In this document: piece after piece, positions 1 through 58,550 of the stretch
How the letters are laid out: each line of letters begins with the position of its first letter
Numbering within the stretch: the stretch's first letter is position 1
Origin: Haloarcula nitratireducens
Lineage (GTDB): Archaea; Halobacteriota; Halobacteria; Halobacteriales; Haloarculaceae
Direction: 5' to 3'
Length of the DNA stretch: 58,550 nucleotides
NCBI RefSeq assembly: GCF_019599505.1
Contig: NZ_RKLT01000020.1
Span: forward strand, 1 to 58,550
Notes under the pieces: model-generated
Database searches by the model: none
What the model was told of the DNA's origin: nothing
What the model saw: the letters and a program-made list of their open reading frames with translations, nothing else
Made by a program: the position numbers and the translations under genes

Positions 1-1
1 A

Positions 2-79
2 GGGCGGGAGAAACCACGCGCGCCGATGCGGTTCTGTCGGTACTGCGGTGTCGAACTGCCGCCACGCGAGGAGCGGTGA
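2..79 (+). CDS. Zinc-ribbon micro-protein, C-terminal part (cut by window start)
   Basis: The frame open from base 2 ends at TGA 77-79 and encodes the last 25 residues of a small protein with a Cys-x2-Cys knuckle (FCRYCG). It is nearly identical, residue for residue and base for base, to the C-terminal half of the complete 42-residue protein encoded on the opposite strand at 7039-7167, differing at only a few positions near the end. This makes it a second copy of the same haloarchaeal zinc-ribbon micro-protein. Its start lies outside the window. The metal ligand role of the cysteines is inferred from the pattern. Confidence 0.6.
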   Translation, partial: GREKPRAPMRFCRYCGVELPPREER

Positions 80-208
80 ACCGCCTTGGGCACGTGGTTC
101 GAGAGAGCGACACTCTCTCGGAATCACGATACGCCGGGCAGTCTCGGACGACCTCGTAGCACTCGCCTGGTTTCTTTGTCGATATCTCCCCGACGGTCGG
201 CCAACGCG

Positions 209-1552
209 CTACTGACTGTACGCGTTGGCCAGTTCGCTGATGACCTCTTCGTTCGAACTGCCGGAGATGAACGACGACATCGCGGAGCTAACGCCGGACG
301 CGACGGCGGGCGGTGCTGCGAGCCCGTGGGCCAGCGACCGCGGTTGGGCGTCGCTGTTCTGGAAGTGGTCGATCTGGTCCGTGGAGAACTCGTTGAAAGG
401 TTCGGTCGAGGCGTCTTTCCGGGGTGGGATCGCGCCTTTGCCGGGACAGAAGATCTCCTGGGCTTCGGTCGTGCCGGCGTAGCGGCACCACTCTGTAGTG
501 GCGTCTGGCGACGGATTGTCGACCGGGTAGGGGAACGAGTCCATCACCAGCGAGTACAATCCGCTAGTGCCCGGGAAGACGATATAATCCCACTCTTCGC
601 CGTACTCGAGGTCGTTCGTAATGTAGGTGCCGGCCGCCCAATCACCCTGGTGGATGAAGCCGGCTTGGCCGTTGATGACGCCGTTATTGGCTTCTGTCCA
701 CGAGATGGAGCCAGCGTCGCTCGGGTAGAACTGGCTGTACTCGCGGACGATATTCAGTGCTTGCGTGAGCGTGTCAGAATTGGCGTCGATATCGCCCTCC
801 TCGAAGGTTGCGGCGTACGTCTCCGCGTCGGTGAGGCCTAGATACACCGTCTCGAAGAGCTGTGTGGTCGACCACGGAGAGTTGGTCTGGTGTGCCATGC
901 CCGTATAGCCGGCGTCGCTGACGGCCTGCAGTGCGTCTGTGAGATCCGACGGCGCTTCGATACTCGATGGATCGACGCCGGCGTCCTCGATGACGGCAGT
1001 GTTGTAGAAGACGTTGTTGAGGCGGTGGATGTTCAGGGGCACCGTCACGAAGTTCCCCGCCGGTTTCGCGGCGGTCTTCGGGCCCGGAAGGTAGTTCTCT
1101 TTCATCGCATTCTCACTCCAGACGGAGTCGCCGATGTCCTTGAGGAGGTTCGCCTCTGTATACGGCTGCAGCGCCGCCCCGGGCCACTGTTGCCAGGTGC
1201 TCGGGTGATTACCGTTCTGGATTCGAGTCCGGATGTTCGATTGGAGGTTCGTCCCGGCCCCGCCAGCGACGAGGTTCTCGTCGAACTCGATATTGGGGTG
1301 TTTTTCGGTGAAGGCGTTCATCATCTCCTGAATCGCATCCAGCCCGTCACCTTCACCCCACCAGTGGGCGACTTCGAGCGCCTGGGTCTGTGTCGCGCCC
1401 CCGTCGCCACTACTGTCGTTAGTTCCGGTTCCGCCGGCACCGTCACCGCCGTCGCTGCCACCGCATCCGGCGAGCGACGCGGCACCTGCTGCACCAGCGA
1501 TTCGAAGGGCGTTCCGTCTCGTGAGCCGTCTCTCAGAGTTGGTATCTGTCAT
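209..1552 (-). CDS. ABC transporter substrate-binding lipoprotein (family 1, sugar type)
   Basis: This 447-residue secreted protein has a twin-arginine signal (RR at residues 12-13) and a lipobox ending at Cys30, followed by a Gly/Asp/Ser-rich linker. It should therefore be exported folded by Tat and anchored as a lipoprotein outside the membrane. The rest looks like an extracellular solute-binding protein family 1 fold: a HWWGEGDG start, mid-protein Trp/Tyr-rich ligand-cleft stretches, and a C-terminal helix ending in NAYSQ. Substrates in this family are usually sugars or glycerol phosphate, and the true ligand cannot be read here. No permease or ATPase gene lies within 5 kb on the same strand, so it is an orphan within this window. 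Partners may be elsewhere. Confidence 0.85.
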   Translation of the reverse strand: MTDTNSERRLTRRNALRIAGAAGAASLAGCGGSDGGDGAGGTGTNDSSGDGGATQTQALEVAHWWGEGDGLDAIQEMMNAFTEKHPNIEFDENLVAGGAGTNLQSNIRTRIQNGNHPSTWQQWPGAALQPYTEANLLKDIGDSVWSENAMKENYLPGPKTAAKPAGNFVTVPLNIHRLNNVFYNTAVIEDAGVDPSSIEAPSDLTDALQAVSDAGYTGMAHQTNSPWSTTQLFETVYLGLTDAETYAATFEEGDIDANSDTLTQALNIVREYSQFYPSDAGSISWTEANNGVINGQAGFIHQGDWAAGTYITNDLEYGEEWDYIVFPGTSGLYSLVMDSFPYPVDNPSPDATTEWCRYAGTTEAQEIFCPGKGAIPPRKDASTEPFNEFSTDQIDHFQNSDAQPRSLAHGLAAPPAVASGVSSAMSSFISGSSNEEVISELANAYSQ

Positions 1553-2118
1553 AGTTACAGCAACACCGTGGCATCCGCTGTTGGCATTCGATAGTTAACA
1601 TTGCTGTGGACTGTTAATCAGGTATTTTACATACTCGATGCTGGGATAGAGATTTGCTCGTATAGCGGTTTTCCACGTGTGATTGTAAGAAGTATCAGTA
1701 AGACTTAATAAAACTATGAGATACTATCTGGTGGTGAGCTCCCTTTCTCAAGCAGCGATGCAGGCCAGGTAGCAGGGACAACTCGCGTGAGCCGATCTCG
1801 CAGAGGAATACTGTTTCACCTACCAGCGGAGTCGCCTACAGCGATCCATATACAGTATCCTGATACAAGATACGTATCTATTTATGAGGGGCTATCTGGC
1901 GGCGGCGGAGACGAATTCGCCGGGCAGGTAACGCTGGCCGCTACTGTGTGCTCTTCATCGATGGTGGCGTTATAGTCAACACTACATTGCGAATCGCTCA
2001 CACGGCATGCCGCACTTGCTGCCGGTGAACGACGAGACGACTTCTGGATAGTCCACTACTCGCAACAGTGAATTGAGGTACACTTTTGCTGGATGACTGT
2101 TAACATATAACATATTCC
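1553..2118. other. Intergenic region between substrate-binding protein and HxlR gene
   Basis: About 565 bp with no credible gene. It serves as the divergent upstream region of the substrate-binding protein and the HxlR gene. AT-rich stretches with TGTTAA/GTTAAC words occur near both starts (about 1595-1620 and 2098-2110). A cluster of GTATC/GATAC words, including the perfect palindrome GATACGTATC, lies near 1855-1880. Whether these are operator sites is unknown. Confidence 0.4.
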
Positions 2119-2493
2119 ATGACTTATACTGACCCACCGCCGAAGCCAGATCCCGACGACGACCTGTTCGAGGTGTGCCCGGTCGCCCGAGCGTTCGAGA
2201 TCGTCGGCTCCAAATGGCGACTCGCGACGCTTCGAAGTCTCCATCTATACGGTGAGCAGCGATTCAGCGACCTGCAGGAAACGACGACTGCCGATTCGGC
2301 CACACTCTCACGAATACTCGGCGATTTAGAGGACCAGGAGCTCATCACTCGTCGGCTGGAAGACCGTCCTATCGCCACCTACTACGACCTGACCGAACGG
2401 GGGGCCGCACTCAACGACGTGTTCGAGGAATTCGAGGAGTGGGCGTTTGAATACACCGCTGCGGAGATGCCTGCTGTGGAGTTGCCGGAGTAA
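2119..2493 (+). CDS. HxlR-family winged-helix transcriptional regulator
   Basis: A 124-residue HxlR/MarR-type DNA-binding protein. The family hallmark Cys-Pro-Val at residues 20-22 is followed by the helix with GSKWRLATL, then a helix-turn-helix (FSDLQETT...LSRILGDLEDQELI) and the beta-wing (TYYDLTERGAAL). Length is normal for the family. An AT-rich TATA-like sequence (about 2101-2113) lies just upstream, in keeping with a leaderless transcript. It precedes the methyltransferase, cupredoxin and SnoaL-like genes on the same strand and is the obvious candidate regulator of them. HxlR proteins often sense electrophiles or quinones through the conserved Cys; that sensing role is inference here. 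Confidence 0.85.
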   Translation: MTYTDPPPKPDPDDDLFEVCPVARAFEIVGSKWRLATLRSLHLYGEQRFSDLQETTTADSATLSRILGDLEDQELITRRLEDRPIATYYDLTERGAALNDVFEEFEEWAFEYTAAEMPAVELPE

Positions 2494-2636
2494 GTCGCCG
2501 AGTCAGTTGGAGTGCGGTTTCGAGATGTTACTTGGTTGTACAACTACCAGTAACTCACGTTCATATCACAAAAACTATACTTCCCACCGGGTCGAAATCT
2601 TCGATGTGGTCACACGGACCACGGAGGCGACCAGAC

Positions 2637-3662
2637 ATGCCAGACCACGGCCCGACGCCCGAGCGGATTCTCGAGCTCGGACAGGGGTTCTGGGCGGCGA
2701 AGGCGTTGTTGAGTGCCACTACACTCGGTGTCTTCACAGAAATCGATCGTAACGGCCCCCAAACAGTCGAAGAGTTAGAGCGGACAGTCGGCCTGCATCC
2801 ACGGAGTTCACGAGACTTTCTCGATGCACTTGTCGCGCTGGATCTGCTGGACCGCGAACACTACGAGTATCGGAACACCCCGGAAGCAGCGGCGTTCCTC
2901 GTCGAGGGGAAGCCGGCGTCGTTCGTCGGTTGGTTCGAGATGGTCAACGACCGGCTGTACCCGTTCTGGGGGGACCTCGAGACCGCGTTGCAGACCGGTC
3001 GGCCACAGAACGAACTCGAGGACGCTCAGACCCATCCCTTCGAGGGGGTCATCTACACCGACGACGAAATTCTCGAGCAGTTCGTCGGCGCGATGACTAG
3101 CTTCAGTATGGCCGCCGCCGACGTCATCGCCAACGAATTTCCCTGGGCGGACCACGACTCGGTCGTCGATCTAGGGACGAGTGAGGGCGTGGTGCCAAAG
3201 CGGATTGCCGAAGAGAACGACCACGTTCATGCGATCGGTGCGGACCTCCCGCGAATCGAACGGTACTTTCAGGAGTACGTGGTGGAGAGTCCCGCCGCCG
3301 ACCGCATCGAGTTCCGGACCGTCGACTTCTTCGCCGACGAGGCACTGCCGGCCGCGGACGTCTATATCCTCGGTCACATTCTCCACGATTGGTCGCACGA
3401 CGAGACGCGAGCGATTCTCTCGAAGGTATTTGATGCAGTGACACCCGGCGGCGCTGTCGTCGTCTACGGGACGATGATCGACGAGGAGCGTCGGAAGGCG
3501 GCGCTGCCGTTGCTCATGAGCCTGAACATGCTCATCGAGACGCCCGCTGGGTCGGATTACACTGCCGGACAGTGCATCGAATGGCTCCATCAGGCTGGCT
3601 TCGAGGGTGGGGAAGCAACACCGCTGCCCGGTCCCGAGACGATGGTCGTCGCCAGAAAATAA
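2637..3662 (+). CDS. SAM-dependent O-methyltransferase (acetylserotonin/hydroxyneurosporene type)
   Basis: About 341 residues. The N-terminal winged-helix dimerisation domain (roughly residues 1-95, with FWAAKALLSATTLGVF) is followed by a Rossmann methyltransferase domain. The glycine motif is DLGTSEG (about residues 177-183), a variant of the usual D-x-GGG-x-G. Post-motif sequence HILHDWSHDE (about 248-257) contains the His that acts as general base in plant and bacterial relatives. The ATG at 2637 is chosen because family homology begins there; an open frame extends upstream to 2532 but looks non-coding. The stop is 13 bp before the cupredoxin start, so the two are probably co-transcribed. 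A truncated, frameshifted copy lies at the right end of the window (58055-58245). The substrate is unknown, probably a phenolic or enolic hydroxyl. Confidence 0.85.
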   Translation: MPDHGPTPERILELGQGFWAAKALLSATTLGVFTEIDRNGPQTVEELERTVGLHPRSSRDFLDALVALDLLDREHYEYRNTPEAAAFLVEGKPASFVGWFEMVNDRLYPFWGDLETALQTGRPQNELEDAQTHPFEGVIYTDDEILEQFVGAMTSFSMAAADVIANEFPWADHDSVVDLGTSEGVVPKRIAEENDHVHAIGADLPRIERYFQEYVVESPAADRIEFRTVDFFADEALPAADVYILGHILHDWSHDETRAILSKVFDAVTPGGAVVVYGTMIDEERRKAALPLLMSLNMLIETPAGSDYTAGQCIEWLHQAGFEGGEATPLPGPETMVVARK

Positions 3663-3675
3663 GCACACGCACCCA

Positions 3676-4545
3676 ATGTCCCACGAACGTCACACCGTCG
3701 ACTCCGACCGACGAACCGACTCGACAACTACCCGTAGTGCGACGGAGAGGGCCGCCGAACGGTCCCAGGCGATGCCGGATGTCGGGCGCCGCGCAGTGTT
3801 GCAAGCGCTCGGGCTCGGTGCCGCGATCACCGTTGGGAGTGGCGTCGGCGCGGCCGATCACGACGAGCCACACCCGCCGCGTATCGATTCACACTACGGC
3901 TATGCGACGCCGGATGCCGACGCCGTACCGGAGCGACTTGCGCCGGATCACACCGTCGAACTCCACGTCGGTGATCCGGTTCCCCGAGAACATGGCCTGC
4001 TGTTCCATTTCGAGCCGACGGGGCTTGCCGTAGATCCCGGCGACGTCGTTCAGTTCAGTGTTACCACACCCGATCACACGATTACGGCCTACCATCCGGC
4101 CCACGGCTACCAACGCCGAGTTCCTACGGGGGTCCCACCGTTTTCCTCGCCGGTCGTCAGCGTCGGTGGGGCGTGGCTGTATCGGTTCGAGAAAGAGGGG
4201 CTGTACGACCTCTTCTGTGCGCCACACCATATCCTCGGGATGGCGATGCGCATTGTCGTCGGCGAGCTTCCGGAAGACGATGTGCCCGTCTATGAGGATA
4301 CGTTCGAGGGGAGCGAGGGGCCACCGCCGCTGTTAGCGCCCTTTAGCAAGCAGTTCCTGGAACACGAGCTCGAGCGGTTTAGTGATGTGAACGAGGACTG
4401 TGAGTGGGTGTGGCTGACGCCACAGGAAGTCCTCGACACGGACGCGCTCGACCCGGCAGCGATTCAGGCGGACGATGGAACGGTCTCGTTCGATGAGGTT
4501 ATTGAAGATATCGATCGGATTCCCGGGGGCCACTCACATGGGTAG
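3676..4545 (+). CDS. Secreted blue-copper (plastocyanin/azurin-type) domain protein
   Basis: 289 residues with a Tat-like signal (RR at 38-39 then a short hydrophobic stretch ending VGAAD). A start at Met33 (MPDVGRR) would give a more typical signal length. The central domain is a cupredoxin: an early His in DHTITAY, and the Cys-x2-His-x4-Met type segment (FCAPHHILGMAMR, Cys near residue 181) supply the type-1 copper ligands. A C-terminal extension of about 80 acidic residues follows and ends in a His-rich GGHSHG. No lipobox is present, so it is probably released or attached otherwise. Sandwiched between the methyltransferase and SnoaL-like genes, it may carry electrons for an extracytoplasmic redox step; that is inference. 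Confidence 0.8.
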   Translation: MSHERHTVDSDRRTDSTTTRSATERAAERSQAMPDVGRRAVLQALGLGAAITVGSGVGAADHDEPHPPRIDSHYGYATPDADAVPERLAPDHTVELHVGDPVPREHGLLFHFEPTGLAVDPGDVVQFSVTTPDHTITAYHPAHGYQRRVPTGVPPFSSPVVSVGGAWLYRFEKEGLYDLFCAPHHILGMAMRIVVGELPEDDVPVYEDTFEGSEGPPPLLAPFSKQFLEHELERFSDVNEDCEWVWLTPQEVLDTDALDPAAIQADDGTVSFDEVIEDIDRIPGGHSHG

Positions 4546-4581
4546 TCACAGCTCGTTCATAGGCTCTGGGCGGTGGTCACA

Positions 4582-4971
4582 ATGACTGCTAGTGAGGACC
4601 GCTTGACGCCAGCACAGATCGATGCCGTGTTGCGAGCGTTCGAAGACGGGGAGACGGCGACCGCTGCGGAATTCTGGGCCGAAGAGGGCGCGTTCATCGA
4701 TCCGCAGTACCCTGACTCCCAGTACAGCGGTCCCGATGAGATCCGAAACGCGCTCGATTGGGCCCTGGACCACATCGTCGAGGAACCCGGGCTCTCGGTT
4801 CGCAAGATATGGGCCGACGACGAGACGTTTGCTGTGGAGGTCGACACGCGTCATCGGCTGCACGACGGCACCACCGTCGATTTCCCACAGGTGTTCATCA
4901 TCGAGGGCGACAACGGACAGATTGCACGGTGGCAATCCTACTTGCCATTCCCACCGCCGTCCAGCGAGTAG
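4582..4971 (+). CDS. SnoaL/NTF2-like protein
   Basis: 129 residues with the alpha+beta-barrel pattern of the SnoaL-like/NTF2 superfamily: an N-terminal helix (IDAVLRAFEDGETATAAEFWAEEG), then FIDPQYPDSQYSGPDEIRNAL, and late strands DDETFAVEV, FPQVFIIEGDNGQI and RWQSYLPFPPP. Such domains bind small hydrophobic ligands and include cyclases, isomerases and hydratases. No activity can be assigned. ATG 4582 is preferred; a GTG at 4573 in the same frame is possible. It is the last gene of the HxlR-methyltransferase-cupredoxin group. A second, mostly in-frame 3' half of this gene is found at 57908-58055 on the opposite strand. Confidence 0.75.
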   Translation: MTASEDRLTPAQIDAVLRAFEDGETATAAEFWAEEGAFIDPQYPDSQYSGPDEIRNALDWALDHIVEEPGLSVRKIWADDETFAVEVDTRHRLHDGTTVDFPQVFIIEGDNGQIARWQSYLPFPPPSSE

Positions 4972-5291
4972 GTTCTCTTTCGAACTGTGGTCGCTTCTAC
5001 CGTTTTCTCTTTTCTCTCAGTGGGGACCTCCCTCATGTACTCGAGGCGGCTCGTGATCTCTGTGAGTTGCCCGGCGCTGGCTCGGAGATCTATATGGTCG
5101 ATGAGGATGAGGTGATGAAAGCGACGACCAGGTTCTCGTTGGCTAGGCACGATATGAAACGATACCACCGGTTGAGAGAAGTTATCTATCCGAATGATCG
5201 AGAGAGCGCCCGGGAGGAAATAACGGCGGTCATTGAAAGCCCCTAGAGAGTAGCGACTCGACAGACGGACGCCACTTCCAATCGCCTCAAA
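4972..5291. other. Intergenic region after SnoaL-like gene
   Basis: About 320 bp between the SnoaL-like gene and the convergent flavin reductase. The first 55 bp after the SnoaL stop are also conserved beside the pseudogene copy at 57850-57907, so the duplicated unit extended past the stop codon. An open frame without a good start (about 5034-5246 on +) looks somewhat protein-like (MVDEDEVMKATTRF...), but I do not recognise it and do not call it. Confidence 0.4.
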
Positions 5292-6710
5292 TCATATCCC
5301 GGTCGGAGCCACGTCACACACCTCTCGAAACGCTCCCTGAACGACCTCCGAGAGAGCCGGGTGAATATGAATCGTCTCGGCTATCGTCTCAGCGTCGGCA
5401 CCGGCCGCGACGGCCGTACTCACCTCGTGGATCAGGGTCGATGCGTCCGGGCCGATGATGTGACAACCGAGGATCTCCCCGTCGGCACCGACGATGGCCT
5501 TCGCGAACCCATCGTCGTCGTTCAGTGTGGCCCCGAGTGCTTGGTCTTCGTAGGCGTACGTGCCGGTCTCGTACTCGACACCGTCGTCGATTTCGCGTTC
5601 CGTCTTTCCGAGACTCCCTACCTGCGGGGACCCGAATACGGCGTGAGCCATGCCGGGATACTCGACCTCGCGGTCGTTGCCTCGAACGGCGTTCTCGACG
5701 ACGTACTTAGCTTCCTTGTCCCCGGAGTGCTTGAACATGTAGTTGCCGGCGATGTCGCCGATTGCCCAGATCCCCTTAGCGGTCGTCTGGAGATACTCGT
5801 CGGTCTCGACGAAGCCCTTCTCGTTCGTCTCGATTCCGGCCGCCGAGACGTTCCACCGGTCGGAGTTGGGCTTCCGACCGGTCGCGATGAGCAACTCGTC
5901 GCCAGTGACTTCGATTTCCTCGCCGTCGTCGGACTCCGCTCTGACGGTCTTCTCGGTTCCGTCGGCCGCGATGGCGGTCGCCTCGAAGCCGAGGTGGAGC
6001 TCGTGTTTCTCCCGGTAAGCGTCGGTCAGCCGGTGAGCGATTTCCTCGTCCTCCCGGTCGACTAACGCCGTCCCGTGGCCGACGATGACGACGTCGGTCC
6101 CCAGCTGGCCGAAGAAGTGTGCCATCTCGACGGCGATGTACCCGCCGCCGACGATCACCAGCCGATCGGGACGGTCACGGAGCCGGAGCGCTTCCTCGTT
6201 AGTCAGGAACTCGACGTCCTGAACGCCGTCGATCGAACTCGGAATCAGCGGGCGCGAGCCGCCGGCCAGGACGATACGGTCTGCAGTGAGATGTTCGCCA
6301 CCCGAACTGACGACAGGGTCTCCGTTCTCGCCGGTGCCGCCGACCTCAACCGTCCGATTGTCGACGAACCGACCCTCCGATTGGTAGAGAGTGACGTTCT
6401 CGTCGTCGCGGGCTCGCTCGGTTTTCGCCGCCGCTGCGCGGTCGATCGTACTCGTCACCTCGTCGACTATTTCGCCGAAAGCGATCTCGTCGATAGGCGC
6501 GTCGATGCCGAGAGATTCCGCGTTCCGGATGGTTTCGGCGACGTTCGCGCGCCGGATGAGCTTCTTCGAGGGATTGCAGCCGCGGTTGAGACACGTCCCG
6601 CCGAGCTGTCCGGCCTCGACCAGTGCGACGTCTTGGCCTTCGCTCGCGGCCGCCGCCGCGACAATGTTCCCCGTTCCGCCGCCAAGCACGAGTATATCGT
6701 ACTCCGCCAT
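5292..6710 (-). CDS. FAD-dependent pyridine nucleotide-disulfide oxidoreductase (dihydrolipoyl dehydrogenase/MerA type)
   Basis: 472 residues. N-terminal FAD-binding GxGxxG-like motif (VLGGGTGN, residues 8-15), the redox-active disulfide CLNRGC (Cys40, Cys45), a central NAD(P)H-binding VIVGGGYIAVEMAHFF, the second FAD motif GIWAIGDIAG, and a C-terminal HPALSEVV carrying the His-Glu pair used by class-I disulfide reductases. It lacks an N-terminal HMA domain and the C-terminal Cys pair of true mercuric reductases, so mercury reduction is not indicated. No 2-oxoacid dehydrogenase genes are near, so it may be a free-standing lipoamide, bis-gamma-glutamylcystine or related reductase. ATG 6710 fits the family start; the longer frame to 6824 does not. 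Convergent with the SnoaL gene group. Confidence 0.85.
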   Translation of the reverse strand: MAEYDILVLGGGTGNIVAAAAASEGQDVALVEAGQLGGTCLNRGCNPSKKLIRRANVAETIRNAESLGIDAPIDEIAFGEIVDEVTSTIDRAAAAKTERARDDENVTLYQSEGRFVDNRTVEVGGTGENGDPVVSSGGEHLTADRIVLAGGSRPLIPSSIDGVQDVEFLTNEEALRLRDRPDRLVIVGGGYIAVEMAHFFGQLGTDVVIVGHGTALVDREDEEIAHRLTDAYREKHELHLGFEATAIAADGTEKTVRAESDDGEEIEVTGDELLIATGRKPNSDRWNVSAAGIETNEKGFVETDEYLQTTAKGIWAIGDIAGNYMFKHSGDKEAKYVVENAVRGNDREVEYPGMAHAVFGSPQVGSLGKTEREIDDGVEYETGTYAYEDQALGATLNDDDGFAKAIVGADGEILGCHIIGPDASTLIHEVSTAVAAGADAETIAETIHIHPALSEVVQGAFREVCDVAPTGI

Positions 6711-6796
6711 GTGCATCGCACTGCGTCCGCCAGCTACTTCATACACAGACATGCCCACGCTTTTGACGGTGGAAGATGAACCCCACAATTGGGAGC

Positions 6797-6952
6797 ATGG
6801 GGTTACGAAAGGCAGTAGCAACACTCACTCGTCGACGGCAGTCGGACACACGCATCCGAGAATGCCGGCGATGTGGGACGACGCTTGAGGAGGAGACGAC
6901 TGTCTGTCCAGACTGTGGGTCAACCGAAATCGCGCAGTACCAATTTGCGTGA
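6797..6952 (+). CDS. Zinc-ribbon micro-protein (51 aa)
   Basis: A 51-residue protein starting at ATG 6797. It has a basic N-terminal stretch (LRKAVATLTRRRQ), then two Cys knuckles, ECRRCG and VCPDCG, separated by a short loop, and ends GSTEIAQYQFA. This is the two-CxxC (CPxCG-like) zinc-finger micro-protein pattern common and functional in haloarchaea. It lies divergent to the flavin reductase, 86 bp from its start. Function is unknown; many relatives affect growth, swarming or biofilm formation when deleted. Confidence 0.65.
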   Translation: MGLRKAVATLTRRRQSDTRIRECRRCGTTLEEETTVCPDCGSTEIAQYQFA

Positions 6953-7038
6953 CTGGCCGCGCACACCCGAGGAATTGTAGTGGGCGTCTCCGTAGGGACA
7001 CGTATCGTGGCACCAGATGCGAATGAACGAGTGATTGA

Positions 7039-7167
7039 TCACCACTCATCTCGAGGCGGCAGTTCGGCACCGCAGTACCGACAGAACCGCATCGGCGCGC
7101 GTGGTTTCTCCCGCCCTGTATCGTACGCAAACTCACGGCCACAGTCCGTACACGCTGACTTTGGCAT
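7039..7167 (-). CDS. Zinc-ribbon micro-protein (42 aa)
   Basis: A complete 42-residue micro-protein: ATG at 7165-7167, TGA at 7039-7041. It carries two CxxC knuckles, ACTDCG near residue 6 and FCRYCG near residue 30, joined by an Arg/Pro-rich linker. Its C-terminal half is almost identical to the partial gene at 2-79 on the other strand. The two copies therefore bracket the first 7 kb of the window in inverted orientation. Zinc binding is inferred from the cysteine pattern. Confidence 0.65.
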   Translation of the reverse strand: MPKSACTDCGREFAYDTGREKPRAPMRFCRYCGAELPPRDEW

Positions 7168-7326
7168 TAGTGTCTCCAGGAGTCGCTGTTGCACTGCTGG
7201 CTATACAATATCTACGCCCGCCTGTGTGGTAAAGGTGAGCATGGGGTAGGCGAGAGCGGCAGTGACCAATCTACCTTTCCGTGGAATATTCGACGACATC
7301 GCACACCGCAACACGAGAGAACGTAG

Positions 7327-7498
7327 TCACTCGTTTTCGAGTGCCGCGTAAATCTCTGCGTGCCGCCGCCCATCGAGTTTCCCCCATCTCCGATGCCATC
7401 TCGCGGCGTTCTTCAGCACTCTCGGCCGCCTGATACTGCTCGTACAGTTGGCGGATCCCGTCATCGACCGGGGCCAAGGAATCAGTACTGGACGCCAT
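7327..7498 (-). pseudogene. Small haloarchaeal acidic protein with 1-nt frameshift
   Basis: Reading from ATG 7498 the frame gives MASSTDSLAPVDDGIRQLYE and a helical Glu/Ala-rich segment ending REMASEMG. At the C5/G5 run at 7381-7385 the frame shifts: removing one base continues as KLDGRRHAEIYAALENE and stops cleanly at 7327-7329. Without the correction, the protein runs on into an Arg-rich, implausible tail. I read this as a conserved small protein of about 56 residues broken by one extra base in a homopolymer. A sequencing error is equally possible. I do not recognise a named family. Confidence 0.45.
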
Positions 7499-7607
7499 TA
7501 CTATCTCGAATATACCCAGTGTGGTACTCCTCGAGAGCGAATACGAGGGCCTGTTCAGATCGCTCACTATTGCCCATCGGGACGAGCACGTGACGAACTT
7601 GGCCCAT
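7482..7607 (-). pseudogene. Universal stress protein (UspA), N-terminal fragment
   Basis: The frame from ATG 7607 gives MGQVRHVLVPMGNSERSEQA and then LVFALEEYH, the typical first strand and helix of a haloarchaeal UspA domain (VLVPxDGSERSEQALxFA). After about 28 residues the sequence turns into an unrelated tail and stops at 7482. The remaining roughly 110 residues of the domain, including the G-x2-G-x9-G-S/T nucleotide motif, are absent. It abuts the frameshifted small gene downstream. It is a truncated remnant rather than a functional Usp. Confidence 0.6.
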
Positions 7608-7681
7608 ACTCACACCCGTCAATACTCCCACAAAAAGTGTGCGGCGAGTGAGAAAACCCAGATCGACAGCCTCGTCGCAAC

Positions 7682-7831
7682 TCACTTCGAATAGCCTTCT
7701 TGGAGGAATGTTCTGTCAGCTTCATACTGCGAGAGCAGCTCTTCGATGAAGTCCTCGATGGCCTCGTCGTCTTCGAGGTGACTCTCTAACTGTGCTTTGA
7801 GTTCGTCACTGATTTCGATCGTAGCGGGCAC
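7682..7831 (-). CDS. Small RHH/VapB-like protein (49 aa)
   Basis: From GTG 7831 the product is 49 residues: VPATIEISDELKAQLESHLE followed by an acidic helix DDEAIEDFIEELLSQYEADRTF. The beta-strand-helix-helix layout (ATIEISDELKAQLESH...) resembles ribbon-helix-helix or antitoxin-type proteins common in haloarchaea. No toxin gene is adjacent. The open frame extends upstream to 7927, but the extra part is basic and unlike the rest, so I prefer the GTG start. Function is unassigned. Confidence 0.55.
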   Translation of the reverse strand: MPATIEISDELKAQLESHLEDDEAIEDFIEELLSQYEADRTFLQEGYSK

Positions 7832-7984
7832 ACTGTTAGCACCCAACACGGAAGTCAGTAAGCCAGTGGGAAGAAGGTACTGGCAGTTCCGTCTACGAAC
7901 TCTCCGAAAGCGATTCCTGTGGTGCACAGAACGTCCGGAGCGACGACAGTCCTATTGCTGTAAAACCCCCGTCGTGTAGACACA

Positions 7985-8629
7985 ATGGATGTCGCAGTGA
8001 TCGGTGCGAACGGAGGAATCGGCCGGAAAGTAGTTTCGCGACTCGCGAACGCCGGACACGATCCGATCGGCGTCGTACGCCACGAGACGCAGTTCGAGGC
8101 AGTACGTGAGCGCGGTGGAGAACCCCGCTTGGGCGACCTCGAAGGCGAGTTCGCCCCGGCACTCGAAGGCGCCGATGCGGTGGTGTTCACCGCCGGTGCC
8201 GGCGGGGACACCGGCTGGGACAAAACGCTATTAGTCGATCTCTGGGGCGCACGCCGAAGTATCGATGCGTGCGTCGAACACGACATCGATCGTTTCGTGA
8301 TGATCAGTTCGTACCGAGCCGGCGAGCCACTCGCCGCGCCGGACGCGATTCGGCCGTACCTGGTCGCCAAGCGATGCGCCGATGACGCTCTCAGGTCGTC
8401 ATCGCTCGACGCCACGGTTTTGCGCCCCACTACGCTCACCGACGGTGCGGAAACCGGGCGGATATCGGCGGCTTTCGAGTCCAGCAGCGAGGACGGCGGC
8501 GAGATATCGCGTGCTAACGTCGCGCAGACGGTTGTCGCCTGTCTCGATACCGAGACGGTAGTCGGCGAAACGATCCGACTCTTTGGCGGTGATACCCCCA
8601 TCGAACAGGCACTCGACCCCAACGAGTAA
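7985..8629 (+). CDS. Atypical SDR NAD(P)-binding protein
   Basis: 214 residues. N-terminal Rossmann motif VAVIGANGGIGRKVV (GxxGxxG, residues 3-17), VVRHE at the cofactor ribose/phosphate site, acidic DLEGEFAPALEGADAVVFTAG, and a substrate-domain VLRPTTLTDGAETG. It matches the NmrA/SDR-a5 atypical short-chain dehydrogenase group (NAD(P)H-binding, YwnB-like), which often lack the YxxxK catalytic pair. Here SSYRAGEP replaces it, so a classical dehydrogenase activity is uncertain. A role in redox sensing or flavin/quinone reduction is possible but not shown. Stands alone, with a short AT-containing upstream region. Confidence 0.8.
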   Translation: MDVAVIGANGGIGRKVVSRLANAGHDPIGVVRHETQFEAVRERGGEPRLGDLEGEFAPALEGADAVVFTAGAGGDTGWDKTLLVDLWGARRSIDACVEHDIDRFVMISSYRAGEPLAAPDAIRPYLVAKRCADDALRSSSLDATVLRPTTLTDGAETGRISAAFESSSEDGGEISRANVAQTVVACLDTETVVGETIRLFGGDTPIEQALDPNE

Positions 8630-9101
8630 GCAACCACGAGTCTCACGCGTCCAACCCAGTCCCAGTGGAACAGTAGGAGTCTGCTCCGGTTACAACGCGG
8701 AGAACGTCAATGGGCCCATACGAATGCTCAGCAAGCGAGGGCGGATATATTGGCGGTCACGACGGTTGCTCTCTCGACCGTTGCGGTGATTGCATAGCTA
8801 TCTCGATGAGCACCGTGCTTACTACGCTTTACAATCACATTACATGGCTACTCCCAGCGCTGTGCTGCCAGTAGAGCCCCGGCGTCCGTCGACCTCGCTT
8901 CGTTCTCACTATCACTCTGTTTCGAAAAGGACAGTATAGCACAACTAACGAAACAACTGGTTACCGACAACACTCCTCGTATTTGAAGCGCCTTAGCCAG
9001 CTAAACAATCAGCGCTGTTCATCTGCTTCCACCCAGTAGATATGCACTCACCACACCATGACGAAAGACGACACACAGCATCGACAGATGCAGATTCACC
9101 C
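8630..9101. other. Intergenic region, no gene recognised
   Basis: About 470 bp between the SDR and winged-helix genes. No open frame with family-like content on either strand. It includes an AT-rich segment near 8810-8850 and a TATA-like region around 9045-9090 that may serve the downstream regulator. An in-frame ATG at 9042 would extend that regulator by 20 unconserved-looking residues. Confidence 0.35.
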
Positions 9102-9392
9102 ATGACGAGTGACGACCAGTGGGACGACGTGAGCTTCGCCATCAGTTCGCGGTACCGTGTCAACACGCTGCGACGCCTCGCGAAAGGCCCAGCGACACCC
9201 TCGCTCATCGCGGAGGAAACCGATCGCAGTATCGCACATATCTCCCGCGCGCTCAACGAACTCCGTGAGGCGGATCTCGCTACACTACTTGTCTCCGAGG
9301 ATCGTCGCAAAGGTCGCGTGTATGGACTGACAGAGACCGGTGAGGATGTCTGGGAGACGATCGAGAACCAGAATATGGCTGACGCCGGTTGA
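9102..9392 (+). CDS. Winged-helix (ArsR/MarR-like) transcriptional regulator
   Basis: 96 residues from ATG 9102 (MTSDDQWDDVSF). The core SRYRVNTLRRLAKGPATPSL, IAEETDRSIAHISRALNELREADLATLL and the wing RRKGRVYGLTETGEDVWETI is a standard haloarchaeal winged helix-turn-helix. The family resembles small stand-alone regulators annotated as ArsR/PadR-like. It has no ligand domain. The start at 9042 is open but adds His/Arg-rich residues with no structural content. The gene is followed immediately by a RecA-like protein fragment, so its original target context may be lost. Confidence 0.75.
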   Translation: MTSDDQWDDVSFAISSRYRVNTLRRLAKGPATPSLIAEETDRSIAHISRALNELREADLATLLVSEDRRKGRVYGLTETGEDVWETIENQNMADAG

Positions 9393-9416
9393 CCTTGCTC
9401 CAGCAGACTCGCGATC

Positions 9417-9731
9417 CGCGAGAGCCACCAGAAACTGTTTTCCGTCTCAGCGCTGATCGCCCACGCCGAGCTGGAGGCAGTGTCGCGCTTTATTCATATG
9501 TTCTCGGGCCGGGTCATCGCAACTGATGACCTGGGCGTATTCGTACTCGATAGCTCGATGCAGGATGATCTGACGGTCGATGTGATCGAACAGTACTGTG
9601 ACGGAGCTATCGGCGTCCAGATGACTGACGACGACAATACTGTAATACGAGCCCGTGGATTAGGCATTGACTCGCCATCGTGGTGCCAGTTCTCCGCGAG
9701 TCCCCAGGATCAACAGCGGCATCAGCCGTAG
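9417..9731 (+). pseudogene. C-terminal remnant of DUF7504/HTR-like RecA-fold protein
   Basis: An open frame with no good upstream start runs from about 9417 to 9731. It encodes SRLAIRESHQKLFSVSALIA followed by AELEAVSRFIHMFSGRVIAT and DLGVFVLDSSMQDDLTVDVI. This resembles the last third of haloarchaeal DUF7504 (HTR-like, RecA superfamily) proteins, in which a YADLExVFRFLHVLTGR-type helix precedes an LDPxxHDExTV strand. The N-terminal ATPase part is missing. GTG 9480 could start an 83-residue product, but I consider this a remnant. Confidence 0.45.
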
Positions 9732-9912
9732 CGAGCGCTCTCTTTCGGAGAAGGCTTGCGAGTGTGAGGGAGGCGAACGGCCGTTGACTAGTCCACTACG
9801 CGCCGTCAGTGAGAGGTATCTCTCACTAATACGGCTACTCAGTTAGGCGAAGTAACACGTCCGTCCCAGCACTTACCCGCGTGGGGAACCGAGACGAGTC
9901 ACACTCCTCAGT

Positions 9913-10323
9913 ATGTGTCCAGCAGAGTCTTCCACCCAGTCGGCCGACTTCCGGAGTCAGCCGCCGGTTCAGTGTCCTGCGTGTGAGTCTGCGCTCCAGT
10001 CCAACGACACGCCATCATTCCTGCTCCTCGATCAGCTTACGGTTCCGCTGGTGGGCTGTGACGACCATCTCGCGCAGTTCGCCGACATCTGTGCGTATAC
10101 GACCACAGACACGGCTGAACTCCTCGACCATCACCCCGCCGGTGGTGTGAACTGCCCCAGCTGCCACCTCGCAGCCCACAACCCACGTCATCCAGTGATT
10201 CCAGTCCAAGATGGCGCAGTTGCTGTACTTGCCTGCCAGAACCATCAGACACAGATCGCCGACCGATTCCAGACCGGGCTCAGCACCCGCCAACGGCTCA
10301 CAACCTCGTTCGACACGAGATAG
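9913..10323 (+). CDS. Haloarchaeal conserved protein with two CxxC zinc knuckles
   Basis: 136 residues. Two similar halves are visible: CPACESALQSNDTPSFLLLD...LVGCDDHLAQFADIC and CPSCHLAAHNPRHPVIPVQD...VLACQNHQTQIADRF. Each half has a CPxC knuckle, about 25 residues, and then a Cys-x2-His (CDDH, CQNH), suggesting two treble-clef-like zinc sites of the form CxxC...CxxH. This internal duplication is clear in the sequence. I know of similar haloarchaeal hypothetical proteins but no function. Nothing around it suggests a pathway. Confidence 0.65.
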   Translation: MCPAESSTQSADFRSQPPVQCPACESALQSNDTPSFLLLDQLTVPLVGCDDHLAQFADICAYTTTDTAELLDHHPAGGVNCPSCHLAAHNPRHPVIPVQDGAVAVLACQNHQTQIADRFQTGLSTRQRLTTSFDTR

Positions 10324-10433
10324 ACTCGATAGTGGCCGGCAACGTGAACAAGACGGATCCGAGTATCGTCTTTCTCGGGCCGCTGCGCTACTTCCACCGT
10401 GAACTGGGGGGGTTTCGAGAACCTACGCTCTCG

Positions 10434-10790
10434 CTAACCCCACTCGTCGAGAGGGAGCCGCTCCGTTACCTCAGCGAAGGCCGCGTTTGCTCGCACGTGT
10501 TGAATCTCGACAGCAACGCGTTCGCCAAGTTCCGCATCAGGGACGATCCCGACGTACTCTCGCTCGAATCGCGCGATGCCATCATCTTGTTCACCGATCG
10601 CTTCGATTTCGGTCCGCCGCGTCTCCCCTCTTTCGGCTGGCGGCCCCCCACGCCCCGCTGACTGTGAGCCTGCGCTCCGTTGTTGCGGGCTCGACTCGGT
10701 CGCGAGTGGGCGACCCGATACGTCCCTCCTACTTCCGGCTCACAAGCCTCAATAGCTCCGTTTTCGGCAAACTAGCCACCGCTGTGCATC
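10434..10790 (-). pseudogene. TRAM-domain protein, frameshifted remnant
   Basis: Reading the minus strand in two frames reconstructs a haloarchaeal TRAM-domain protein. The C-terminal part (frame stopping at 10434-10436) reads GETRRTEIEAIGEQDDGIAR, then FEREYVGIVPDAELGERVAV, then EIQHVRANAAFAEVTERL. This matches the TRAM beta-barrel pattern (GDGxARVERGYVxIVPDTExGERVxVxIxDVRxNxAFAxVxER). An upstream piece in another frame reads NGAIEACEPEVGGTYRVA, fitting the N-terminal part of the same protein, and is preceded by an in-frame TAG. The Pro/Gly-rich linker between them holds the frameshift. Intact relatives are RNA-binding proteins of about 130-150 residues. Confidence 0.5.
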
Positions 10791-10915
10791 GTCACTCTTC
10801 GCGGTCGATCGACCGCCACACAGGTCCATAATTGATAGGCACATCCTTGACGACTCGCACGTCCCCCGCTCGGCCGTCCGGTATAAGGTTGCGTCGTCCC
10901 ACAGCACCGAGTGCG

Positions 10916-11224
10916 ATGACTCCCGATACCGATGATACCGAAGTCGAGTACGCGACCGAACCAACACTCGCCAGAACGCTCATCGAGGACCGCGGCGGGT
11001 ATCCGGGACATCCCCCCGAATCGGAAGGCGAAGGGGACCGCGGTCTGCTTCGGATCGGATTCCGTGACCAGGACGAAGACCTCAAAGAGATCTCTTGGGA
11101 GCAGTTTCGGGAGGAATTCGAGGAAAAGGAACTCGCGGTAGCCTACCGGCCCGACGAAGAGCCCGTCGAAAACGACCAACCCGTCGCCTTACTCGAGCGA
11201 GAAGAACTCGAAGGACAGTCGTAG
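10916..11224 (+). CDS. Conserved acidic haloarchaeal hypothetical protein
   Basis: 102 residues from ATG 10916 (MTPDTDDTEVEYATEPTLAR). Highly acidic, with a clear alpha/beta alternation: EDRGGYPGHPPESEGEGDRG, LLRIGFRDQDEDLKEISWEQ, FREEFEEKELAVAYRPDE. The central ISWEQFREEFEEKELAVAY segment recurs in haloarchaeal hypothetical proteins of about 100 residues, but I know no function. The longer frame from 10832 is basic and not coding-like. A TATA-like GTATAAGG at about 10880 sits roughly 30 bp upstream and supports this start. Confidence 0.65.
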   Translation: MTPDTDDTEVEYATEPTLARTLIEDRGGYPGHPPESEGEGDRGLLRIGFRDQDEDLKEISWEQFREEFEEKELAVAYRPDEEPVENDQPVALLEREELEGQS

Positions 11225-11289
11225 CACTAGCATCGCTTCACCGCAGAGTCAGCGAAGGAGATAGGCCGTACAGTAAGAACGGGAATCAC

Positions 11290-12486
11290 TCAGTCACTCG
11301 CTCGGAAGTCGACATCTCTGAACTCGAATCGGGCCCCACCAGCCGTACTCTCCGTTACTGTCGTCGTCCACTCGTAGACCGCCGCGAGTTCTCGCACGAA
11401 CGCCAGTCCCAGCCCGGTGCCGCCTTCGTCGCCTGCCGTCGTGAATCCCGTGTCGAAGACCACGTCTCGATGTGCAGCCGGAATCCCAGTTCCATCATCC
11501 GCCACGTAAAACCCGTTGTCTAGTTTCCCGACTTCCACAGTCACATCCCCGCCCCCGTGCTGAACTGCGTTCTCGAAGAGATTTCGGAATAGGTGCCGAA
11601 GATACGTCTCGTCTGCTCGTATCACACCGTCGAGTTCGAGATCGAGTGTCGCCTCCGGCGTGGCCCCCTCGTCCCACGCGGCCTGAACCACGTCCGCCAG
11701 CGAAAGCGGATTCCGTTCTCCAACGGCGTCACGGCCCTTCGTCAATACCAACATGACGTCAACCATGTCCTCGATCCGGTCGAACGCCTCCGTGACGTAC
11801 TCGACGGCCTCTGGAGCGACCTCTGTCGGCAGTTGGTGGCTGTAAATCTGGCCGATCGTCACTGGATTTCGGAGTTCATGCGCGAGCATACTGGCGAAAC
11901 TCTCGAGCCGCGTATTGGACTCTTGGAGCTTCGCAACCGTCGTTTCGAGTTTGTTCTGGTATTCGTGGCGTTCGATGGCCGCGGCGAGGAGATTCGACAC
12001 GCTCTGAACGAATTTCACGTCGTATTCGGTGAACTCCCGACGCTCGGTCGTGTGTGTCCCGAGAATACCCCACGGTTCATCGACGGTGCCGATGATAACG
12101 CTGATGCCGCTGACCACGTCGTGCTCCACGAGCAAATCGGGGCCACTAAACCGGTCTTCGGTGCGGAGATCGTCGACGACAATTGGTTCCTCAGAGATGA
12201 GCGTATACCCGGCCTGGGAGTCTACGTCCGTCGGGACGGTCGCATCTCCCACGAGGCCGTCTTGCCAGCCGACACCCTGTCTGAGGAAGAGTTCGTCGCC
12301 AGAGGGGAGGAGTTCGAGTGCCTTGCAGTAGTCGTTGCCGAGGGTGTCAGCGACGGCTACCGAGGCATCGTGCATGAGTCGGTCGAGGTCGTCATCTTCG
12401 AGGGCTTGCTGGCCGAGGTCGGTGATGACTTCCTGTTGGCGTATCCGCGCCTGAAGTTCAGTGTCCCCACCAGACGGTGAACCCAT
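11290..12486 (-). CDS. GAF-domain sensor histidine kinase
   Basis: 398 residues, no membrane segments, so cytoplasmic. An N-terminal GAF domain (about residues 15-175; GWQDGLVGDATVP, GYTLISEEPIVVDDLRTEDR, GISVIIGTVDEPWGILGTH) is followed by a coiled-coil linker and the HisKA dimerisation helix with phospho-accepting His in LAHELRNPV (near residue 205). The catalytic HATPase domain shows N box NLFENAVQHGG, G1 DDGTGIP and G2 GGTGLGL. The typical haloarchaeal single-GAF kinase pattern is complete. No response regulator is adjacent. The signal is unknown; GAF domains bind small molecules, light chromophores or sense redox state. Confidence 0.9.
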   Translation of the reverse strand: MGSPSGGDTELQARIRQQEVITDLGQQALEDDDLDRLMHDASVAVADTLGNDYCKALELLPSGDELFLRQGVGWQDGLVGDATVPTDVDSQAGYTLISEEPIVVDDLRTEDRFSGPDLLVEHDVVSGISVIIGTVDEPWGILGTHTTERREFTEYDVKFVQSVSNLLAAAIERHEYQNKLETTVAKLQESNTRLESFASMLAHELRNPVTIGQIYSHQLPTEVAPEAVEYVTEAFDRIEDMVDVMLVLTKGRDAVGERNPLSLADVVQAAWDEGATPEATLDLELDGVIRADETYLRHLFRNLFENAVQHGGGDVTVEVGKLDNGFYVADDGTGIPAAHRDVVFDTGFTTAGDEGGTGLGLAFVRELAAVYEWTTTVTESTAGGARFEFRDVDFRASD

Positions 12487-12612
12487 GATGTAATTCTTTG
12501 TGGCGCCCTTGTGTAAAGCCTTCTCTGCAGATCATCGCGACCCTGTAGAGGAGCGTCTGAATCCGGTGCAAAACAGGCCCGATATGCCGGAATCTGAAAT
12601 GTAAATTCGGCC

Positions 12613-13452
12613 CTACATCTGCTGTTCGTCGCGAGTCCTCTCCACTGAGACGTTGATGTCTTGCTTCGCGGCACCAGGCCGGACACCGTGGCCGTACTTC
12701 AGGAGGCCGACGAAGATGGTGCCGCCGATGACGTTGCCGATGGTACTCCAGACGAGGAACGTGAGAAACTCAGAGATGGCGATCCCGTCTTCAACGAACA
12801 CGCCCATGAGGACCTCGATGCTGCCTGCGATCGAGTGAGGGAGATGACTCAGGCCGATGGCAACTGCGACGATCCAGACGAACGCGGCCTGACTGATGGT
12901 GTTCTGGCCGGCTGCCACCAGCCACGTCATCAAGCCCATCAGCCAGCCCGCCAGGACGCCGGCGAGAAGCGTGACTGACCACGAGTACGCCACGAGTTTA
13001 CGGCCGAGTTCCACGAACGCCGCCCGATGGGCTGTCCCCAACTCTACCCCGATATGGACCGCGAGACCCGCGAAGATCGCACCGCCGACGAGATTGGCTA
13101 CGTAGATGACGCCCCACAGCCGCGCGAGGTCCGTGAGCGACCCCTGCCCGTTGAGCACCGGTACGACTGCCAACGTGGTGTGCTCGGTGAACAGTTCCGA
13201 CCGCCCCACCACGACGAAGATGAACCCGACCGCATAGGCGTTCGCCAGCAAAATCCCGGTGATGGGGTCGGAGAACACTCCCTGACTCATCGTGAGCACG
13301 ACCGCCATCAGGAACGGGCCGAAACCGATGTCTAACCCCGCTGACAATCCCGAGAGTAACAGCCCCGAGGTCGGCCGATTGAGTTCGCTCAACCCTTCCT
13401 CGATTTCCCTTCTCAGTATCTCTCGATACGAAGACGTTGACTCGGGAGTCAT
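12613..13452 (-). CDS. Formate/nitrite transporter (FNT) family channel
   Basis: 279 residues with six predicted membrane segments. Diagnostic FNT features are present: N-terminal amphipathic region (SYREILRREIEEGLSELNRP), the GLSAGLDIGFGPFLMAVV first helix, VGRSELFTEHTTLAVVPVL loop, and HSIAGSIEVLMGVF leading into NVIGGTIFVGLLKYGH. FNT proteins are pentameric channels that conduct formate, nitrite or hydrosulfide. This version belongs to the archaeal/bacterial YfdC-like side rather than FocA proper, so the substrate is open. It is followed on the same strand by the histidine kinase, about 125 bp downstream, with no clear functional link. Confidence 0.85.
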   Translation of the reverse strand: MTPESTSSYREILRREIEEGLSELNRPTSGLLLSGLSAGLDIGFGPFLMAVVLTMSQGVFSDPITGILLANAYAVGFIFVVVGRSELFTEHTTLAVVPVLNGQGSLTDLARLWGVIYVANLVGGAIFAGLAVHIGVELGTAHRAAFVELGRKLVAYSWSVTLLAGVLAGWLMGLMTWLVAAGQNTISQAAFVWIVAVAIGLSHLPHSIAGSIEVLMGVFVEDGIAISEFLTFLVWSTIGNVIGGTIFVGLLKYGHGVRPGAAKQDINVSVERTRDEQQM

Positions 13453-13543
13453 CGTTTGCGATTCCGTCGCATTTTGAGGGATTCGATGAAAGAATCTGGC
13501 GGATTAGAATGCGCTGAACTCTCCTTATTCGCGGCGGAAATTG

Positions 13544-13650
13544 CTATGCAGTACTTTCTGACCCCGCGGTGATTGCGGCAGGCAGGGGGCTCACGTCTTG
13601 AAGCGCTTCTCCGACCGTCTGTTTCCAGTGGCCGCCAGTTATTCCCCGAT
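13544..13650 (-). pseudogene. CopZ-like HMA domain remnant lacking both cysteines
   Basis: The minus strand reads TGGHWKQTVGEALQDVS, which aligns with the metal loop and first helix of the intact HMA protein at 16254-16451 (TCGHCEQTVEEALREVS). Both metal-binding Cys codons have changed, to Gly and Trp. The remainder of the domain is unrecognisable and stops at 13544-13546. It is a decayed copper-chaperone gene. The 80-residue open frame to 13786 includes this remnant but is not a plausible intact gene. Confidence 0.5.
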
Positions 13651-13824
13651 CGTGGTCGAAAACACGAGGGCGGAGCGCCCTATTCCCATACGATATCGTA
13701 TTCCGACTTATGAGGGTCTCCAAATCGATGTTGGCATTCTCATCCGCTGAGACGGGGAATTGTGCGACCCTTGCGGATGCCAACAACGACGATTTACGGT
13801 CGTCTCCCTTAATTCGCGACTACG

Positions 13825-14841
13825 ATGTCCGATAAGTTAAGACGGGAACTAGAGCAGTTCCAAAGTTGGGTTTATCGCGACAAATCTACGTTCTCGGAAA
13901 TGCGAGATTGGGTGTTTTTCAGCGGCAATCGAGCGTTAGTAGCTAGCCTAATCGGGCTCGCGACATTCCTGTCCCTATATGCAGCACACATCGTCGGTGT
14001 GATTTCGTTCGACTACTCTGCAGGTATGACCCGTCTTTCGACCGGCATCGTGGCCGGTGAGTTTTCGTTACTGACTATCGCGCTTTCGATAAACCAGTTG
14101 ATAATCTCTCAGGAAACGGGCCCGGCAGGGCAGATACAGCAGCGACTCGACGGTATGATGGATTTTCGACAACGGTTCGAGCGGGCAACTGAGATCGATA
14201 CGACACCTTCGGAACCCGTCGAGATGCTCAGCGTTCTCGCGGACAGCACGTTGAATGAAGTCGATCGGCTAAATACAGCGAAGTCCGAGATCACGAACTC
14301 AGAACTTCGTGGCTTGATCGAGGAGTACTGCGACACAACCGATCAGAACATAAAATATCTCGACCAGAACCTGAGCGGTTCGGGGCCCTTCAACGCTCTC
14401 TCTGCCACTATTACCGATAATTATGGATGGCACGCTCACATTGCACGAATGATACGTGGGGAGTATGAAGACGCTCTTCCCGACGACGCTTCCGATTCGC
14501 TCGAATCGATTATCGAGCTTATGAAGGTGTTCAGCATCGCTCGGGCCCATTTCAAGACTCTCTACACGCGTCGCGAACTGGGAGAAGCATCTCGACTAAT
14601 CCTGGCAGTCGGTATCCCCGGTCTCCTGAGTGGAGTCGTTCTGAACACGATCTACGGTAGCAATGGTGCCACAACGGTGCCGGACCCGCTTCTTCCCATA
14701 ACAGCGGTTCTCCTAATCACGATCGCTAGCCTCCCTATCGCGTTTCTAGCTAGCTATATCCTCCGTACTGCGACGATCGCGCGACGGACCGCCAATATCG
14801 GACCGATGGTGCTCGAAAAGGAGTCACTAACGGAAGCATAG
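13825..14841 (+). CDS. Haloarchaeal four-TM membrane protein, unknown function
   Basis: 338 residues. Two membrane helices near residues 32-55 and 75-95 (ALVASLIGLATFLSLYAAHI; LSTGIVAGEFSLLTIALSI) and two near the C terminus (about 255-275 and 288-312; LILAVGIPGLLSGVVLNTIY; LLPITAVLLITIASLPIAFL) flank a large soluble central domain of about 150 residues, rich in helices. The ends are cytoplasmic-looking. I know similar haloarchaeal hypothetical proteins but no function. The base composition of the 5' part is slightly more AT-rich than its neighbours. It stands alone and is convergent with the ion channel gene. Confidence 0.65.
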   Translation: MSDKLRRELEQFQSWVYRDKSTFSEMRDWVFFSGNRALVASLIGLATFLSLYAAHIVGVISFDYSAGMTRLSTGIVAGEFSLLTIALSINQLIISQETGPAGQIQQRLDGMMDFRQRFERATEIDTTPSEPVEMLSVLADSTLNEVDRLNTAKSEITNSELRGLIEEYCDTTDQNIKYLDQNLSGSGPFNALSATITDNYGWHAHIARMIRGEYEDALPDDASDSLESIIELMKVFSIARAHFKTLYTRRELGEASRLILAVGIPGLLSGVVLNTIYGSNGATTVPDPLLPITAVLLITIASLPIAFLASYILRTATIARRTANIGPMVLEKESLTEA

Positions 14842-14895
14842 AGTAGTCGATCTGATTTCGCGTCCCATGCCCATCGGTGACGCACGTGTGTAGTC

Positions 14896-15894
14896 CTACT
14901 TTTCCTCGGACCTCGGCCACTGACGCGCGTCCATCTGGATTATTCCGTGCATAGTCCGCCGTCGCTCGTCTAATCCTTCGAGCGCGTCGTCGAACTCTTC
15001 CTGAGAAACTGTTGGGACGTCTGCTTCCCGGAGAACAGCGAGGTCGGGTGTTGGCGGCCGCTCGTCGGCTGGCGGCGCAAATGTGCTGACTGTGTCGAGG
15101 TAGCTCTGGACGCTCGACCGCGCGCTCTCGACGACCGAATCGGCGGGTCCGTGCTCTTCGGGCGTCGCTCGCTGCCAGAGAGTCAGGGCGTCGTCGAGGC
15201 TGGCGACGCTCATTACGGCTGCGGCCTCGCGGTCGTCGGTGTAGAAGTAGTGAAGGATCGGGTAGGCCTTGTGGTTGGCGATCAGTTCGTTCAGCGACGT
15301 AGTGATGCTGTTGAGCGGGAGCGCAACGCCGTCGAACTCATCGCCGTTCCAGGCGGTAGCGACGATCGATTCGCCGTCTCGCCCGAGCCCGCTCACGTTC
15401 CGCGCGAACGAGCGTTTCTGCGTAACTGCATCGAGGACCGAGAGGACGTACGTGATGCTCAAGGTCACCAATAGCATGCCGCTGGCAGTCATCAGCGCCG
15501 TCAGGACCTGCCAGAGCTCCCCCTGCGGTGCGAAGTCGCCGTTGCCCATCGTGAACAGCGAATAGCCGACGAAATAGAAGCGTTCGGCCCAGGAGATGGG
15601 GCCCGCGGCGATAGTGTCTTTCAGCGCGCTGTCGGCGCTCGCAAAGACGAACACCCACCCGACCCAGAGGAGGACGATCCACATTCCCAGACCGAGGGCG
15701 AGGACCAGCGGACCGGCGAGCGTTCGAAGGCGAGGGTACCGGGTACCGAGACGGCGTAGGGGCTTCCAAGTCCAGAACATCAGGCGCTCCGTGAGGGGCC
15801 CCGAACCGCCCTCGATCCAGAGCGTCGTCCACAGGAGGTCGATCACGGCGATACCGAGGAGACCAACGCCGAAACCGAAATAGAGTTCGTTCAC
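14896..15894 (-). CDS. Two-TM ion channel family protein
   Basis: 332 residues. An N-terminal membrane helix (FGFGVGLLGIAVIDLLWTT), a second (GPLVLALGLGMWIVLLWVGW), a pore-helix and filter region (RFYFVGYSLFTMGNGDFAPQ, about residues 105-124) and a third helix (LTALMTASGMLLVTLSITYV). A C-terminal soluble domain of about 175 residues follows. The layout matches the Ion_trans_2 potassium-channel fold with an extra N-terminal helix. The filter reads T-M-G-N-G-D instead of the canonical T-V-G-Y-G-D, so potassium selectivity is uncertain. The C-terminal domain is not a recognisable RCK domain. Confidence 0.75.
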   Translation of the reverse strand: MNELYFGFGVGLLGIAVIDLLWTTLWIEGGSGPLTERLMFWTWKPLRRLGTRYPRLRTLAGPLVLALGLGMWIVLLWVGWVFVFASADSALKDTIAAGPISWAERFYFVGYSLFTMGNGDFAPQGELWQVLTALMTASGMLLVTLSITYVLSVLDAVTQKRSFARNVSGLGRDGESIVATAWNGDEFDGVALPLNSITTSLNELIANHKAYPILHYFYTDDREAAAVMSVASLDDALTLWQRATPEEHGPADSVVESARSSVQSYLDTVSTFAPPADERPPTPDLAVLREADVPTVSQEEFDDALEGLDERRRTMHGIIQMDARQWPRSEEK

Positions 15895-16253
15895 CGGTTA
15901 CGTATCCTCTTCAGTTGTGTTCTGCTGTAGCGAACCGACGCGGGCGGATATTTAGTCCGTGTGCTCAGTTCTGTGAATGACATAGTCCGTGGAATAACTG
16001 AAACGATGCGAGACTGTGAGTTCTCGTCCGCTGTTCGATGACTCGTGATACGACTTCGTTGGGGCGGGACGCTTTCCACAGTTACGGCTCAGCTTCTAAA
16101 GTGAGGCGCGTTACTGATACCGGTCCTTACCAACGTCTTCAGTTCGAGGCGAGCACCGTTGTACGTCCCGCTCGGCGGCGGTGTTCCGGATGACGGAGAC
16201 GATAGGTGATCGGAGTCGACTTCGACGTTCGCCGACGTGCGTTCGAGGCTTTC
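15895..16253. other. Intergenic region, no gene recognised
   Basis: About 360 bp between the ion channel and CopZ-like genes. Open frames here are short and Arg-rich or antisense to the HMA gene. I see no promoter-like or repeat structure strong enough to call. Confidence 0.3.
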
Positions 16254-16451
16254 TCAGGCGTGTGCGGTGTATCCAGCGTCCTCGACGGCCTGGACGAGTG
16301 CCGTGGTGTCGACGTCGCCGTCGACACGCGCCTGTTCGGCCTCTCGGTCGGCGGTCGCGTCGGTTACGTCGCTCACCTCACGAAGCGCTTCTTCGACTGT
16401 CTGCTCACAGTGACCGCAGGTCATTCCCTCGACAGTAATGGTCGTTGGCAT
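16254..16451 (-). CDS. Heavy-metal-associated (HMA) copper chaperone, CopZ-like
   Basis: 65 residues from ATG 16451: MPTTITVEGMTCGHCEQTVE, then EALREVSDVTDATADREAEQ and a C-terminal AVEDAGYTAHA. The GMTCGHC motif supplies the two metal-binding cysteines and the beta-alpha-beta-beta-alpha-beta pattern is complete. Such proteins carry Cu(I) to P-type ATPases or copper regulators. No ATPase is adjacent here; the nearest P-ATPase is at 54605 and looks Zn/Cd-type. The gene lies upstream of the membrane wHTH, Met/His-rich protein and DUF4396 group, so it probably belonged to a metal-response neighbourhood. Confidence 0.85.
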   Translation of the reverse strand: MPTTITVEGMTCGHCEQTVEEALREVSDVTDATADREAEQARVDGDVDTTALVQAVEDAGYTAHA

Positions 16452-16828
16452 CCACAAACACGTACGCCGTCCTCTCTTATGCGGATTGTCCCTTCGAATC
16501 AGTGGGTCGAGTGCGGCCCTGAGTTTAGAAACCAAGCGTATCCCATCGGGCGATTTAGAGGCGTGTCCGATTCGTCCGCTCGGCTCCTTTCGGATCTGTC
16601 CCCGTTAGCGGGCTATCATCCGCCGGAAACTAAACTCAATAGTCTCCAGAACAACGCTCACGGATATTAGGAACGAGGCCTCCGCAAAGTCAGGTGCGTT
16701 ACGCACCACTGCCCCCTGTTCGTATGGCGAGGCTAGACCGGAGTCTTGCTCCAAGCAATCAAAACTGCTACGGCGCTGTCTCGCCAACGAGCAGGTATGT
16801 CCGAGCGAGTCGGAGTGAGGTGGGATGA
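16452..16828. other. Intergenic region with a 15-bp palindrome
   Basis: About 375 bp between the divergent CopZ-like gene and membrane wHTH gene. No gene recognised. The perfect palindrome GGTGCGTTACGCACC (16693-16707) lies about 120-135 bp upstream of the wHTH start. It could be an operator or the base of a small hairpin. The rest shows nothing I can name. Confidence 0.4.
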
Positions 16829-17419
16829 ATGAACCGACGCCGAGCTGACGCAGGTATCGGATTGCTCATCGCTGCCGTCCTCCTCGTCGGCGGTGCGCTC
16901 AGCTGGCGGGCGTATCAGCAGCAGCGAGCCTTCGACCAGATGGGATCGATGATGGGAACGTCGATGGGGACCGTCCACGGGACGAATCCGCTCTGGTACG
17001 TTCTCGGGACGTTGCTCGTCGCCGCTGTCGTCGGTGGCATCTATCTCACCGTCCGCGACGACCTCTCAGTAGCTGCGAGTGCTCAACCGTTGAACGAGTC
17101 ATCGAGCGCGGCCAGCGAGGAGGTCGACGGCTCACCGCAGAGTGACGTTCAACCGGACGGCGCGCTCAACCCGGAAGAGCAGCCCCAGACTCGTGTCCTC
17201 GACCTCCTGCCGGACGACGAACGCCGGGTTCTCGAACCGGTGCTCTCCTCGCCCGGCATCACACAGATCGAACTGCGGGATCGCTCGGACTTCTCGAAGA
17301 GCAAGGTGAGCCAGACAGTGAGTGCCCTCGAAAAGCGCGGCCTGTTGTACCGCGAACGGCAGGGACGGACGTATCGCGTCTATCCGAGCGAGGACTTACA
17401 GCAGAATCAGGCCCAGTAG
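16829..17419 (+). CDS. Membrane-anchored winged-helix regulator (DUF7343-like)
   Basis: 196 residues. Two N-terminal membrane helices (about residues 8-26, IGLLIAAVLLVGGALSW, and 54-76, LWYVLGTLLVAAVVGGIYLT) with a Met/Gly-rich external loop (MGSMMGTSMGTVHGTN) between them. A disordered acidic linker leads to a cytoplasmic winged helix (about 125-190: LPDDERRVLEPVLSSPGITQ, SDFSKSKVSQTVSALEKRGL, YRERQGRTYRVYP). The Met-rich extracytoplasmic loop suggests direct sensing of soft metals such as Cu(I), an inference. The neighbourhood (CopZ, Met/His-rich protein, SHOCT, DUF4396) supports that. The start codon could be slightly different, but ATG 16829 precedes the helix naturally. Confidence 0.8.
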   Translation: MNRRRADAGIGLLIAAVLLVGGALSWRAYQQQRAFDQMGSMMGTSMGTVHGTNPLWYVLGTLLVAAVVGGIYLTVRDDLSVAASAQPLNESSSAASEEVDGSPQSDVQPDGALNPEEQPQTRVLDLLPDDERRVLEPVLSSPGITQIELRDRSDFSKSKVSQTVSALEKRGLLYRERQGRTYRVYPSEDLQQNQAQ

Positions 17420-17735
17420 CGCCGCGCGATCGGGAAAACCGAAAGCACCGGTCGGCAGCGTGGGGGCGCTCGCCGTATGCCCGATTGCCGATCGAGCCCG
17501 CGCTGTGAAACCAGTAGGCGGATATGAAGAAGACCGTCGCGAGGACGTTCAGAACCATCTCGTAGTTCGTTCTCGGTTTCGACTTCGGCGATCCGGGCAC
17601 TCGATGGATCCGGGACGGATCCCGCTCCGGGGAAGGGGAAGTAGATGACAAAGCCCGTGAGCACGGCCGAGACGAGGATCGTCCCCGAGCATTCCCCGCT
17701 CGGACCACTGCTTGTCGGCGAGCGCCTTCCACCTC
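17420..17735 (-). pseudogene. DUF2231-like membrane protein remnant
   Basis: Two minus-strand frames carry adjoining membrane-like pieces: AVLTGFVIYFPFPGAGS (near 17625-17665) and NYEMVLNVLATVFFISAYWF (near 17515-17575) followed by HSAGSIGNRA. The combination of a short luminal helix, a linker and MVLNVLATVFF...YWxHS resembles haloarchaeal DUF2231-type membrane proteins. A frame change sits between the two pieces and the rest is degraded. It is read as a broken gene with modest confidence. Confidence 0.4.
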
Positions 17736-17921
17736 TAGCCTTGGTCCTATCTCGTCAGAAGGGGGTAGGCGTTACCCGAACGACTTTGAGCCAGGTGAAC
17801 GGTTCTATTCCTGAGAAACGTTTAGATTGCTCTATACACGTTCTCGAACGTTCTCCTACGTGGGTTCACACCCATCGCGCTAACTCTCGAGCGGTTCTAC
17901 GAGTAACTGAGGCGAAGCACA

Positions 17922-18218
17922 ATGACCAACATCACCATCGGCCGCTGGCTGCTCGCGGCGCTCGCGATCGTCGGACTCGCGTTCGTCCCGGGTTTGGTCA
18001 GCGCACACGGCACCACAACGACTGCAGACGACGCGCCCCCGTACAATGAGACCGCCGACGACTGGGCGACCTGGATGGAAGGCCACACGACCGACCACAT
18101 GGGTCCCGGTATCGTCGAGTGGATGGAATCCCACACGGGTGAGACCGTCGACGAGATGACCCAGGACATGGGTGACGACGACCACGACCGCGGGATGCAT
18201 GGACAGGGCCACTGCTGA
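17922..18218 (+). CDS. Small secreted Met/His-rich protein
   Basis: 98 residues. A clear Sec-type signal peptide (GRWLLAALAIVGLAFVPGLVSA, cleavage after SAHG-like site near residue 27) is followed by a short acidic mature domain with Trp-Met and His pairs: TWMEGHTTDHMGPG, EWMESHTGETVDEMTQDM, and a C-terminal DDDHDRGMHGQGHC. The His/Met spacing suggests binding of copper or another soft metal outside the membrane. Similar small proteins sit next to SHOCT-domain and P-ATPase genes in haloarchaea. Function is inferred from composition and position only. Confidence 0.7.
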   Translation: MTNITIGRWLLAALAIVGLAFVPGLVSAHGTTTTADDAPPYNETADDWATWMEGHTTDHMGPGIVEWMESHTGETVDEMTQDMGDDDHDRGMHGQGHC

Positions 18219-18279
18219 CGACTCCTGACCGTCCCGTACGAATCGGACGCTCACCCACACTCCCCACCAGTTCACGATT

Positions 18280-18625
18280 ACGACGCAATTCGCTCCTCAC
18301 CTCGGACGCACTGCTCGTCGACTCGTGCTACTCGTCGTCCCGTTGCTAGTCGCGACGACGGGTACGGCTGCGGCCTACGGTGCCGGGAGTTCCGGCGGCG
18401 GCACGATGGGCGGTGGGGACTCTTCGGCAGCGGAATGGGCCTCTGGAGGCGTCTCTGGCTGGGGCTGTTACTCCTGATTCCGCTCTATCTCATCTTCGCG
18501 TCGCGAGGCGTGGCGGAGTCGGAACTCGCGAACGGCCGCTGTCGATTCTTCGAGAGCGCTACGCGCGTGGTGACCTCTCCGAGGACGAATTTGAACGGCG
18601 GCGAACACTGGAACGCGTCGAGTGA
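18280..18625 (+). pseudogene. SHOCT-domain membrane protein, frameshifted
   Basis: Three frames in series reconstruct a haloarchaeal SHOCT protein. First a signal/TM segment (RRLVLLVVPLLVATTGTAAA, about 18313-18372) with a GSSGGGTMGGG loop. Then, in another frame, LFGSGMGLWRRLWLGLLLLI and PLYLIFAS. Then, in a third frame, the SHOCT motif RPLSILRERYARGDLSEDEF ending at 18625. At least two frameshifts separate them and no start ATG is evident. In intact relatives this protein follows the Met/His-rich secreted protein, as it does here. Confidence 0.6.
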
Positions 18626-18633
18626 ATACGCCC

Positions 18634-19419
18634 TCAGTCGGCCGCCGTACTCCGGCCGCCACTGGGACTGCCGTCCATCTCGGCCGGGTTGCCCATTCCC
18701 TCTTTCACGCCGGCAGCGATGAGCGCGACGTTGACGGGGTAGGCGGCGAAGAACCCGATGGTCAGCGAGAACAGCAGGGCCGTCCAGAACAGCGGCGTCG
18801 TCCAGCCCGCCTCACCGGCCAGCAGCAGGTCGGTGCCGATGGCGACGATTTCCATGATGGTGATGCTGGGCGTCTCGCTCCAGATGGCGTCCCACATCGC
18901 TTCCTTGAAGCCGACACCCTCCTGCAGCAGTGGGCCCACGGTCAACGCGAACCCGCCGACGAACGCCAGCGTGAACGTTAGCGCGACCACCCAGAGCGTC
19001 GAGAAACTGAGGATGATGGTCGCGGAAGTGATGCCGATCACCTCACCGATTCCGCACCCGGAGTAGCAGTGCGAAGTCGAGCGGAAGCCCTGTTTCCACA
19101 GCGAATCGCTGTCGAGCTGTGTTCGGCCCGTCAACCAGTACACGCCGAGGCCGAACAGCCCGGAGTAGGCGATGACGAGCGACCAGACGAACTTCATGAG
19201 CGACGGGATGTTCTGATTGTATTTCTCGAAGTCCCACCACAGTACGCCCAGTGAAACGATATTGACTGTAAGCCAGATACCCAGCGTCCACCCGCTCGAC
19301 AGGATCGGCTTGATGACATCTCGAGCGGGCGCGAGCGTCCGCTCGATCTGGTGTGCCCATTGGAGCGCCCACTCCGGGACGGGCGAACTCGCCAGTGCCA
19401 GTATTGGTTGTTCCAACAT
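18634..19419 (-). CDS. DUF4396 membrane protein
   Basis: 261 residues with about six membrane segments. The family signature is visible as SHCYSGCGIGEVIG (about residues 116-129), a His-Cys-x3-Cys motif at the mouth of a helix, plus WWDFEKYNQNIPSLMKFVW and FFAAYPVNVALIAAGVKEGM near the end. DUF4396 proteins often accompany copper or multicopper-oxidase genes, and the HC-x3-C motif hints at metal handling, but no activity is established. It is convergent with the SHOCT remnant, 9 bp apart. Start ATG 19419 begins the family region. Confidence 0.8.
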   Translation of the reverse strand: MLEQPILALASSPVPEWALQWAHQIERTLAPARDVIKPILSSGWTLGIWLTVNIVSLGVLWWDFEKYNQNIPSLMKFVWSLVIAYSGLFGLGVYWLTGRTQLDSDSLWKQGFRSTSHCYSGCGIGEVIGITSATIILSFSTLWVVALTFTLAFVGGFALTVGPLLQEGVGFKEAMWDAIWSETPSITIMEIVAIGTDLLLAGEAGWTTPLFWTALLFSLTIGFFAAYPVNVALIAAGVKEGMGNPAEMDGSPSGGRSTAAD

Positions 19420-19821
19420 AGAAGGTCTCTATGTGCCTCCTGACTTTTTGAGTTCTGGCTTGAATGAACAGCCTCAAAATCGAGATTTCTTTTGATTCTA
19501 AAACTCTAAGTATCACCCATGGTCTACGAGACCGGCGACGGCAGTGTCGTCGTCAGTGTGGTTGACCCCCGTTCGTGGCATGATCACTCATCCCACTGCT
19601 GACGAATTAGGTTGCTCCCGGTTCTTGCAGCTGCCACACAGCCGCGGCAGCAGCAAGGCAGTACCACTGCGTCCAATAGCGCTCGAGAAACGGGATATTG
19701 AGGTATAGTACACTGACGGTTGTACCAGCCGAGAAAGAGAAGTATTGTGTCTCTCTGTTGTGATGAAGACTATCGAGAAACGCGGCCAGAGGACAAGATT
19801 CATGCTGGCCTATGACTCGTG
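19420..19821. other. Intergenic region containing a copy of the dispersed repeat
   Basis: About 400 bp between DUF4396 and TVP38 genes. It holds the most diverged copy of a repeat family (about 19551-19680) also seen at 23531-23706 and 24600-24807. A short open frame starting MVYETGDGSVVV at about 19520 stops after 27 residues and is not called. An 11-bp arm-rich sequence near 19418-19436 (ATAGAAGGTCTCTAT) borders the DUF4396 start. Confidence 0.4.
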
Positions 19822-20520
19822 ATGAAACGAATGCGTGTCTTCTCCTCCAGAGCTGACCTCCGGCGCGGAGTGGTGGGACTCGCTCTCTTGCTTATCGCAT
19901 TCGTGGCTGCATATCTTGGTGCTCGTCAGTACGCACCGTTTATTTTCGATGTTCAGGCACTCCGTGAGTGGATCAGCCAGTTTGGTGTTTTCGCGCCACT
20001 CGTTTTCGTTTTTATCCAAGCCCTGCAAGTCGTCGTCGCTCCAGTGCCTGGACAGATCGTCGCACTCGTCGCTGGATACCTGTTCGGCCCGGTCGCGGGA
20101 ACCGTATACAGTCTTACCGGTGTGTTGCTGGGCAGTGCAGTCGCGTTCAGTCTTGCTAAGCGGTTTGGGCGACCGATGGTCGAACGTCTGCTTCACGAAG
20201 ATGTGATGACCCGCTTCGATGGGTTCGTCGACCGGGTCGGCATTCCGGGGTTGTTAGCATTCGTACTCATTCCCGGGCTCCCAGATGACGCAATCTGTTT
20301 TCTGAGTGGCCTTACGACATGGCGACTCCGAACGTTTCTCGCCGTTATTATCGTCGGCCGCCTCCCGGCATACGTTATTACCGTCTACGCCGGCGGTGAG
20401 CTGGCCAATGGACAGGTCATCTCGGCAGTAGCGTTGATCGGCGCTGTTGTCCTCTTTTCTGTGATCGGCTATCAGAAACAGGATGCGATCCGAGAACTGA
20501 TTCAGCAGGTTGGGTCCTGA
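19822..20520 (+). CDS. TVP38/TMEM64 (VTT/DedA-like) membrane protein
   Basis: 232 residues from ATG 19822 (GTG 19819 also possible). About five membrane segments, with the VTT-domain signature FIQALQVVVAPVPGQIVALVAGYLFG followed by AGTVYSLTGVLLGSAVAFSL and the reentrant loop region FVLIPGLPDDAICFLSGLT. The conserved Gly-x8-Gly and Pro-Gly-x-Pro-Asp patterns of TVP38 proteins are present. Members are implicated in lipid scrambling or metal resistance; merB-linked relatives also exist. The gene is alone, just after the metal-response group. Confidence 0.85.
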   Translation: MKRMRVFSSRADLRRGVVGLALLLIAFVAAYLGARQYAPFIFDVQALREWISQFGVFAPLVFVFIQALQVVVAPVPGQIVALVAGYLFGPVAGTVYSLTGVLLGSAVAFSLAKRFGRPMVERLLHEDVMTRFDGFVDRVGIPGLLAFVLIPGLPDDAICFLSGLTTWRLRTFLAVIIVGRLPAYVITVYAGGELANGQVISAVALIGAVVLFSVIGYQKQDAIRELIQQVGS

Positions 20521-20749
20521 GTTCCTCTTCGAGTGGCGTCGTTGACGTCGTCGGCGCGTCAGCATAAGGGGTTGCTTATCTGCTAACCAACGGTTGCCTG
20601 TATTATCCGGGGCTTGTTGGTTAGCTAGTGATTCTTCAATACGGCATCTATACTTTCAAAACAAACTACTACCCAACAACGGCCACTAGCAGTGGTTAGT
20701 TTTGAGAGTGTCAATCCAATCCGATGATAACGGCGAGGGCAACAATCGA

Positions 20750-20856
20750 TGACGGAAGTTTAGTCGAAACGGATGGGGTACTCGTGTTCAAGCGCGTCAT
20801 AGATGTCGCGATTCGACTCACGGTCGGCCATTGCGACACGTCGAACTAATTCCCGA
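20750..20856. repeat. Long-distance duplicated segment, copy 1
   Basis: Roughly 107 bp that recur in the same orientation at 54033-54142 with about 90% identity by eye. It covers the C-terminal half of the small frameshifted gene and about 15 bp past its stop. Homology ends abruptly within the gene at the TCCCGA near 20856. Confidence 0.65.
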
Positions 20857-20917
20857 CGAATGTCGTTCCTCACTTCGTCAAGCGGGGAGGCGGAGTCGGT
20901 CAGTCCTCAGTGGCCAT
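20760..20917 (-). pseudogene. Small protein gene (about 51 aa) with 2-nt frameshift
   Basis: The minus strand reads MATED from ATG 20917, then, after removing two bases, TDSASPLDEVRNDIRRELVR, RVAMADRESNRDIYDALEHE and YPIRFD with TAA at 20760-20762. The composition (Arg/Asp/Glu helix) is that of a genuine small haloarchaeal protein. The last 110 bases are repeated at 54033-54142, where the frame is also broken. I do not recognise a family. Confidence 0.4.
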
Positions 20918-20975
20918 ATCCGAGGGGATGTCCTGCATGCGATTACTCGTTTCTCAATCCAGCATCTTGCTGGTA

Positions 20976-21012
20976 TTCCACCCCTGGTGGAAGCCCCGCC
21001 GTTCACGGCGGG
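20976..21012 (+). ncRNA. Tandem hairpins resembling an IS200/IS605 right end or TnpB reRNA scaffold
   Basis: Two adjoining perfect hairpins: TTCCACC-CCT-GGTGGAA (20976-20992) and CCCGCCG-TTCA-CGGCGGG (20995-21012). The string AAGCCCCGCCGTT followed by the GC-rich stem is what I associate with the right ends of haloarchaeal IS200/IS605 elements, where the structured end is also the 3' scaffold of the TnpB guide RNA. No TnpB or TnpA gene remains nearby, so this would be a solo end. A transcription terminator is the alternative, but there is no T-run. Confidence 0.4.
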
Positions 21013-21091
21013 CGAGGATGGCACGTCGAAACAACGAGTCCAGTGGTCACCTCAACGACTGGCGGATAGTCCGGTGGGGCTACGGGACGCG

Positions 21092-21784
21092 TCAGATCGG
21101 TAGGGCACGAGTCGCCGTCGCTTTGAACGTCGCGACGACAGGGTCGCCGGGGGAGAGAGACAGTTCTTCAAGCGAATCGCGTGTGACTAACACCGGCAGC
21201 GAAAACTCCCCCGCGACATCCACGACGACTCGGCCGGTTGTCTCCCGTCGCTGCACGTGGTCGACCGTCCCCTCGAATCGATTGCGTGCGCTGGTCGCCC
21301 CCGCTGGGGGCGCCGACGCCGGGCTGTGGAGGGTGATGGCATCGGCCCTGAGGACGACGTGGACTGTTGGGCCGCCGTCCGAGACAAGTGCGCGAACGGT
21401 CCCGGCCGCGGTTTCGACCGTCGCCAGTTCGCCATCACGAGCGACGACCGTTCCGGAGATGGCCACTTCCTCGACTGACGCCGTGTCTTCAAGTGCCGCT
21501 TGGAGGCGAGCAAATTTCGTGAGGAGGTCGCGACCGTCGTCAGTCAGTTGACTCCCGCCGCCGCCGTCGCCCCCACGGCGACGTTTTACAATCGGTCCGA
21601 GCTCGGACTCGAGCGCCGTGATGCGCTTCTGCACTCGTGAGTACGAGCGTCCGAGAGACGACGCCGCGGCATTCAGTGACCCCTCGTCGTCGATGGCCCG
21701 GAGTAACGCTGCGTCATCCTCATTGAACGTGTCCGACCCGATTCGGAGGTGGGCTTCGAAGCCAGCGTCCATACGGGTGTCCAC
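21092..21784 (-). CDS. modE: ModE-family regulator with TOBE (molybdate-binding) domain
   Basis: 230 residues. The N-terminal LysR-like winged helix is of ModE type: DDAALLRAIDDEGSLNAAAS, SLGRSYSRVQKRITALESEL and KRRRGGDGGGGSQLTDDGRD (residues about 20-90). A C-terminal TOBE domain follows: RNRFEGTVDHVQRRETTGRV, SLPVLVTRDSLEELSLSPGD, VVATFKATATRAL. This is a regulator that binds DNA when loaded with molybdate or tungstate. It is divergent from wtpA, with an E. coli-like ModE box between them. Two starts, 21784 and 21772 (MDAGFE), are possible. The regulated target is very probably wtpAB and itself. Confidence 0.85.
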   Translation of the reverse strand: MDTRMDAGFEAHLRIGSDTFNEDDAALLRAIDDEGSLNAAASSLGRSYSRVQKRITALESELGPIVKRRRGGDGGGGSQLTDDGRDLLTKFARLQAALEDTASVEEVAISGTVVARDGELATVETAAGTVRALVSDGGPTVHVVLRADAITLHSPASAPPAGATSARNRFEGTVDHVQRRETTGRVVVDVAGEFSLPVLVTRDSLEELSLSPGDPVVATFKATATRALPI

Positions 21785-21793
21785 GGGCCGAAA

Positions 21794-21819
21794 TCGTTAT
21801 GTCTGTTTCGGCATAACGA
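21794..21819. promoter_or_regulatory. ModE box (TCGTTATG-N10-CATAACGA)
   Basis: A perfect 8-bp inverted repeat with a 10-bp spacer lies in the 41-bp gap between modE and wtpA, 10 bp from the modE start and 7 bp from the wtpA start. It resembles the E. coli ModE operator (ATCGTTATATA...TACATAACGAT type). It overlaps where both leaderless core promoters must be, which fits repression of both genes by metal-loaded ModE. Confidence 0.7.
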
Positions 21820-21825
21820 CGGGCT

Positions 21826-22722
21826 ATGGATTACTCACGGCGGCAGGTTCTCGGGGCGCTGGGGGCCGGGAGCGTCCTCGTCGGGGGGTTTGCGGTGTCC
21901 AGCGGCCGACAGCGGAATGATGTCTCTATCCTCGCGGCCGGAAGCCTGAACGACGCGCTCGAAAACGGCCTCCGGGCGGACGTGGCGGTGCCCCTCAGAG
22001 TGGAGGCACACGGGTCCGCTCGGGTCGCTCGCCTCGTGGCGGACGAACAGAAAGACCCCGACATCGTCTCGGTCGCGGACGCCGCGCTGTTCGATTCACC
22101 GCTCGACCCGGCGTGGTTCTGCGAGTTCGCGACGAACTCGCTCGTCGTCGCCTACAATCCTGAGACCGAAGGCGGGCGGAGAGTCGCCGACGCTGGGAGC
22201 GACGGGTGGTATCGATCGCTGTCGGACGGGTCGGTCACGCTTGGCCGCACCGACCCGGACCTGGATCCTCTCGGCTACCGGACGCTGTTCATGCTCGACC
22301 TCGCGACGAACCACTACGGGACCGATTCCGACCTCCGGACGGTGGTTCCCCAGCGCAGTCGGACGTACCCGGAGACGCGACTCGTCAGTCAGTTCGAGAC
22401 GGGATCGATAGACGCGGCGGTCACGTATCGAAACATGGCCGTCGAACGTGGTTACGAATATCTCGACCTCCCCCCGGAGATCGACCTGAGCGACCCCCGC
22501 TACACCGATCGGTACGCGACGACGAGCTACGAACTGCCGAGTGGAAAGACAGTTCGGGGTGGAGTCATCAGGTACGCCGCGACTGCCCGCGATCGGCGTC
22601 AGTCCGTCGCCGACGTCTTCGAGACGCACGTGACGGGCGACTACCTGACCGATTTCGGCTTCGCCGTCCCTAACGACTACCCTCGATACACGGACAATGT
22701 CCCTGACGCGTTCACGGACTGA
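21826..22722 (+). CDS. wtpA: Molybdate/tungstate-binding protein WtpA-like
   Basis: 298 residues with a twin-arginine-like start (MDYSRRQVLGALGAGSVLVG; RR at 5-6) but no lipobox Cys, so it may be a Tat substrate held by its uncleaved signal helix. Mature part shows the type-II periplasmic fold of the ModA/WtpA group: SILAAGSLNDALENG, VEAHGSARVARLVADEQKDP, DIVSVADAALF, FATNSLVVAYNPETEGG, VTLGRTDPDLDPLGYRTLFM, and SIDAAVTYRNMAVERGYEYL. The GRTDPDLDPLGYR segment is characteristic of archaeal WtpA. Adjacent permease and ModE box agree. Specificity between molybdate and tungstate is not readable. Confidence 0.85.
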   Translation: MDYSRRQVLGALGAGSVLVGGFAVSSGRQRNDVSILAAGSLNDALENGLRADVAVPLRVEAHGSARVARLVADEQKDPDIVSVADAALFDSPLDPAWFCEFATNSLVVAYNPETEGGRRVADAGSDGWYRSLSDGSVTLGRTDPDLDPLGYRTLFMLDLATNHYGTDSDLRTVVPQRSRTYPETRLVSQFETGSIDAAVTYRNMAVERGYEYLDLPPEIDLSDPRYTDRYATTSYELPSGKTVRGGVIRYAATARDRRQSVADVFETHVTGDYLTDFGFAVPNDYPRYTDNVPDAFTD

Positions 22723-23506
22723 CGGCGCTGGCCGTCGGTTCGACTGGCTGTCGGTCACGTTCGTACTGGGCGGTCTGTTACTCTGTTACTACGTCGTTCC
22801 GCTCCTCGCGCTCCTGTTTAGTCAACCGCCCAGCGTCATCATCGGCCAGCTGACCGACCCGGCGGTCGTCTCCGCGGCGACGACTTCGTTGACGGGGGCG
22901 TCGATCAGTACCACGTTCGGCGCGCTGTTCGGCCTGCCGCTCGCCTACTGGCTGGCGCGGGTGCGCGGGCGGTTGCAGACGCTCGTGACGGCGTTCGTCG
23001 TCCTTCCGCTCGTCCTCCCGCCCATCGTCAGCGGGATGGTCCTGCTGACAGTCGTCGGGCCCAACACCGCGCTCGGGAGCCTCGCGGCGGAGAACGGGTT
23101 TCCGCTGACCGGCTCGCTTGCGGGGGTCGTCCTGGCGCAGTCGTTCGTTTCCTCGCCTTTCGTCGTCGTCACCGCCAAGGCGGCATTCGAGGGCGTCGAC
23201 CGGCATCTCGAAGACGCGTCCCGGTCGCTCGGCGAGAGTCGACTGGGGACACTTCGGCGGGTAACGTTCCCGCTCGCGTGGCCGGGGATCGTCGCCGGCG
23301 TCACGCTGGCGTTCGCCCGATCGCTTGGCGAGTTCGGTGCGACGATGATGCTCGCGTACTACCCGCGGACGATGCCGGTCCAGATATGGACCTCCTTCAC
23401 CACGCAGGGACTAGAGACTGCCTTCGCCGTCGCCGTCGTTCTCATCGGCATTGCCGTCGCGACGCTCGTCGTACTCACCGCCCTCGGGACGAACCCGCTG
23501 GAGTGA
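22697..23506 (+). CDS. wtpB: Molybdate/tungstate ABC permease WtpB-like
   Basis: 269 residues; the ATG at 22697 overlaps the wtpA end by 26 bp, so the two are translationally coupled. Six membrane segments with the ABC-permease EAA loop: EGVDRHLEDASRSLGESRLGTLRRVTFPLA (about residues 172-200), the site that contacts the ATPase. The final helices read FARSLGEFGATMMLAYYPRT, a FGATMM pattern typical of ModB/WtpB/CysT permeases. The ATPase gene expected third in the operon (wtpC) is absent: the next 280 bp hold only repeat sequence, then an unrelated toxin-antitoxin pair on the other strand. Confidence 0.85.
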   Translation: MSLTRSRTDGAGRRFDWLSVTFVLGGLLLCYYVVPLLALLFSQPPSVIIGQLTDPAVVSAATTSLTGASISTTFGALFGLPLAYWLARVRGRLQTLVTAFVVLPLVLPPIVSGMVLLTVVGPNTALGSLAAENGFPLTGSLAGVVLAQSFVSSPFVVVTAKAAFEGVDRHLEDASRSLGESRLGTLRRVTFPLAWPGIVAGVTLAFARSLGEFGATMMLAYYPRTMPVQIWTSFTTQGLETAFAVAVVLIGIAVATLVVLTALGTNPLE

Positions 23507-23530
23507 CTTCTGATACCAGTCTTAAGAGTC

Positions 23531-23706
23531 CGTTACATCCGTTGTGAACCACGATTTGGGACTGGTCGCTCCGTTTGGATGACGACCACTCACTCCACCC
23601 CTGCAAGAAGAGGGTCGTTCCCGGTTCCTGCAGCTACCAAACAGCAATGTCAGCGGCGACAGGGCACGTGCCACCGCGTTCAATACTTTGGGTCTGTGCC
23701 GATTTG
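23531..23706. repeat. Dispersed repeat, copy 2
   Basis: About 175 bp closely matching 24600-24807 in the same orientation, including an uninterrupted identical stretch of more than 30 bases around 23645-23680. It contains the arms of a partly conserved hairpin (near 23563-23590). It immediately follows wtpB, at the place where the ATPase gene is expected, and no coding frame is apparent. Confidence 0.7.
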
Positions 23707-23791
23707 ATTGTCAACCCAGGCTATATCCGTTCTTTTCCGAGGTAACGGTAAGAATGAACCACCGATTAATTTGGCTCTCAACCAGCTCGAA

Positions 23792-24136
23792 TCAGGCCCA
23801 CGCGTCAAGTTCCTCACGACCCCTGAATGCATTTCGACTCGGATAGGTATCGACCATCGAGATGAGGGCGGACGCGACGTGATACGCGGGCATCGTGTCG
23901 TCATGAAGAAGCACAACACCAGTGTGGGTCTCACTCGAGAGCGCGCCGAAATCCTTCACGTCACTGGTGACGACGATGAGCTCGTGTTCACGAGCGTAGG
24001 GGAGGACGTCGTCTTCATCATCGGCTCCCTGCCCAACTGTATCCCGAACGTGGACTGCGAACAGTCCCTCTTTGTCGAGATACGTGGCTACTTTCGGATC
24101 GATATTTTCGTCGAGAAGAAACCGCCACGCCGCCAT
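23792..24136 (-). CDS. DUF5615 PIN-like toxin
   Basis: 114 residues, the Mut7-C/DUF5615 PIN-like fold: start WRFLLDENIDPKVATYLDKE (acidic LLDEN active-site strand), then VRDTVGQGADDEDDVLPYAR, EHELIVVTSDVKDFGALSSE (second acidic site TSDxxDF) and a C-terminal GVVLLHDD. Proteins of this group pair with DUF433 antitoxins and are expected to be RNases. Here the DUF433 gene ends one base before this start, so the pair is a translationally linked operon. All the key acidic residues are visible. Confidence 0.8.
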   Translation of the reverse strand: MAAWRFLLDENIDPKVATYLDKEGLFAVHVRDTVGQGADDEDDVLPYAREHELIVVTSDVKDFGALSSETHTGVVLLHDDTMPAYHVASALISMVDTYPSRNAFRGREELDAWA

Positions 24137-24137
24137 T

Positions 24138-24431
24138 TCACGCGGTATCCGGTTCGACGCCCTCGGGACGCTCGATTGAGGCCCGGAACGCCTCCATCAG
24201 TTCGTCGCGGGCAGCTTCGACGTCGCTCATTTCTCGTGGGTGGTCGTGATAGTACGCGAGTGCGTGGTAGACGTCCGCGACATCTAGGTCGTATCGGTCG
24301 GCAACTGTTTCGGGATCGATGCCGCGCTTTTCGACCAGTGCGTACACTTGGCGGACGCTGATACGATGTCCCGTGATGTGGGGTTCGTCCATGAGTTCGT
24401 GGGCAATACGGCGAGACTCTCGTTCAGCCAT
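24138..24431 (-). CDS. DUF433 antitoxin
   Basis: 97 residues from ATG 24431 (MAERESRRIAHELMDEPHIT); an ATG at 24437 is equally usable. The DUF433 signature is clear: EPHITGHRISVRQVYALVEK, RGIDPETVADRYDLDVADVY and HALAYYHDHPREM. DUF433 has a small helix-turn-helix-like fold and acts as antitoxin and likely autorepressor. The C-terminal acidic helix (VEAARDELMEAFRASIERPE) would bind the toxin. A TATA-like sequence (ACTATACTGAT, about 24438-24450 on the complement) lies close upstream. Confidence 0.8.
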   Translation of the reverse strand: MAERESRRIAHELMDEPHITGHRISVRQVYALVEKRGIDPETVADRYDLDVADVYHALAYYHDHPREMSDVEAARDELMEAFRASIERPEGVEPDTA

Positions 24432-24599
24432 ATCCATCAGTATAGCCTCCCGGCGCAAAAGCGTTCGCCCCAGACAGTCTTTGTCGGATCAACGCGGTTC
24501 GAACGCCCGCAAACGAGACTTCACGTTGTGGTCCGCTACTTCGCACCTATAACCGGCTCACGTATTTTCGGTGGGTTCTGTAGGGGATAACAATCTCAC

Positions 24600-24807
24600 C
24601 GTTGCGTCACACCCGTTATGAGCACGGAATCGAGAGTGGTCGCTCCGTTCGTGTGACGACCACTCACTCCACTCTTGCAAGAATTGGGTCGCTCCCGGTT
24701 CCTGCAGCTACCAAACAGCAATGTCAGCGGCGACAGGGCACGTGCCACCGCGTTCATCAACGTCAGTTCTGTGCCGATTCCCTTCTCAATTGGCGCTCGT
24801 CACAGGG
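24600..24807. repeat. Dispersed repeat, copy 3, with conserved hairpin
   Basis: The most complete copy of the repeat. It contains a hairpin with a perfect 9-bp stem, GAGTGGTCG (24634-24642) and CGACCACTC (24657-24665), around a 14-nt loop. It then runs through a CCGGTTCCTGCAGCTACC-containing block to the stop of the broken ORF at 24808. Read on the minus strand, it is the 3' flank of that ORF, and copy 4 (36032-36117) has the same position relative to its ORF fragment. Confidence 0.7.
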
Positions 24808-25454
24808 TTACCCCGAAGACTCCACCACAACGGGCGTGACGCCGCCAGCTGTCGCCTTTCGGTCGCTATCTTCCAAGAGATCGAGGCCGACGTAGCGTTG
24901 CTCGACTAAGCTCTCGGCAGTCTCGATGTCCATCACGAACAACCCGGTCTGGGTCTGGTTTCGTCCGACCTGTCGGGTTTTCTTTATAAGATCGTCGCCG
25001 CCGATCTCGATCAGCTTCTCCCAGACATACTTGACTGTCTGCCGGTGCGGCTCTTTCCCGAGTTCCGCAGTCAGCGCTGTCTCCACGCATCCTTCGCGAA
25101 GCACACGCCGCTCCCGTCAGTCCGTTCGGTCGCAAACTCCGGCCACCGCTTCGCGATACTAATCGCGCGGTAGGTATTCTGGCGATTCGAGCACTCGACG
25201 AACATGGTCTTGACTTTGGCCTGCCGCCAGTTCGCGAAGAAATCCAGCGGCGACGAACTCGGTTCGATCCCCTCGGGAAGGGTCTCGGCGTCTTCCTGCT
25301 GATCAGGGTCGGCTTCGAGCTGCTGGGCTTTCGCGATCGCACTCTTGGCGACCTCGTGGGTTTCCTCCTGTTGGTCCTCAACATCGTCGAGGCGGCTTTC
25401 TGCCTCGGCGGCATTGCCGACATCTATTGGTACCATCCTAATCGTCGTTGACAC
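24808..25454 (-). pseudogene. Haloarchaeal mobile-element-type ORF, frameshifted (copy 1)
   Basis: Two overlapping frames make one protein of about 215 residues. The N-terminal part (25454 to about 25090) reads MSTTIRMVPIDVGNAAEAES, RLDDVEDQQEETHEVAKSAI, and SSPLDFFANWRQAKVKTMFV. The C-terminal part (to 24808) reads ETALTAELGKEPHRQTVKYV, WEKLIEIGGDDLIKKTRQVG, and a final VGLDLLEDSDRKATAGGVTP. The frame changes at about 25085-25095. The second half looks like a winged-helix DNA-binding region. I associate this ORF with haloarchaeal plasmids and integrated elements but know no function. A second, truncated copy is at 36118-36550. Confidence 0.6.
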
Positions 25455-25617
25455 TCGAACACAACCCTTTCGACTAAAAACTGCAAATTTTAGAGGTTAT
25501 GTGGCCAAAACCACGCAGAAGATAACTACTTCTCTATTATACGTTTATCTGAGCCCTATCCAATAGGATATATGGGATAACCTTTAACAGAGTACCTCTA
25601 ACTGGAAATTCCAGGTA

Positions 25618-25896
25618 TCAATCGACGCTAGGCTCGATAGGTGCTTCGGAAGAAGAGTCTTCTTCCGGTGTACTCATATCTGTACTGTCGTTTAGGTAGT
25701 CAACGAGTATGAAATCGAGTGCGATGAGCGCGGACGCTACTAGGAGTGTGAGGAACTGCGCGACGTTCCCAAAGAATGGACCTTGTTCGAGAAACGGGAT
25801 GACCTGGGAGTCGAGCAAGAGATTCACGAAGAAGATCAGCGCCAAAATCCCGCTTGTGTACCGAGCTGTTCTCTGGACTGTGGTAATCCTCGTCAT
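25618..25896 (-). CDS. Small two-TM membrane protein, unknown
   Basis: 92 residues. Two hydrophobic helices (about residues 14-32, TSGILALIFFVNLLLDSQ, and 44-66, VAQFLTLLVASALIALDFIL) and an acidic C-terminal tail of about 25 residues (MSTPEEDSSSEAPIEPSVD). No family recognised. It lies between the broken mobile-type ORF and the TRAP transporter and has an AT-rich upstream region. Confidence 0.55.
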   Translation of the reverse strand: MTRITTVQRTARYTSGILALIFFVNLLLDSQVIPFLEQGPFFGNVAQFLTLLVASALIALDFILVDYLNDSTDMSTPEEDSSSEAPIEPSVD

Positions 25897-26088
25897 CGTC
25901 TACCATTTTCATTAGCAGGTACAAATATCCTTGGGAATTAATCAGGATGTTTACACTCTATTTTCGAGTCGAACAGTGGTCTGTTCGCTGACCTAAACGA
26001 ATCCTCTGAACTCGCCCAGTGCGTGACGTTCGCGGGCGAGGATCGATAGTTGCTCTAGCAAATTCTATCTCTGAAAGCGCTGTAGGGA

Positions 26089-27363
26089 TTAGATACCCCA
26101 CATCGAGAGAACGGGGAACCAGGCGATCAACAAGATAATCGCCAACATGGCCAGCATAAACGGCACCGCGTCTCTCGCGATATCAGTGATGGACTCGCCG
26201 CTGACACCGGACATCACGTAGAGATTGAGGCCGATCGGCGGAGTAATGAATCCGACTGCAAGTGCGGAAATAAAGAAGACACTGAAATGCACTGGATGCA
26301 TGCCGATTCGCTCGCCGATGGGAAGCAGTATCGGACCCAAGACGAGGATATTCGGGGTCGTCTCCATGATCGCTCCGGCCATAAAGAGAATCACGATCAT
26401 GATGAGCGTCACGAGATAGAAGTTCGTCGTCGTTCCAATGACTGCACTCACCAACGCTTCCGGAATGCCAAGTGCGGAGAGTGCTTGGCTAAAGAGAAGT
26501 GCGATCGCGATTATCGGAGCGATGACCCCATTGACTAATGCACTCCGTTCCAGCATTTCGGGAAACTGTGGGAGCGATAGTCGCTGCAGCACTACGCCAA
26601 TCACGATAGTCGTAATGACCGCGACTGCAGATGCTTCGGTCGGCGTGAACACCCCGGAATAAATCCCACCGAGGATAATGAACGGGATCAGGAGCCCGTA
26701 TTTTGCGTCCCAGACGCTGTAACCGATATCTCCCAGTTCAGGGTGTCCGGTCCCGGATTCGTATCCGTGGACTCGGTTCATGACGACGTTCATCACGACC
26801 ATTCCGAGTAGTATCGCGACGCCGGGAATCAACGCCGCAAGAAAGAGCGTCGACGCGGAAATACCGAACACGAGTCCGACGATGATGTACGAGATGCTCG
26901 GCGGGATGAGGATACCGGTCGACGCACCGCTCGCGACGATCGAACTGGCATAAGAACGGCTGTATCCGCGTTCTTCGAGACGGTCTAACGTGATTCGACC
27001 CAACGCTGCCGCATCTGACGCGTTGGAGCCGCTGATAGCCGCGAACAGGCCACAACCGAACAGCGTTGCCGTGCCCATCCCGGTACGGAATCCACCGAAG
27101 ATACTCTGCGTGAAGTTCAGCAGCTTCCGTGAGAAGCCAGTTTCGACGATTGCGTCCCCCGTCAGGATGAACAGCGGAACGGCGATGAGGGCGAAGGCAT
27201 CCAGCCCAGTGAAGAGCGTCTGGCCTAACAACACCGTCGGCAGGACGTTCGTCACTTGGAGAAGGAGGTACCCTCCGATTCCTAACGAAGCGAATACCGG
27301 AATCCCGAGCAGAATCAAAATCGCGGTCAGGACCAGGATACCGATGATAGTGGCAGAGACCAT
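26089..27363 (-). CDS. dctM: TRAP transporter large permease (DctM type), probable sulfonate importer
   Basis: 424 residues with about 12-13 membrane segments, complete for the DctM family. Recognisable stretches: VPLFILTGDAIVETGFSRKL, GTATLFGCGLFAAISGSNASDAAALG, GILIPPSISYIIVGLVFGIS, VFTPTEASAVAVITTIVIGV and MHPVHFSVFFISALAVGFIT followed by PPIGLNLYVMSGV. It forms the ion-coupled transmembrane channel with the small subunit encoded just upstream. The stop-start spacing is one base. The position downstream of suyAB-hpsN-like genes makes 2,3-dihydroxypropane-1-sulfonate or sulfolactate the likely substrate, in analogy with hpsKLM of marine bacteria; specificity itself cannot be read. Confidence 0.85.
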   Translation of the reverse strand: MVSATIIGILVLTAILILLGIPVFASLGIGGYLLLQVTNVLPTVLLGQTLFTGLDAFALIAVPLFILTGDAIVETGFSRKLLNFTQSIFGGFRTGMGTATLFGCGLFAAISGSNASDAAALGRITLDRLEERGYSRSYASSIVASGASTGILIPPSISYIIVGLVFGISASTLFLAALIPGVAILLGMVVMNVVMNRVHGYESGTGHPELGDIGYSVWDAKYGLLIPFIILGGIYSGVFTPTEASAVAVITTIVIGVVLQRLSLPQFPEMLERSALVNGVIAPIIAIALLFSQALSALGIPEALVSAVIGTTTNFYLVTLIMIVILFMAGAIMETTPNILVLGPILLPIGERIGMHPVHFSVFFISALAVGFITPPIGLNLYVMSGVSGESITDIARDAVPFMLAMLAIILLIAWFPVLSMWGI

Positions 27364-27364
27364 A

Positions 27365-27931
27365 TTACGAGAACAGCTCCTCTCCTTTATACACCGGGCG
27401 ACCCGCCCGAACGTCTTGAACGTCTCGGTACAGCGCCTGCAACACTCGAACTCCGAGCAGCGTCATTCCGATTGGTACTGCCACTTGGAAGTAGATCATG
27501 TCGACACGAAGTGCTTCCGTAACCGCTCCGAACTGGAGTTGGGTCTGGATTTGTGGAATTGTCCATCGGATAGCGACTACGACGAAGGCGAAGGTAACGA
27601 TGTCACCAAGAATATACAGTAGCCCGGTCACTCGCTCCGAGACATACTGATGGAGGATGTCGATACGGATGTGCAACCGCTCGTTGACACCCCAACTAGC
27701 TCCGATCCAGGTGAGGTAGATGAACATGTATCGCGCCGTTTCCTCGCCCCAGAGACTGGCGTTATTGAGAACGAATCGACGAAACACCTCAATGCCGATA
27801 ATCGCGATAATATACACGTAGAACGAGAGGAGAAGATATCTCTCTAGGTTTTCGTTCAGCGCCTGTGCAAGTTTCGACGTTCTATTCACAGTCCTTCCTG
27901 AATCGGTAGCTTGCGGCGTTCTTTCGGACAT
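27365..27931 (-). CDS. dctQ: TRAP transporter small permease (DctQ type)
   Basis: 188 residues from ATG 27931 (MSERTPQATDSG), four membrane segments as usual for DctQ. Family markers: RYLLLSFYVYIIAIIGIEVF, RRFVLNNASLWGEETARYMF, IYLTWIGASWGVNERLHIRI and the late LGVRVLQALYRDV. The NASLWGEExARYMFIYLTWIGAS region is the signature of this subunit. It sits between dctP and dctM with minimal spacing (45 and 1 bp), so all three are in one transcript. It couples the large permease to the binding protein. Confidence 0.85.
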   Translation of the reverse strand: MSERTPQATDSGRTVNRTSKLAQALNENLERYLLLSFYVYIIAIIGIEVFRRFVLNNASLWGEETARYMFIYLTWIGASWGVNERLHIRIDILHQYVSERVTGLLYILGDIVTFAFVVVAIRWTIPQIQTQLQFGAVTEALRVDMIYFQVAVPIGMTLLGVRVLQALYRDVQDVRAGRPVYKGEELFS

Positions 27932-27976
27932 AGTCTGGTATCTCTCTGGTCTGTTACCCAACGTATTGTCGAAACT

Positions 27977-29113
27977 TCAGCTCGGGATTTCGAACTCGCT
28001 CTGTTTCTCCGTCGCCTTCTCTAGTGCTTTGAACGTCTCCATGTCGCCTGCGAGCTTCTTTTTCCAACTCTCCCATTCGGACCGCTGATAGCCCACTTTA
28101 TCCTTCCACTTCTGGATCTGGCTGTCCGACGGGTCGTGGATTTTCACACCAGCCTCCTCGAGCTGGCTGATCGATTCCTGCCGGGACTTTGGCACTTGAT
28201 CGAGATTCGCCTTGAACGTCTGTTTTGCTGCCGTATCGACCGCTTCTTTGAGATTGTCCGGGAGTTTCTGATACCACTGACGGTTCATCGCATACACCTG
28301 CGCGTCCTCGACCATTTTGATACGCGTGATGTGCGAGACCAAGTCGCTGAATCCGAACGCGACGAACGCTTCGATCGAAACGTGCAGGGAGTCTGCGACG
28401 CCTTCTTCAATTGCAGTGGGAGTCTCGCCCCATGGGATAGGCGTCGGGTTGGCGCCGGCCATGTTCCACGACTCCTTGAGGATCTCGGACCCAGGGATTC
28501 GGTGTTTGTATCCTTTCATATCGGAGGGCGTCATCACCTTGCTTTTCCCCTTCCCGACGCCGACCGCCCGGGGATCAATGACGAGGTAGAAGAGCGGCTC
28601 GAACCCGTTAGACCGAATTTTATTGTGGACGTTGTCTTCCCACGCTTTACTCGTAACCAGATTGACGAACTGTTGGTTCGTCCCGGCGAAGTACGGCAGA
28701 TTCACCAGGTCCACCGCCGAAGCGTACGGTGAGAAGTTCGAGAACGAGAACTGCGCGGCTTGGACCGTCCCGGACTGGACTTTCTGGGCGAGCTGTGATC
28801 CCGATCCTAAGACGCCGTTCGGGTGAAGCTTCACCGAGATTTGTCCGTTCGAAGCTTCTTCGACGTTCTTTTTGAACTCCTGTTGCATCACCGGGTACAC
28901 TTTCGTCGTGCCGATTTTGTACGCGGTGGCGACATCCATCTGATAGGATTCCCCGCTCGAACCCGACGTTGCTCCTCCGGTCTGTTCTCCGCCCGTGCTC
29001 CCATCGCCACTGCCACCGCCGTCGCCGCCATCACCACTACAACCCGCAAGTGCGACGATACTGGCTGCACTACCGATACCTTTGACGTATTGCCGTCTGT
29101 TGACTCTCGGCAT
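27977..29113 (-). CDS. dctP: TRAP transporter substrate-binding lipoprotein (DctP type)
   Basis: 378 residues from ATG 29113. Signal MPRVNRRQYVKGIGSAASIV (RR at 6-7) leads to a lipobox ALAGC, then a Gly/Ser/Thr linker, so a Tat-exported lipoprotein. The mature DctP fold is clear: ATAYKIGTTKVYPVMQQEFK, VKLHPNGVLGSGSQLAQKVQ, SGTVQAAQFSFSNFSPYASA, and the carboxylate-binding region FYLVIDPRAVGVGK...YKHRIPGSEILKESWNMAGA. The usual conserved Arg that fixes an organic acid lies in GYKHRIPGS. Binding of a sulfonate is inferred from the operon. A 6-bp inverted repeat (29116-29133) lies between the TATA box and ATG. Confidence 0.85.
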   Translation of the reverse strand: MPRVNRRQYVKGIGSAASIVALAGCSGDGGDGGGSGDGSTGGEQTGGATSGSSGESYQMDVATAYKIGTTKVYPVMQQEFKKNVEEASNGQISVKLHPNGVLGSGSQLAQKVQSGTVQAAQFSFSNFSPYASAVDLVNLPYFAGTNQQFVNLVTSKAWEDNVHNKIRSNGFEPLFYLVIDPRAVGVGKGKSKVMTPSDMKGYKHRIPGSEILKESWNMAGANPTPIPWGETPTAIEEGVADSLHVSIEAFVAFGFSDLVSHITRIKMVEDAQVYAMNRQWYQKLPDNLKEAVDTAAKQTFKANLDQVPKSRQESISQLEEAGVKIHDPSDSQIQKWKDKVGYQRSEWESWKKKLAGDMETFKALEKATEKQSEFEIPS

Positions 29114-29115
29114 AG

Positions 29116-29133
29116 TCCTACGTGAATAGGACA
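29116..29133. promoter_or_regulatory. Inverted repeat in the dctP promoter (GTCCTA-N6-TAGGAC)
   Basis: A perfect 6-bp inverted repeat with a 6-bp spacer lies 3-20 bp upstream of the dctP ATG. An AT-only TATA-like block (about 29136-29149) sits immediately further upstream, at the usual 25-35 bp distance. Its location between TATA box and start is typical for a repressor site in haloarchaea. Which protein binds is unknown. Confidence 0.4.
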
Positions 29134-29347
29134 ACATAAATAATTTATGACTATGGTAGGCAAGAAGTCGACTTGCGATATTCATGCCGCTACCGGTATC
29201 AAAGAAGCGCCAGTTATCGGTCTCCGGGTACCGATATACCTTGTCGTATTCGGGCTAGATAATCTCTCGAGAGCAGCGAAAGAAATCGTTTCGAGAGCCT
29301 AATCGATTGCTGAGACGCTCGTCAGATACCCACGTAGCCCGGCTCAG

Positions 29348-30625
29348 TCATTCGTCGACTGGTCGACGTTCCGCCGAAAGCTGATGTCCGTGCATCCCTT
29401 CCATCTCGGAGATGCGCGCAGCGTAGTCTGAGAGATGTGCTGCGCCCTCGGGGGTAAGTTGCTGGTGGGTAATTGTCTTCATGTACGCCCCGACCCAGCA
29501 GCCGCCGTTGAAGCGCGCAGTTCCATGGGTTGGCAAAATGTGGTCGGGGCCAGTGACCTTATCGCCAAACGCCACAGGTGCGTTGTGTCCCAAGAATGCC
29601 CCTCCGTAGTGATGTAAGTCTTCGAGTATTTCTCGCGGTGCCTCCGTCATGATCTGAACGTGTTCGATAGCGTACTCGTCAGACACCGCCGCAGCGGCTT
29701 CCTCGTCCGGGACCACGATGACTTCGCCGTTTTCTTCCCAGCACGTGCGTGCCGTCTCTTCCGTCGTTAGCTTCGGAAGCCACGTTTCGATTTCTTCGAG
29801 CGTGCGTTCTGCCAGCCCCTGGTCCGTAGTGACGAGGACCGATTGGGAAGTCTCTGTGTGTTCGGCCTGTGAAAGCAGATCTAAAGCCACTATTTCCGGA
29901 TCTGCTGTCTCGTCTGCGATGATGAGCACTTCCGTCGGTCCAGGGAGTAAGTCGATGTCGACTTCGCCGAACACCTGTCGCTTGGCTTCGAAGACGAAGA
30001 CGTTACCCGGCCCTGTAACCACGTCGACAGACCCGACGGTTTCGGTGCCATATGCCATCGCTCCGATAGCTTGTGCGCCGCCGATCTTGTAAATCTCGTC
30101 GGCGCCCGACTGGTCCATCGCATACAGCTGATAGGCGTTCGCCGAGCCGTCGGGACGTGGTGGCGTACAGGTAATGACTCGATCAACGCCCGCAACGCGA
30201 GCGGGGACGATCGACATCGGTGCCGACGAAATGTGGGTGAAGTGCCCACCGGGAACGTACGTTCCTGCTGCTTCGACCGGAAGCGTCCGCTGGCCACATC
30301 GGATGCCCTCTCCGAACTCTTCTTCGAAGTCACTGTCTATCGACGCTTTTTGTGCCTCAGCAAAGTTCCGAACCCGTTCGATGCTATAGTCGATCCGTTC
30401 TTTCTCTTCGTCGGTCAGCTGCTCGTGAGCCGCCTGGATCTCGTCGTCCGTGACTCGGAAGTCGTCGATCTCGACGCCATCGAACTTCGCGGTCAACTGT
30501 CTAACTGCCTCATCTTGATCCTCTCGCACCGACGATAGGATATCGTAGACGCTGTCGCGAACATCTTTTGATATCTCCGTCGCCTGATCGGGTGCCTCTT
30601 TGACGTAGGTACGTTCAGCTCCCAT
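29348..30625 (-). CDS. hpsN: Histidinol-dehydrogenase-family enzyme, probable sulfopropanediol 3-dehydrogenase (HpsN)
   Basis: 425 residues, full-length for the HisD superfamily. Markers: EAAGTYVPGGHFTHISSAPM, SIVPARVAGVDRVITCTPPR, DEIYKIGGAQAIGAMAYGTE, DVVTGPGNVFVFEAKRQVFG, DLLPGPTEVLIIADETADPE, DLLSQAEHTETSQSVLVTT and GPDHILPTHGTARFNGGCWV. Histidine biosynthetic HisD normally has LPTGGxARF...SGLS here; the PTHGTARFNGG form and the absence of other his genes point to the HpsN-type branch, which oxidises (R)-2,3-dihydroxypropane-1-sulfonate through the aldehyde to 3-sulfolactate with two NAD+. Next to suyAB and a TRAP transporter, this reading is strong but not proven. Confidence 0.75.
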   Translation of the reverse strand: MGAERTYVKEAPDQATEISKDVRDSVYDILSSVREDQDEAVRQLTAKFDGVEIDDFRVTDDEIQAAHEQLTDEEKERIDYSIERVRNFAEAQKASIDSDFEEEFGEGIRCGQRTLPVEAAGTYVPGGHFTHISSAPMSIVPARVAGVDRVITCTPPRPDGSANAYQLYAMDQSGADEIYKIGGAQAIGAMAYGTETVGSVDVVTGPGNVFVFEAKRQVFGEVDIDLLPGPTEVLIIADETADPEIVALDLLSQAEHTETSQSVLVTTDQGLAERTLEEIETWLPKLTTEETARTCWEENGEVIVVPDEEAAAAVSDEYAIEHVQIMTEAPREILEDLHHYGGAFLGHNAPVAFGDKVTGPDHILPTHGTARFNGGCWVGAYMKTITHQQLTPEGAAHLSDYAARISEMEGMHGHQLSAERRPVDE

Positions 30626-30775
30626 ACCCCGACATCTATCCCCACTTACTAATATTTTTCTCTGTGTGAATAATGTTTACTTAATAGCAGTAGCTAAATA
30701 TACCGCCAAAATTTCCAACCGCTGATTGGTTCTCGGCTCCGCTGTCTCGACAGCCTGAATTTGGGTTAGTGTTCG

Positions 30776-31948
30776 TTAGGTCGAGGGGCCGATGCGGTGG
30801 ATAGCGAACTGGCTTTCGCCCAGCGCTTCGCTCAGGGTGACTTTGCCGTTGACGACCTCTTCGATCTCATCCCAGAGCTGGTCGGTCGCCCAATCGAAGG
30901 ACTCGTCGCCGACTAAGGCTTCGCTGACGTCAACGTCAGTCTCCTCGGGCACGCGCTCGGCGCTGCCCGGGTTCCCCGTGATTTTGATCGTCGGCATCAC
31001 CGCGTTCGAGAGGGTGTGGCCCTGCCCAGTGGAGATAACCATGAAGTGCGCCCCACCAGCACCGATGCCGGTGACGGATTCGGCGCCGTGGCCGGGCGTG
31101 TCCATGATGTACATCCCCGAATCACGGGGAATCTTCGACCCGTAGTCGATGATGTCTTGGATCGGGCCGTCGCCGGATTTCACCAGCGCACCGAGCGATT
31201 TCTCTTCGATGGTGGTCAACCCACCATCCATGTTGTCCGGGGTCGGCTGGGCACCGCGGACGTCGTAGCCGGTCGCCTGGAGCCGTTCGTCCCAGTGTTC
31301 GACCCGTTCGAGGATCTCCTCTTTGACCTCGTCGTTGATCGCGCGCTCGGAGAGTTCGTTTTCGCCGCCGAAGAACTCGGGCGTCTCGGCGAAACAGCCG
31401 CGGCCGCCGTGCTCGTCGATGAGCCGCCAGACGGCGTTTGCCGTCGCCTTGTGCTGGCACAGACCGCTCGTGGTGTCCGAGGTGGCGCAGTTGATGCCGA
31501 AGGTGAGGTTCGACATATCCGAAGGCACGCGCTTCTGGGCACTGGCGTCTTGGGCCATCTCTTGGGCGGAGTTGACCGTCCGTTTCAGCGCGTTCATGAC
31601 GCCCTCCTCTCGGTGGATGTTAACCGAATCGCTGGGGCGTCCGGTCTCGGCGATATCCTCTGCCAACTCGTCACCGTCGACAATCTCGCCCGCGTGGGCG
31701 ACGACGACCGCGCCGTACGTATTCGGATGGGTCGCGTAGCCCAACAGCGTTCGATACGTCTGGAAGACGTCTGGCTTGGTCTGACAGCGCCCGAGGGGAT
31801 GGGTGATCGGAATCGCGTCCTCGACGATATCCGCCGCGCGTTTGACCGTATCGTTGGCGTAAGGCGCGGTCGAGACGATGACCGTGTGGTTGCGAATGCC
31901 GACACTCCCGTCGTCGCGTTCGTATCCGAGGAATTGGTTGTCACTCAT
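30776..31948 (-). CDS. suyB: 3-Sulfolactate sulfo-lyase large subunit (SuyB), altronate-dehydratase family
   Basis: 390 residues from ATG 31948 (MSDNQFLGYERDDGSVGIRN); a GTG at 31957 overlaps suyA. The UxaA/GarD family core is present: GVRN-like GSVGIRNHTVIVSTAPYAND, PLGRCQTKPDVFQTYRTLLG, ATHPNTYGAVVVAHAGEIVD, LTFGINCATSDTTSGLCQHK, GGRGCFAETPEFFGGENELS, and GHTLSNAVMPTIKITGNP near the C terminus. Length matches the SuyB subunit (about 42 kDa) better than full altronate dehydratase fusions. The iron-dependent enzyme removes sulfite from 3-sulfolactate to give pyruvate. Altronate or another sugar acid is the alternative substrate, but adjoining genes favour a sulfonate. Confidence 0.75.
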   Translation of the reverse strand: MSDNQFLGYERDDGSVGIRNHTVIVSTAPYANDTVKRAADIVEDAIPITHPLGRCQTKPDVFQTYRTLLGYATHPNTYGAVVVAHAGEIVDGDELAEDIAETGRPSDSVNIHREEGVMNALKRTVNSAQEMAQDASAQKRVPSDMSNLTFGINCATSDTTSGLCQHKATANAVWRLIDEHGGRGCFAETPEFFGGENELSERAINDEVKEEILERVEHWDERLQATGYDVRGAQPTPDNMDGGLTTIEEKSLGALVKSGDGPIQDIIDYGSKIPRDSGMYIMDTPGHGAESVTGIGAGGAHFMVISTGQGHTLSNAVMPTIKITGNPGSAERVPEETDVDVSEALVGDESFDWATDQLWDEIEEVVNGKVTLSEALGESQFAIHRIGPST

Positions 31949-31953
31949 TGTGC

Positions 31954-32277
31954 TCACTCACTCACTACCTTCGCCTGGTCGTCATCGGCGAGGTCGCCGC
32001 GACCGTAGTTCGACTCGACGTTATGGACGTGGACCCACGTGCCTGCGGGGATATCCTCCGTCGCGTTGCCGATGCTCTTGCCGTACTTCGTGATGGTCTC
32101 GCCGGACGCGATGTCCTCGATGGCGATCTTGTGGCCGAAGATGACGTCTTCGGCGATCTCGACGGTGCGTTCCTCGTCGCCGACGCCAACCGAAACGGTC
32201 TCGCCCGCTTCGAGCTCGCGCAATGCCGTCGCGACGTTGTCCGTTGGTTCGACTACCTGCAGATACCTATCGGGCAT
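31954..32277 (-). CDS. suyA: 3-Sulfolactate sulfo-lyase small subunit (SuyA), SAF domain
   Basis: 107 residues from ATG 32277 (MPDRYLQVVEPTDNVATALR). It is a free-standing SAF domain: GETVSVGVGDEERTVEIAED, VIFGHKIAIEDIASGETITK, YGKSIGNATEDIPAGTWVHV and a final HNVESNYGRGDL. In altronate dehydratases this domain is fused or adjacent and carries the HKxA/YGxxIG/HVHN motifs that help bind substrate and metal; all are visible here. The stop is 5 bp before the suyB ATG. A TATA-like AATTATATAC on the complement (32301-32310), 25-33 bp upstream, gives this operon segment its own promoter. Confidence 0.8.
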   Translation of the reverse strand: MPDRYLQVVEPTDNVATALRELEAGETVSVGVGDEERTVEIAEDVIFGHKIAIEDIASGETITKYGKSIGNATEDIPAGTWVHVHNVESNYGRGDLADDDQAKVVSE

Positions 32278-32294
32278 ACAGGGTGAGAGTCTTT

Positions 32295-32320
32295 CCACCA
32301 GTATATAATTGTTTTGGTGG
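32295..32320. promoter_or_regulatory. suyA promoter with flanking inverted repeat (CCACCA-N14-TGGTGG)
   Basis: The TATA-like box of suyA (complement of 32301-32310) is embedded in the 14-bp spacer of a perfect 6-bp inverted repeat, CCACCA at 32295-32300 and TGGTGG at 32315-32320. A protein bound here would cover the core promoter. The motif differs from the GTTC-N9-GAAC sites upstream of the SDR and IclR genes. Confidence 0.4.
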
Positions 32321-32327
32321 CGGTGGG

Positions 32328-33323
32328 TCAGAATATTGTGACTACGATCAAGAGGGCGAGCGAACTGATGGTGAGAAGGTGAATGAAGACGAGTAACACC
32401 GGCTTGAGTCCTGCTTCTCGGATTTCGTCGAACCCGATATCGAAGCCCAGGCCTGCAAAGGCCAGCAAGAACAACCAGGATCGGGCCCTCCCAACGAAAT
32501 TCAACTCTCCTGCAGAGAGAGTCCACAGATTCGCGACGAGCACCACGACAAGAAAGCCGAGCAGGAATTTCGGAAAGCGATTCCAGACCTTCGAAAGTGC
32601 AATTTGGTCAGTCTCAGCGGTGGCGTAGCGAACTGCATAGCCGACCGCAACGACGCCGATGAACGTGTTCCGGACCAGTTTCGTCACTGTCGCCCACTGC
32701 CCCGCAGTTTCGGAAACGGCGAAGCCGACTGCCGCTGTTGGGCCGGTACTGAACAGGCTCAAGCCGGTCCAAATACCGAACTGCTTGGCCGAAAGGTGAA
32801 GCGACTGCTCGGCAACCGGAAAGAGAACCAGCGTAACGGCATCGAAGAGTAGTATCGTCGCGACGGCATAGGTGATGTCGGTCTCGTCTACATCGATGCT
32901 CCCAGCAACGGCCAGAACGGCGGAGACCCCACAGACACTCGCACCGGCCGCTAGGAGTGACGTCGTCCGCTGTCTGATAGCAAAGAGACGGCCAATGACG
33001 AGTTCCATATAGAGCACGCCGAATACGACGACGCCTGTGGCGAGTCCAAGGACGATTGGACCAGTTTGAGCGAGTTCACCTAACGTGAGACGCACCCCGA
33101 GGAGGACGATTCCGGTTTCGAGGAAAAGACTGTGCGTATTCAACCCGGGCCGCGCCCAGTCGGGGACACCGACCGTGTTAGCGAGCGTCGCCCCAAGCGC
33201 AATCGCGACGATGAGCGGGCTGAGTGCGGGGATGGAATTGCCCAGTACACGAGCGATCCCAGCAATCCCGAGCAGAACGGCGAGTCCCGGTGCTAGTAAG
33301 CGAAGACGTGACAGCACGGACAT
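32328..33323 (-). CDS. YeiH/UPF0324-family exporter (putative sulfate/sulfite exporter)
   Basis: 331 residues, about ten membrane segments. Family markers: ALSPLIVAIALGATLANTVG, PGLNTHSLFLETGIVLLGVR, LTLGELAQTGPIVLGLATGV, SLLAAGASVCGVSAVLAVAG, and GLSLFSTGPTAAVGFAVSETAGQWATVTKLVRN. The GASVCGxSAV and KLVRN motifs are the hallmarks of the YeiH group (putative sulfate exporters, PSE). In a cluster that liberates sulfite from sulfolactate, an anion exporter for sulfite or sulfate is the natural role, by analogy with exporters in bacterial sulfonate operons. It starts two bases before the end of the small membrane gene upstream and precedes suyA by 50 bp. Confidence 0.8.
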   Translation of the reverse strand: MSVLSRLRLLAPGLAVLLGIAGIARVLGNSIPALSPLIVAIALGATLANTVGVPDWARPGLNTHSLFLETGIVLLGVRLTLGELAQTGPIVLGLATGVVVFGVLYMELVIGRLFAIRQRTTSLLAAGASVCGVSAVLAVAGSIDVDETDITYAVATILLFDAVTLVLFPVAEQSLHLSAKQFGIWTGLSLFSTGPTAAVGFAVSETAGQWATVTKLVRNTFIGVVAVGYAVRYATAETDQIALSKVWNRFPKFLLGFLVVVLVANLWTLSAGELNFVGRARSWLFLLAFAGLGFDIGFDEIREAGLKPVLLVFIHLLTISSLALLIVVTIF

Positions 33324-33325
33324 CG

Positions 33326-33478
33326 TCAGAACCCTACGTCAATGAGTTGGTACAGAACGATAAGAACGCCGAAGAGGGCCGCTTTCCATCCTCGGTCGAG
33401 TGATTCCCAGTGACGGGCGACCGCGTGTCGAAAACGGTCGATTCGCTCATCCGGTGGTTTAGCGTTCTGCTCGGTCAT
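33326..33478 (-). CDS. 50-residue single-TM protein upstream of the exporter
   Basis: A short gene: ATG at 33476-33478, TGA at 33326-33328, encoding MTEQNAKPPDERIDRFRHAV, ARHWESLDRGWKAALFGVLI and VLYQLIDVGF. A basic/acidic N terminus is followed by one membrane helix (about residues 32-48). It ends two bases before the YeiH-type start, so the two are almost certainly co-transcribed. It may be a small accessory subunit or stabiliser of the exporter, which is inference. No family is known to me. Confidence 0.65.
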   Translation of the reverse strand: MTEQNAKPPDERIDRFRHAVARHWESLDRGWKAALFGVLIVLYQLIDVGF

Positions 33479-33620
33479 ACGTTCACTCGAAAAGCGGAGA
33501 GCAATTATTTATAGCTGATGGTCGGTGCCGGACGCAAATGCGAGAATCGGGTCGATTCGTCGGCACTCATAGCGGTGCCGTGGATCGTTTACCCGAAAGC
33601 GGTCTCTGTCGCTAAGCGGA

Positions 33621-34376
33621 TTAGACGATCGAGAACCCTCCGTCAGCTATGAGTACGTGTCCGTTGACGTAACTCGCCATATCCGAAGCGAGGAACGTCG
33701 CGGTATCAGCGATTTCGTCGGGCTCAGCGAGCCGTCGAAGCGGCGTCGCGTCTTCGAGATACGACTGTCGCTCTTCGCTCATAACGTCGTGCACCATGGC
33801 GGTCAACGTGCCACCGGGCCCGACAGCGTTGACCCGAATGCCTTCGGGACCGTAGTCGATGGCGTTCTGTCGAGTCATCATCGTCACGGCCCCTTTCGAA
33901 GTACAGTACGCCGGCGCTTCTGCTCGTCCAATTTGCCCGCTGATCGATGAGATATTGACGATACTCCCACTCGACTGTTCGAGCATATAATCGAGTGCCG
34001 CTTTCGTTCCGTGATAGACGCCGTCGACATTGATACGCATTAGTTCACGCCAATCCTCCGGCGAAGTTTCGTGGAGCATCGTTTGCCGGAGGATGCCAGC
34101 GTTATTCACCATGACGTCGATCGATCCGTATTCGTCCGCGGTAGTATCGACTAAGTCGACAACATCGTCGAAACGCGTGACATCCGTCTCGACGAAGATC
34201 GCATCACCGCCCGAATCATTGATTAGGTCGTCAGTTCGCGGTCCGCCTCTACGGGGTTCTCTTCGACAGTCACCGATCGCGATGTTAGCACCGTGTTCCG
34301 AGAACGTTCTCGCAATCGCTCGCCCGATACCACTCGCACCGCCCGTCACGACTGCAGTCTTTCCTTCGAGCATCAC
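33621..34376 (-). CDS. SDR-family oxidoreductase, candidate DHPS dehydrogenase
   Basis: 251 residues, classical short-chain dehydrogenase. Cofactor motif TGGASGIG (residues 11-18), NNAG at about 91-94, catalytic Ser in NISSISGQIG and Tyr-x3-Lys as YCTSKGA (about 156-162), and C-terminal SYVNGHVLIADGGFSI. A haloarchaeal-type insertion (CRREPRRGGPRTDDLINDSGG) after the first acidic strand suggests an NAD-linked polyol or hydroxyacid enzyme. Position beside the IclR gene and the sulfonate cluster suggests it interconverts DHPS enantiomers via the ketone, as HpsO and HpsP do in Cupriavidus; that is inference. Starts at either of two tandem ATGs, 34376 or 34373. Confidence 0.8.
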   Translation of the reverse strand: MMLEGKTAVVTGGASGIGRAIARTFSEHGANIAIGDCRREPRRGGPRTDDLINDSGGDAIFVETDVTRFDDVVDLVDTTADEYGSIDVMVNNAGILRQTMLHETSPEDWRELMRINVDGVYHGTKAALDYMLEQSSGSIVNISSISGQIGRAEAPAYCTSKGAVTMMTRQNAIDYGPEGIRVNAVGPGGTLTAMVHDVMSEERQSYLEDATPLRRLAEPDEIADTATFLASDMASYVNGHVLIADGGFSIV

Positions 34377-34421
34377 ACGCCTCTATGCCTGACCCTCACA
34401 CATAATTCTATGCATGAATCG

Positions 34422-34444
34422 GCCGTTCGAATGAGTAGAACGGC
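34422..34444. promoter_or_regulatory. Candidate IclR operator upstream of the SDR gene
   Basis: Perfect 7-bp inverted repeat GCCGTTC (34422-34428) and GAACGGC (34438-34444) around 9 bp. The GTTC-N9-GAAC core and the 9-bp spacing are the same as in the palindrome before the IclR gene (34700-34720). It lies about 46-68 bp upstream of the SDR start, just outside a TATA-like box (complement of about 34401-34410). Confidence 0.6.
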
Positions 34445-34699
34445 GCGAAAACCCTCGGCGAACACGCCAATGAGGTGAGATCTGGAATATCACAGTTCTC
34501 GAAGCGTCCAGCCCAGTATCCCCGTAGTTCGAGTGGAGGTCGCTCGTTCGACTGATTTGAACGAGTATTCTGGGTGTGTGATAACACACCTCATTTACTT
34601 TCCCTCGTAGTGGCTTTGAGTATAATCCGACGGATAGACGGGGTACACAGCGAAGATTGTGATTGGAATGGTGGTTAGCGGCGCTCCACTGATGCCGAA

Positions 34700-34720
34700 T
34701 TGTTCAAGTGGGTTGAACAA
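34700..34720. promoter_or_regulatory. Candidate IclR operator upstream of the iclR gene
   Basis: Perfect 8-bp inverted repeat TTGTTCAA (34700-34707) and TTGAACAA (34713-34720) with 5 bp between them; equivalently GTTC-N9-GAAC. It ends 32 bp before the IclR ATG and directly abuts a TATA-like CATTTATTAC. The shared core and spacing with 34422-34444 make it the likely regulator-binding site, with autoregulation implied. Confidence 0.65.
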
Positions 34721-34752
34721 CATTTATTACGTACTATCATGAAGTACCGCGT

Positions 34753-35538
34753 ATGAGCGAAAAACCAGCTAAGTCAAATCGAACTACGGAAAAACTCCTC
34801 GAGATAATTTCCGCACTTGACGAAGGTGGCCCACAGGGCGTGACCGAACTCGCGACCCATCTCGAGCTCCCGAAGAGTACGGTTCACTATCACCTTCAGG
34901 TGCTTGATGAGACGGGGTACGTCGTTCGAGAGAACCAGCGGTACCGACTTGGACTCCGTTTCCTCGAGATCGGCGAAAACACGCGACGCCGAATCCAGCT
35001 GTACGAAGCGGCCAAGGAAGAGATCAATCAACTTGCTACCACGACTGGCGAACTCGCGATACTCATGGTTGAGGAACAGGGGTTGGGCGTCTACCTCTAC
35101 AAGCAAGGCGGTGAGCAAGCGATGGACGTGGACGCTCCCATCGGTCGACACGCGTATCTCCACGACCGGGCGATTGGCAAGGCTATTTTGGCTCATCTCC
35201 CGGACGAACGCGTCGAGGCGATTATCCAGGAACACGGGCTCACTCAAACGACGGAGGAAACAATTAGCACTCGAGAGGAGCTGTTCGACTCGTTAGAACG
35301 GATTCGGAGCGAAGAGGTGGCATATAATCTAGGCGAAGCAGTCGAGGGATTACATGCTGTTGCGGTCCCGATCCTGACGGAGAGCGGTGACGTGCTCGGC
35401 GGCATCAGCATAGCCGGCCCAGCGAGGCGTTTAGAAGGCGACCGAATCACCGAGGAGATTCCAAAGCATCTCTTCCAAGCGAAGAACGTGATTGAGCTGA
35501 AGCTACAGAAAAACCATCAGAAGCTCTACCGCGGTTAG
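34753..35538 (+). CDS. IclR-family transcriptional regulator
   Basis: 261 residues. The N-terminal winged helix (about residues 10-70: TTEKLLEIISALDEGGPQGV, TELATHLELPKSTVHYHLQV, LDETGYVVRENQRYRLGLRF) is followed by the IclR ligand domain (about 85-250) with VEEQGLGVYLYKQGGEQAMD, GRHAYLHDRAIGKAILAHLP, VAYNLGEAVEGLHAVAVPIL and GGISIAGPARR. All typical family segments are intact. It is divergent from the SDR and faces away from the suyAB-hpsN-TRAP operon. IclR proteins commonly control carboxylate and sulfonate catabolism, so it is the prime candidate regulator of the sulfonate genes. Ligand unknown. Confidence 0.9.
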   Translation: MSEKPAKSNRTTEKLLEIISALDEGGPQGVTELATHLELPKSTVHYHLQVLDETGYVVRENQRYRLGLRFLEIGENTRRRIQLYEAAKEEINQLATTTGELAILMVEEQGLGVYLYKQGGEQAMDVDAPIGRHAYLHDRAIGKAILAHLPDERVEAIIQEHGLTQTTEETISTREELFDSLERIRSEEVAYNLGEAVEGLHAVAVPILTESGDVLGGISIAGPARRLEGDRITEEIPKHLFQAKNVIELKLQKNHQKLYRG

Positions 35539-36031
35539 AGTAACACAGGTACGTTCGTTATTCCTCATGAGACCATCAACACGAGAAGAGAATATTACAG
35601 GACGAGCTGGAGTAGCCAGAAATACCGATACGAAAACGCCTCCCGGTATCTATATCACATATAGATTCGAGACTCTCGATACATAGTAAAAATCGGGATG
35701 AGAAGAACTATAATGCTGAATACAGTAGCACAAAACTAAAATATGAGTATATATGAGAGTATTTGCGCATAAATCGGACGAAATACTAAATATAGGAAGA
35801 AATTTGAGCCTAATTAGAGAGACATGAGAACTATATGCTGGTAGATAATCTTATACAGATAAATACGCGAAGTTAATCAATTTGAATGGTCTCAGTCGCT
35901 ACCCAATTCCGTAGAAATAGTTGTATCTTCACTGAGCATCATAGTTGATCACGATATTGTGGAGAGCTCTCTCGATAAGTTATTTTCATACTGGCTCGTC
36001 TGCGTCTGGAGTGGATAAAGTGAACCTGTAT
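35539..36031. other. AT-rich gene-free islet
   Basis: Nearly 500 bp with no gene. From about 35580 to 36000 the sequence is markedly AT-rich against the GC-rich surroundings, with many ATA/TAT words and no long frame on either strand. It lies between the IclR gene and a truncated mobile-element ORF, so it may be the flank of an integrated element. I see no inverted terminal repeats. Confidence 0.5.
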
Positions 36032-36117
36032 CAGCGGCGGCGGCAGGCCACGTGCCACCGCGTCCATCACCGCTGATTCTGTGCCGATTCCCTTCTCAAT
36101 TGGTGGTCGTCACAGGG
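36032..36117. repeat. Dispersed repeat, copy 4 (partial)
   Basis: The last part of the repeat (from the CAGCGGCGGC...CACGTGCCACCGCG block to the ORF stop) matches 24722-24807. The hairpin portion is missing. As with copy 3, it forms the 3' flank of a copy of the mobile-type ORF. Confidence 0.65.
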
Positions 36118-36550
36118 TTACCCCGAAGACTCCACCACAACGGGCGTGACGTCTCCTGTGGTTGCTTTCCGATCGCCATTCTCCAAGAGATCGAGGCCGA
36201 CGTAGCGTTGCTCGACTAAGCTCTCGGCAGTCTCTATGTCCATCGCTAACAGCTCCGTCTGTGTCTGGTCCCGTTCGACTTGCCGGATCTTCTCGATAAG
36301 GTCGTCACCACCGATCTCGATCAGCTTCTCCCAGACGCGTTTAACCGTCTGTCGGTGCGGCTCTTTCCCGAGTTCCGCGGTCAGAGCAGTCTCGACATCG
36401 TTCTTCGTGAAGAAGATGCCACTCCCGTCAGTCCGTTCGGTCGCGAACCCTGGCCACCGCTTGGTGACGCTAATCGCTCGGTACGTGTTCTGGCGGTTCG
36501 ACCGCTCGACGAACATCGTCTTGACTTCCTGGCGGCAGTTCGCGAAGAAA
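36118..36550 (-). pseudogene. Haloarchaeal mobile-element-type ORF, truncated (copy 2)
   Basis: Closely related to the C-terminal two-thirds of the ORF at 24808-25454, but here in one frame: MFVERSNRQNTYRAISVTKR, ETALTAELGKEPHRQTVKRV, WEKLIEIGGDDLIEKIRQVE, ending in VTPVVVESSG. Homology to copy 1 begins at FFANCRQEVK, at base 36550, just 8 bp after the aldehyde dehydrogenase stop codon. The N-terminal 90 or so residues are gone. The break lies exactly at the edge of the catabolic cluster, so the element probably marks a recombination joint. Confidence 0.6.
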
Positions 36551-36558
36551 GAGCTGAT

Positions 36559-37947
36559 TCATTCGACCCAAACCGTTTTCGGATTGGTGAACTCTCGAAT
36601 ACCGTGATCGGAGAGTTCCGACCCGTATCCCGACTGCTTGATACCGCCAAAAGGGAGTCGTGGATCGGACTGTACAATCTGATTAACGAAGACATTCCCA
36701 GCTTCGATTTTGGAGACGAGATTTTCACCGCGGTCGGTATCGCCGGTCCAGACGCTCGCCCCAAGGCCGTACTGAGAGTCATTCGCGACGCTGACCGCCG
36801 TCTCCTCGTCGGGAACGGAGGTGACAGTTGCGACCGGTCCGAAAAGTTCTTCCTCAGCAGCTGGACACCCGTCTGGAACACCAGTCAATACTGTTGGCGG
36901 ATAGAAGTAACCCGTTCGGGAGAGCGGTTCGCCACCCGTAACGATAGTAGCACCGGCCTCAACGGAGGCCTGGACTTGCTCATCGAGTTGTTCGAGTAGG
37001 TCTGCCCTGGCTAAGGGGCCGATGTCCGTCGCTTCGTCGGCAGGATCGCCGACGGTAAGCGATTTCATCTCCCGCGTGAACGCGCTGAGAAACTCGTCGG
37101 CAATTCCATCGTGGACGACGATTCGTTTAGCGGAGATGCACGACTGTCCAGCGTTCAGTGTGCGGGCCGACGCAGCACGCTCGGCGACCGTCTCGATCGG
37201 CGCATCGTCAAGGACAACGAATGGGTCGCTTCCGCCGAGTTCGAGGACGGTCTTTTTAAGTGCCTCACCACTTTCGGCGGCCACCGCCCGCCCGGCGCGA
37301 GTGCTTCCGGTGAGCGTAACGGCCGCAATCCGGTCGTCTCTGATAACGTTCGCGACTCGGTCATCGGGGATCTGTAGCGACGAAAAGACCCCGTCGGGGT
37401 AGCCGGCCTCGCGGAAAATCGACGTGATCGCCTGCGCACACCCCATCGTATTTGGGGCGTGTTTGAGGACGCCGACGTTTCCTGCAGTAAGGTGAGGAGC
37501 GGCGAACCGGAAGACCTGCCAGAACGGATAGTTCCAGGGCATAATCGCGAGTACCGGGCCTAGAGGCTCATACGTGACGTAGGTCTTCGTCCCGGGTACC
37601 GCGCCGAGACGGTCGTCTTGCAGGTACTCGCCAGCCCGTTCGGCGTAGTACTCACAGACCCACGCGCACTTCTCGACTTCACTACGTGCTTGGTCGATTG
37701 GTTTGCCGACCTCGTCGGTGATGAGTTCGGCATACTCTGCTTTCCCATCGCGAAGAACTGTCGCTACGCCTTCGAGAAGCGACTCACGCTCCGTGATCGG
37801 TCTGTCGCTCCAAGAATCGAACTGTGCAGCCGCGGTTTCCAACGTCGACTCCACGGTCGCCTCGTCGTCAACGGCGTACGAGCGGAGGTCCACCTCGGTC
37901 GCGGGATTCGTCGTCTGGAACGACGTTGGCGGTCGCTCGTCGCTCAT
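36559..37947 (-). CDS. NAD(P)-dependent aldehyde dehydrogenase, succinate-semialdehyde type
   Basis: 462 residues. Family markers: PLGPVLAIMPWNYPFWQVFR, LKHAPNTMGCAQAITSIFRE, LTGSTRAGRAVAAESGEALK, KTVLELGGSDPFVVLDDAPI with the general-base Glu, and LNAGQSCISAKRIVVHDG with the catalytic Cys. The NPATE start and PLGPVLAIMPWNYPFWQ are characteristic of the GabD/Sad group that oxidises succinate semialdehyde. Its ATG overlaps the glutamate dehydrogenase stop (ATGA). With a GABA-type aminotransferase in the same cluster, it should complete a GABA shunt to succinate. Substrate is inferred from family similarity and neighbours. Confidence 0.85.
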   Translation of the reverse strand: MSDERPPTSFQTTNPATEVDLRSYAVDDEATVESTLETAAAQFDSWSDRPITERESLLEGVATVLRDGKAEYAELITDEVGKPIDQARSEVEKCAWVCEYYAERAGEYLQDDRLGAVPGTKTYVTYEPLGPVLAIMPWNYPFWQVFRFAAPHLTAGNVGVLKHAPNTMGCAQAITSIFREAGYPDGVFSSLQIPDDRVANVIRDDRIAAVTLTGSTRAGRAVAAESGEALKKTVLELGGSDPFVVLDDAPIETVAERAASARTLNAGQSCISAKRIVVHDGIADEFLSAFTREMKSLTVGDPADEATDIGPLARADLLEQLDEQVQASVEAGATIVTGGEPLSRTGYFYPPTVLTGVPDGCPAAEEELFGPVATVTSVPDEETAVSVANDSQYGLGASVWTGDTDRGENLVSKIEAGNVFVNQIVQSDPRLPFGGIKQSGYGSELSDHGIREFTNPKTVWVE

Positions 37948-39221
37948 GGCCAGATCCCCAAAGTTTCGTGGCTTTCGGCGATCCGCTCTACTGCAACCGC
38001 GTATGCCGCGTCTCGCCAGTTAATTCCTCTCGTCTCGTGGCTCTCGCGGACTGCGTCCCAGGCCGCTAGCATCCGATTGTCGAGTTCTTCCCGCACCTGC
38101 TCGTGGGTCCACGAGCGTCCGTTCGTGTTTTGGAGCCACTCGAAGTAGCTGGCGGTGACGCCGCCGGCGTTGGCGAGGATGTCTGGGATCACCGGCACAC
38201 CGCGCTCGTCGAGAACGGTGTCGGCCGGTGCCGTCGTCGGTTCGTTCGCCCCCTCGACGACGAGAGACGCCGTCACATCGGGTGCGTTGGCTTCGGTCAG
38301 AACGCCACCGATAGCGGCGGGGACGAGGACATCCACGTCCAGTTCGAGCAATGCAGCATTCGACACGGCTGTCGTGTCGCCGGCGTCTCGGTCTTCTAAC
38401 GGTCCGGACTTTGCGGCGAGCTCGTCGACATCGAGGCCGGACGCGTCGTAGATGCCACCGTCGACGTCGCTCACAGCGACGATGGACGCGCCCCACTTGT
38501 CGAGGAGTTGAGCGGCGTGGCTACCGACGCTCCCGAAGCCTTGGATAGCTACGGTCAGCTCCTCGACCGAATACTCGTAGTACCGCGCGGCCTCGCGAAC
38601 GATGAGCGCCGTGCTGCGACCGGGTGCTTCCTCGCGCCCGGTGAGTCCGCCGACCCGCGGCGGTTTCCCGGTCACGACTCCACGGGTCCCGTCCCCGGTC
38701 TGCATCTTATACACGTCGGTGACCCACGCCATCGTCTGTGCGTCGGTTCCCATGTCTGGTGCGGGGATATCCGTCTGGGGCCCAACGAACGACCGGAGCT
38801 CCTCCGCGAACCGGCGGGTGAGCCGTCGCTTCTCCTCAGTTGAGAGTTCGCGAGGGTTGACGGCGACGCCGCCTTTCGCGCCCCCGAACGGAAGGTCGAG
38901 AAGCGCGCACTTCCAGCTCATCGCCATCGCCAGAGAGACACACTCCCCGGCGGTCACATCCGGGTGATACCGGAGACCACCCTTGTACGGCCCGCGGACA
39001 TTGTCGTGCTGTGCTCTGAACCCTTCGAACACCTCGACCGATCCGTCGTCGAGTCGAACCGGAATCGAGACGTGGTGAACCTGCGAGGGGTATTTCAGTC
39101 GTTCGACGTACTCGTCGCTGACATCAACCAGATTCGAGAGTCGGTCCAGCCGTCGCTGGGCTGTCTCAACTTTCGGGTCCTGTGAGTCCGTCTCTGCTGT
39201 CACGGCGTTCGCTGAAATCAT
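37944..39221 (-). CDS. Glu/Leu/Phe/Val dehydrogenase family (glutamate dehydrogenase)
   Basis: 425 residues, complete. Markers: GFRAQHDNVRGPYKGGLRYH, MSWKCALLDLPFGGAKGGVA with the catalytic Lys, DIPAPDMGTDAQTMAWVTDV, the Rossmann motif AIQGFGSVGSHAAQLLDKWG, and DVLVPAAIGGVLTEANAPDV with a late ANAGGVTASYFEWLQN. This is the archaeal hexameric glutamate dehydrogenase pattern. In this cluster it would recycle glutamate formed by two aminotransferases back to 2-oxoglutarate, releasing ammonia. It overlaps the aldehyde dehydrogenase by 4 bp. An AT-rich leader lies upstream before the Lrp gene. Confidence 0.9.
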   Translation of the reverse strand: MISANAVTAETDSQDPKVETAQRRLDRLSNLVDVSDEYVERLKYPSQVHHVSIPVRLDDGSVEVFEGFRAQHDNVRGPYKGGLRYHPDVTAGECVSLAMAMSWKCALLDLPFGGAKGGVAVNPRELSTEEKRRLTRRFAEELRSFVGPQTDIPAPDMGTDAQTMAWVTDVYKMQTGDGTRGVVTGKPPRVGGLTGREEAPGRSTALIVREAARYYEYSVEELTVAIQGFGSVGSHAAQLLDKWGASIVAVSDVDGGIYDASGLDVDELAAKSGPLEDRDAGDTTAVSNAALLELDVDVLVPAAIGGVLTEANAPDVTASLVVEGANEPTTAPADTVLDERGVPVIPDILANAGGVTASYFEWLQNTNGRSWTHEQVREELDNRMLAAWDAVRESHETRGINWRDAAYAVAVERIAESHETLGIWP

Positions 39222-39342
39222 TACTCTGTACTCGAATATCTCGGCCTATACTTAATAATCTTTTCGAATATACGTCGAATAGTGGGATGAGAATCAGTAT
39301 ATGGGGAAGAGTTAGGATTAAATTCGAGATTGGTTAGCCATC

Positions 39343-39840
39343 TCAGGCTGTCGAATCAGCGGACAACAACGCTATCAGCGTGTCGGGGTCGAAGTCGTTC
39401 AGCGGTCGTGATTCATCCTTGATGGTCTTGATGACGAACTTGGAACTCGTCTGCTCGACACCGTCAATGGACTCGAAATTCTCGATGAGTCGCTCGACCA
39501 TATTGCGACTGGAGAGATGTGAGATAACGACGAAATCAGTATCTCCCATCGTGAAGTAGACCTGGTTGACTCCCTCGACATCGGCGAGTTCCTGTCCCAC
39601 GTCTTCGTGATATTGTTCACTGTACTCCGCGGTCACCTCGCTGATGACAGTGAGGTTCAGACCGACCGCCTCGAGGTCGACGTCGAACAAATCGTTCGTG
39701 ATGATGCCGGTTTCTCTGAGCCTCTCTAATCGGTAGTGGACTGTCGATGTCGGAATATCGGTCTCGTCAGCCAGTTTCTCCGCGCTTCCGGTACCAAATC
39801 GGGCGACCGCCGCGAGGATCTTCACGTCCTTTTCGTCCAT
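39343..39840 (-). CDS. Lrp/AsnC-family transcriptional regulator
   Basis: 165 residues from ATG 39840 (MDEKDVKILAAVARFGTGSA). N-terminal helix-turn-helix (about residues 5-50: EKLADETDIPTSTVHYRLER, LRETGIITNDLFDVDLEAVG) and a C-terminal RAM/ACT-like effector domain (LTVISEVTAEYSEQYHEDVG, ELADVEGVNQVYFTMGDTDF, VVISHLSSRNMVERLIENFE). The family senses amino acids or related metabolites. It stands between the thiolase and glutamate dehydrogenase genes on the same strand and is likely the local regulator of the amine/amino-acid catabolic genes. The upstream start frame (39903) overlaps the thiolase and is not preferred. Confidence 0.85.
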   Translation of the reverse strand: MDEKDVKILAAVARFGTGSAEKLADETDIPTSTVHYRLERLRETGIITNDLFDVDLEAVGLNLTVISEVTAEYSEQYHEDVGQELADVEGVNQVYFTMGDTDFVVISHLSSRNMVERLIENFESIDGVEQTSSKFVIKTIKDESRPLNDFDPDTLIALLSADSTA

Positions 39841-39903
39841 CGTTGAATCACGTCCTACTTGGAAACGGATAGTTGAATACGTTCCGACGCGGGCGCGACG
39901 CAC

Positions 39904-41064
39904 TCAGGGCCGTCGGAACTCGATAGCCATCCCCTGTCCGTAGCCGACGCATTCGGTGGCGAGTCCCAAACTAGCGTCTTGCCGCCGCATCTCGTGAAGG
40001 AGCGTCACCGGCAGTCGCGCGCCGGTCGCGCCCAAGGGGTGGCCTAACGCGATAGCGCCGCCGTTGACATTGAGCCGGTTATCGTTGATACCCAGTTCGC
40101 GCTTGCAGTACAGGCACTGGCTCGCGAAGGCCTCGTTGAGTTCAACCAGTTCATAGTCCGTGGGCGCGTGTCCCTGTCGGTCACACAGCGTTCGTACCGC
40201 CGGGACGGGCCCCGTCCCCATGAGCTCGGGGTCGACACCGCTGACTGCGTGACCGCTGACTTCTCCGAGCACGTCGAGTCCATGTCGGTCTGCGAACGGC
40301 CGGCTGGTGAGCAACAGCGTGGCGGCTCCGTCGCTGATCTGCGATGCGTTGCCGGGCGTCACGGTCCCGTCGTCGCGGAACACGGTCGGCAGTTCGCCGA
40401 GGCGTTCCAGCGTCGTCTCGGGACGGATGCCCTCGTCTTCTGAGACCCGTCCGTTGTCTGTTTCGACGGGAACGATCTCCTCATCGAAAGCTCCCGACTC
40501 AGTCGCCTCGGCGGCCCGGCGGTGGCTCCGAAGCGCGTACTCATCCTGTGCCGCTCGGCTCACGTCGAAGCGCTCGGCTACCGCCTCAGCAGTTTGACCC
40601 ATGTTCAGGGCGTCGAGGTCGTATTGTTCGGCTAACTGGGGGTGAACGCTATCCATGTTTCCGGCAATGGCTATCCGAGACATGTTCTCAACGCCGCCGA
40701 CGAGGAGACAGTCCCGTTGTCCGGCGGCAATCGCGTCGGCACCGCGCGCGACGGCCTCGGCGGAGGAGGCACACCAACGATTGATAGTCGTCCCTGGGAC
40801 CGACTCGCCGAGGTCCGAAAGCAGCGCCACTACGCGAGCGAGGTTGTTACCCTGCTCGCCACGCTGCTGGGCACAGCCCCACAGCAGATCGTCGATCTGC
40901 GAGCCGTCGAGGCCGGTCCGTGAGAGGAGTTCGTCGACTAGTGGTACCGAGAGATCCTCGCTGCGGACGTCGGCGAACACGCCGTCCTCGATGCCGAGGG
41001 GTGTCCGGACGGCCTCGACGACGACGGGCGTCGTTTTAGTGTCAGAGGTATTTTGCACCGTCAT
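39904..41064 (-). CDS. Thiolase (acetyl-CoA C-acyltransferase)
   Basis: 386 residues. N-terminal [20 protein letters not shown], the nucleophilic Cys in [20 protein letters not shown] (about residue 97), VGGVENMS, the His motif [20 protein letters not shown] and the second Cys in [15 protein letters not shown]. All four catalytic segments of degradative thiolases are present. The usual NRxCSSG appears as NRWCASS. In this cluster it should cleave a 3-oxoacyl-CoA to acetyl-CoA plus a shortened acyl-CoA. Its ATG overlaps the GabT-like gene stop by 4 bp, indicating coupling and shared function. Chain-length preference is not readable. Confidence 0.85.
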
Positions 41065-42383
41065 CGCTCTGCTGCGTGAATTGCTTCTTCGAGTTCATCG
41101 ACGGCCCGACGGAGTTGCGCCCGTTCGATACTGAGCGGCGGCTGGAACCGGATGACGTTCTTGTAGTAGCCCCCGACCCCCATCACGATGCCCCGCTCGC
41201 GGAGGCGTTTGCCGACGTGTTTAGCGAGATTCGGGGCCGGTGCGGGCGCGTCGCCGGGGCCACGCGCTTCGGGATCAACAAGTTCGACCCCCTGCATCAG
41301 TCCGAGACCACGCGTTTCGCCGACCGTGTCGAGCGATTCGAGTTCCGTGAGTCGGTCGGTCAGCCACTCTCCCTGTTTACGAGCGTTGTCGACGAGGCCG
41401 TCCTGCAATTCGTCGATCGTGGCCAGCGCGGCCGCACAGCAGACCGGGTTACCGCCGAACGTCGAGAGGTGGTCACCGGATTCGAAGGCGTCGGCGATCG
41501 CCGCCGGCGCCGTAAACGCACCGAGCGGGAGCCCGTTTGCGATTCCCTTCGCTTGTGTCAGGATATCCGGCGTGATGTCGAAATGGTCTGCGGCCCAGAA
41601 TTCGCCGGTCCGACCGTACCCTGACTGGACCTCGTCGAGTACGAGCAAGCCGCCGTGGTCGTGCGCTATTTCCTGTACCTGTGAGAGGTACTCCGCCGGT
41701 GGGACAATGATGCCGCCCTCGCCGATGACCGGTTCGATGACGACAGCCGCCAGATCGCCGCTCGTGTGCGTTCCGATTACGCGCTCGAGTTCCGCCGCGG
41801 CCTCAGCCGCGAACTCGTTGCTCGGCAGATCGCCGTAGTGTGAGCGGTAGCTGTAGGGGGCCGGCGCGTGGACGACGTCGTTCAGCGTTGGTGCCATTCC
41901 GTGTTTGTAGGCGTGATTGCCTGTGAGTGCCAGGCTCCCGAGCGTCCGGCCATGGAACCCCATCTCGAGGGCAACAATTTCCGTTCCACCGGTGTATTTC
42001 CGCGCGAGTTTGATTGCGCCTTCGACGGCCTCGGTTCCCGAATTACAGAAGAACGACTTCTGCAGGTCGCCAGGGGTAATCTCCGCCAGTCGTTCCGCGA
42101 GTGTTGAGACCGGCTCTGACGGGTGGACATACGAGCAGCCGTGGACGAACGAATCTAACTGGTCTTTCGCCGCCTCGACGACTGCTTCGTTGTTGTGCCC
42201 GGCGTTAGCCACCGAGATACCCGAGAAGACGTCGAGGTACTCGTTTCCATCGTAATCGTACAGCCGACAGTCCTCCGCGCGCTCGACGGGGACGTTGAGC
42301 GACTTCCAGATCGGCATCACGTACTCGTCGTATCCGGCGACCACGGCGTCGTTCGCGGTCACCGATTGGGGTTCTTTAGTCAT
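41061..42383 (-). CDS. Class-III aminotransferase, 4-aminobutyrate type
   Basis: 440 residues from ATG 42383 (MTKEPQSVTANDAVVAGYDE). PLP-enzyme markers: GISVANAGHNNEAVVEAAKD, FFCNSGTEAVEGAIKLARKY, ALEMGFHGRTLGSLALTGNH, VIEPVIGEGGIIVPPAEYLS, LLVLDEVQSGYGRTGEFWAA, and ILTQAKGIANGLPLGAFTAP with the PLP lysine. Overall it resembles archaeal GABA aminotransferase-like enzymes. It would transfer an omega-amino group to 2-oxoglutarate. Coupled by 4 bp to thiolase. A hairpin (42442-42458) and a TATA-like TATACCTATA (complement near 42400-42412) lie upstream, facing the regulator at 42479. Confidence 0.85.
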   Translation of the reverse strand: MTKEPQSVTANDAVVAGYDEYVMPIWKSLNVPVERAEDCRLYDYDGNEYLDVFSGISVANAGHNNEAVVEAAKDQLDSFVHGCSYVHPSEPVSTLAERLAEITPGDLQKSFFCNSGTEAVEGAIKLARKYTGGTEIVALEMGFHGRTLGSLALTGNHAYKHGMAPTLNDVVHAPAPYSYRSHYGDLPSNEFAAEAAAELERVIGTHTSGDLAAVVIEPVIGEGGIIVPPAEYLSQVQEIAHDHGGLLVLDEVQSGYGRTGEFWAADHFDITPDILTQAKGIANGLPLGAFTAPAAIADAFESGDHLSTFGGNPVCCAAALATIDELQDGLVDNARKQGEWLTDRLTELESLDTVGETRGLGLMQGVELVDPEARGPGDAPAPAPNLAKHVGKRLRERGIVMGVGGYYKNVIRFQPPLSIERAQLRRAVDELEEAIHAAER

Positions 42384-42441
42384 ACTATGGAAAGTATTAT
42401 CCTCGTATAGGTATACATTGGAAAACGCGACTAAAAAACTA

Positions 42442-42458
42442 CCGGCTCTGAGAGCCGG
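42442..42458 (-). other. Strong hairpin between aminotransferase and Lrp-like regulator
   Basis: Perfect 7-bp stem CCGGCTC-TGA-GAGCCGG. On the minus strand it is followed after two or three bases by six T, like an intrinsic terminator or attenuator, and sits about 60 bp upstream of the aminotransferase ATG. The flanks (GGAATACCCC before, TAGTTTTTT after on the minus strand) also recall a solo IS200/IS605-type right end. Either reading is tentative. Confidence 0.4.
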
Positions 42459-42478
42459 GGTATTCCAATTAATCACCT

Positions 42479-42997
42479 ATGAGAGAAAACACCGACGAAA
42501 ACAGCTGGGAGTTCAAGAAACGAGACGTGAAAATACTCAGGGAGCTCTCGAAGAACCCGCAGATCTCCTCCCGAGAGTTGAGTAACAAGCTTAACGAAAA
42601 ATACGATATCGAAATCTCGCACGTCACCATCAGTAAGTCGATCCGCCAGATGCGCGCTTCGGGTGTATTCCGAGAAGCCATCATGCCCAACGAGAACTAT
42701 TTCAATTTCGCCCTCTTTGAATTCAAGTTCGATCCCAGGAACTTCGACGAGGAGTGGGAGGCTGCCATGGAGTACATCATGGACGACCCGCACACGTTGA
42801 TGTACTTCATCTCGAACGGCGAGTACCAGTGGAAGACAATCATGATGTTCCAGAGTCGCGAGGCGGAGTCGAAGTGGATTCACGACTTCTACAAGCACCA
42901 CGGAACTGTCGTCCAGAACGTCCGCAACTCTGTCGTCCACAACCTCCTGAAGTTCCAGACCGACCCGGAGATATTCGAGTTGATGAACGAGGGTTGA
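42479..42997 (+). CDS. Lrp/AsnC-like winged-helix regulator
   Basis: 172 residues. N-terminal helix-turn-helix (about residues 10-65: FKKRDVKILRELSKNPQISS, RELSNKLNEKYDIEISHVTI, SKSIRQMRASGVFREAIMPN), then a domain of about 100 residues with YFNFALFEFKFDPRNFDEEW, PHTLMYFISNGEYQWKTIMM and FQSREAESKWIHDFYKHHG. The second part has the strand-helix rhythm of an Lrp-type effector domain but a looser sequence. Similar proteins occur beside amino-acid and polyamine genes in haloarchaea. Divergent from the aminotransferase, so a regulator of the cluster. Base composition is slightly more AT-rich than neighbours. Confidence 0.75.
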   Translation: MRENTDENSWEFKKRDVKILRELSKNPQISSRELSNKLNEKYDIEISHVTISKSIRQMRASGVFREAIMPNENYFNFALFEFKFDPRNFDEEWEAAMEYIMDDPHTLMYFISNGEYQWKTIMMFQSREAESKWIHDFYKHHGTVVQNVRNSVVHNLLKFQTDPEIFELMNEG

Positions 42998-43081
42998 TCG
43001 GAGGGCTCGACTAGCTTCGCTCGGTGGTCAGTATCGCTCTGGTCGGGGCCGGTTTCGTCGAGCATCGTCCGACCGCGCTGT

Positions 43082-43118
43082 CGGCCCGAAAGCCCGTCGC
43101 CGCGTGGCGACCGGGCCG
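43082..43118. terminator. Nested hairpin between convergent genes
   Basis: Outer stem CGGCCC (43082-43087) with GGGCCG (43113-43118) enclosing a perfect inner stem GTCGCC-GCGT-GGCGAC (43096-43111). It lies between the stop of the Lrp-like gene and the stop of the permease on the other strand, so a bidirectional termination or insulation structure is likely. There is no long T-run. Confidence 0.45.
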
Positions 43119-43146
43119 TTCTACCGCCTGCTAGCGTCGCGTCGAC

Positions 43147-43956
43147 TCAGGCGGACTTCAGGATGAGGTTTTTCCCGAGCGCGATGTCCAGCAGTAGCGG
43201 GATAACGACGGTGACGAACATGAGCACCGTCGCCATCGCGTTGATTTTCGGTGTGAGGCTTGTTCGGACCATCGTGTATATCTCGATTGGCGCGGTCACG
43301 GTGTCCGGTTGTACCCAGAACTGGGTCGCGGTGAACTCGCCGAAGCTGATGACGAAGGCGAGTAACATCCCTGCACCCAGTCCGGGCATGATCGACGGCA
43401 GCGTCACCTCGACGAACGTCTCGAGTTCGTTCGCTCCGAGTGTCATCGCTGCCTCTTCGATGGAGCGATCGAACCCGAACAGCTGTGCTCGAACGGTCAC
43501 GAACACGTACGGAAGCACCAGCGTCGAGTGGCCGACGATGAGGAACAGGTAGTTCTTCTCCATTCCGATGTTAGTCAGGAACGCCGTGAGCGCGACGCCG
43601 ATGACGACCGGACTGATAAGCATCGGCAGGAACAGCAGGCTCGAGAGCACGCTCTTGTAGCGAAACTCACGGCGGACGAACCCAAGCGCCGAAACCAGCC
43701 CGACAGCGCCCGCTACGACGGCGCTTCCAGCCGCCACGATGAGACTATTGACTAGTGCATCGAGCAGTCGGTCGCTGGCGAGGAACTCTCGGTACCAAGT
43801 GAGGCTCAGCCCCTCGGGTGGGAAGCCCGCGTACTGCGTCGGATTGAACGAAATGAGTACCACGACGAGCAACGGTAGCAACAGGAACAGATACAGCAAC
43901 CCCGTTGCACCTCTGATGGCGTTCCAACGCATATGTTCAGAGAGTCGGACGCTCAT
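43147..43956 (-). CDS. ABC transporter permease (PotC type)
   Basis: 269 residues from ATG 43956, overlapping the upstream permease stop. Six membrane segments: LLYLFLLLPLLVVVLISFNP, LLDALVNSLIVAAGSAVVAG, SVLSSLLFLPMLISPVVIGV, YLFLIVGHSTLVLPYVFVTV and later ones. The EAA loop reads DRSIEEAAMTLGANELETFVEVTLPSIMPGLGAG. This matches PotC/YdcV-type permeases of spermidine/putrescine importers. It is the last gene of a four-gene importer operon (binding protein, ATPase, PotB-like, PotC-like). Substrates of this class are cationic or zwitterionic amines and amino acids. Confidence 0.85.
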   Translation of the reverse strand: MSVRLSEHMRWNAIRGATGLLYLFLLLPLLVVVLISFNPTQYAGFPPEGLSLTWYREFLASDRLLDALVNSLIVAAGSAVVAGAVGLVSALGFVRREFRYKSVLSSLLFLPMLISPVVIGVALTAFLTNIGMEKNYLFLIVGHSTLVLPYVFVTVRAQLFGFDRSIEEAAMTLGANELETFVEVTLPSIMPGLGAGMLLAFVISFGEFTATQFWVQPDTVTAPIEIYTMVRTSLTPKINAMATVLMFVTVVIPLLLDIALGKNLILKSA

Positions 43957-44954
43957 CACTCGAACACCTCCTCGAGCCCGACGAACTTGTTGAACACCGT
44001 GATGATAGCGAACAGCACCACCAAGTACACTATCGCCATCGCACTAGCTAGCGGCCAGTCGAACGCCTGGCCGAACGTCTTACTGATGAGGTTCGCGACC
44101 ATCATGTTCGCCGGCCCGCCCAGCAGTGCCGGGGCCATGAAGCTCCCGACTGCGAGGATGAACACGAGGATCGAACCGGCGCTGATTCCGGGCACCGATA
44201 GCGGTAGCGTCACCTCGTAGAACGTCCGAAGCGGCGAAGCGCCCATCGTTTTCGCACTCTCTATGTACGCTCCGTCGATCTTGTTGACCGCGTTGTAAAT
44301 CGGGAGAATCATGAAGGGGAGCAACACCTGTACGAGGCCGGTGATGACAGCTAGGTCGTTGTATAGATAGCCGCTCGAGGACATGCCAATCCAGCCGAGT
44401 ACCGTGGTGAGCAGGCCCTGGTTACCCAGGACGAGAATCCAGGCGTAGTAGCGGATGATGAGCGGAACCCAGAACGGCAGGACGACGAGCAGCAGCAGTA
44501 ACGACTGGTACCGGCTCTCGCTCCGACCGAGGAAATACCCCGGGACGTACCCGAGAACCAGCGTCACGGCAGTCGTGATGAACCCGAACTTCAGGGACTG
44601 CCAGAGTATCAGCAGGTACGTGTTCCCTATCTCCCATCCCAAGAGATTGACGTTCTGGAGGAGGACTTCCCGGTAGTTCGCCATCGTCGCTTCGTACACG
44701 AGCGTACCGCCTGCTCCCCGCTGCCAGAACGATAACATGAGAACGTACGCCAATGGTGCGAGCAGGAATAGCCCCATCCATGCGAGTCCCAGTCCGGCCT
44801 GCAGCACGGCAAGCAAACGCTCCCGGCGCTTGACGTACTGGATGCCCTCAACAACCGGGTCCGCACGCAGTACCGCTGTCCAGAGCCGAAACCGTAGCGG
44901 CTCATTCGTAGCGGGCCGCAGGTCGTCGGTGCGGGTTTCGTGGCGTTCAGTCAT
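43956..44954 (-). CDS. ABC transporter permease (PotB type)
   Basis: 332 residues. An N-terminal cytoplasmic stretch of about 60 residues precedes six membrane segments, as usual for PotB/YdcU-type permeases: GLAWMGLFLLAPLAYVLMLS, WQSLKFGFITTAVTLVLGYV, LLLLLVVLPFWVPLIIRYYA, ITGLVQVLLPFMILPIYNAV. The EAA loop is IESAKTMGASPLRTFYEVTLPLSVPGISAGS. RYYAWILVLGNQG is a typical PotB segment following the third helix. Overlaps the ATPase gene (ATGA) upstream and the PotC-like gene downstream, so all are coupled. Confidence 0.85.
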   Translation of the reverse strand: MTERHETRTDDLRPATNEPLRFRLWTAVLRADPVVEGIQYVKRRERLLAVLQAGLGLAWMGLFLLAPLAYVLMLSFWQRGAGGTLVYEATMANYREVLLQNVNLLGWEIGNTYLLILWQSLKFGFITTAVTLVLGYVPGYFLGRSESRYQSLLLLLVVLPFWVPLIIRYYAWILVLGNQGLLTTVLGWIGMSSSGYLYNDLAVITGLVQVLLPFMILPIYNAVNKIDGAYIESAKTMGASPLRTFYEVTLPLSVPGISAGSILVFILAVGSFMAPALLGGPANMMVANLISKTFGQAFDWPLASAMAIVYLVVLFAIITVFNKFVGLEEVFE

Positions 44955-46066
44955 GCAGTGAAGTCACCGCTGTTAGCTTGGGCCTTGGATGTCCCCGGGT
45001 CTCGGGCCACGACGAGGTTCTCCGGTGGGACACTAACGTAGACGACGTCGCCGGGCTCAAAGTTCTCAACGTCGGTAAAGCCGTGTTTCGCAACAATGAC
45101 CTCTGTCCCGTCGTCGAGTCGACAGAAGAACTGCGTCTTCTCTCCTAAGTAGTTCGTCGTCGTTATCTCGGCGGGGAACTCGTTGACTGCGTCGGTCGGC
45201 GTTCGCGAGACGTTGAGTTTCTCCGCGCGGAGGAAGACGCTGAGCCGGTCGCCTGGCGTTGAGGCGGTCGACTGGGGAAGCTCGAATGTCATCCCCGAAT
45301 CGGTGGCGAGGACGGGCGCGCCATCGCCGCTACTGACCTGTCCGGAGAGTTGCGACGACTGGCCAATAAAGTTCGCGACGAACTCCGAGTCAGGGTTTTC
45401 GTAGATATCGAGCGGTCGGCCCTGCTGGGAGAGATGACCATCGTCGAGAACGGCGACACGGTCGGACATCGCGAACGCCTCGGCCTGATCGTGCGTAACG
45501 TAGATAGTCGTAATGCCGAACTCCCGCTGAATGCGTTCGACTTCGACGCGCATCTGCTCGCGGAGCACGCGGTCGAGCGCCGATAGCGGTTCGTCCATGA
45601 GCAATACGTCTGGTTCGAACACGAGCGCGCGCGCTAATGCGACGCGCTGTTGCTGCCCCCCGGAGAGGTCCTCGGGCGACCGATCCGCGACGTCAGGGAG
45701 GCGGACACGTTCGAGGACATCCGCGACTCGTTCGCGTCGCTCTGCTTCGGGGACACCACGCATCTTCAGCGGGAAGCCGATGTTCTCGCCGACGGTTTTG
45801 TGGGGGAACAGCGCGTAGTGCTGGAACACCATCCCGATTTCCCGCTCGTAGGCTGGGCGGTCAGTGACGTCCTCGCCGTCGATACGGATGGTTCCCTCTG
45901 ACGGCATCTCGAGGCCGGCAATCATCCGGAGCGTCGTGGTCTTTCCACAGCCGCTCGGACCCAACAGCGAGACGAACTCGCCCTTGTCGGCGGTGAAGCT
46001 CACGTCGTCGACCGCGACGACGTCGTCGAACCGTTTCGTAATATTTTCCACTTCAACGTAGCTCAT
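44951..46066 (-). CDS. ABC transporter ATP-binding protein (PotA type)
   Basis: 371 residues from ATG 46066 (MSYVEVENITKRFDDVVAVD). Nucleotide-binding domain complete: Walker A GPSGCGKTT, Q-loop VFQHYALFPHKTV, signature LSGGQQQRVALARAL, Walker B VLLMDEPLSALD and switch His YVTHDQAEAFAMSD. A C-terminal TOBE-like domain (about residues 275-365; FLRAEKLNVSRTPTDAVNEF, GEKTQFFCRLDDGTEVIVAK) is typical of PotA/CysA/UgpC importers. Longer frames to 46219 are Ser/Arg-rich and not coding. It energises uptake by the two permeases downstream. About 55 bp separate it from the binding-protein gene. Confidence 0.9.
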   Translation of the reverse strand: MSYVEVENITKRFDDVVAVDDVSFTADKGEFVSLLGPSGCGKTTTLRMIAGLEMPSEGTIRIDGEDVTDRPAYEREIGMVFQHYALFPHKTVGENIGFPLKMRGVPEAERRERVADVLERVRLPDVADRSPEDLSGGQQQRVALARALVFEPDVLLMDEPLSALDRVLREQMRVEVERIQREFGITTIYVTHDQAEAFAMSDRVAVLDDGHLSQQGRPLDIYENPDSEFVANFIGQSSQLSGQVSSGDGAPVLATDSGMTFELPQSTASTPGDRLSVFLRAEKLNVSRTPTDAVNEFPAEITTTNYLGEKTQFFCRLDDGTEVIVAKHGFTDVENFEPGDVVYVSVPPENLVVARDPGTSKAQANSGDFTA

Positions 46067-46121
46067 ACTTGTAATCTTGTGGTAGGCTGGGTGATTATGG
46101 TGCGAGGTAATCGCCTGCGCG

Positions 46122-47360
46122 TTAGTACTGTCCGAGCTTGATCTGCTCGAATGTCTGATTCCACTCCTCTTGGTGCTCCTCTTTGAACTTCTGGTTCTGG
46201 AACTTGAGCCGGTCTCCACCCGTCGGATCGTAGTCCGGGAGGTCCTCGATCTCGCTCGACGTAGCCTTCGTGGCCGGTGGGTACCCGAGTACCGGCGAGA
46301 GCTTCTTCATGACTTCTGGACGGTAAGCAAATTGAATGAACTTCTCGGCAGTGTACCGGTGTTTCGACCCCTTGGCAATAGCGAACGTGTCAGACCAGCC
46401 GTAGGCTCCTTCTTTCGGAATCGTGTACTTGAGATTCTCGTAGCCGTCTTTCTGCATCGAGAGGATACGCCCGGACCAGCCGTCGCCCAGGACCGCCGTT
46501 CCGTTGGAGTAGAGCGTCGTCTGTTCCTGGCCGCTGGTCCAGTACTTCTTGACGAGATCGTGTTGCTCGGCCATCGCGTCGTACACCTTCTGGACGCCCT
46601 TCTCGTAGGAGCCGGTATCTCCCTGCATCTTGTTCGGGTCCATTCCCTGTGCGAGCGCGGTCGTGAACATACGCACGAACGCGAACCCTTCCAGCGTCAG
46701 CGCGTTCTTGTATTTGGAGTCCCAGGTGAGATTCCAAGAGAACGGCGGCGACCCAGAGACCTCATCTGAGTTGTACACCATGCCAACGGTCCCGTAATAG
46801 AGAGGCGCGACGTACGTCTTATCGCCAGTTCCGGCCGGGTCGTACTTCTGGAACGCCGACAATAGGTTCGACCAGGTCTCGATGTTGTCTAAGCGTAGTG
46901 GCTCGACGAGATCCTGTTTGACCGCGTTGTACGACCCGGATAGCGACGGCATGATAACGTCGTACGACCCCGCCGGATTCGAGCGGACGTTCGCCAGCAT
47001 CTTGTCCTGGCTGGAGAAGCTCGATTGCTCGACCGTGACATCGTACTCTTCTTGGAACGGGTTAATGAGGTGTTTCGTTAACGCTTCTTGAGTCGACCCG
47101 CCCCACGAATAAAACCGGAGCGTATCCGACAGTTCGTCGTCGCCGGAGCTCGTTCCGGTGGAACCGGTACTACCGGACCCTCCATCGCCGGAGCCGCCGT
47201 CGGACCCGCCGCCGAGGCAGCCTGCGAGGCCGAGCACTGTCGCGCCCGCACCGGTTCTGAGGAGCCGACGCCGACTCAGAGACCGACTGTCTCTACTTTC
47301 CAGAGAATCTGATTTGCCGCGGTTACCGCTTCCACTGTTCGCCGTATCGTCGGATTCCAT
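46122..47360 (-). CDS. ABC transporter substrate-binding lipoprotein (PotD type)
   Basis: 412 residues. Long N-terminal region with twin-arginine motif (SLSRRRLLRTGAGATVLGLA; RR pair near residues 30-32) and a lipobox ending GLAGC, then a Gly/Ser-rich linker, so a Tat-exported lipoprotein. The mature protein is a PotD/PotF-like binding protein: LRFYSWGGSTQEALTKHLIN, PFQEEYDVTVEQSSFSSQDK, YDVIMPSLSGSYNAVKQDLV, TYVAPLYYGTVGMVYNSDEV, and AIAKGSKHRYTAEKFIQFAY. The polyamine-binding acidic residues of E. coli PotD are not confidently aligned, so the ligand could be a polyamine, acetyl-polyamine or amino-acid derivative. Divergent from the M20 gene. Confidence 0.85.
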   Translation of the reverse strand: MESDDTANSGSGNRGKSDSLESRDSRSLSRRRLLRTGAGATVLGLAGCLGGGSDGGSGDGGSGSTGSTGTSSGDDELSDTLRFYSWGGSTQEALTKHLINPFQEEYDVTVEQSSFSSQDKMLANVRSNPAGSYDVIMPSLSGSYNAVKQDLVEPLRLDNIETWSNLLSAFQKYDPAGTGDKTYVAPLYYGTVGMVYNSDEVSGSPPFSWNLTWDSKYKNALTLEGFAFVRMFTTALAQGMDPNKMQGDTGSYEKGVQKVYDAMAEQHDLVKKYWTSGQEQTTLYSNGTAVLGDGWSGRILSMQKDGYENLKYTIPKEGAYGWSDTFAIAKGSKHRYTAEKFIQFAYRPEVMKKLSPVLGYPPATKATSSEIEDLPDYDPTGGDRLKFQNQKFKEEHQEEWNQTFEQIKLGQY

Positions 47361-47526
47361 GTGTGGTGATTACTCATAGCGCAAGTATAATAAACTTTGG
47401 CAAGAGTTTGGTACTCACGCTGGACAGAAAATCTGGTATCGGCGAATCAGCTTACCAGTGGAAAACAACACCAACCATGACACGACGAATATCACACCTA
47501 ATCAGAACCGCCAGACGGGTGCGACA

Positions 47527-48873
47527 ATGACTATCGAGCGACCGATTGATGCGGAGGTGAGACAGCGCGTTCGAGACGCGGCCGCGGCTCTGACGGACGA
47601 CGCCGCGGCGTTCACCGCGACGCTGGTGCGCGAGCGAAGCGTCCAGGGTCAAGAAGCGGACGCACAGCAGCACGTCATCGAGAAATTACGGGCACTCGGA
47701 CTCGAAGTCCAGTTACTCGAAGCCACGGACGTTCCGGATATCGAAGACCATCCTGAGTTCGCGGAGACCGAATACTCCTACGACGGGCGACCGAACGTCG
47801 TCGGAACGAAACCGGGAGCCAGCGATGGTCGCTCGCTCTTGTTGAACGGCCACGTCGACGTCGTTCCAGAAGGCGACGACGAGCAGTGGTCGTTCGACCC
47901 GTTCGGCGGCGAGATCGCCGACGGGAAAATCCACGGGCGCGGCGCGTCGGACATGAAAGGCGGCGTCGCCGCGATGCTGTTCGCTGTCGAGGCGCTGGAG
48001 CGCGCAGGCATCGAACTTGCCGGCGATCTCTCGATCCAGTCCGTCATCGAGGAGGAGGCCGGTGGCTACGGCGGGTCGCTCGCGACGGCACTCGACGGTT
48101 GTGACGCCGACGCCGTCGTCATCCCGGAGCCGACTGACTTCGACCTTTGGATCGCGAACGACGGCGTCTCGTACTTCCGAGTGACCGTCGAGGGCCGCGG
48201 CGCACACGCAGCCCATACGGATGAAGGCGTCAACGCGATCGGCAAACTGTATCCGATATTTCAGGCGCTACAAGACCTCCATGACCGCCGCAAAGAGACA
48301 GTCCACGACGACCTCTTCGAGCGCGAGTACGAGTACACGGTCTCACTCAACCCCGGAACGCTCAGGTCCGGCGAGTGGCCATCGAGCGTCCCGGACGAGG
48401 CAGTACTCGAAGGGCGTGTCTCGCACGCGCCCTCGGAGACGCGCGAGGAGATCCGAACGACGGTTGAGGAGACGGTACGCGAGGCAGTCGCGGCCGACCC
48501 CTGGTTCGATGAACACCCACCGACAGTCGAGTGGTTCGGCTGGCGCGGAAGTTCGGCCAGTATCTCGCCGGACGAACCAATCGTCAAGACGGTGCAGGAC
48601 GCGGTGTCGACCTCGCTCGACATCGACGCCACCGCCAAGGGGTTCCCGGGTGGCATCGACACCCGTTTCTTCGTCAATTACGCGGACACGCCGGCCCTTT
48701 GTTTCGGGCCTGGTGCGCACAACATCCACGGTACCGACGAGTTCCTCCCGGTAGACGAACTCGAGCAGACGATCACCGGCCTTGCGTTGATCGCGATGGC
48801 GTGGTGTGGTTACGAGCAGACTGACGAGCCGTCACGTGATGAGGCCGACGGAACGGCGGAGGTGCCCGAATGA
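47527..48873 (+). CDS. M20-family amidohydrolase (ArgE/DapE-like deacylase)
   Basis: 448 residues from ATG 47527 (MTIERPIDAEVRQRVRDAAA); a GTG at 47458 would add 23 Asn-rich residues. Metallopeptidase markers: LLNGHVDVVPEGDDEQWSFD (metal-binding His and Asp), GRGASDMKGGVAAMLFAVEA (bridging Asp), SIQSVIEEEAGGYGG (Glu-Glu catalytic base and ligand), VIPEPTDFDLWIANDGVSYF, the dimerisation domain with GRGAHAAHTDEGVNAIGKL, and a late ALCFGPGAHNIHGTDEFLP His ligand. Activity: hydrolysis of an N-acyl amine or amino acid. With GABA-type genes nearby, 4-acetamidobutyrate or an N-acetylated substrate is plausible. Overlaps the CoA-transferase A gene by 4 bp. Confidence 0.85.
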   Translation: MTIERPIDAEVRQRVRDAAAALTDDAAAFTATLVRERSVQGQEADAQQHVIEKLRALGLEVQLLEATDVPDIEDHPEFAETEYSYDGRPNVVGTKPGASDGRSLLLNGHVDVVPEGDDEQWSFDPFGGEIADGKIHGRGASDMKGGVAAMLFAVEALERAGIELAGDLSIQSVIEEEAGGYGGSLATALDGCDADAVVIPEPTDFDLWIANDGVSYFRVTVEGRGAHAAHTDEGVNAIGKLYPIFQALQDLHDRRKETVHDDLFEREYEYTVSLNPGTLRSGEWPSSVPDEAVLEGRVSHAPSETREEIRTTVEETVREAVAADPWFDEHPPTVEWFGWRGSSASISPDEPIVKTVQDAVSTSLDIDATAKGFPGGIDTRFFVNYADTPALCFGPGAHNIHGTDEFLPVDELEQTITGLALIAMAWCGYEQTDEPSRDEADGTAEVPE

Positions 48874-49889
48874 CGCACCTCGACCGCGAGACGGGCGACA
48901 GCGCGGCCCTCAAACCGAAGAGTATCGCGTCGGGCACCCCGACTGGGTCCCGGAGCCGCCGAGATAAGACGACGGACCTCGAGACGGCCATCGAGCGGTA
49001 TGTTCCCGACGGGGCGAGCATCGCCTTCGGGGGAATGGGTGGTCGAGACCCGGAGGCTGCGGCCCGCGAAATCGTCCGACAGGAGACGTCGGGGCTCACA
49101 GTCCTCGATGACGCGCGCACGACGCTATTTGACATCATGGTCGGCGCCGGTTGCGTCGACCGCTACGTCGGCTCCTGGGTGGGGACAAGTCTCATCTCTC
49201 AGGGGCACAACGTCCGCAACGCCGTCGAGAACGGCGTTCCGAACCAGCTGGACATGCGCGATGTCTCGAACTTCGGGTCCTCTCTCATGTTCCTGGCCGG
49301 CGCGATGGACGTGCCGTTCGTCCCGACCCGGTCGATGCTGGAGACAGACATCCCCGAGCACAACCCGGACATCGAGGTCGTCGAGGACCCACTCGGCTCT
49401 GGTGACGACTTGGCACTCGTCCCGGCGGCGACGCCTGACGTGGCAGTCATCCACGTTCAGCGGGCAGACCCGTTGGGTAACGCACAGATCTGGGGCAACG
49501 TCGTCAACGACCACCTCAAAGCACGGGCTGCTGACCACGTGGTCGTTACCTGCGAGGAGGTTGTCTCGACCGAGACGATCCAGCGTCACCCCGAACTGAC
49601 GAAGATACCGTTCTACGCGGTTGACGCCGTCGTCGAGGTGCCCTTCGGCTCACACCCGTGGCACTGCTACGGCTACTACTACGCCGACCTGCCGTTCTAT
49701 CGCGAATACGGTCAGCGGTCCCGCGACCGTGAGTCGTTCACGGAGTGGCTCGACGAGTGGATCGTCCCCCACGAGACATATCTCGAACAGATCGGGGCTG
49801 AACGACTGGCAACGCTCGAACGGATGGAGGCACAAATCAACGACCTGCCGCCGGTCAGCAGCAGCGACGAATCGATGGAGGGCCGCTGA
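48870..49889 (+). CDS. CoA-transferase family I subunit A (glutaconate/3-oxoadipate type)
   Basis: 339 residues. A basic N-terminal tail of about 40 residues precedes the CoA-transferase fold: GASIAFGGMGGRDPEAAARE, LTVLDDARTTLFDIMVGAGC, VSNFGSSLMFLAGAMDVPFV, VALV-like DLALVPAATPDVAVIHVQRA and DPLGNAQIWGNVVNDHLKAR. The GGMG...PxAxxxEI and DPLGNAQ motifs are typical of GctA/CatI-like alpha subunits. The final segments SHPWHCYGYYYADLPFYREY and EWLDEWIV also match GctA. It is coupled to subunit B by a 1-bp overlap. It would move CoA from succinyl-CoA or acetyl-CoA to a carboxylate such as a 3-oxoacid. Confidence 0.85.
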   Translation: MTHLDRETGDSAALKPKSIASGTPTGSRSRRDKTTDLETAIERYVPDGASIAFGGMGGRDPEAAAREIVRQETSGLTVLDDARTTLFDIMVGAGCVDRYVGSWVGTSLISQGHNVRNAVENGVPNQLDMRDVSNFGSSLMFLAGAMDVPFVPTRSMLETDIPEHNPDIEVVEDPLGSGDDLALVPAATPDVAVIHVQRADPLGNAQIWGNVVNDHLKARAADHVVVTCEEVVSTETIQRHPELTKIPFYAVDAVVEVPFGSHPWHCYGYYYADLPFYREYGQRSRDRESFTEWLDEWIVPHETYLEQIGAERLATLERMEAQINDLPPVSSSDESMEGR

Positions 49890-50857
49890 TGACGAGTCGA
49901 CAAACGCCCCCTGCGGAGGGAACCGACGCGAAGGACCAGCCCCCCGACACCCTTTCCGGGTCAGCTATCGACTACCCGGTCGATGTGGAGCGCCCGCACG
50001 AGGCCGCCGAGGACTACTCGCTGACGGAGCTGCTCGCGGTCTCGGCGGCTCACGAAATCGAGAACGGCGAACTCGCCTTTATCGGTGTCGGGATGTCACT
50101 TATCTCGGGCGTCCTCGCGAAGCACACCCGATCGCCCGACTGCCAGCTCGTCACCGAGTCCGGCTACGTGGGCTCCCGGCCGCCAGGCGTGGTTCAGTCT
50201 ATCTCGGATACTGTCCTCGGCGTCGACGCCCTGTTTGCGTCGAACCAGTTCCAGATCTTTACTGACAATCAGCGCGGGCTGTTTGACGTCGGCATTATCG
50301 GCGCAGGTCAGATTGACCGCTACGGAAACACGAACTCGACGGTCGTCACCGGCAAGGATGGTACCTACGCTCAACCGAAGGTTCGGCTCCCTGGCTCAGG
50401 CGGCAGCAACGACATCATGACCTCCTGTGGCCGCTCGGTCGTAATGATGCGCCAGGACGAACGGGCATTCACTACCGAGCTTGACTACCGGACTGCGCCG
50501 GGTCACCTCGACGGCGGAGACAGTCGAGATCGAGCCGGTTTCCGCGGTAACGGACCGAGTGCGGTCCTCACCGATATGGCCGTCTTTCGGTTCGACGACG
50601 ACGGCGAGATGGTGCTGACCGCCACCCATCCCAATGTCAGCGTCGCCGACGTCCGTGAGGAGGTTCAGTGGGACCTCCAGATCACAGACGACGTGGCGAC
50701 CACGCCTGAACCCACTCGGGGAGAGATCGCCGTTCTCCGGGCCATCGATCCGACTGACACAGTGTTGCGTGGTAGTGATTACATCTACGAAGTCGGCTTC
50801 GAGGAGTGGAGCGAGCGCGTGATGGAACAGTGGAAGACCTTCCAGAACTCACAATGA
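49889..50857 (+). CDS. CoA-transferase family I subunit B
   Basis: 322 residues, GctB/CatJ-like beta subunit. Markers: YSLTELLAVSAAHEIENGEL, FIGVGMSLISGVLAKHTRSP, and the active-site region DCQLVTESGYVGSRPPGVVQ, in which the Glu of TESG forms the CoA thioester intermediate. Then FDVGIIGAGQIDRYGNTNST, VRLPGSGGSNDIMTSCGRSV and MAVFRFDDDGEMVLTATHPN. All fit heterodimeric family-I enzymes. A Pro/Asp-rich N-terminal extension of about 40 residues is not part of the family core. Its stop overlaps the next aminotransferase start (ATGA), so the deacylase, both CoA-transferase subunits and the aminotransferase form one transcription unit. Confidence 0.85.
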   Translation: MTSRQTPPAEGTDAKDQPPDTLSGSAIDYPVDVERPHEAAEDYSLTELLAVSAAHEIENGELAFIGVGMSLISGVLAKHTRSPDCQLVTESGYVGSRPPGVVQSISDTVLGVDALFASNQFQIFTDNQRGLFDVGIIGAGQIDRYGNTNSTVVTGKDGTYAQPKVRLPGSGGSNDIMTSCGRSVVMMRQDERAFTTELDYRTAPGHLDGGDSRDRAGFRGNGPSAVLTDMAVFRFDDDGEMVLTATHPNVSVADVREEVQWDLQITDDVATTPEPTRGEIAVLRAIDPTDTVLRGSDYIYEVGFEEWSERVMEQWKTFQNSQ

Positions 50858-52254
50858 ACAACAGACAGATGACCGACGACAGTACAAGCGACCGAACGAC
50901 CACGCCCGGCACGGAACTCGGAGGGATGTTTCCCCGGGCTTTCCAGAAAGAGTACGTCACGATCACCCGCGGTGAGGGGCACTACGTCTGGGACGCCGAC
51001 GGCAACCGATACGTCGACGCCATTGCGGGCAATCAGAACGTCAATATCGGCCACGGCCGTGAAGTGGTTGCCGAAGCCGCCAGAGCACAACTTGAGGAAC
51101 TGGAGTACGCCTCCAGCATGCTCTTCGCCAACGAACCGGCAATGGAGTACACAGAGAAAATCGCCGAGTTTACCCCTGACGGGTTTGAGCACACGTGGTT
51201 GGTCTCTAGTGGATCGGAAGCCAACGAGAGCGCCGTCAAGATGGCCCGGCAGTATCACTACGAACGAGGGAACGAGGGGAAGTACAAGGTCCTCTCCCGC
51301 CGGAAAAGCTACCACGGCAACACCGGCATTGCGATGGCGCTGTCGGGCTTTCCGGCCCGCAAGACGAAGATGGAGCCGCTGTTCGACAACTGGCCGAAGG
51401 TTCCGAACGGGTCTCCCTACCGATGTGGATTCTGTGATGACGACGGCGGCCGCGCCTGTGGCCGCCGCTGTGCTGACGAAGTGGAGCGTATTATCCAGCA
51501 GGAGGGACCAGAGACAGTCGCAGCATTCATCACCGAACCAGTCACCGGTGCCGCGAACGCCGGCGCGTCACCCCACGACGGGTACTTCGAGCGTATCAGG
51601 GAGCTCTGTGACGAGTACGACATCCTATTTATCGTCGACGAGGTGATGACCGGGTTCGGGCGGACCGGCGAGAACTTCGCCATCGAACACTGGGACGTGA
51701 CGCCGGATATCATTACGAGCGCAAAGGGAATGAGCGGCGGCTATTCGCCGATTGGCGGGACGATGCCACACCGACGGGTCGCCAACGTGTTCGAAGACGT
51801 CGCAGACGGATTCCAGCACGGTCACACCTACTGTTTTAACCCGGCGTCGGCCGCTATCGGATCAGCAGTCCTCGATTACATGACCGAACGCGACCTCGTC
51901 GCGAATGCCCGCGATGTCGGCGGGTACCTGCGCGAGCGATGCGAGGAGTTCTACGAGTACGACATGGTCGGTGATGTCCGCGGAAAAGGGCTCATGCTCG
52001 GCGTCGAATTTGTCGCCGATCGGGAGACGAAAGAGCCCCTGGACGCGACCGGCTCGGAGTTCCAATCGCTCCTGTTCGAGACTGGCCTAGACGAGGGCGT
52101 GTTGACCTACCCGAGTGGCGGTCACGTCAACGGCAGCGAGGGCGATCATACACTCATTACGCCGCCGTTGACTATCGACCACGGAGCGGCAGATGATATC
52201 GTTGACCGCTTACACGCGACGTTCGAGCGAGTCGAGGCGACGCTATCGAACTGA
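50854..52254 (+). CDS. Class-III aminotransferase with a Cys-rich insertion
   Basis: 466 residues from ATG 50854; ATG 50872 (MTDDSTSDRTT) is also possible. PLP markers: YVWDADGNRYVDAIAGNQNV, EHTWLVSSGSEANESAVKMA, SYHGNTGIAMALSGFPARKT, FIVDEVMTGFGRTGENFAIE, IITSAKGMSGGYSPIGGTMP with the PLP Lys, and HGHTYCFNPASAAIGSAVLD. An insertion near residues 189-210 holds Cys191, Cys194, Cys202 and Cys206, a C-x2-C-x7-C-x3-C pattern that could bind zinc or another metal. Overall resemblance is to beta-alanine/omega-amino-acid:pyruvate and related aminotransferases. The proposed substrate in this cluster is a beta-amino acid, giving a 3-oxoacid for the coupled CoA-transferase. Confidence 0.8.
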   Translation: MNNRQMTDDSTSDRTTTPGTELGGMFPRAFQKEYVTITRGEGHYVWDADGNRYVDAIAGNQNVNIGHGREVVAEAARAQLEELEYASSMLFANEPAMEYTEKIAEFTPDGFEHTWLVSSGSEANESAVKMARQYHYERGNEGKYKVLSRRKSYHGNTGIAMALSGFPARKTKMEPLFDNWPKVPNGSPYRCGFCDDDGGRACGRRCADEVERIIQQEGPETVAAFITEPVTGAANAGASPHDGYFERIRELCDEYDILFIVDEVMTGFGRTGENFAIEHWDVTPDIITSAKGMSGGYSPIGGTMPHRRVANVFEDVADGFQHGHTYCFNPASAAIGSAVLDYMTERDLVANARDVGGYLRERCEEFYEYDMVGDVRGKGLMLGVEFVADRETKEPLDATGSEFQSLLFETGLDEGVLTYPSGGHVNGSEGDHTLITPPLTIDHGAADDIVDRLHATFERVEATLSN

Positions 52255-52266
52255 GCGGCCGCCCAA

Positions 52267-53862
52267 TTAGTGAATTGAACGCTCCTCGTCATCCCAGTAT
52301 CGCTCCCTGATCTCGCTCCGGTCGATCTTGCCGAGATTAGTCGTCGGAAGCGACTCGAGGATCTCGTAGGACTTCGGTCTTTTATACGCCGCCAACCGCT
52401 CGTCGGCCACCGCCTCGACACTCTCGCGGTCGATCGTCGTTTCCGCTGGCACCAGCACGGCGTGGACGGCTTCGCCCCACTCCTCGTCTGGAACACCGAC
52501 AACGATGGCCTCCGCGACATCCGGATGCTCCCGTAGAATCTGTTCGACGGACCGGCCGTAGACGTTCATTCCGCCCGTGACGATGACGTCGCTACTCCGG
52601 TCGACTAACGTGAGATAGCCCGCGTCGTCGAGCCTGCCAATGTCACCGGTATACACCCAACCGTCGCGGCGGGTCTCGGCTGTCGTTTCGGGTCGGTCGA
52701 AGTACCCCTCGAATGCGTACGGTGCGGCGACGGCGACCTCTCCGGTCTCGCCGGGCGGAAGCGGTTCGTCCGTTTGGGCGTCCCGAACTTCCACAGTCGC
52801 TCGGAGGCAGGGCGTTCCCGCGGACTGCAGACGGTCGAGGTCGCCTGCCTCAGCGGCTCTAGCGTGTTCTGCCGGCGGAAACGTCGTGATGAGGTTTGGG
52901 ACCTCCGTCTGTCCGTAGAACTGGTGAAAGACAGGCCCGATCCGCTCGATCCCCTCTCTGAGCCGGTCGGTCCGCATCGGCGCGGCACCGTAGATAATCC
53001 GGGTAAGCGACGAGTGGCCGACGGCTGCGAGGCTATCTGCGTCGAGCAAGCGATAGATCATCGTTGGAACGAGAAATGTCCACGTCACGCCGGCGCGCTC
53101 GATAATCTCGGCCGTTTCATCCGGATCGAACTGGTCCCGGATCAGCACTTTGCCACCCCCGAGAAGCGCCGCCAGACAGAACGTTCCGGCCGAGTGCGAC
53201 AGTGGTGTCGTCAATAACCCGACGTCGTCGTCCGCGAATCCGAACTCGAGCAGATGTGCCTGGAGATTCTCCACGAGGCATCGGTGGGTGTATAGAACCC
53301 CCTTTGGCTTGCCCGTCGTCCCGCCGGTATAGAAGTGGCCGGCGATGGCTTCCGGAGAGGGAGAGGGACGATCGAAATCGCCGTCGTGACTGTCGAGGAG
53401 GGTTTCGTATCGGTGGACTTCGATACCGTCTATCGAGATCGAGTCGTTGCCGTCGGCACCGACAACAATTACGGTCTGGAGCGAGTCGACCGTCGCCGAG
53501 ACAGTTCTAAGGGCGTCAAGTCGCGCCGCGTCACAGACGACGGTCTCCGCATCGGCGTCGGAGAGGAGATATCGTAACTCGTCGACGCTGTGCTGTGGAT
53601 TGAGCGGAAGACGAGCGCCGCCGGCCCGCAGGATACCGATGTCGACGACCGGAACGCTCACGGCGTTCTCGAGGAGAACGCCGACCCGATCTTCGAGTCC
53701 GACGCCGAGAGACGCTAGTGCGCTTGCCACCTGCGCCGACCGCTTGTCAATGTCCCCGTATGTTAGTGATTGGGTTCCGTCTTGGAGCGCAGGACGGTCG
53801 GCGTATTTCCGTAGAGCCTGATCGAAAAGGCTAGAAAGCGTCTCCGGATACGGCGAACTCAT
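52267..53862 (-). CDS. AMP-forming acyl-CoA ligase
   Basis: 531 residues, complete ANL-family enzyme. Markers: LDSHDGDFDRPSPSPEAIAGHFYTGGTTGKPKGVLYTH (P-loop TGGTTGKPKG), YGQTEVPNLITTFPP, GEVAVAAPYAFEGYFDRPET, WVYTGDIGRLDDAGYLTLVD, RSSDVIVTGGMNVYGRSVEQ and the C-terminal catalytic Lys in SLPTTNLGKIDRSEI. It resembles fatty-acid/long-chain ligases of haloarchaea (FadD-like). It is convergent with the aminotransferase (12 bp between stops) and may activate an acid intermediate of the pathway, for example a 4-acylaminobutyrate or 3-oxoacid, or have an independent role. Substrate not readable. Confidence 0.85.
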   Translation of the reverse strand: MSSPYPETLSSLFDQALRKYADRPALQDGTQSLTYGDIDKRSAQVASALASLGVGLEDRVGVLLENAVSVPVVDIGILRAGGARLPLNPQHSVDELRYLLSDADAETVVCDAARLDALRTVSATVDSLQTVIVVGADGNDSISIDGIEVHRYETLLDSHDGDFDRPSPSPEAIAGHFYTGGTTGKPKGVLYTHRCLVENLQAHLLEFGFADDDVGLLTTPLSHSAGTFCLAALLGGGKVLIRDQFDPDETAEIIERAGVTWTFLVPTMIYRLLDADSLAAVGHSSLTRIIYGAAPMRTDRLREGIERIGPVFHQFYGQTEVPNLITTFPPAEHARAAEAGDLDRLQSAGTPCLRATVEVRDAQTDEPLPPGETGEVAVAAPYAFEGYFDRPETTAETRRDGWVYTGDIGRLDDAGYLTLVDRSSDVIVTGGMNVYGRSVEQILREHPDVAEAIVVGVPDEEWGEAVHAVLVPAETTIDRESVEAVADERLAAYKRPKSYEILESLPTTNLGKIDRSEIRERYWDDEERSIH

Positions 53863-54032
53863 ACAGGCGCTGAGCCGCCCACCGTGAAAAATGTTGTAGG
53901 AGAGTGCCCACTCGCACGATTCGGTTATCGCTACGGTTGCCGTTTCGAGCGGTTCGTTCGCTGTAAATGCGCCTGACCGCGTTCTCGTTCAGAGGCTCTT
54001 TCCTCGCCGGCTGAGAGCGGCAGACAACAAGC

Positions 54033-54142
54033 GACGACGGAAGTTTAGTCGAAACGGATGGGTTTACTCGTGTTCGAGCGCGTCATAGACGTCGCGGTTC
54101 GACTCACGGTCGGCCATTGCGACACGTCGAACTAACTCCCGA
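54033..54142. repeat. Long-distance duplicated segment, copy 2
   Basis: Same-orientation copy of 20750-20856. It holds the C-terminal half of the small frameshifted gene, but here an extra base creates an early stop (DALEHE, TAA at 54064-54066). Homology ends at the TCCCGA near 54142, where it joins the merB-like fragment. Confidence 0.65.
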
Positions 54143-54149
54143 AAAGAGG

Positions 54150-54417
54150 GGGCGCTCCAGGCTCCTGTAACAATAGACCGCAGGGAGCCTTGTCGATTGC
54201 CGGATCTGTTCGGCCCAGTCTGCGAGTGTCTCGACCGACTCGACACCGACGAGCGCCCAAGCGCCGTTTGCAGATCTGCGGGCAGTTGCTGGTCCAGCGT
54301 CGTCTCGTCTAACCAGTAACCGGTACCACGGTCGGCTGCAGTGTCCTGTGCGGTGCTATCACAGCATCTGTCGGTGGCGTCATCCGTCGTGGGAGCACTA
54401 TTTGGGTGACACATCAC
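54150..54417 (-). pseudogene. Fragment resembling the N terminus of alkylmercury lyase (MerB-like)
   Basis: From ATG 54417 (or 54414) the frame reads MMCHPNSAPTTDDATDRCCD, then GYWLDETTLDQQLPADLQTA. A change of frame continues the protein as LVGVESVETLADWAEQIRQS before decay. The pattern DETTLDxQLPxDLxxALG...VETLxxWxxxIR, followed in intact proteins by a TGGGAI and HFQCFYDA region, is what I recall from haloarchaeal organomercurial-lyase-like proteins. The catalytic half is missing. It is joined to the repeat copy at 54033-54142. Family assignment is from memory and weak. Confidence 0.3.
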
Positions 54418-54604
54418 AGCTGGACAAACGAGACGCTATGCCCTCGGTCTTGCTCCCAGTGACGTGGGCGGGTTTATTGGTGCCTGCGCCAGCGATGATA
54501 GATCTGATGTCGCCCCAGTCGATGACTGCAACCCGCGCGCTCCTAACCCACGTCAGCTTGATTGACCGTCACAGCATGAAATGGAGAAATCCCATTACGG
54601 GCGG

Positions 54605-56959
54605 TCAGGCGTTGAAGAGCCGGTCAGGCTTCACTCGCGACAGGCGCAGCGCGTTGCCAGTCACGCCGAGGCTCATTCCCATATCACCGATGACGACCGC
54701 GACAGCGACGCTGACCAGGCCGAGTGGCACACCGATGGCCAGCAGCGCCTTCACACCGAGACTAACGACGATGTTCTGTCGAATGACGCCGTTGGCCGTG
54801 TGCGACAGCGCGTAGAGGTACGGGAGCTTCCCGATATCATCGCCCATCAGGGCTATATCAGCGGTTTCGAGCGCGGTGTCGGTCCCCGCCGCCCCCATCG
54901 CAATGCCGACCTCAGCGGTCGCCAGCGCGGGCGCATCGTTGATGCCATCGCCGACCATCGCTACCGCGCCGTACTCCGTCTGTAGTGCGTTGATGGCCGC
55001 AACCTTCTCCTCGGGGAGGAGTTCGGCACGGTACTCGTCGACGCCGACCGTCTCGGCGATCGCCCGTGCGGTGCCCTCGTTATCTCCGGTCAGCAGTACC
55101 ACATGCTCGACGCCCAGTTCGTGGAGTCGCTCGACGGCCCGCTTTGAGGCCGGGCGCACCTCGTCGGCGATAGCGACGACGCCGAGGAGGGCCGTCTCTG
55201 TACCAACGACAACGACCGTCTTGCCCTCGCGCTCCAGTGCTGTGAGCGTGTCTGCGGACAGCGACGTGGGAACCGTCGTCGCTTCGACTGGCGTTCCCCC
55301 GTCAGTCGCGCCGCGAGCGTGCGTGAGGTCGAAACCCAGCTCCTCGAAGAGGGCGGGCTTGCCCGCGTAGTAGGTTTCACCGGCGATCTCGGCGCGGATT
55401 CCCTTCCCCGTCAGACTCTCAAATCGCTCGGGCTCCGGGAAGTCGTCCACGCCGTTGTCGGCTGCGTGGGCGAGAATCGCGTCGGCGATTGGATGTTCAC
55501 TCCGCTGCTCCAGCCCGGCTGCGTATCGAAGCAGCTCTGTTTCGGTACTGTCGCCAGCCGGCACGACGTCAGTGACAGCGAGTTCGCCTTTGGTCAGCGT
55601 CCCGGTCTTATCGAGGGCGACGACATCAACCTCACCCATCGCTTCGAGGTAGTTGCCGCCCTTGATCAGCACGCCGTTCTTTGCGGCGCTGGTAATCCCC
55701 GAGACGACGGAGACTGGCGTCGAGATGACGAACGCACACGGACAGGCGATCACTAACAGCGTGAGCCCGCGGATGAACCACGTCTGCCACCCACTACCGA
55801 AGACAAGCGTCTGTCCCGCGAGTCCGACCGTGATCGCCTCGTCGATGAGGAGCGGCGGGACGGCCGCGGTCAGGATCGCCAGCACGACGACAGTGGGCGT
55901 ATAGTAGCCGGAGAATCGGTCGACGAACTGCTCGGTATCGGTCTTCTTCGCCTGCGCACCCTGCACCATCTCGATGATCTGCGACAGCGTCGAATCCGAC
56001 GCCAGCGACGTGACTTCGACTTCGAGGTACCCCTCCTCGTTGATCGCGCCGGCATACACCTCGTCGCCCTCGCTCTTATCGACGGGAACGCTCTCGCCGG
56101 TGATCGGCGACTCATCGACCGCGCTCGTGCCGTCGACGACCGTGCCGTCGAGTGGGATCTTGTCGCCGGGCCGGACGACCACTATCTCACCGACCTGCAC
56201 GTCGTCGGCTGGGATGGTCACCGCCTCGCCATCGCGCTTGACAGTGGCTTCGTCGGGTGACAGTTCCATCAGTTCACGCAGCGAGTCGCGGGCCCTGTCC
56301 ATCGCGTAGTCTTCGAGTAGTTCGGCGATGCTAAAGAGGACAGCCAGCGTCGCTGCCTCGACGAAGTAGCCGATGCCGGTCGCAGCGATAATGGCCGTCC
56401 CCATCAACAGGTCGATGTCGAGGCTTCGGTTTTTCGCCGAGTAGTACCCTCCGCGGATGACCGGGGAGCCACTGGCGACGACGGCACCGAGAAACAGCAT
56501 GTCTGCGATGGTCAGCGGATAGTCGAGGACGCTCGCGATAGCGAAATTCTGCCCCGTGAGGCCGAATTCGAAGAGCAGGCCGAGCGTGACGAATACAGCC
56601 CCAACCCACGTCTTCTTCGCCCGAGGACTCGTCCAGACGTCCGACGGCGGCGCGATGTCGACGCCAGCGGCCGGCTCATCCGTCTCGTCGTCCGAACCTC
56701 CCACGACTTCGTAGCCGGCGGCCTCGATCGCCGCGACCACGTCGGTCTCGCTTGTGCGGTCGGGGTCGTATCTGATGGTGGCCGTGCCGGTGGTCGGCTG
56801 GAGTGTGGTCTCGATAATACCGTCGACGCGCTGGAGGCCCTTGTCGACCTTCTGGGCGCATGACGGACAATCCATTTCGGGAACGGCGAGACGAGCAGTT
56901 ACCTCCCGTCGCTGGCCGCCCCCACCTGTCTGGTCCGCTGTGTCCGGGTTCGCTGTCAT
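54605..56959 (-). CDS. Heavy-metal P1B-type ATPase (Zn/Cd/Pb type)
   Basis: 784 residues, full length. N-terminal HMA domain with MDCPSCAQKVDKGLQRVDGI (CxxC, about residues 29-50), a low-complexity linker, then eight membrane segments. Transport motif CPCAFVIS (about residue 405-412), phosphorylation site DKTGTLTKGE (about 450), SEHPIADAIL (HP motif), TGDNEGTARAIAE and hinge GDGINDAPALATAEVGIAMG (about 670-690). The last helices contain GDMGMSLGVTGNALRLSRVK, the Asp-containing pattern of Zn/Cd/Pb exporters rather than copper exporters. It likely exports divalent soft metals. The HTH-10 regulator divergent-upstream orientation is same strand here, 60 bp upstream, so the two may be one unit. 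Confidence 0.9.
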   Translation of the reverse strand: MTANPDTADQTGGGGQRREVTARLAVPEMDCPSCAQKVDKGLQRVDGIIETTLQPTTGTATIRYDPDRTSETDVVAAIEAAGYEVVGGSDDETDEPAAGVDIAPPSDVWTSPRAKKTWVGAVFVTLGLLFEFGLTGQNFAIASVLDYPLTIADMLFLGAVVASGSPVIRGGYYSAKNRSLDIDLLMGTAIIAATGIGYFVEAATLAVLFSIAELLEDYAMDRARDSLRELMELSPDEATVKRDGEAVTIPADDVQVGEIVVVRPGDKIPLDGTVVDGTSAVDESPITGESVPVDKSEGDEVYAGAINEEGYLEVEVTSLASDSTLSQIIEMVQGAQAKKTDTEQFVDRFSGYYTPTVVVLAILTAAVPPLLIDEAITVGLAGQTLVFGSGWQTWFIRGLTLLVIACPCAFVISTPVSVVSGITSAAKNGVLIKGGNYLEAMGEVDVVALDKTGTLTKGELAVTDVVPAGDSTETELLRYAAGLEQRSEHPIADAILAHAADNGVDDFPEPERFESLTGKGIRAEIAGETYYAGKPALFEELGFDLTHARGATDGGTPVEATTVPTSLSADTLTALEREGKTVVVVGTETALLGVVAIADEVRPASKRAVERLHELGVEHVVLLTGDNEGTARAIAETVGVDEYRAELLPEEKVAAINALQTEYGAVAMVGDGINDAPALATAEVGIAMGAAGTDTALETADIALMGDDIGKLPYLYALSHTANGVIRQNIVVSLGVKALLAIGVPLGLVSVAVAVVIGDMGMSLGVTGNALRLSRVKPDRLFNA

Positions 56960-57020
56960 TACCCGGAAAGAGGGGGCTCAGTTCGATAAGCTTTCGTTGG
57001 AATATTCCAACTGTGTGCCG

Positions 57021-57770
57021 TCAGATCGACGCTGGCGGTTCCGCCGCCACTCGCTCGCCTGTGACATGCTGTTTTGCCAACTGTTCCTCGGCTCGACGGA
57101 GTCGGTAAGTGAGCGTCGATCGTGGCACATCGAGATGCTCGGCCAACTCACTGACGTCGACCTCGCGTGGCGACTCGTAGTAGCCGTGTTCGACTGCTGC
57201 CTGGAGTGCGGCCTCCTGTTCGGGCGATAAGTCACTCGATGCCTCGTCATGTCGTCCGGCCGCTGCCATCGTCTCCGCGGTGCGGAGCATCTCCATCTGG
57301 GCACACTCGCCGACAGCTGCCCCAAGGTCGTCGAAGAACGCAGCCACGTCGCCCTCACCGGAGTGGATGAGTCGCCACGTGTAGTGGCGGCCCTCGTGCT
57401 GTGTCTCGAACAACACACCGTCGCCGAGATGGTCGAGCGCAATGTGGGGGACGGACGCGCAGGTGGGGGTACGTTCCCAGTCAGAGTAGAGGACGAGCGT
57501 GTCGTCCGTCCGGTCGAGGACACGGGTCGTCTGTGTGGCGCCACAATCCTCAGTGACAAGACAGTCAGCGTAGTAGTCGCTAGTGAGAAAGGCATCCTCG
57601 ATAGTATCGAGTGCGTCCGGCGTTCCGGTGGCGTGATCAACACGCCAGAGCTGCTCAGCGGTGGCGTGCAGTGAGAGCGAGCGGACTCGGGCGTCAGGGT
57701 GGTCGGCGAGAGCGTCCGCTACCCTGTTACACCCAGGTTCGTATTCGAGGGCGAAGACGAGTTCACGCAT
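57021..57770 (-). CDS. HTH-10 (bacterio-opsin activator-like) transcriptional regulator
   Basis: 249 residues from ATG 57770 (MRELVFALEYEPGCNRVADA). The N-terminal half (about residues 1-160) is a ligand-sensing module with Cys residues at CNRVAD, YYADCLVTEDCG and TPTCASV, plus HIALDHLGDGVLFETQHEGR. The C-terminal HTH-10 domain is clear: LSPEQEAALQAAVEHGYYES, PREVDVSELAEHLDVPRSTL, TYRLRRAEEQLAKQH. This is the haloarchaeal Bat-like fold. Multiple cysteines and the adjacent metal ATPase on the same strand suggest metal-responsive control of that pump; inferred. Longer start at 57797 is possible. Confidence 0.85.
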   Translation of the reverse strand: MRELVFALEYEPGCNRVADALADHPDARVRSLSLHATAEQLWRVDHATGTPDALDTIEDAFLTSDYYADCLVTEDCGATQTTRVLDRTDDTLVLYSDWERTPTCASVPHIALDHLGDGVLFETQHEGRHYTWRLIHSGEGDVAAFFDDLGAAVGECAQMEMLRTAETMAAAGRHDEASSDLSPEQEAALQAAVEHGYYESPREVDVSELAEHLDVPRSTLTYRLRRAEEQLAKQHVTGERVAAEPPASI

Positions 57771-57907
57771 ACCCACGCGTAGGAGTCCGCTGACCATAAC
57801 ACGTGGGCTCGGTGCTGTTCGTATCGAAGCGAGTTTGATCTACGAGACGACCCCTCCAGTGAGAGGAAAGAGAAAACGATAGAAACGACCACGGTTCGAA
57901 AGAGAAC

Positions 57908-58245
57908 CTACTCGCTGGGCGGCGGAAATGGCAAGTAAGACTGCCACCGCGTAATCTGTCCGTTGTCGTTCTCGATGATGAACACCTGTGGGAAATCGAC
58001 GGTGGTGCCGTCGTGCATCCGATGGCGCGTGTCGACCTCCACAGCAAACGTCTCGTCGTCGTCGGCCCATTCGATACACTGTCCGGCAGTGTAATTCCGT
58101 TCCCGCGAGCGTCTCGATGAGCATGTTCAGACTCATGAGCAACGGCAGCGCCGCCTCCGACGTTCCTCGTCGATTATCGTTCCGTAGACGACGACAGCGC
58201 CACCGGGTGCCACCGCCTCAGATACCTCCGAGAGAATCGCTCGCG
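57908..58245 (-). pseudogene. Deletion-fused remnant of the methyltransferase and SnoaL-like genes
   Basis: On the minus strand, about 58245 to 58058 matches the methyltransferase C-terminal region (from the ARAILS segment of 2637-3662 through LMSLNMLIET and TAGQCIEW) with two frameshifts. At the TGG of QCIEW it jumps directly into the SnoaL-like gene at WADDE, and continues in one frame through FAVEVDTRHRMHDGTTVDFP to SYLPFPPPSE and TAG at 57908-57910. The whole cupredoxin gene, the methyltransferase tail and the SnoaL N-terminal half are deleted. Both intact genes contain ATGG at the joint, so microhomology deletion is likely. Homology continues about 55 bp past the stop. Confidence 0.75.
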
Positions 58246-58338
58246 ACGAAGTCAACCAGGCGGCGTCCAGCACGCTACTCCAATCAGGAAACTATTCCTC
58301 GAACTAAGAACTATATCCTTCACCCTGCAATCCCGAGT

Positions 58339-58550
58339 ATATCCGAGACAGACGCCTATGGTCCGCCCCCCTTCGAGGATGCGTTCAGTAGCGACGACGT
58401 CGAACAACGCATCTACGGCACCGTCCTGCAGACCCGAGAGCCGACGACGGCGAGCGCGATCGCCGACAGCGCCGACTGTGACCCCAAGACCGCCCGGAAG
58501 TACCTTGGCTGGTTCGACGAGTTGGGAATCGTCACTCGATACGATGGCCA
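58339..58550 (+). CDS. DUF7342-type winged-helix regulator, N-terminal part (cut by window end)
   Basis: The frame from 58339 reads (ATA)SETDAYGPPPFEDAF, then DDVEQRIYGTVLQTREPTTA, SAIADSADCDPKTARKYLGW and FDELGIVTRYDG to the window end. This is the start of a haloarchaeal DUF7342/TrmB-like winged-helix regulator (VYGTVLQTREPTxASAIADxxxCxxKTARKYLxWFxELGI). The natural first codon, at the position of MSETD, is ATA, not ATG or GTG; no other in-frame start is nearby. The ATG at 58358 is in a different, Arg-rich frame. It could be a mutated start or a true non-canonical one. Confidence 0.6.
   Translation, partial: MSETDAYGPPPFEDAFSSDDVEQRIYGTVLQTREPTTASAIADSADCDPKTARKYLGWFDELGIVTRYDG

Follow-up and report, generated by a model that had tools for sequence, protein, structure and literature searches.

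A haloarchaeal gene array likely encoding catabolism of R-2,3-dihydroxypropane-1-sulfonate

Introduction

PMC11131964 presents 2,3-dihydroxypropane-1-sulfonate (DHPS) as an abundant currency by which carbon and energy pass from phytoplankton to bacteria. Bacterial hps-suy clusters, the closest described systems, are found in Paracoccus seriniphilus (L065) and Cupriavidus pinatubonensis (L020), and Leisingera (L064) encodes hpsKLM-hpsN without suyAB. The HpsN survey, in the sections of PMC11382572 used here, covers bacterial classes only. Haloarchaeal suyAB was mentioned earlier in a pathway-annotation count for cold-adapted Halorubrum (PMC10468875); a term search of that paper's main text returned no DHPS or sulfonate term, and no operon appears in the parts used here. 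A 2026 review, in the part used here, presents no characterised archaeal pathway for sulfoquinovose degradation (PMC12890257). In the portion of the literature on archaeal sulfonate use that was covered, no described archaeal DHPS operon was found.

Here we describe nine genes on a 58,550-nucleotide stretch of Haloarcula nitratireducens DNA (contig NZ_RKLT01000020.1, hereafter the window). Like the bacterial clusters, the array encodes an HpsK-group TRAP transporter (L064, L065), a dehydrogenase of the HisD superfamily with the residue known as His126, a split SuyAB (L020, L065) and an annotated putative sulfate exporter (L065). It differs in lacking hpsP, a true hpsO and adjoining SlcC/ComC-type genes, and in having an IclR regulator rather than the LacI-type gene found beside bacterial hps genes. 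Moreover, its dehydrogenase comes from a separate clade, its lyase from a distant one, and its DctP is a predicted Tat lipoprotein.

Results

The gene array and its promoters

A sequence-only reading of this DNA had proposed a contiguous TRAP-hpsN-suyAB-exporter-SDR-IclR set, and all nine genes are indeed present (Table 1), each scoring above the cut-off of a Pfam family. The listed open reading frame for SuyA (31954-32526) is over-extended. Three other loci share all nine genes, with order and relative orientation unchanged, a recurrence that is beyond chance; they lie in the metagenome-assembled genome QS_4_62_28 (L001), on a Haloarcula pelagica plasmid (L014) and in genome G298 (L134). The tight spacing also claimed for the set holds within YeiH-SuyA-SuyB and DctP-Q-M and is confined to them; from the coordinates, the gaps are about 300 bp between the SDR gene and YeiH, about 150 bp between SuyB and HpsN, and 160-230 bp between HpsN and DctP. 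When positions 26000-45000 were compared with plasmids by megablast, the suyAB part and a few genes of neighbouring clusters were matched, with no record covering more than 8% of the query. Among viral contigs, close-relative patterns revealed no relative.

Table 1. Genes and operator-like palindromes of the array
Feature	Coordinates	Strand	Basis or remark
DctM, large TRAP permease, HpsM-like by position	26089-27363	minus	Pfam match
DctQ, small TRAP permease, HpsL-like by position	27365-27961	minus	Pfam match
HpsK-like DctP, predicted DHPS-binding Tat lipoprotein	27977-29113	minus	24gc match, 370 bits; listed ORF to 29185
HpsN-like predicted DHPS 3-dehydrogenase, HisD superfamily, PF00815	29348-30625	minus	His131, Lys356
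SuyB-like large subunit, GD_AH family	30776-31957	minus	Pfam; haloarchaeal clade, 82-95%; tree
SuyA-like small SAF-domain subunit, 107 aa	31954-32277	minus	SAF match; 324-nt gene in L014
YeiH/PF03601, putative sulfate or sulfite exporter	32328-33323	minus	Pfam
SDR oxidoreductase, HpsO excluded by residue test	33621-34376	minus	Pfam
IclR-family regulator, divergent from operon	34753-35538	plus	Pfam IclR_C and HTH_IclR
Operator-like palindrome, one mismatch	34425-34441		about 50 bp upstream of SDR gene
Operator-like palindrome, exact	34546-34562
Operator-like palindrome, exact	34702-34718		about 35 bp upstream of iclR
Operator-like palindrome, one mismatch	35283-35299		inside iclR; position kept in L001, L014, L134

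The pattern GTTCRA-N5-TYGAAC, with at most one mismatch, occurs five times in the window against 0.8 expected. Its spacings are kept in all four loci: 581 bp from the site just upstream of iclR to the intragenic one, and 151-156 bp. IclR is matched at 72-87% identity in the three sister loci. The SDR was considered as an HpsO and rejected, as Gln147, which in HpsO stands beside the catalytic Ser145, is replaced by Ser, and identity is about 30%.

The importer

Among solved structures, DctP matches 24gc, a "DHPS TRAP transporter", at 370 bits, the next chain scoring 74. Among plasmid proteins its relatives are those of H. pelagica (71%) and of Rhodobacteraceae (47-52%, one annotated hpsK), followed by a drop to 26%; in the three bacterial loci viewed, the Rhodobacteraceae relatives precede TRAP permeases and an hpsN-type gene. 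DctP thus falls in the DHPS-binding group, as expected of an HpsKLM importer. Its start is probably at 29113 rather than 29185, given the Tat lipoprotein signal RRQYVKG...LAGC. Two neighbours with HpsK-like TRAP genes (L081 and L082) yielded no match to HpsN or SuyAB.

It is unlikely that the true substrate is a related C3 sulfonate such as cysteinolate, sulfolactate itself or another hydroxy-sulfonate. CpHpsN does bind cysteate, and a Paracoccus HpsN-like gene is accompanied by aminotransferase, racemase, desulfhydrase-family and exporter genes and by a tauA-type ABC transporter; such a substrate might also be suspected from the SDR, which is left unexplained. However, the haloarchaeal array has no aminotransferase or deaminase, DctP matches a protein named for DHPS, and an importer of sulfolactate would need no HpsN-like enzyme.

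The lyase and its genomic contexts

SuyA and SuyB are encoded as a separate SAF-domain subunit and a GD_AH large subunit, as in SuyAB. SuyB, a member of a haloarchaeal clade, shares 34% identity with bacterial SuyB and 42% with a UxaA-like protein from Haladaptatus; ten plasmid records carry SuyB at 83-95%, of which seven were viewed. The earlier placement of the protein within bacterial SuyB is hinted at by the tree, where the two group at 94/85 with one Variovorax row inside, on long branches and with the bootstrap unsettled; a single clade of haloarchaeal and bacterial SuyB, again with long branches, is not rejected (p 0.09).

A YeiH or TauE exporter of the sulfite/sulfate type is found in 17 of the 21 loci of the haloarchaeal SuyB clade, while none is annotated in the six other UxaA-family neighbourhoods viewed, which are shorter stretches. 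As only one of the three bacterial SuyB stretches viewed shows an exporter, with none annotated in the other two, a nearby exporter is a weak mark of SuyAB. YeiH of the array scores 190.7 bits with PF03601 (cut-off 24.5) and 110.7 bits with TIGR00698, below the cut-off of 232.6.

The haloarchaeal SuyB clade is spread over three gene modules, all of which occur in one genome. ComC- and SlcC-type dehydrogenases are absent from the DHPS module (4/4 loci) and both are present in a sugar-type module, module B (12/12). There, SuyB relatives adjoin GH31, Gfo6 and aldolase genes. The best solved relative of the ComC-like dehydrogenase is L-sulfolactate dehydrogenase (one protein tested). A YihQ-type sulfoquinovosidase role for the GH31 proteins, which would have backed the sulfonate reading, was rejected, since none of the seven GH31 rows aligned keeps a YihQ substrate residue, which we take to be Q262, Q288, R301, W304 and Y508 (letters confirmed in YihQ); for one of these proteins, YicI is the closest structure. 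One ALDH of module B was compared and resembles many aldehyde dehydrogenases; 8c54, presumably a sulfolactaldehyde enzyme, ranks fifth, and the match is not decisive. A similar SlcC/ComC-SuyAB-exporter logic is seen in the tandem sulfofucolysis-SuyAB pathway of Paracoccus wurundjeri, which, as presented in the part of PMC12421959 used here, differs in being bacterial and in having other sugar enzymes.

R-sulfolactate is given as the HpsN product in PMC11382572 and taken as the SuyAB substrate in PMC12421959, at least in the portions of these papers considered. The contents of the two modules fit this stereochemistry.

Could the array instead belong to sugar-acid or other non-sulfonate metabolism, with the SuyAB-like protein acting as a dehydratase of the altronate or galactarate type and an unrelated alcohol as the substrate of the HisD-like enzyme? 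The higher identity of SuyB to a UxaA-like protein and the sugar genes of module B, including a GH31 without sulfoquinovosidase residues, lean that way. The DctP match, the distribution of exporters between SuyB-clade and other UxaA-family loci, and the ComC-like dehydrogenase all tell against it, and we regard this explanation as very improbable.

The dehydrogenase

In CpHpsN (8v35, 9cp7), to which the window's enzyme is about 40% identical, the sulfonate is bound by His126 and Lys353, according to the part of PMC11382572 used here. These correspond to His131 and Lys356 in the window, so the axial zinc/sulfonate histidine and the sulfonate lysine are both present. Eleven of the 13 CpHpsN active-site positions checked are identical, and catalytic, zinc and sulfonate residues are shared. 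Five of six bacterial HpsN have the same two changes (Leu45 to Phe, Ser226 to Thr) as the window's enzyme. Asp49, a residue for NAD+ preference, is kept. Histidine occupies the His126 position in all 14 haloarchaeal HpsN-like rows, in none of 21 haloarchaeal paralogues (Leu in 21/21), in none of six bacterial paralogues and in none of 17 HisD, a set that omits 7 of 15 haloarchaeal HisD rows, corrected versions of which are in the tree; L013 was placed in none of the alignment groups. The Lys353 position is Tyr in 17/17 HisD, and the zinc Asp is followed by Lys (GDK) in the HpsN-like enzyme versus Tyr (GDY) in HisD.

His131 and Lys356 are therefore the residues that discriminate HpsN from HisD. 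PTHGTARFNGG, which the sequence-only reading had taken as a non-HisD form, is present but does not discriminate, as Methylococcus HisD (4gic) has PTSGTARFSS. The published motif GRY(A/S)H, GRYAH in CpHpsN, reads GHFTH here, with the first and last letters alone in agreement. In a Foldseek search with an AlphaFold model (mean pLDDT 78, active-site loops below 50), CpHpsN was the best match; little weight is put on this result because of the low loop pLDDT, the closeness of HisD behind HpsN and an rmsd of about 18 Å for the top rows.

In the tree, the HpsN-like enzyme is sister to haloarchaeal HisD-like paralogues and lies outside HisD with support of 100/100, so the clustering with histidinol dehydrogenases that would have told against its assignment is absent. 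Orthology with bacterial HpsN, on the other hand, is not supported. Profile scores are highest for haloarchaeal paralogues (637 bits), followed by bacterial paralogues (481), bacterial HisD (425) and bacterial HpsN (409), and the AU test rejects one clade with bacterial HpsN (p-AU 6.5e-6, log-likelihood difference 85). Given that rejection, the active-site histidine was probably gained independently in haloarchaea and bacteria, and the haloarchaeal enzyme appears to have come to that active site from another ancestor. A biosynthetic histidinol dehydrogenase mistaken for HpsN is scarcely credible, despite 464 bits with NCBIfam hisD (TIGR00069, cut-off 244), given the enzyme's position in the tree, Lys356 and His131, and its occurrence as a second copy: in all three genomes searched that encode it, there is also a separate HisD-type hisD with GDY and with Tyr where the HpsN-like enzyme has His.

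Discussion

Judging from the gene content, synteny, active-site residues, phylogeny and conserved palindromes observed, the array is likely a haloarchaeal operon for R-DHPS catabolism, its substrates, stereochemistry, regulation and export being predicted from these features. The membrane-anchored DctP would bind DHPS and pass it to DctQM, and the HpsN-like NAD+/zinc enzyme would convert R-DHPS to R-sulfolactate in two oxidation steps. SuyAB would then split R-sulfolactate into pyruvate and sulfite, and YeiH would carry the sulfur anion out of the cell. IclR, acting on the GTTCRA-N5-TYGAAC palindromes, would govern the divergent promoters. The SDR may act on the other enantiomer, or on an aldehyde or ketone intermediate.

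DHPS import, oxidation, lysis and anion export, as first proposed, remain the best reading, and one better grounded than before owing to the DctP match, the HpsN-type active site and the exporter and ComC-type genes found around members of the SuyB clade. Observations that count against it are the higher paralogue and HisD profile scores, the GHFTH motif, the SuyB identity of 34% and the YeiH score below the TIGR00698 cut-off. The array also holds neither an hpsP-type gene nor a true hpsO, and an exporter is no sure mark of SuyAB.

More broadly, we slightly favour a scenario in which haloarchaea made their own DHPS dehydrogenase from a HisD-like paralogue via the same axial zinc histidine and added an HpsK-type importer, with haloarchaeal SuyAB as the shared hub of at least three modules: one for DHPS, one for an oxidised sugar, perhaps a sulfosugar, and one for a compound handled with argininosuccinate-lyase-like and TAXI-TRAP genes. 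As its sister paralogues differ at the histidine site, the HpsN-like enzyme would offer a natural way to ask whether a single histidine can make a HisD-like scaffold a sulfonate dehydrogenase. If the DHPS reading is true, haloarchaea in brine would break down algal sulfonates with release of sulfite or sulfate, and the shared hub, if true, would amount to a complete archaeal sulfonate-mineralising network.

A conserved haloarchaeal gene array

The nine genes listed in the sequence-only reading were all borne out. Their order and relative orientation are kept in three sister loci, in the MAG QS_4_62_28 (L001), on a Haloarcula pelagica plasmid (L014) and in genome G298 (L134), with protein identities to the window from 67.6% (YeiH, L001) up to 99.1% (SuyA, L134). 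Because order, orientation and proteins recur there, the window DNA is taken to be haloarchaeal. The array is best explained, with good probability, as a haloarchaeal operon for catabolism of R-2,3-dihydroxypropane-1-sulfonate (R-DHPS): import, HpsN-like oxidation to R-sulfolactate, SuyAB cleavage to pyruvate and sulfite, and anion export. The adjoining region looks like a separate catabolic cluster for an amine or amino acid.

Coordinates and gene content of the regions discussed
Region	Position	Content
Window, studied array	26089-35538	Minus strand, in order: SDR, YeiH, SuyA, SuyB, HpsN-like, DctP, DctQ, DctM; IclR divergent
Window, adjoining region	36559-53862	Aldehyde and glutamate-type dehydrogenases, thiolase, class-III aminotransferases, ABC transporter, CoA transferase
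L081 (genome G135)	9406-12301	HpsK-like TRAP set, 46-57% to the window's; YeiH exporter, TctA and IclR upstream

In the literature, suyAB was counted in some Halorubrum (PMC10468875), a survey of HpsN names bacterial classes alone (PMC11382572), and no sulfoquinovose degradation pathway is described as characterised in archaea (PMC12890257). An archaeal DHPS operon was not found in the open-licence literature searched, a scope outside which most subscription papers and all preprints fall.

The importer

The strongest substrate evidence is the match of DctP to a protein named for DHPS, PDB 24gc, titled 'Dihydroxypropanesulfonate (DHPS) TRAP transporter' (370 bits; next chain, 74 bits), and DHPS binding is predicted on this likeness. 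Matches on plasmid records run from H. pelagica (71%) to Rhodobacteraceae (47-52%, one annotated hpsK) and then fall to 26%, and relatives in Leisingera (L064), Paracoccus (L065) and Rhodovulum (L066) directly precede TRAP permeases and an hpsN-type gene. Such a DctP occurs in 3 of 292 haloarchaeal genomes at E 1e-50 or better (73, 50 and 46% identity). No HpsN or SuyAB match lies within the 20-kb stretch of L081.

The HpsN-like dehydrogenase

Among solved structures, the DHPS-3-dehydrogenase of Cupriavidus pinatubonensis (CpHpsN) is nearest to the window enzyme (321 bits; top HisD, 292 bits). CpHpsN holds the sulfonate via zinc, His126 and Lys353, with His126 kept across HpsN and absent in HisD (PMC11382572). 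The window equivalents are His131 and Lys356, and 11 of the 13 CpHpsN positions checked are identical; the two changes (Leu45 to Phe, Ser226 to Thr) are the same in five of six bacterial HpsN. Histidine occupies the His131 position in 14/14 rows of the close haloarchaeal group, 0/21 haloarchaeal paralogues (all Leu), 0/6 bacterial paralogues and 0/17 HisD. Among 119 homologues listed, all 13 with an identity of at least 64% have His, and 103 have Leu and 3 Met.

The enzyme is found at E 1e-165 or better in three of 146 genomes of the family of genome G001. All three also carry a second hisD-family gene, of the HisD form (GDY, Tyr at the His site), and a hisD-family gene was present in 39/39 sampled haloarchaea. 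Class-wide, 24 of 292 genomes match the query at 1e-120, one at 82% identity and 23 at 54-60%, which is the level of paralogues. GDK-type (Lys after the zinc Asp) HisD-like paralogues whose residue at the zinc-histidine position is Leu or Met (L021, L083-L088, L090; bacterial L069, L070, L122) are labelled hisD where annotated. They often have an adjoining SDR, and some are close to ABC genes of the branched-chain type or to enoyl-CoA hydratase.

A 72-row tree separated HisD from every GDK-type protein at 100/100. In it, the 14 rows of the haloarchaeal HpsN-like group were sister to haloarchaeal paralogues (pair 98/95), and bacterial HpsN (6 rows) fell with bacterial paralogues. Forcing the haloarchaeal HpsN-like group and bacterial HpsN into a single clade lowers the log-likelihood by 85 units (p-AU 6.5e-6), and this arrangement was rejected. 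At least two changes to account for His are needed on this tree. Two gains give a simpler account than a single gain followed by two or three losses, although other phyla are thinly sampled. Against profiles built without the haloarchaeal HpsN-like group, the window enzyme scored 637 bits for haloarchaeal paralogues, 481 for bacterial paralogues, 425 for bacterial HisD, 409 for bacterial HpsN and 376 for haloarchaeal HisD, scores that count against simple HpsN membership. Thus the enzyme is HpsN-like in predicted activity, given its active site and context, yet outside the HpsN clade, given the profile scores, tree and AU result.

The putative sulfo-lyase and the weaker members

Window SuyB, the GD_AH large subunit of the putative sulfolactate sulfo-lyase (SuyA being the SAF-domain small one), falls in a compact haloarchaeal clade found in 10 of 292 haloarchaeal genomes. 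Ten plasmid records match it at 83-95% before identity drops to 42%, and database matches number at least 120, all those listed at 82% or more. Window SuyB shares 34% identity with its C. pinatubonensis counterpart. A 32-row tree grouped it with bacterial SuyB and one Variovorax protein, itself flanked by hydroxyacid and Ldh-type dehydrogenases, at 94/85, with long branches and unsettled bootstrap; UxaA, GarD and Priestia-type proteins stood apart. Genomic context is stronger than the tree for this assignment.

The SDR was rejected as HpsO, at ~30% identity and with Ser replacing Gln147, the R-DHPS recognition residue of HpsO according to PMC11131964. The window array has no HpsP-type gene, and YeiH scores over the Pfam and under the NCBIfam cut-off.

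Candidate operator sites

The palindrome GTTCRA-N5-TYGAAC, at up to one mismatch, occurs three times in the IclR-SDR gap and a fourth time inside iclR, and IclR may bind these sites. The window holds five matches (0.8 expected; 0/100 shuffles reached five), a count that is no independent test since the pattern was picked after viewing the alignment; L134, fetched after that choice, has all four sites. The iclR-internal site lies 581 bp from the adjoining one in 4/4 loci, with a further site 151-156 bp beyond. In the window and in L134 the third gap site deviates by no more than one mismatch; it is weaker, with two, in L001 and L014.

SuyAB modules and stereochemistry

Across 21 distinct SuyB-clade loci, window included (L019 and its duplicate record L089 counted once), four belong to the DHPS module (A; SuyAB, HpsN-like, TRAP), 12 to a sugar-type module (B) and four to a third (C), with L075 unassigned. 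YeiH or TauE occurs in 17/21 (A 4/4, B 8/12 with one 7 kb off, C 4/4, and L075), absences being soft as some stretches end early. An exporter is annotated in 0/6 other UxaA-family neighbourhoods viewed as controls. Since two of three bacterial SuyB stretches viewed had none annotated and one did, the exporter is supporting rather than defining for SuyAB.

Module B (L016, L017, L018, L022, L072-L074, L076-L078, L080, L136) is a conserved haloarchaeal set of SuyAB, ComC-like and C-terminal-binding-type dehydrogenases, an enolase-type dehydratase and ABC sugar permeases, joined, where the stretch reaches, by a DHDPS-family aldolase, aldehyde dehydrogenase, Gfo6, and GH31 or GH3. It looks like an Entner-Doudoroff-type route ending in sulfolactate. 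Its GH31 was rejected as a YihQ-type sulfoquinovosidase, the residues that we take to be diagnostic of YihQ being missing in the 7 rows aligned, so module B might handle ordinary sugars.

Module C (L015, L019, L079, L135) combines SuyAB with TauE, TAXI TRAP, argininosuccinate-lyase-like, FAD and Fe-S reductase-like and IclR genes, a putative pathway for some sulfonate; palindromes like those of the window surround iclR in L019 and L079, and L015 has none. Genome G298 carries modules A (L134), C (L135) and B (L136), each on a separate contig. The DNA of its three suyB genes is 91-95% identical, more alike than its module-A copy and the window's (88%), which suggests that the suyB cassette has been exchanged.

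A ComC-like Ldh protein is encoded in 12/12 module B, 3/4 C and 0/4 A loci; for the one tested (L016), the nearest solved relative is L-sulfolactate dehydrogenase 2x06 (257 bits; next 187). A gene annotated C-terminal binding protein, probably a D-2-hydroxyacid dehydrogenase and possibly SlcC, occurs in 12/12, 1/4 and 0/4, respectively. Two studies give R-sulfolactate as the HpsN product (PMC11382572) and as the substrate of SuyAB, with sulfosugar-derived S-sulfolactate racemised beforehand by SlcC and ComC (PMC12421959). The contents of the modules agree with this stereochemistry.
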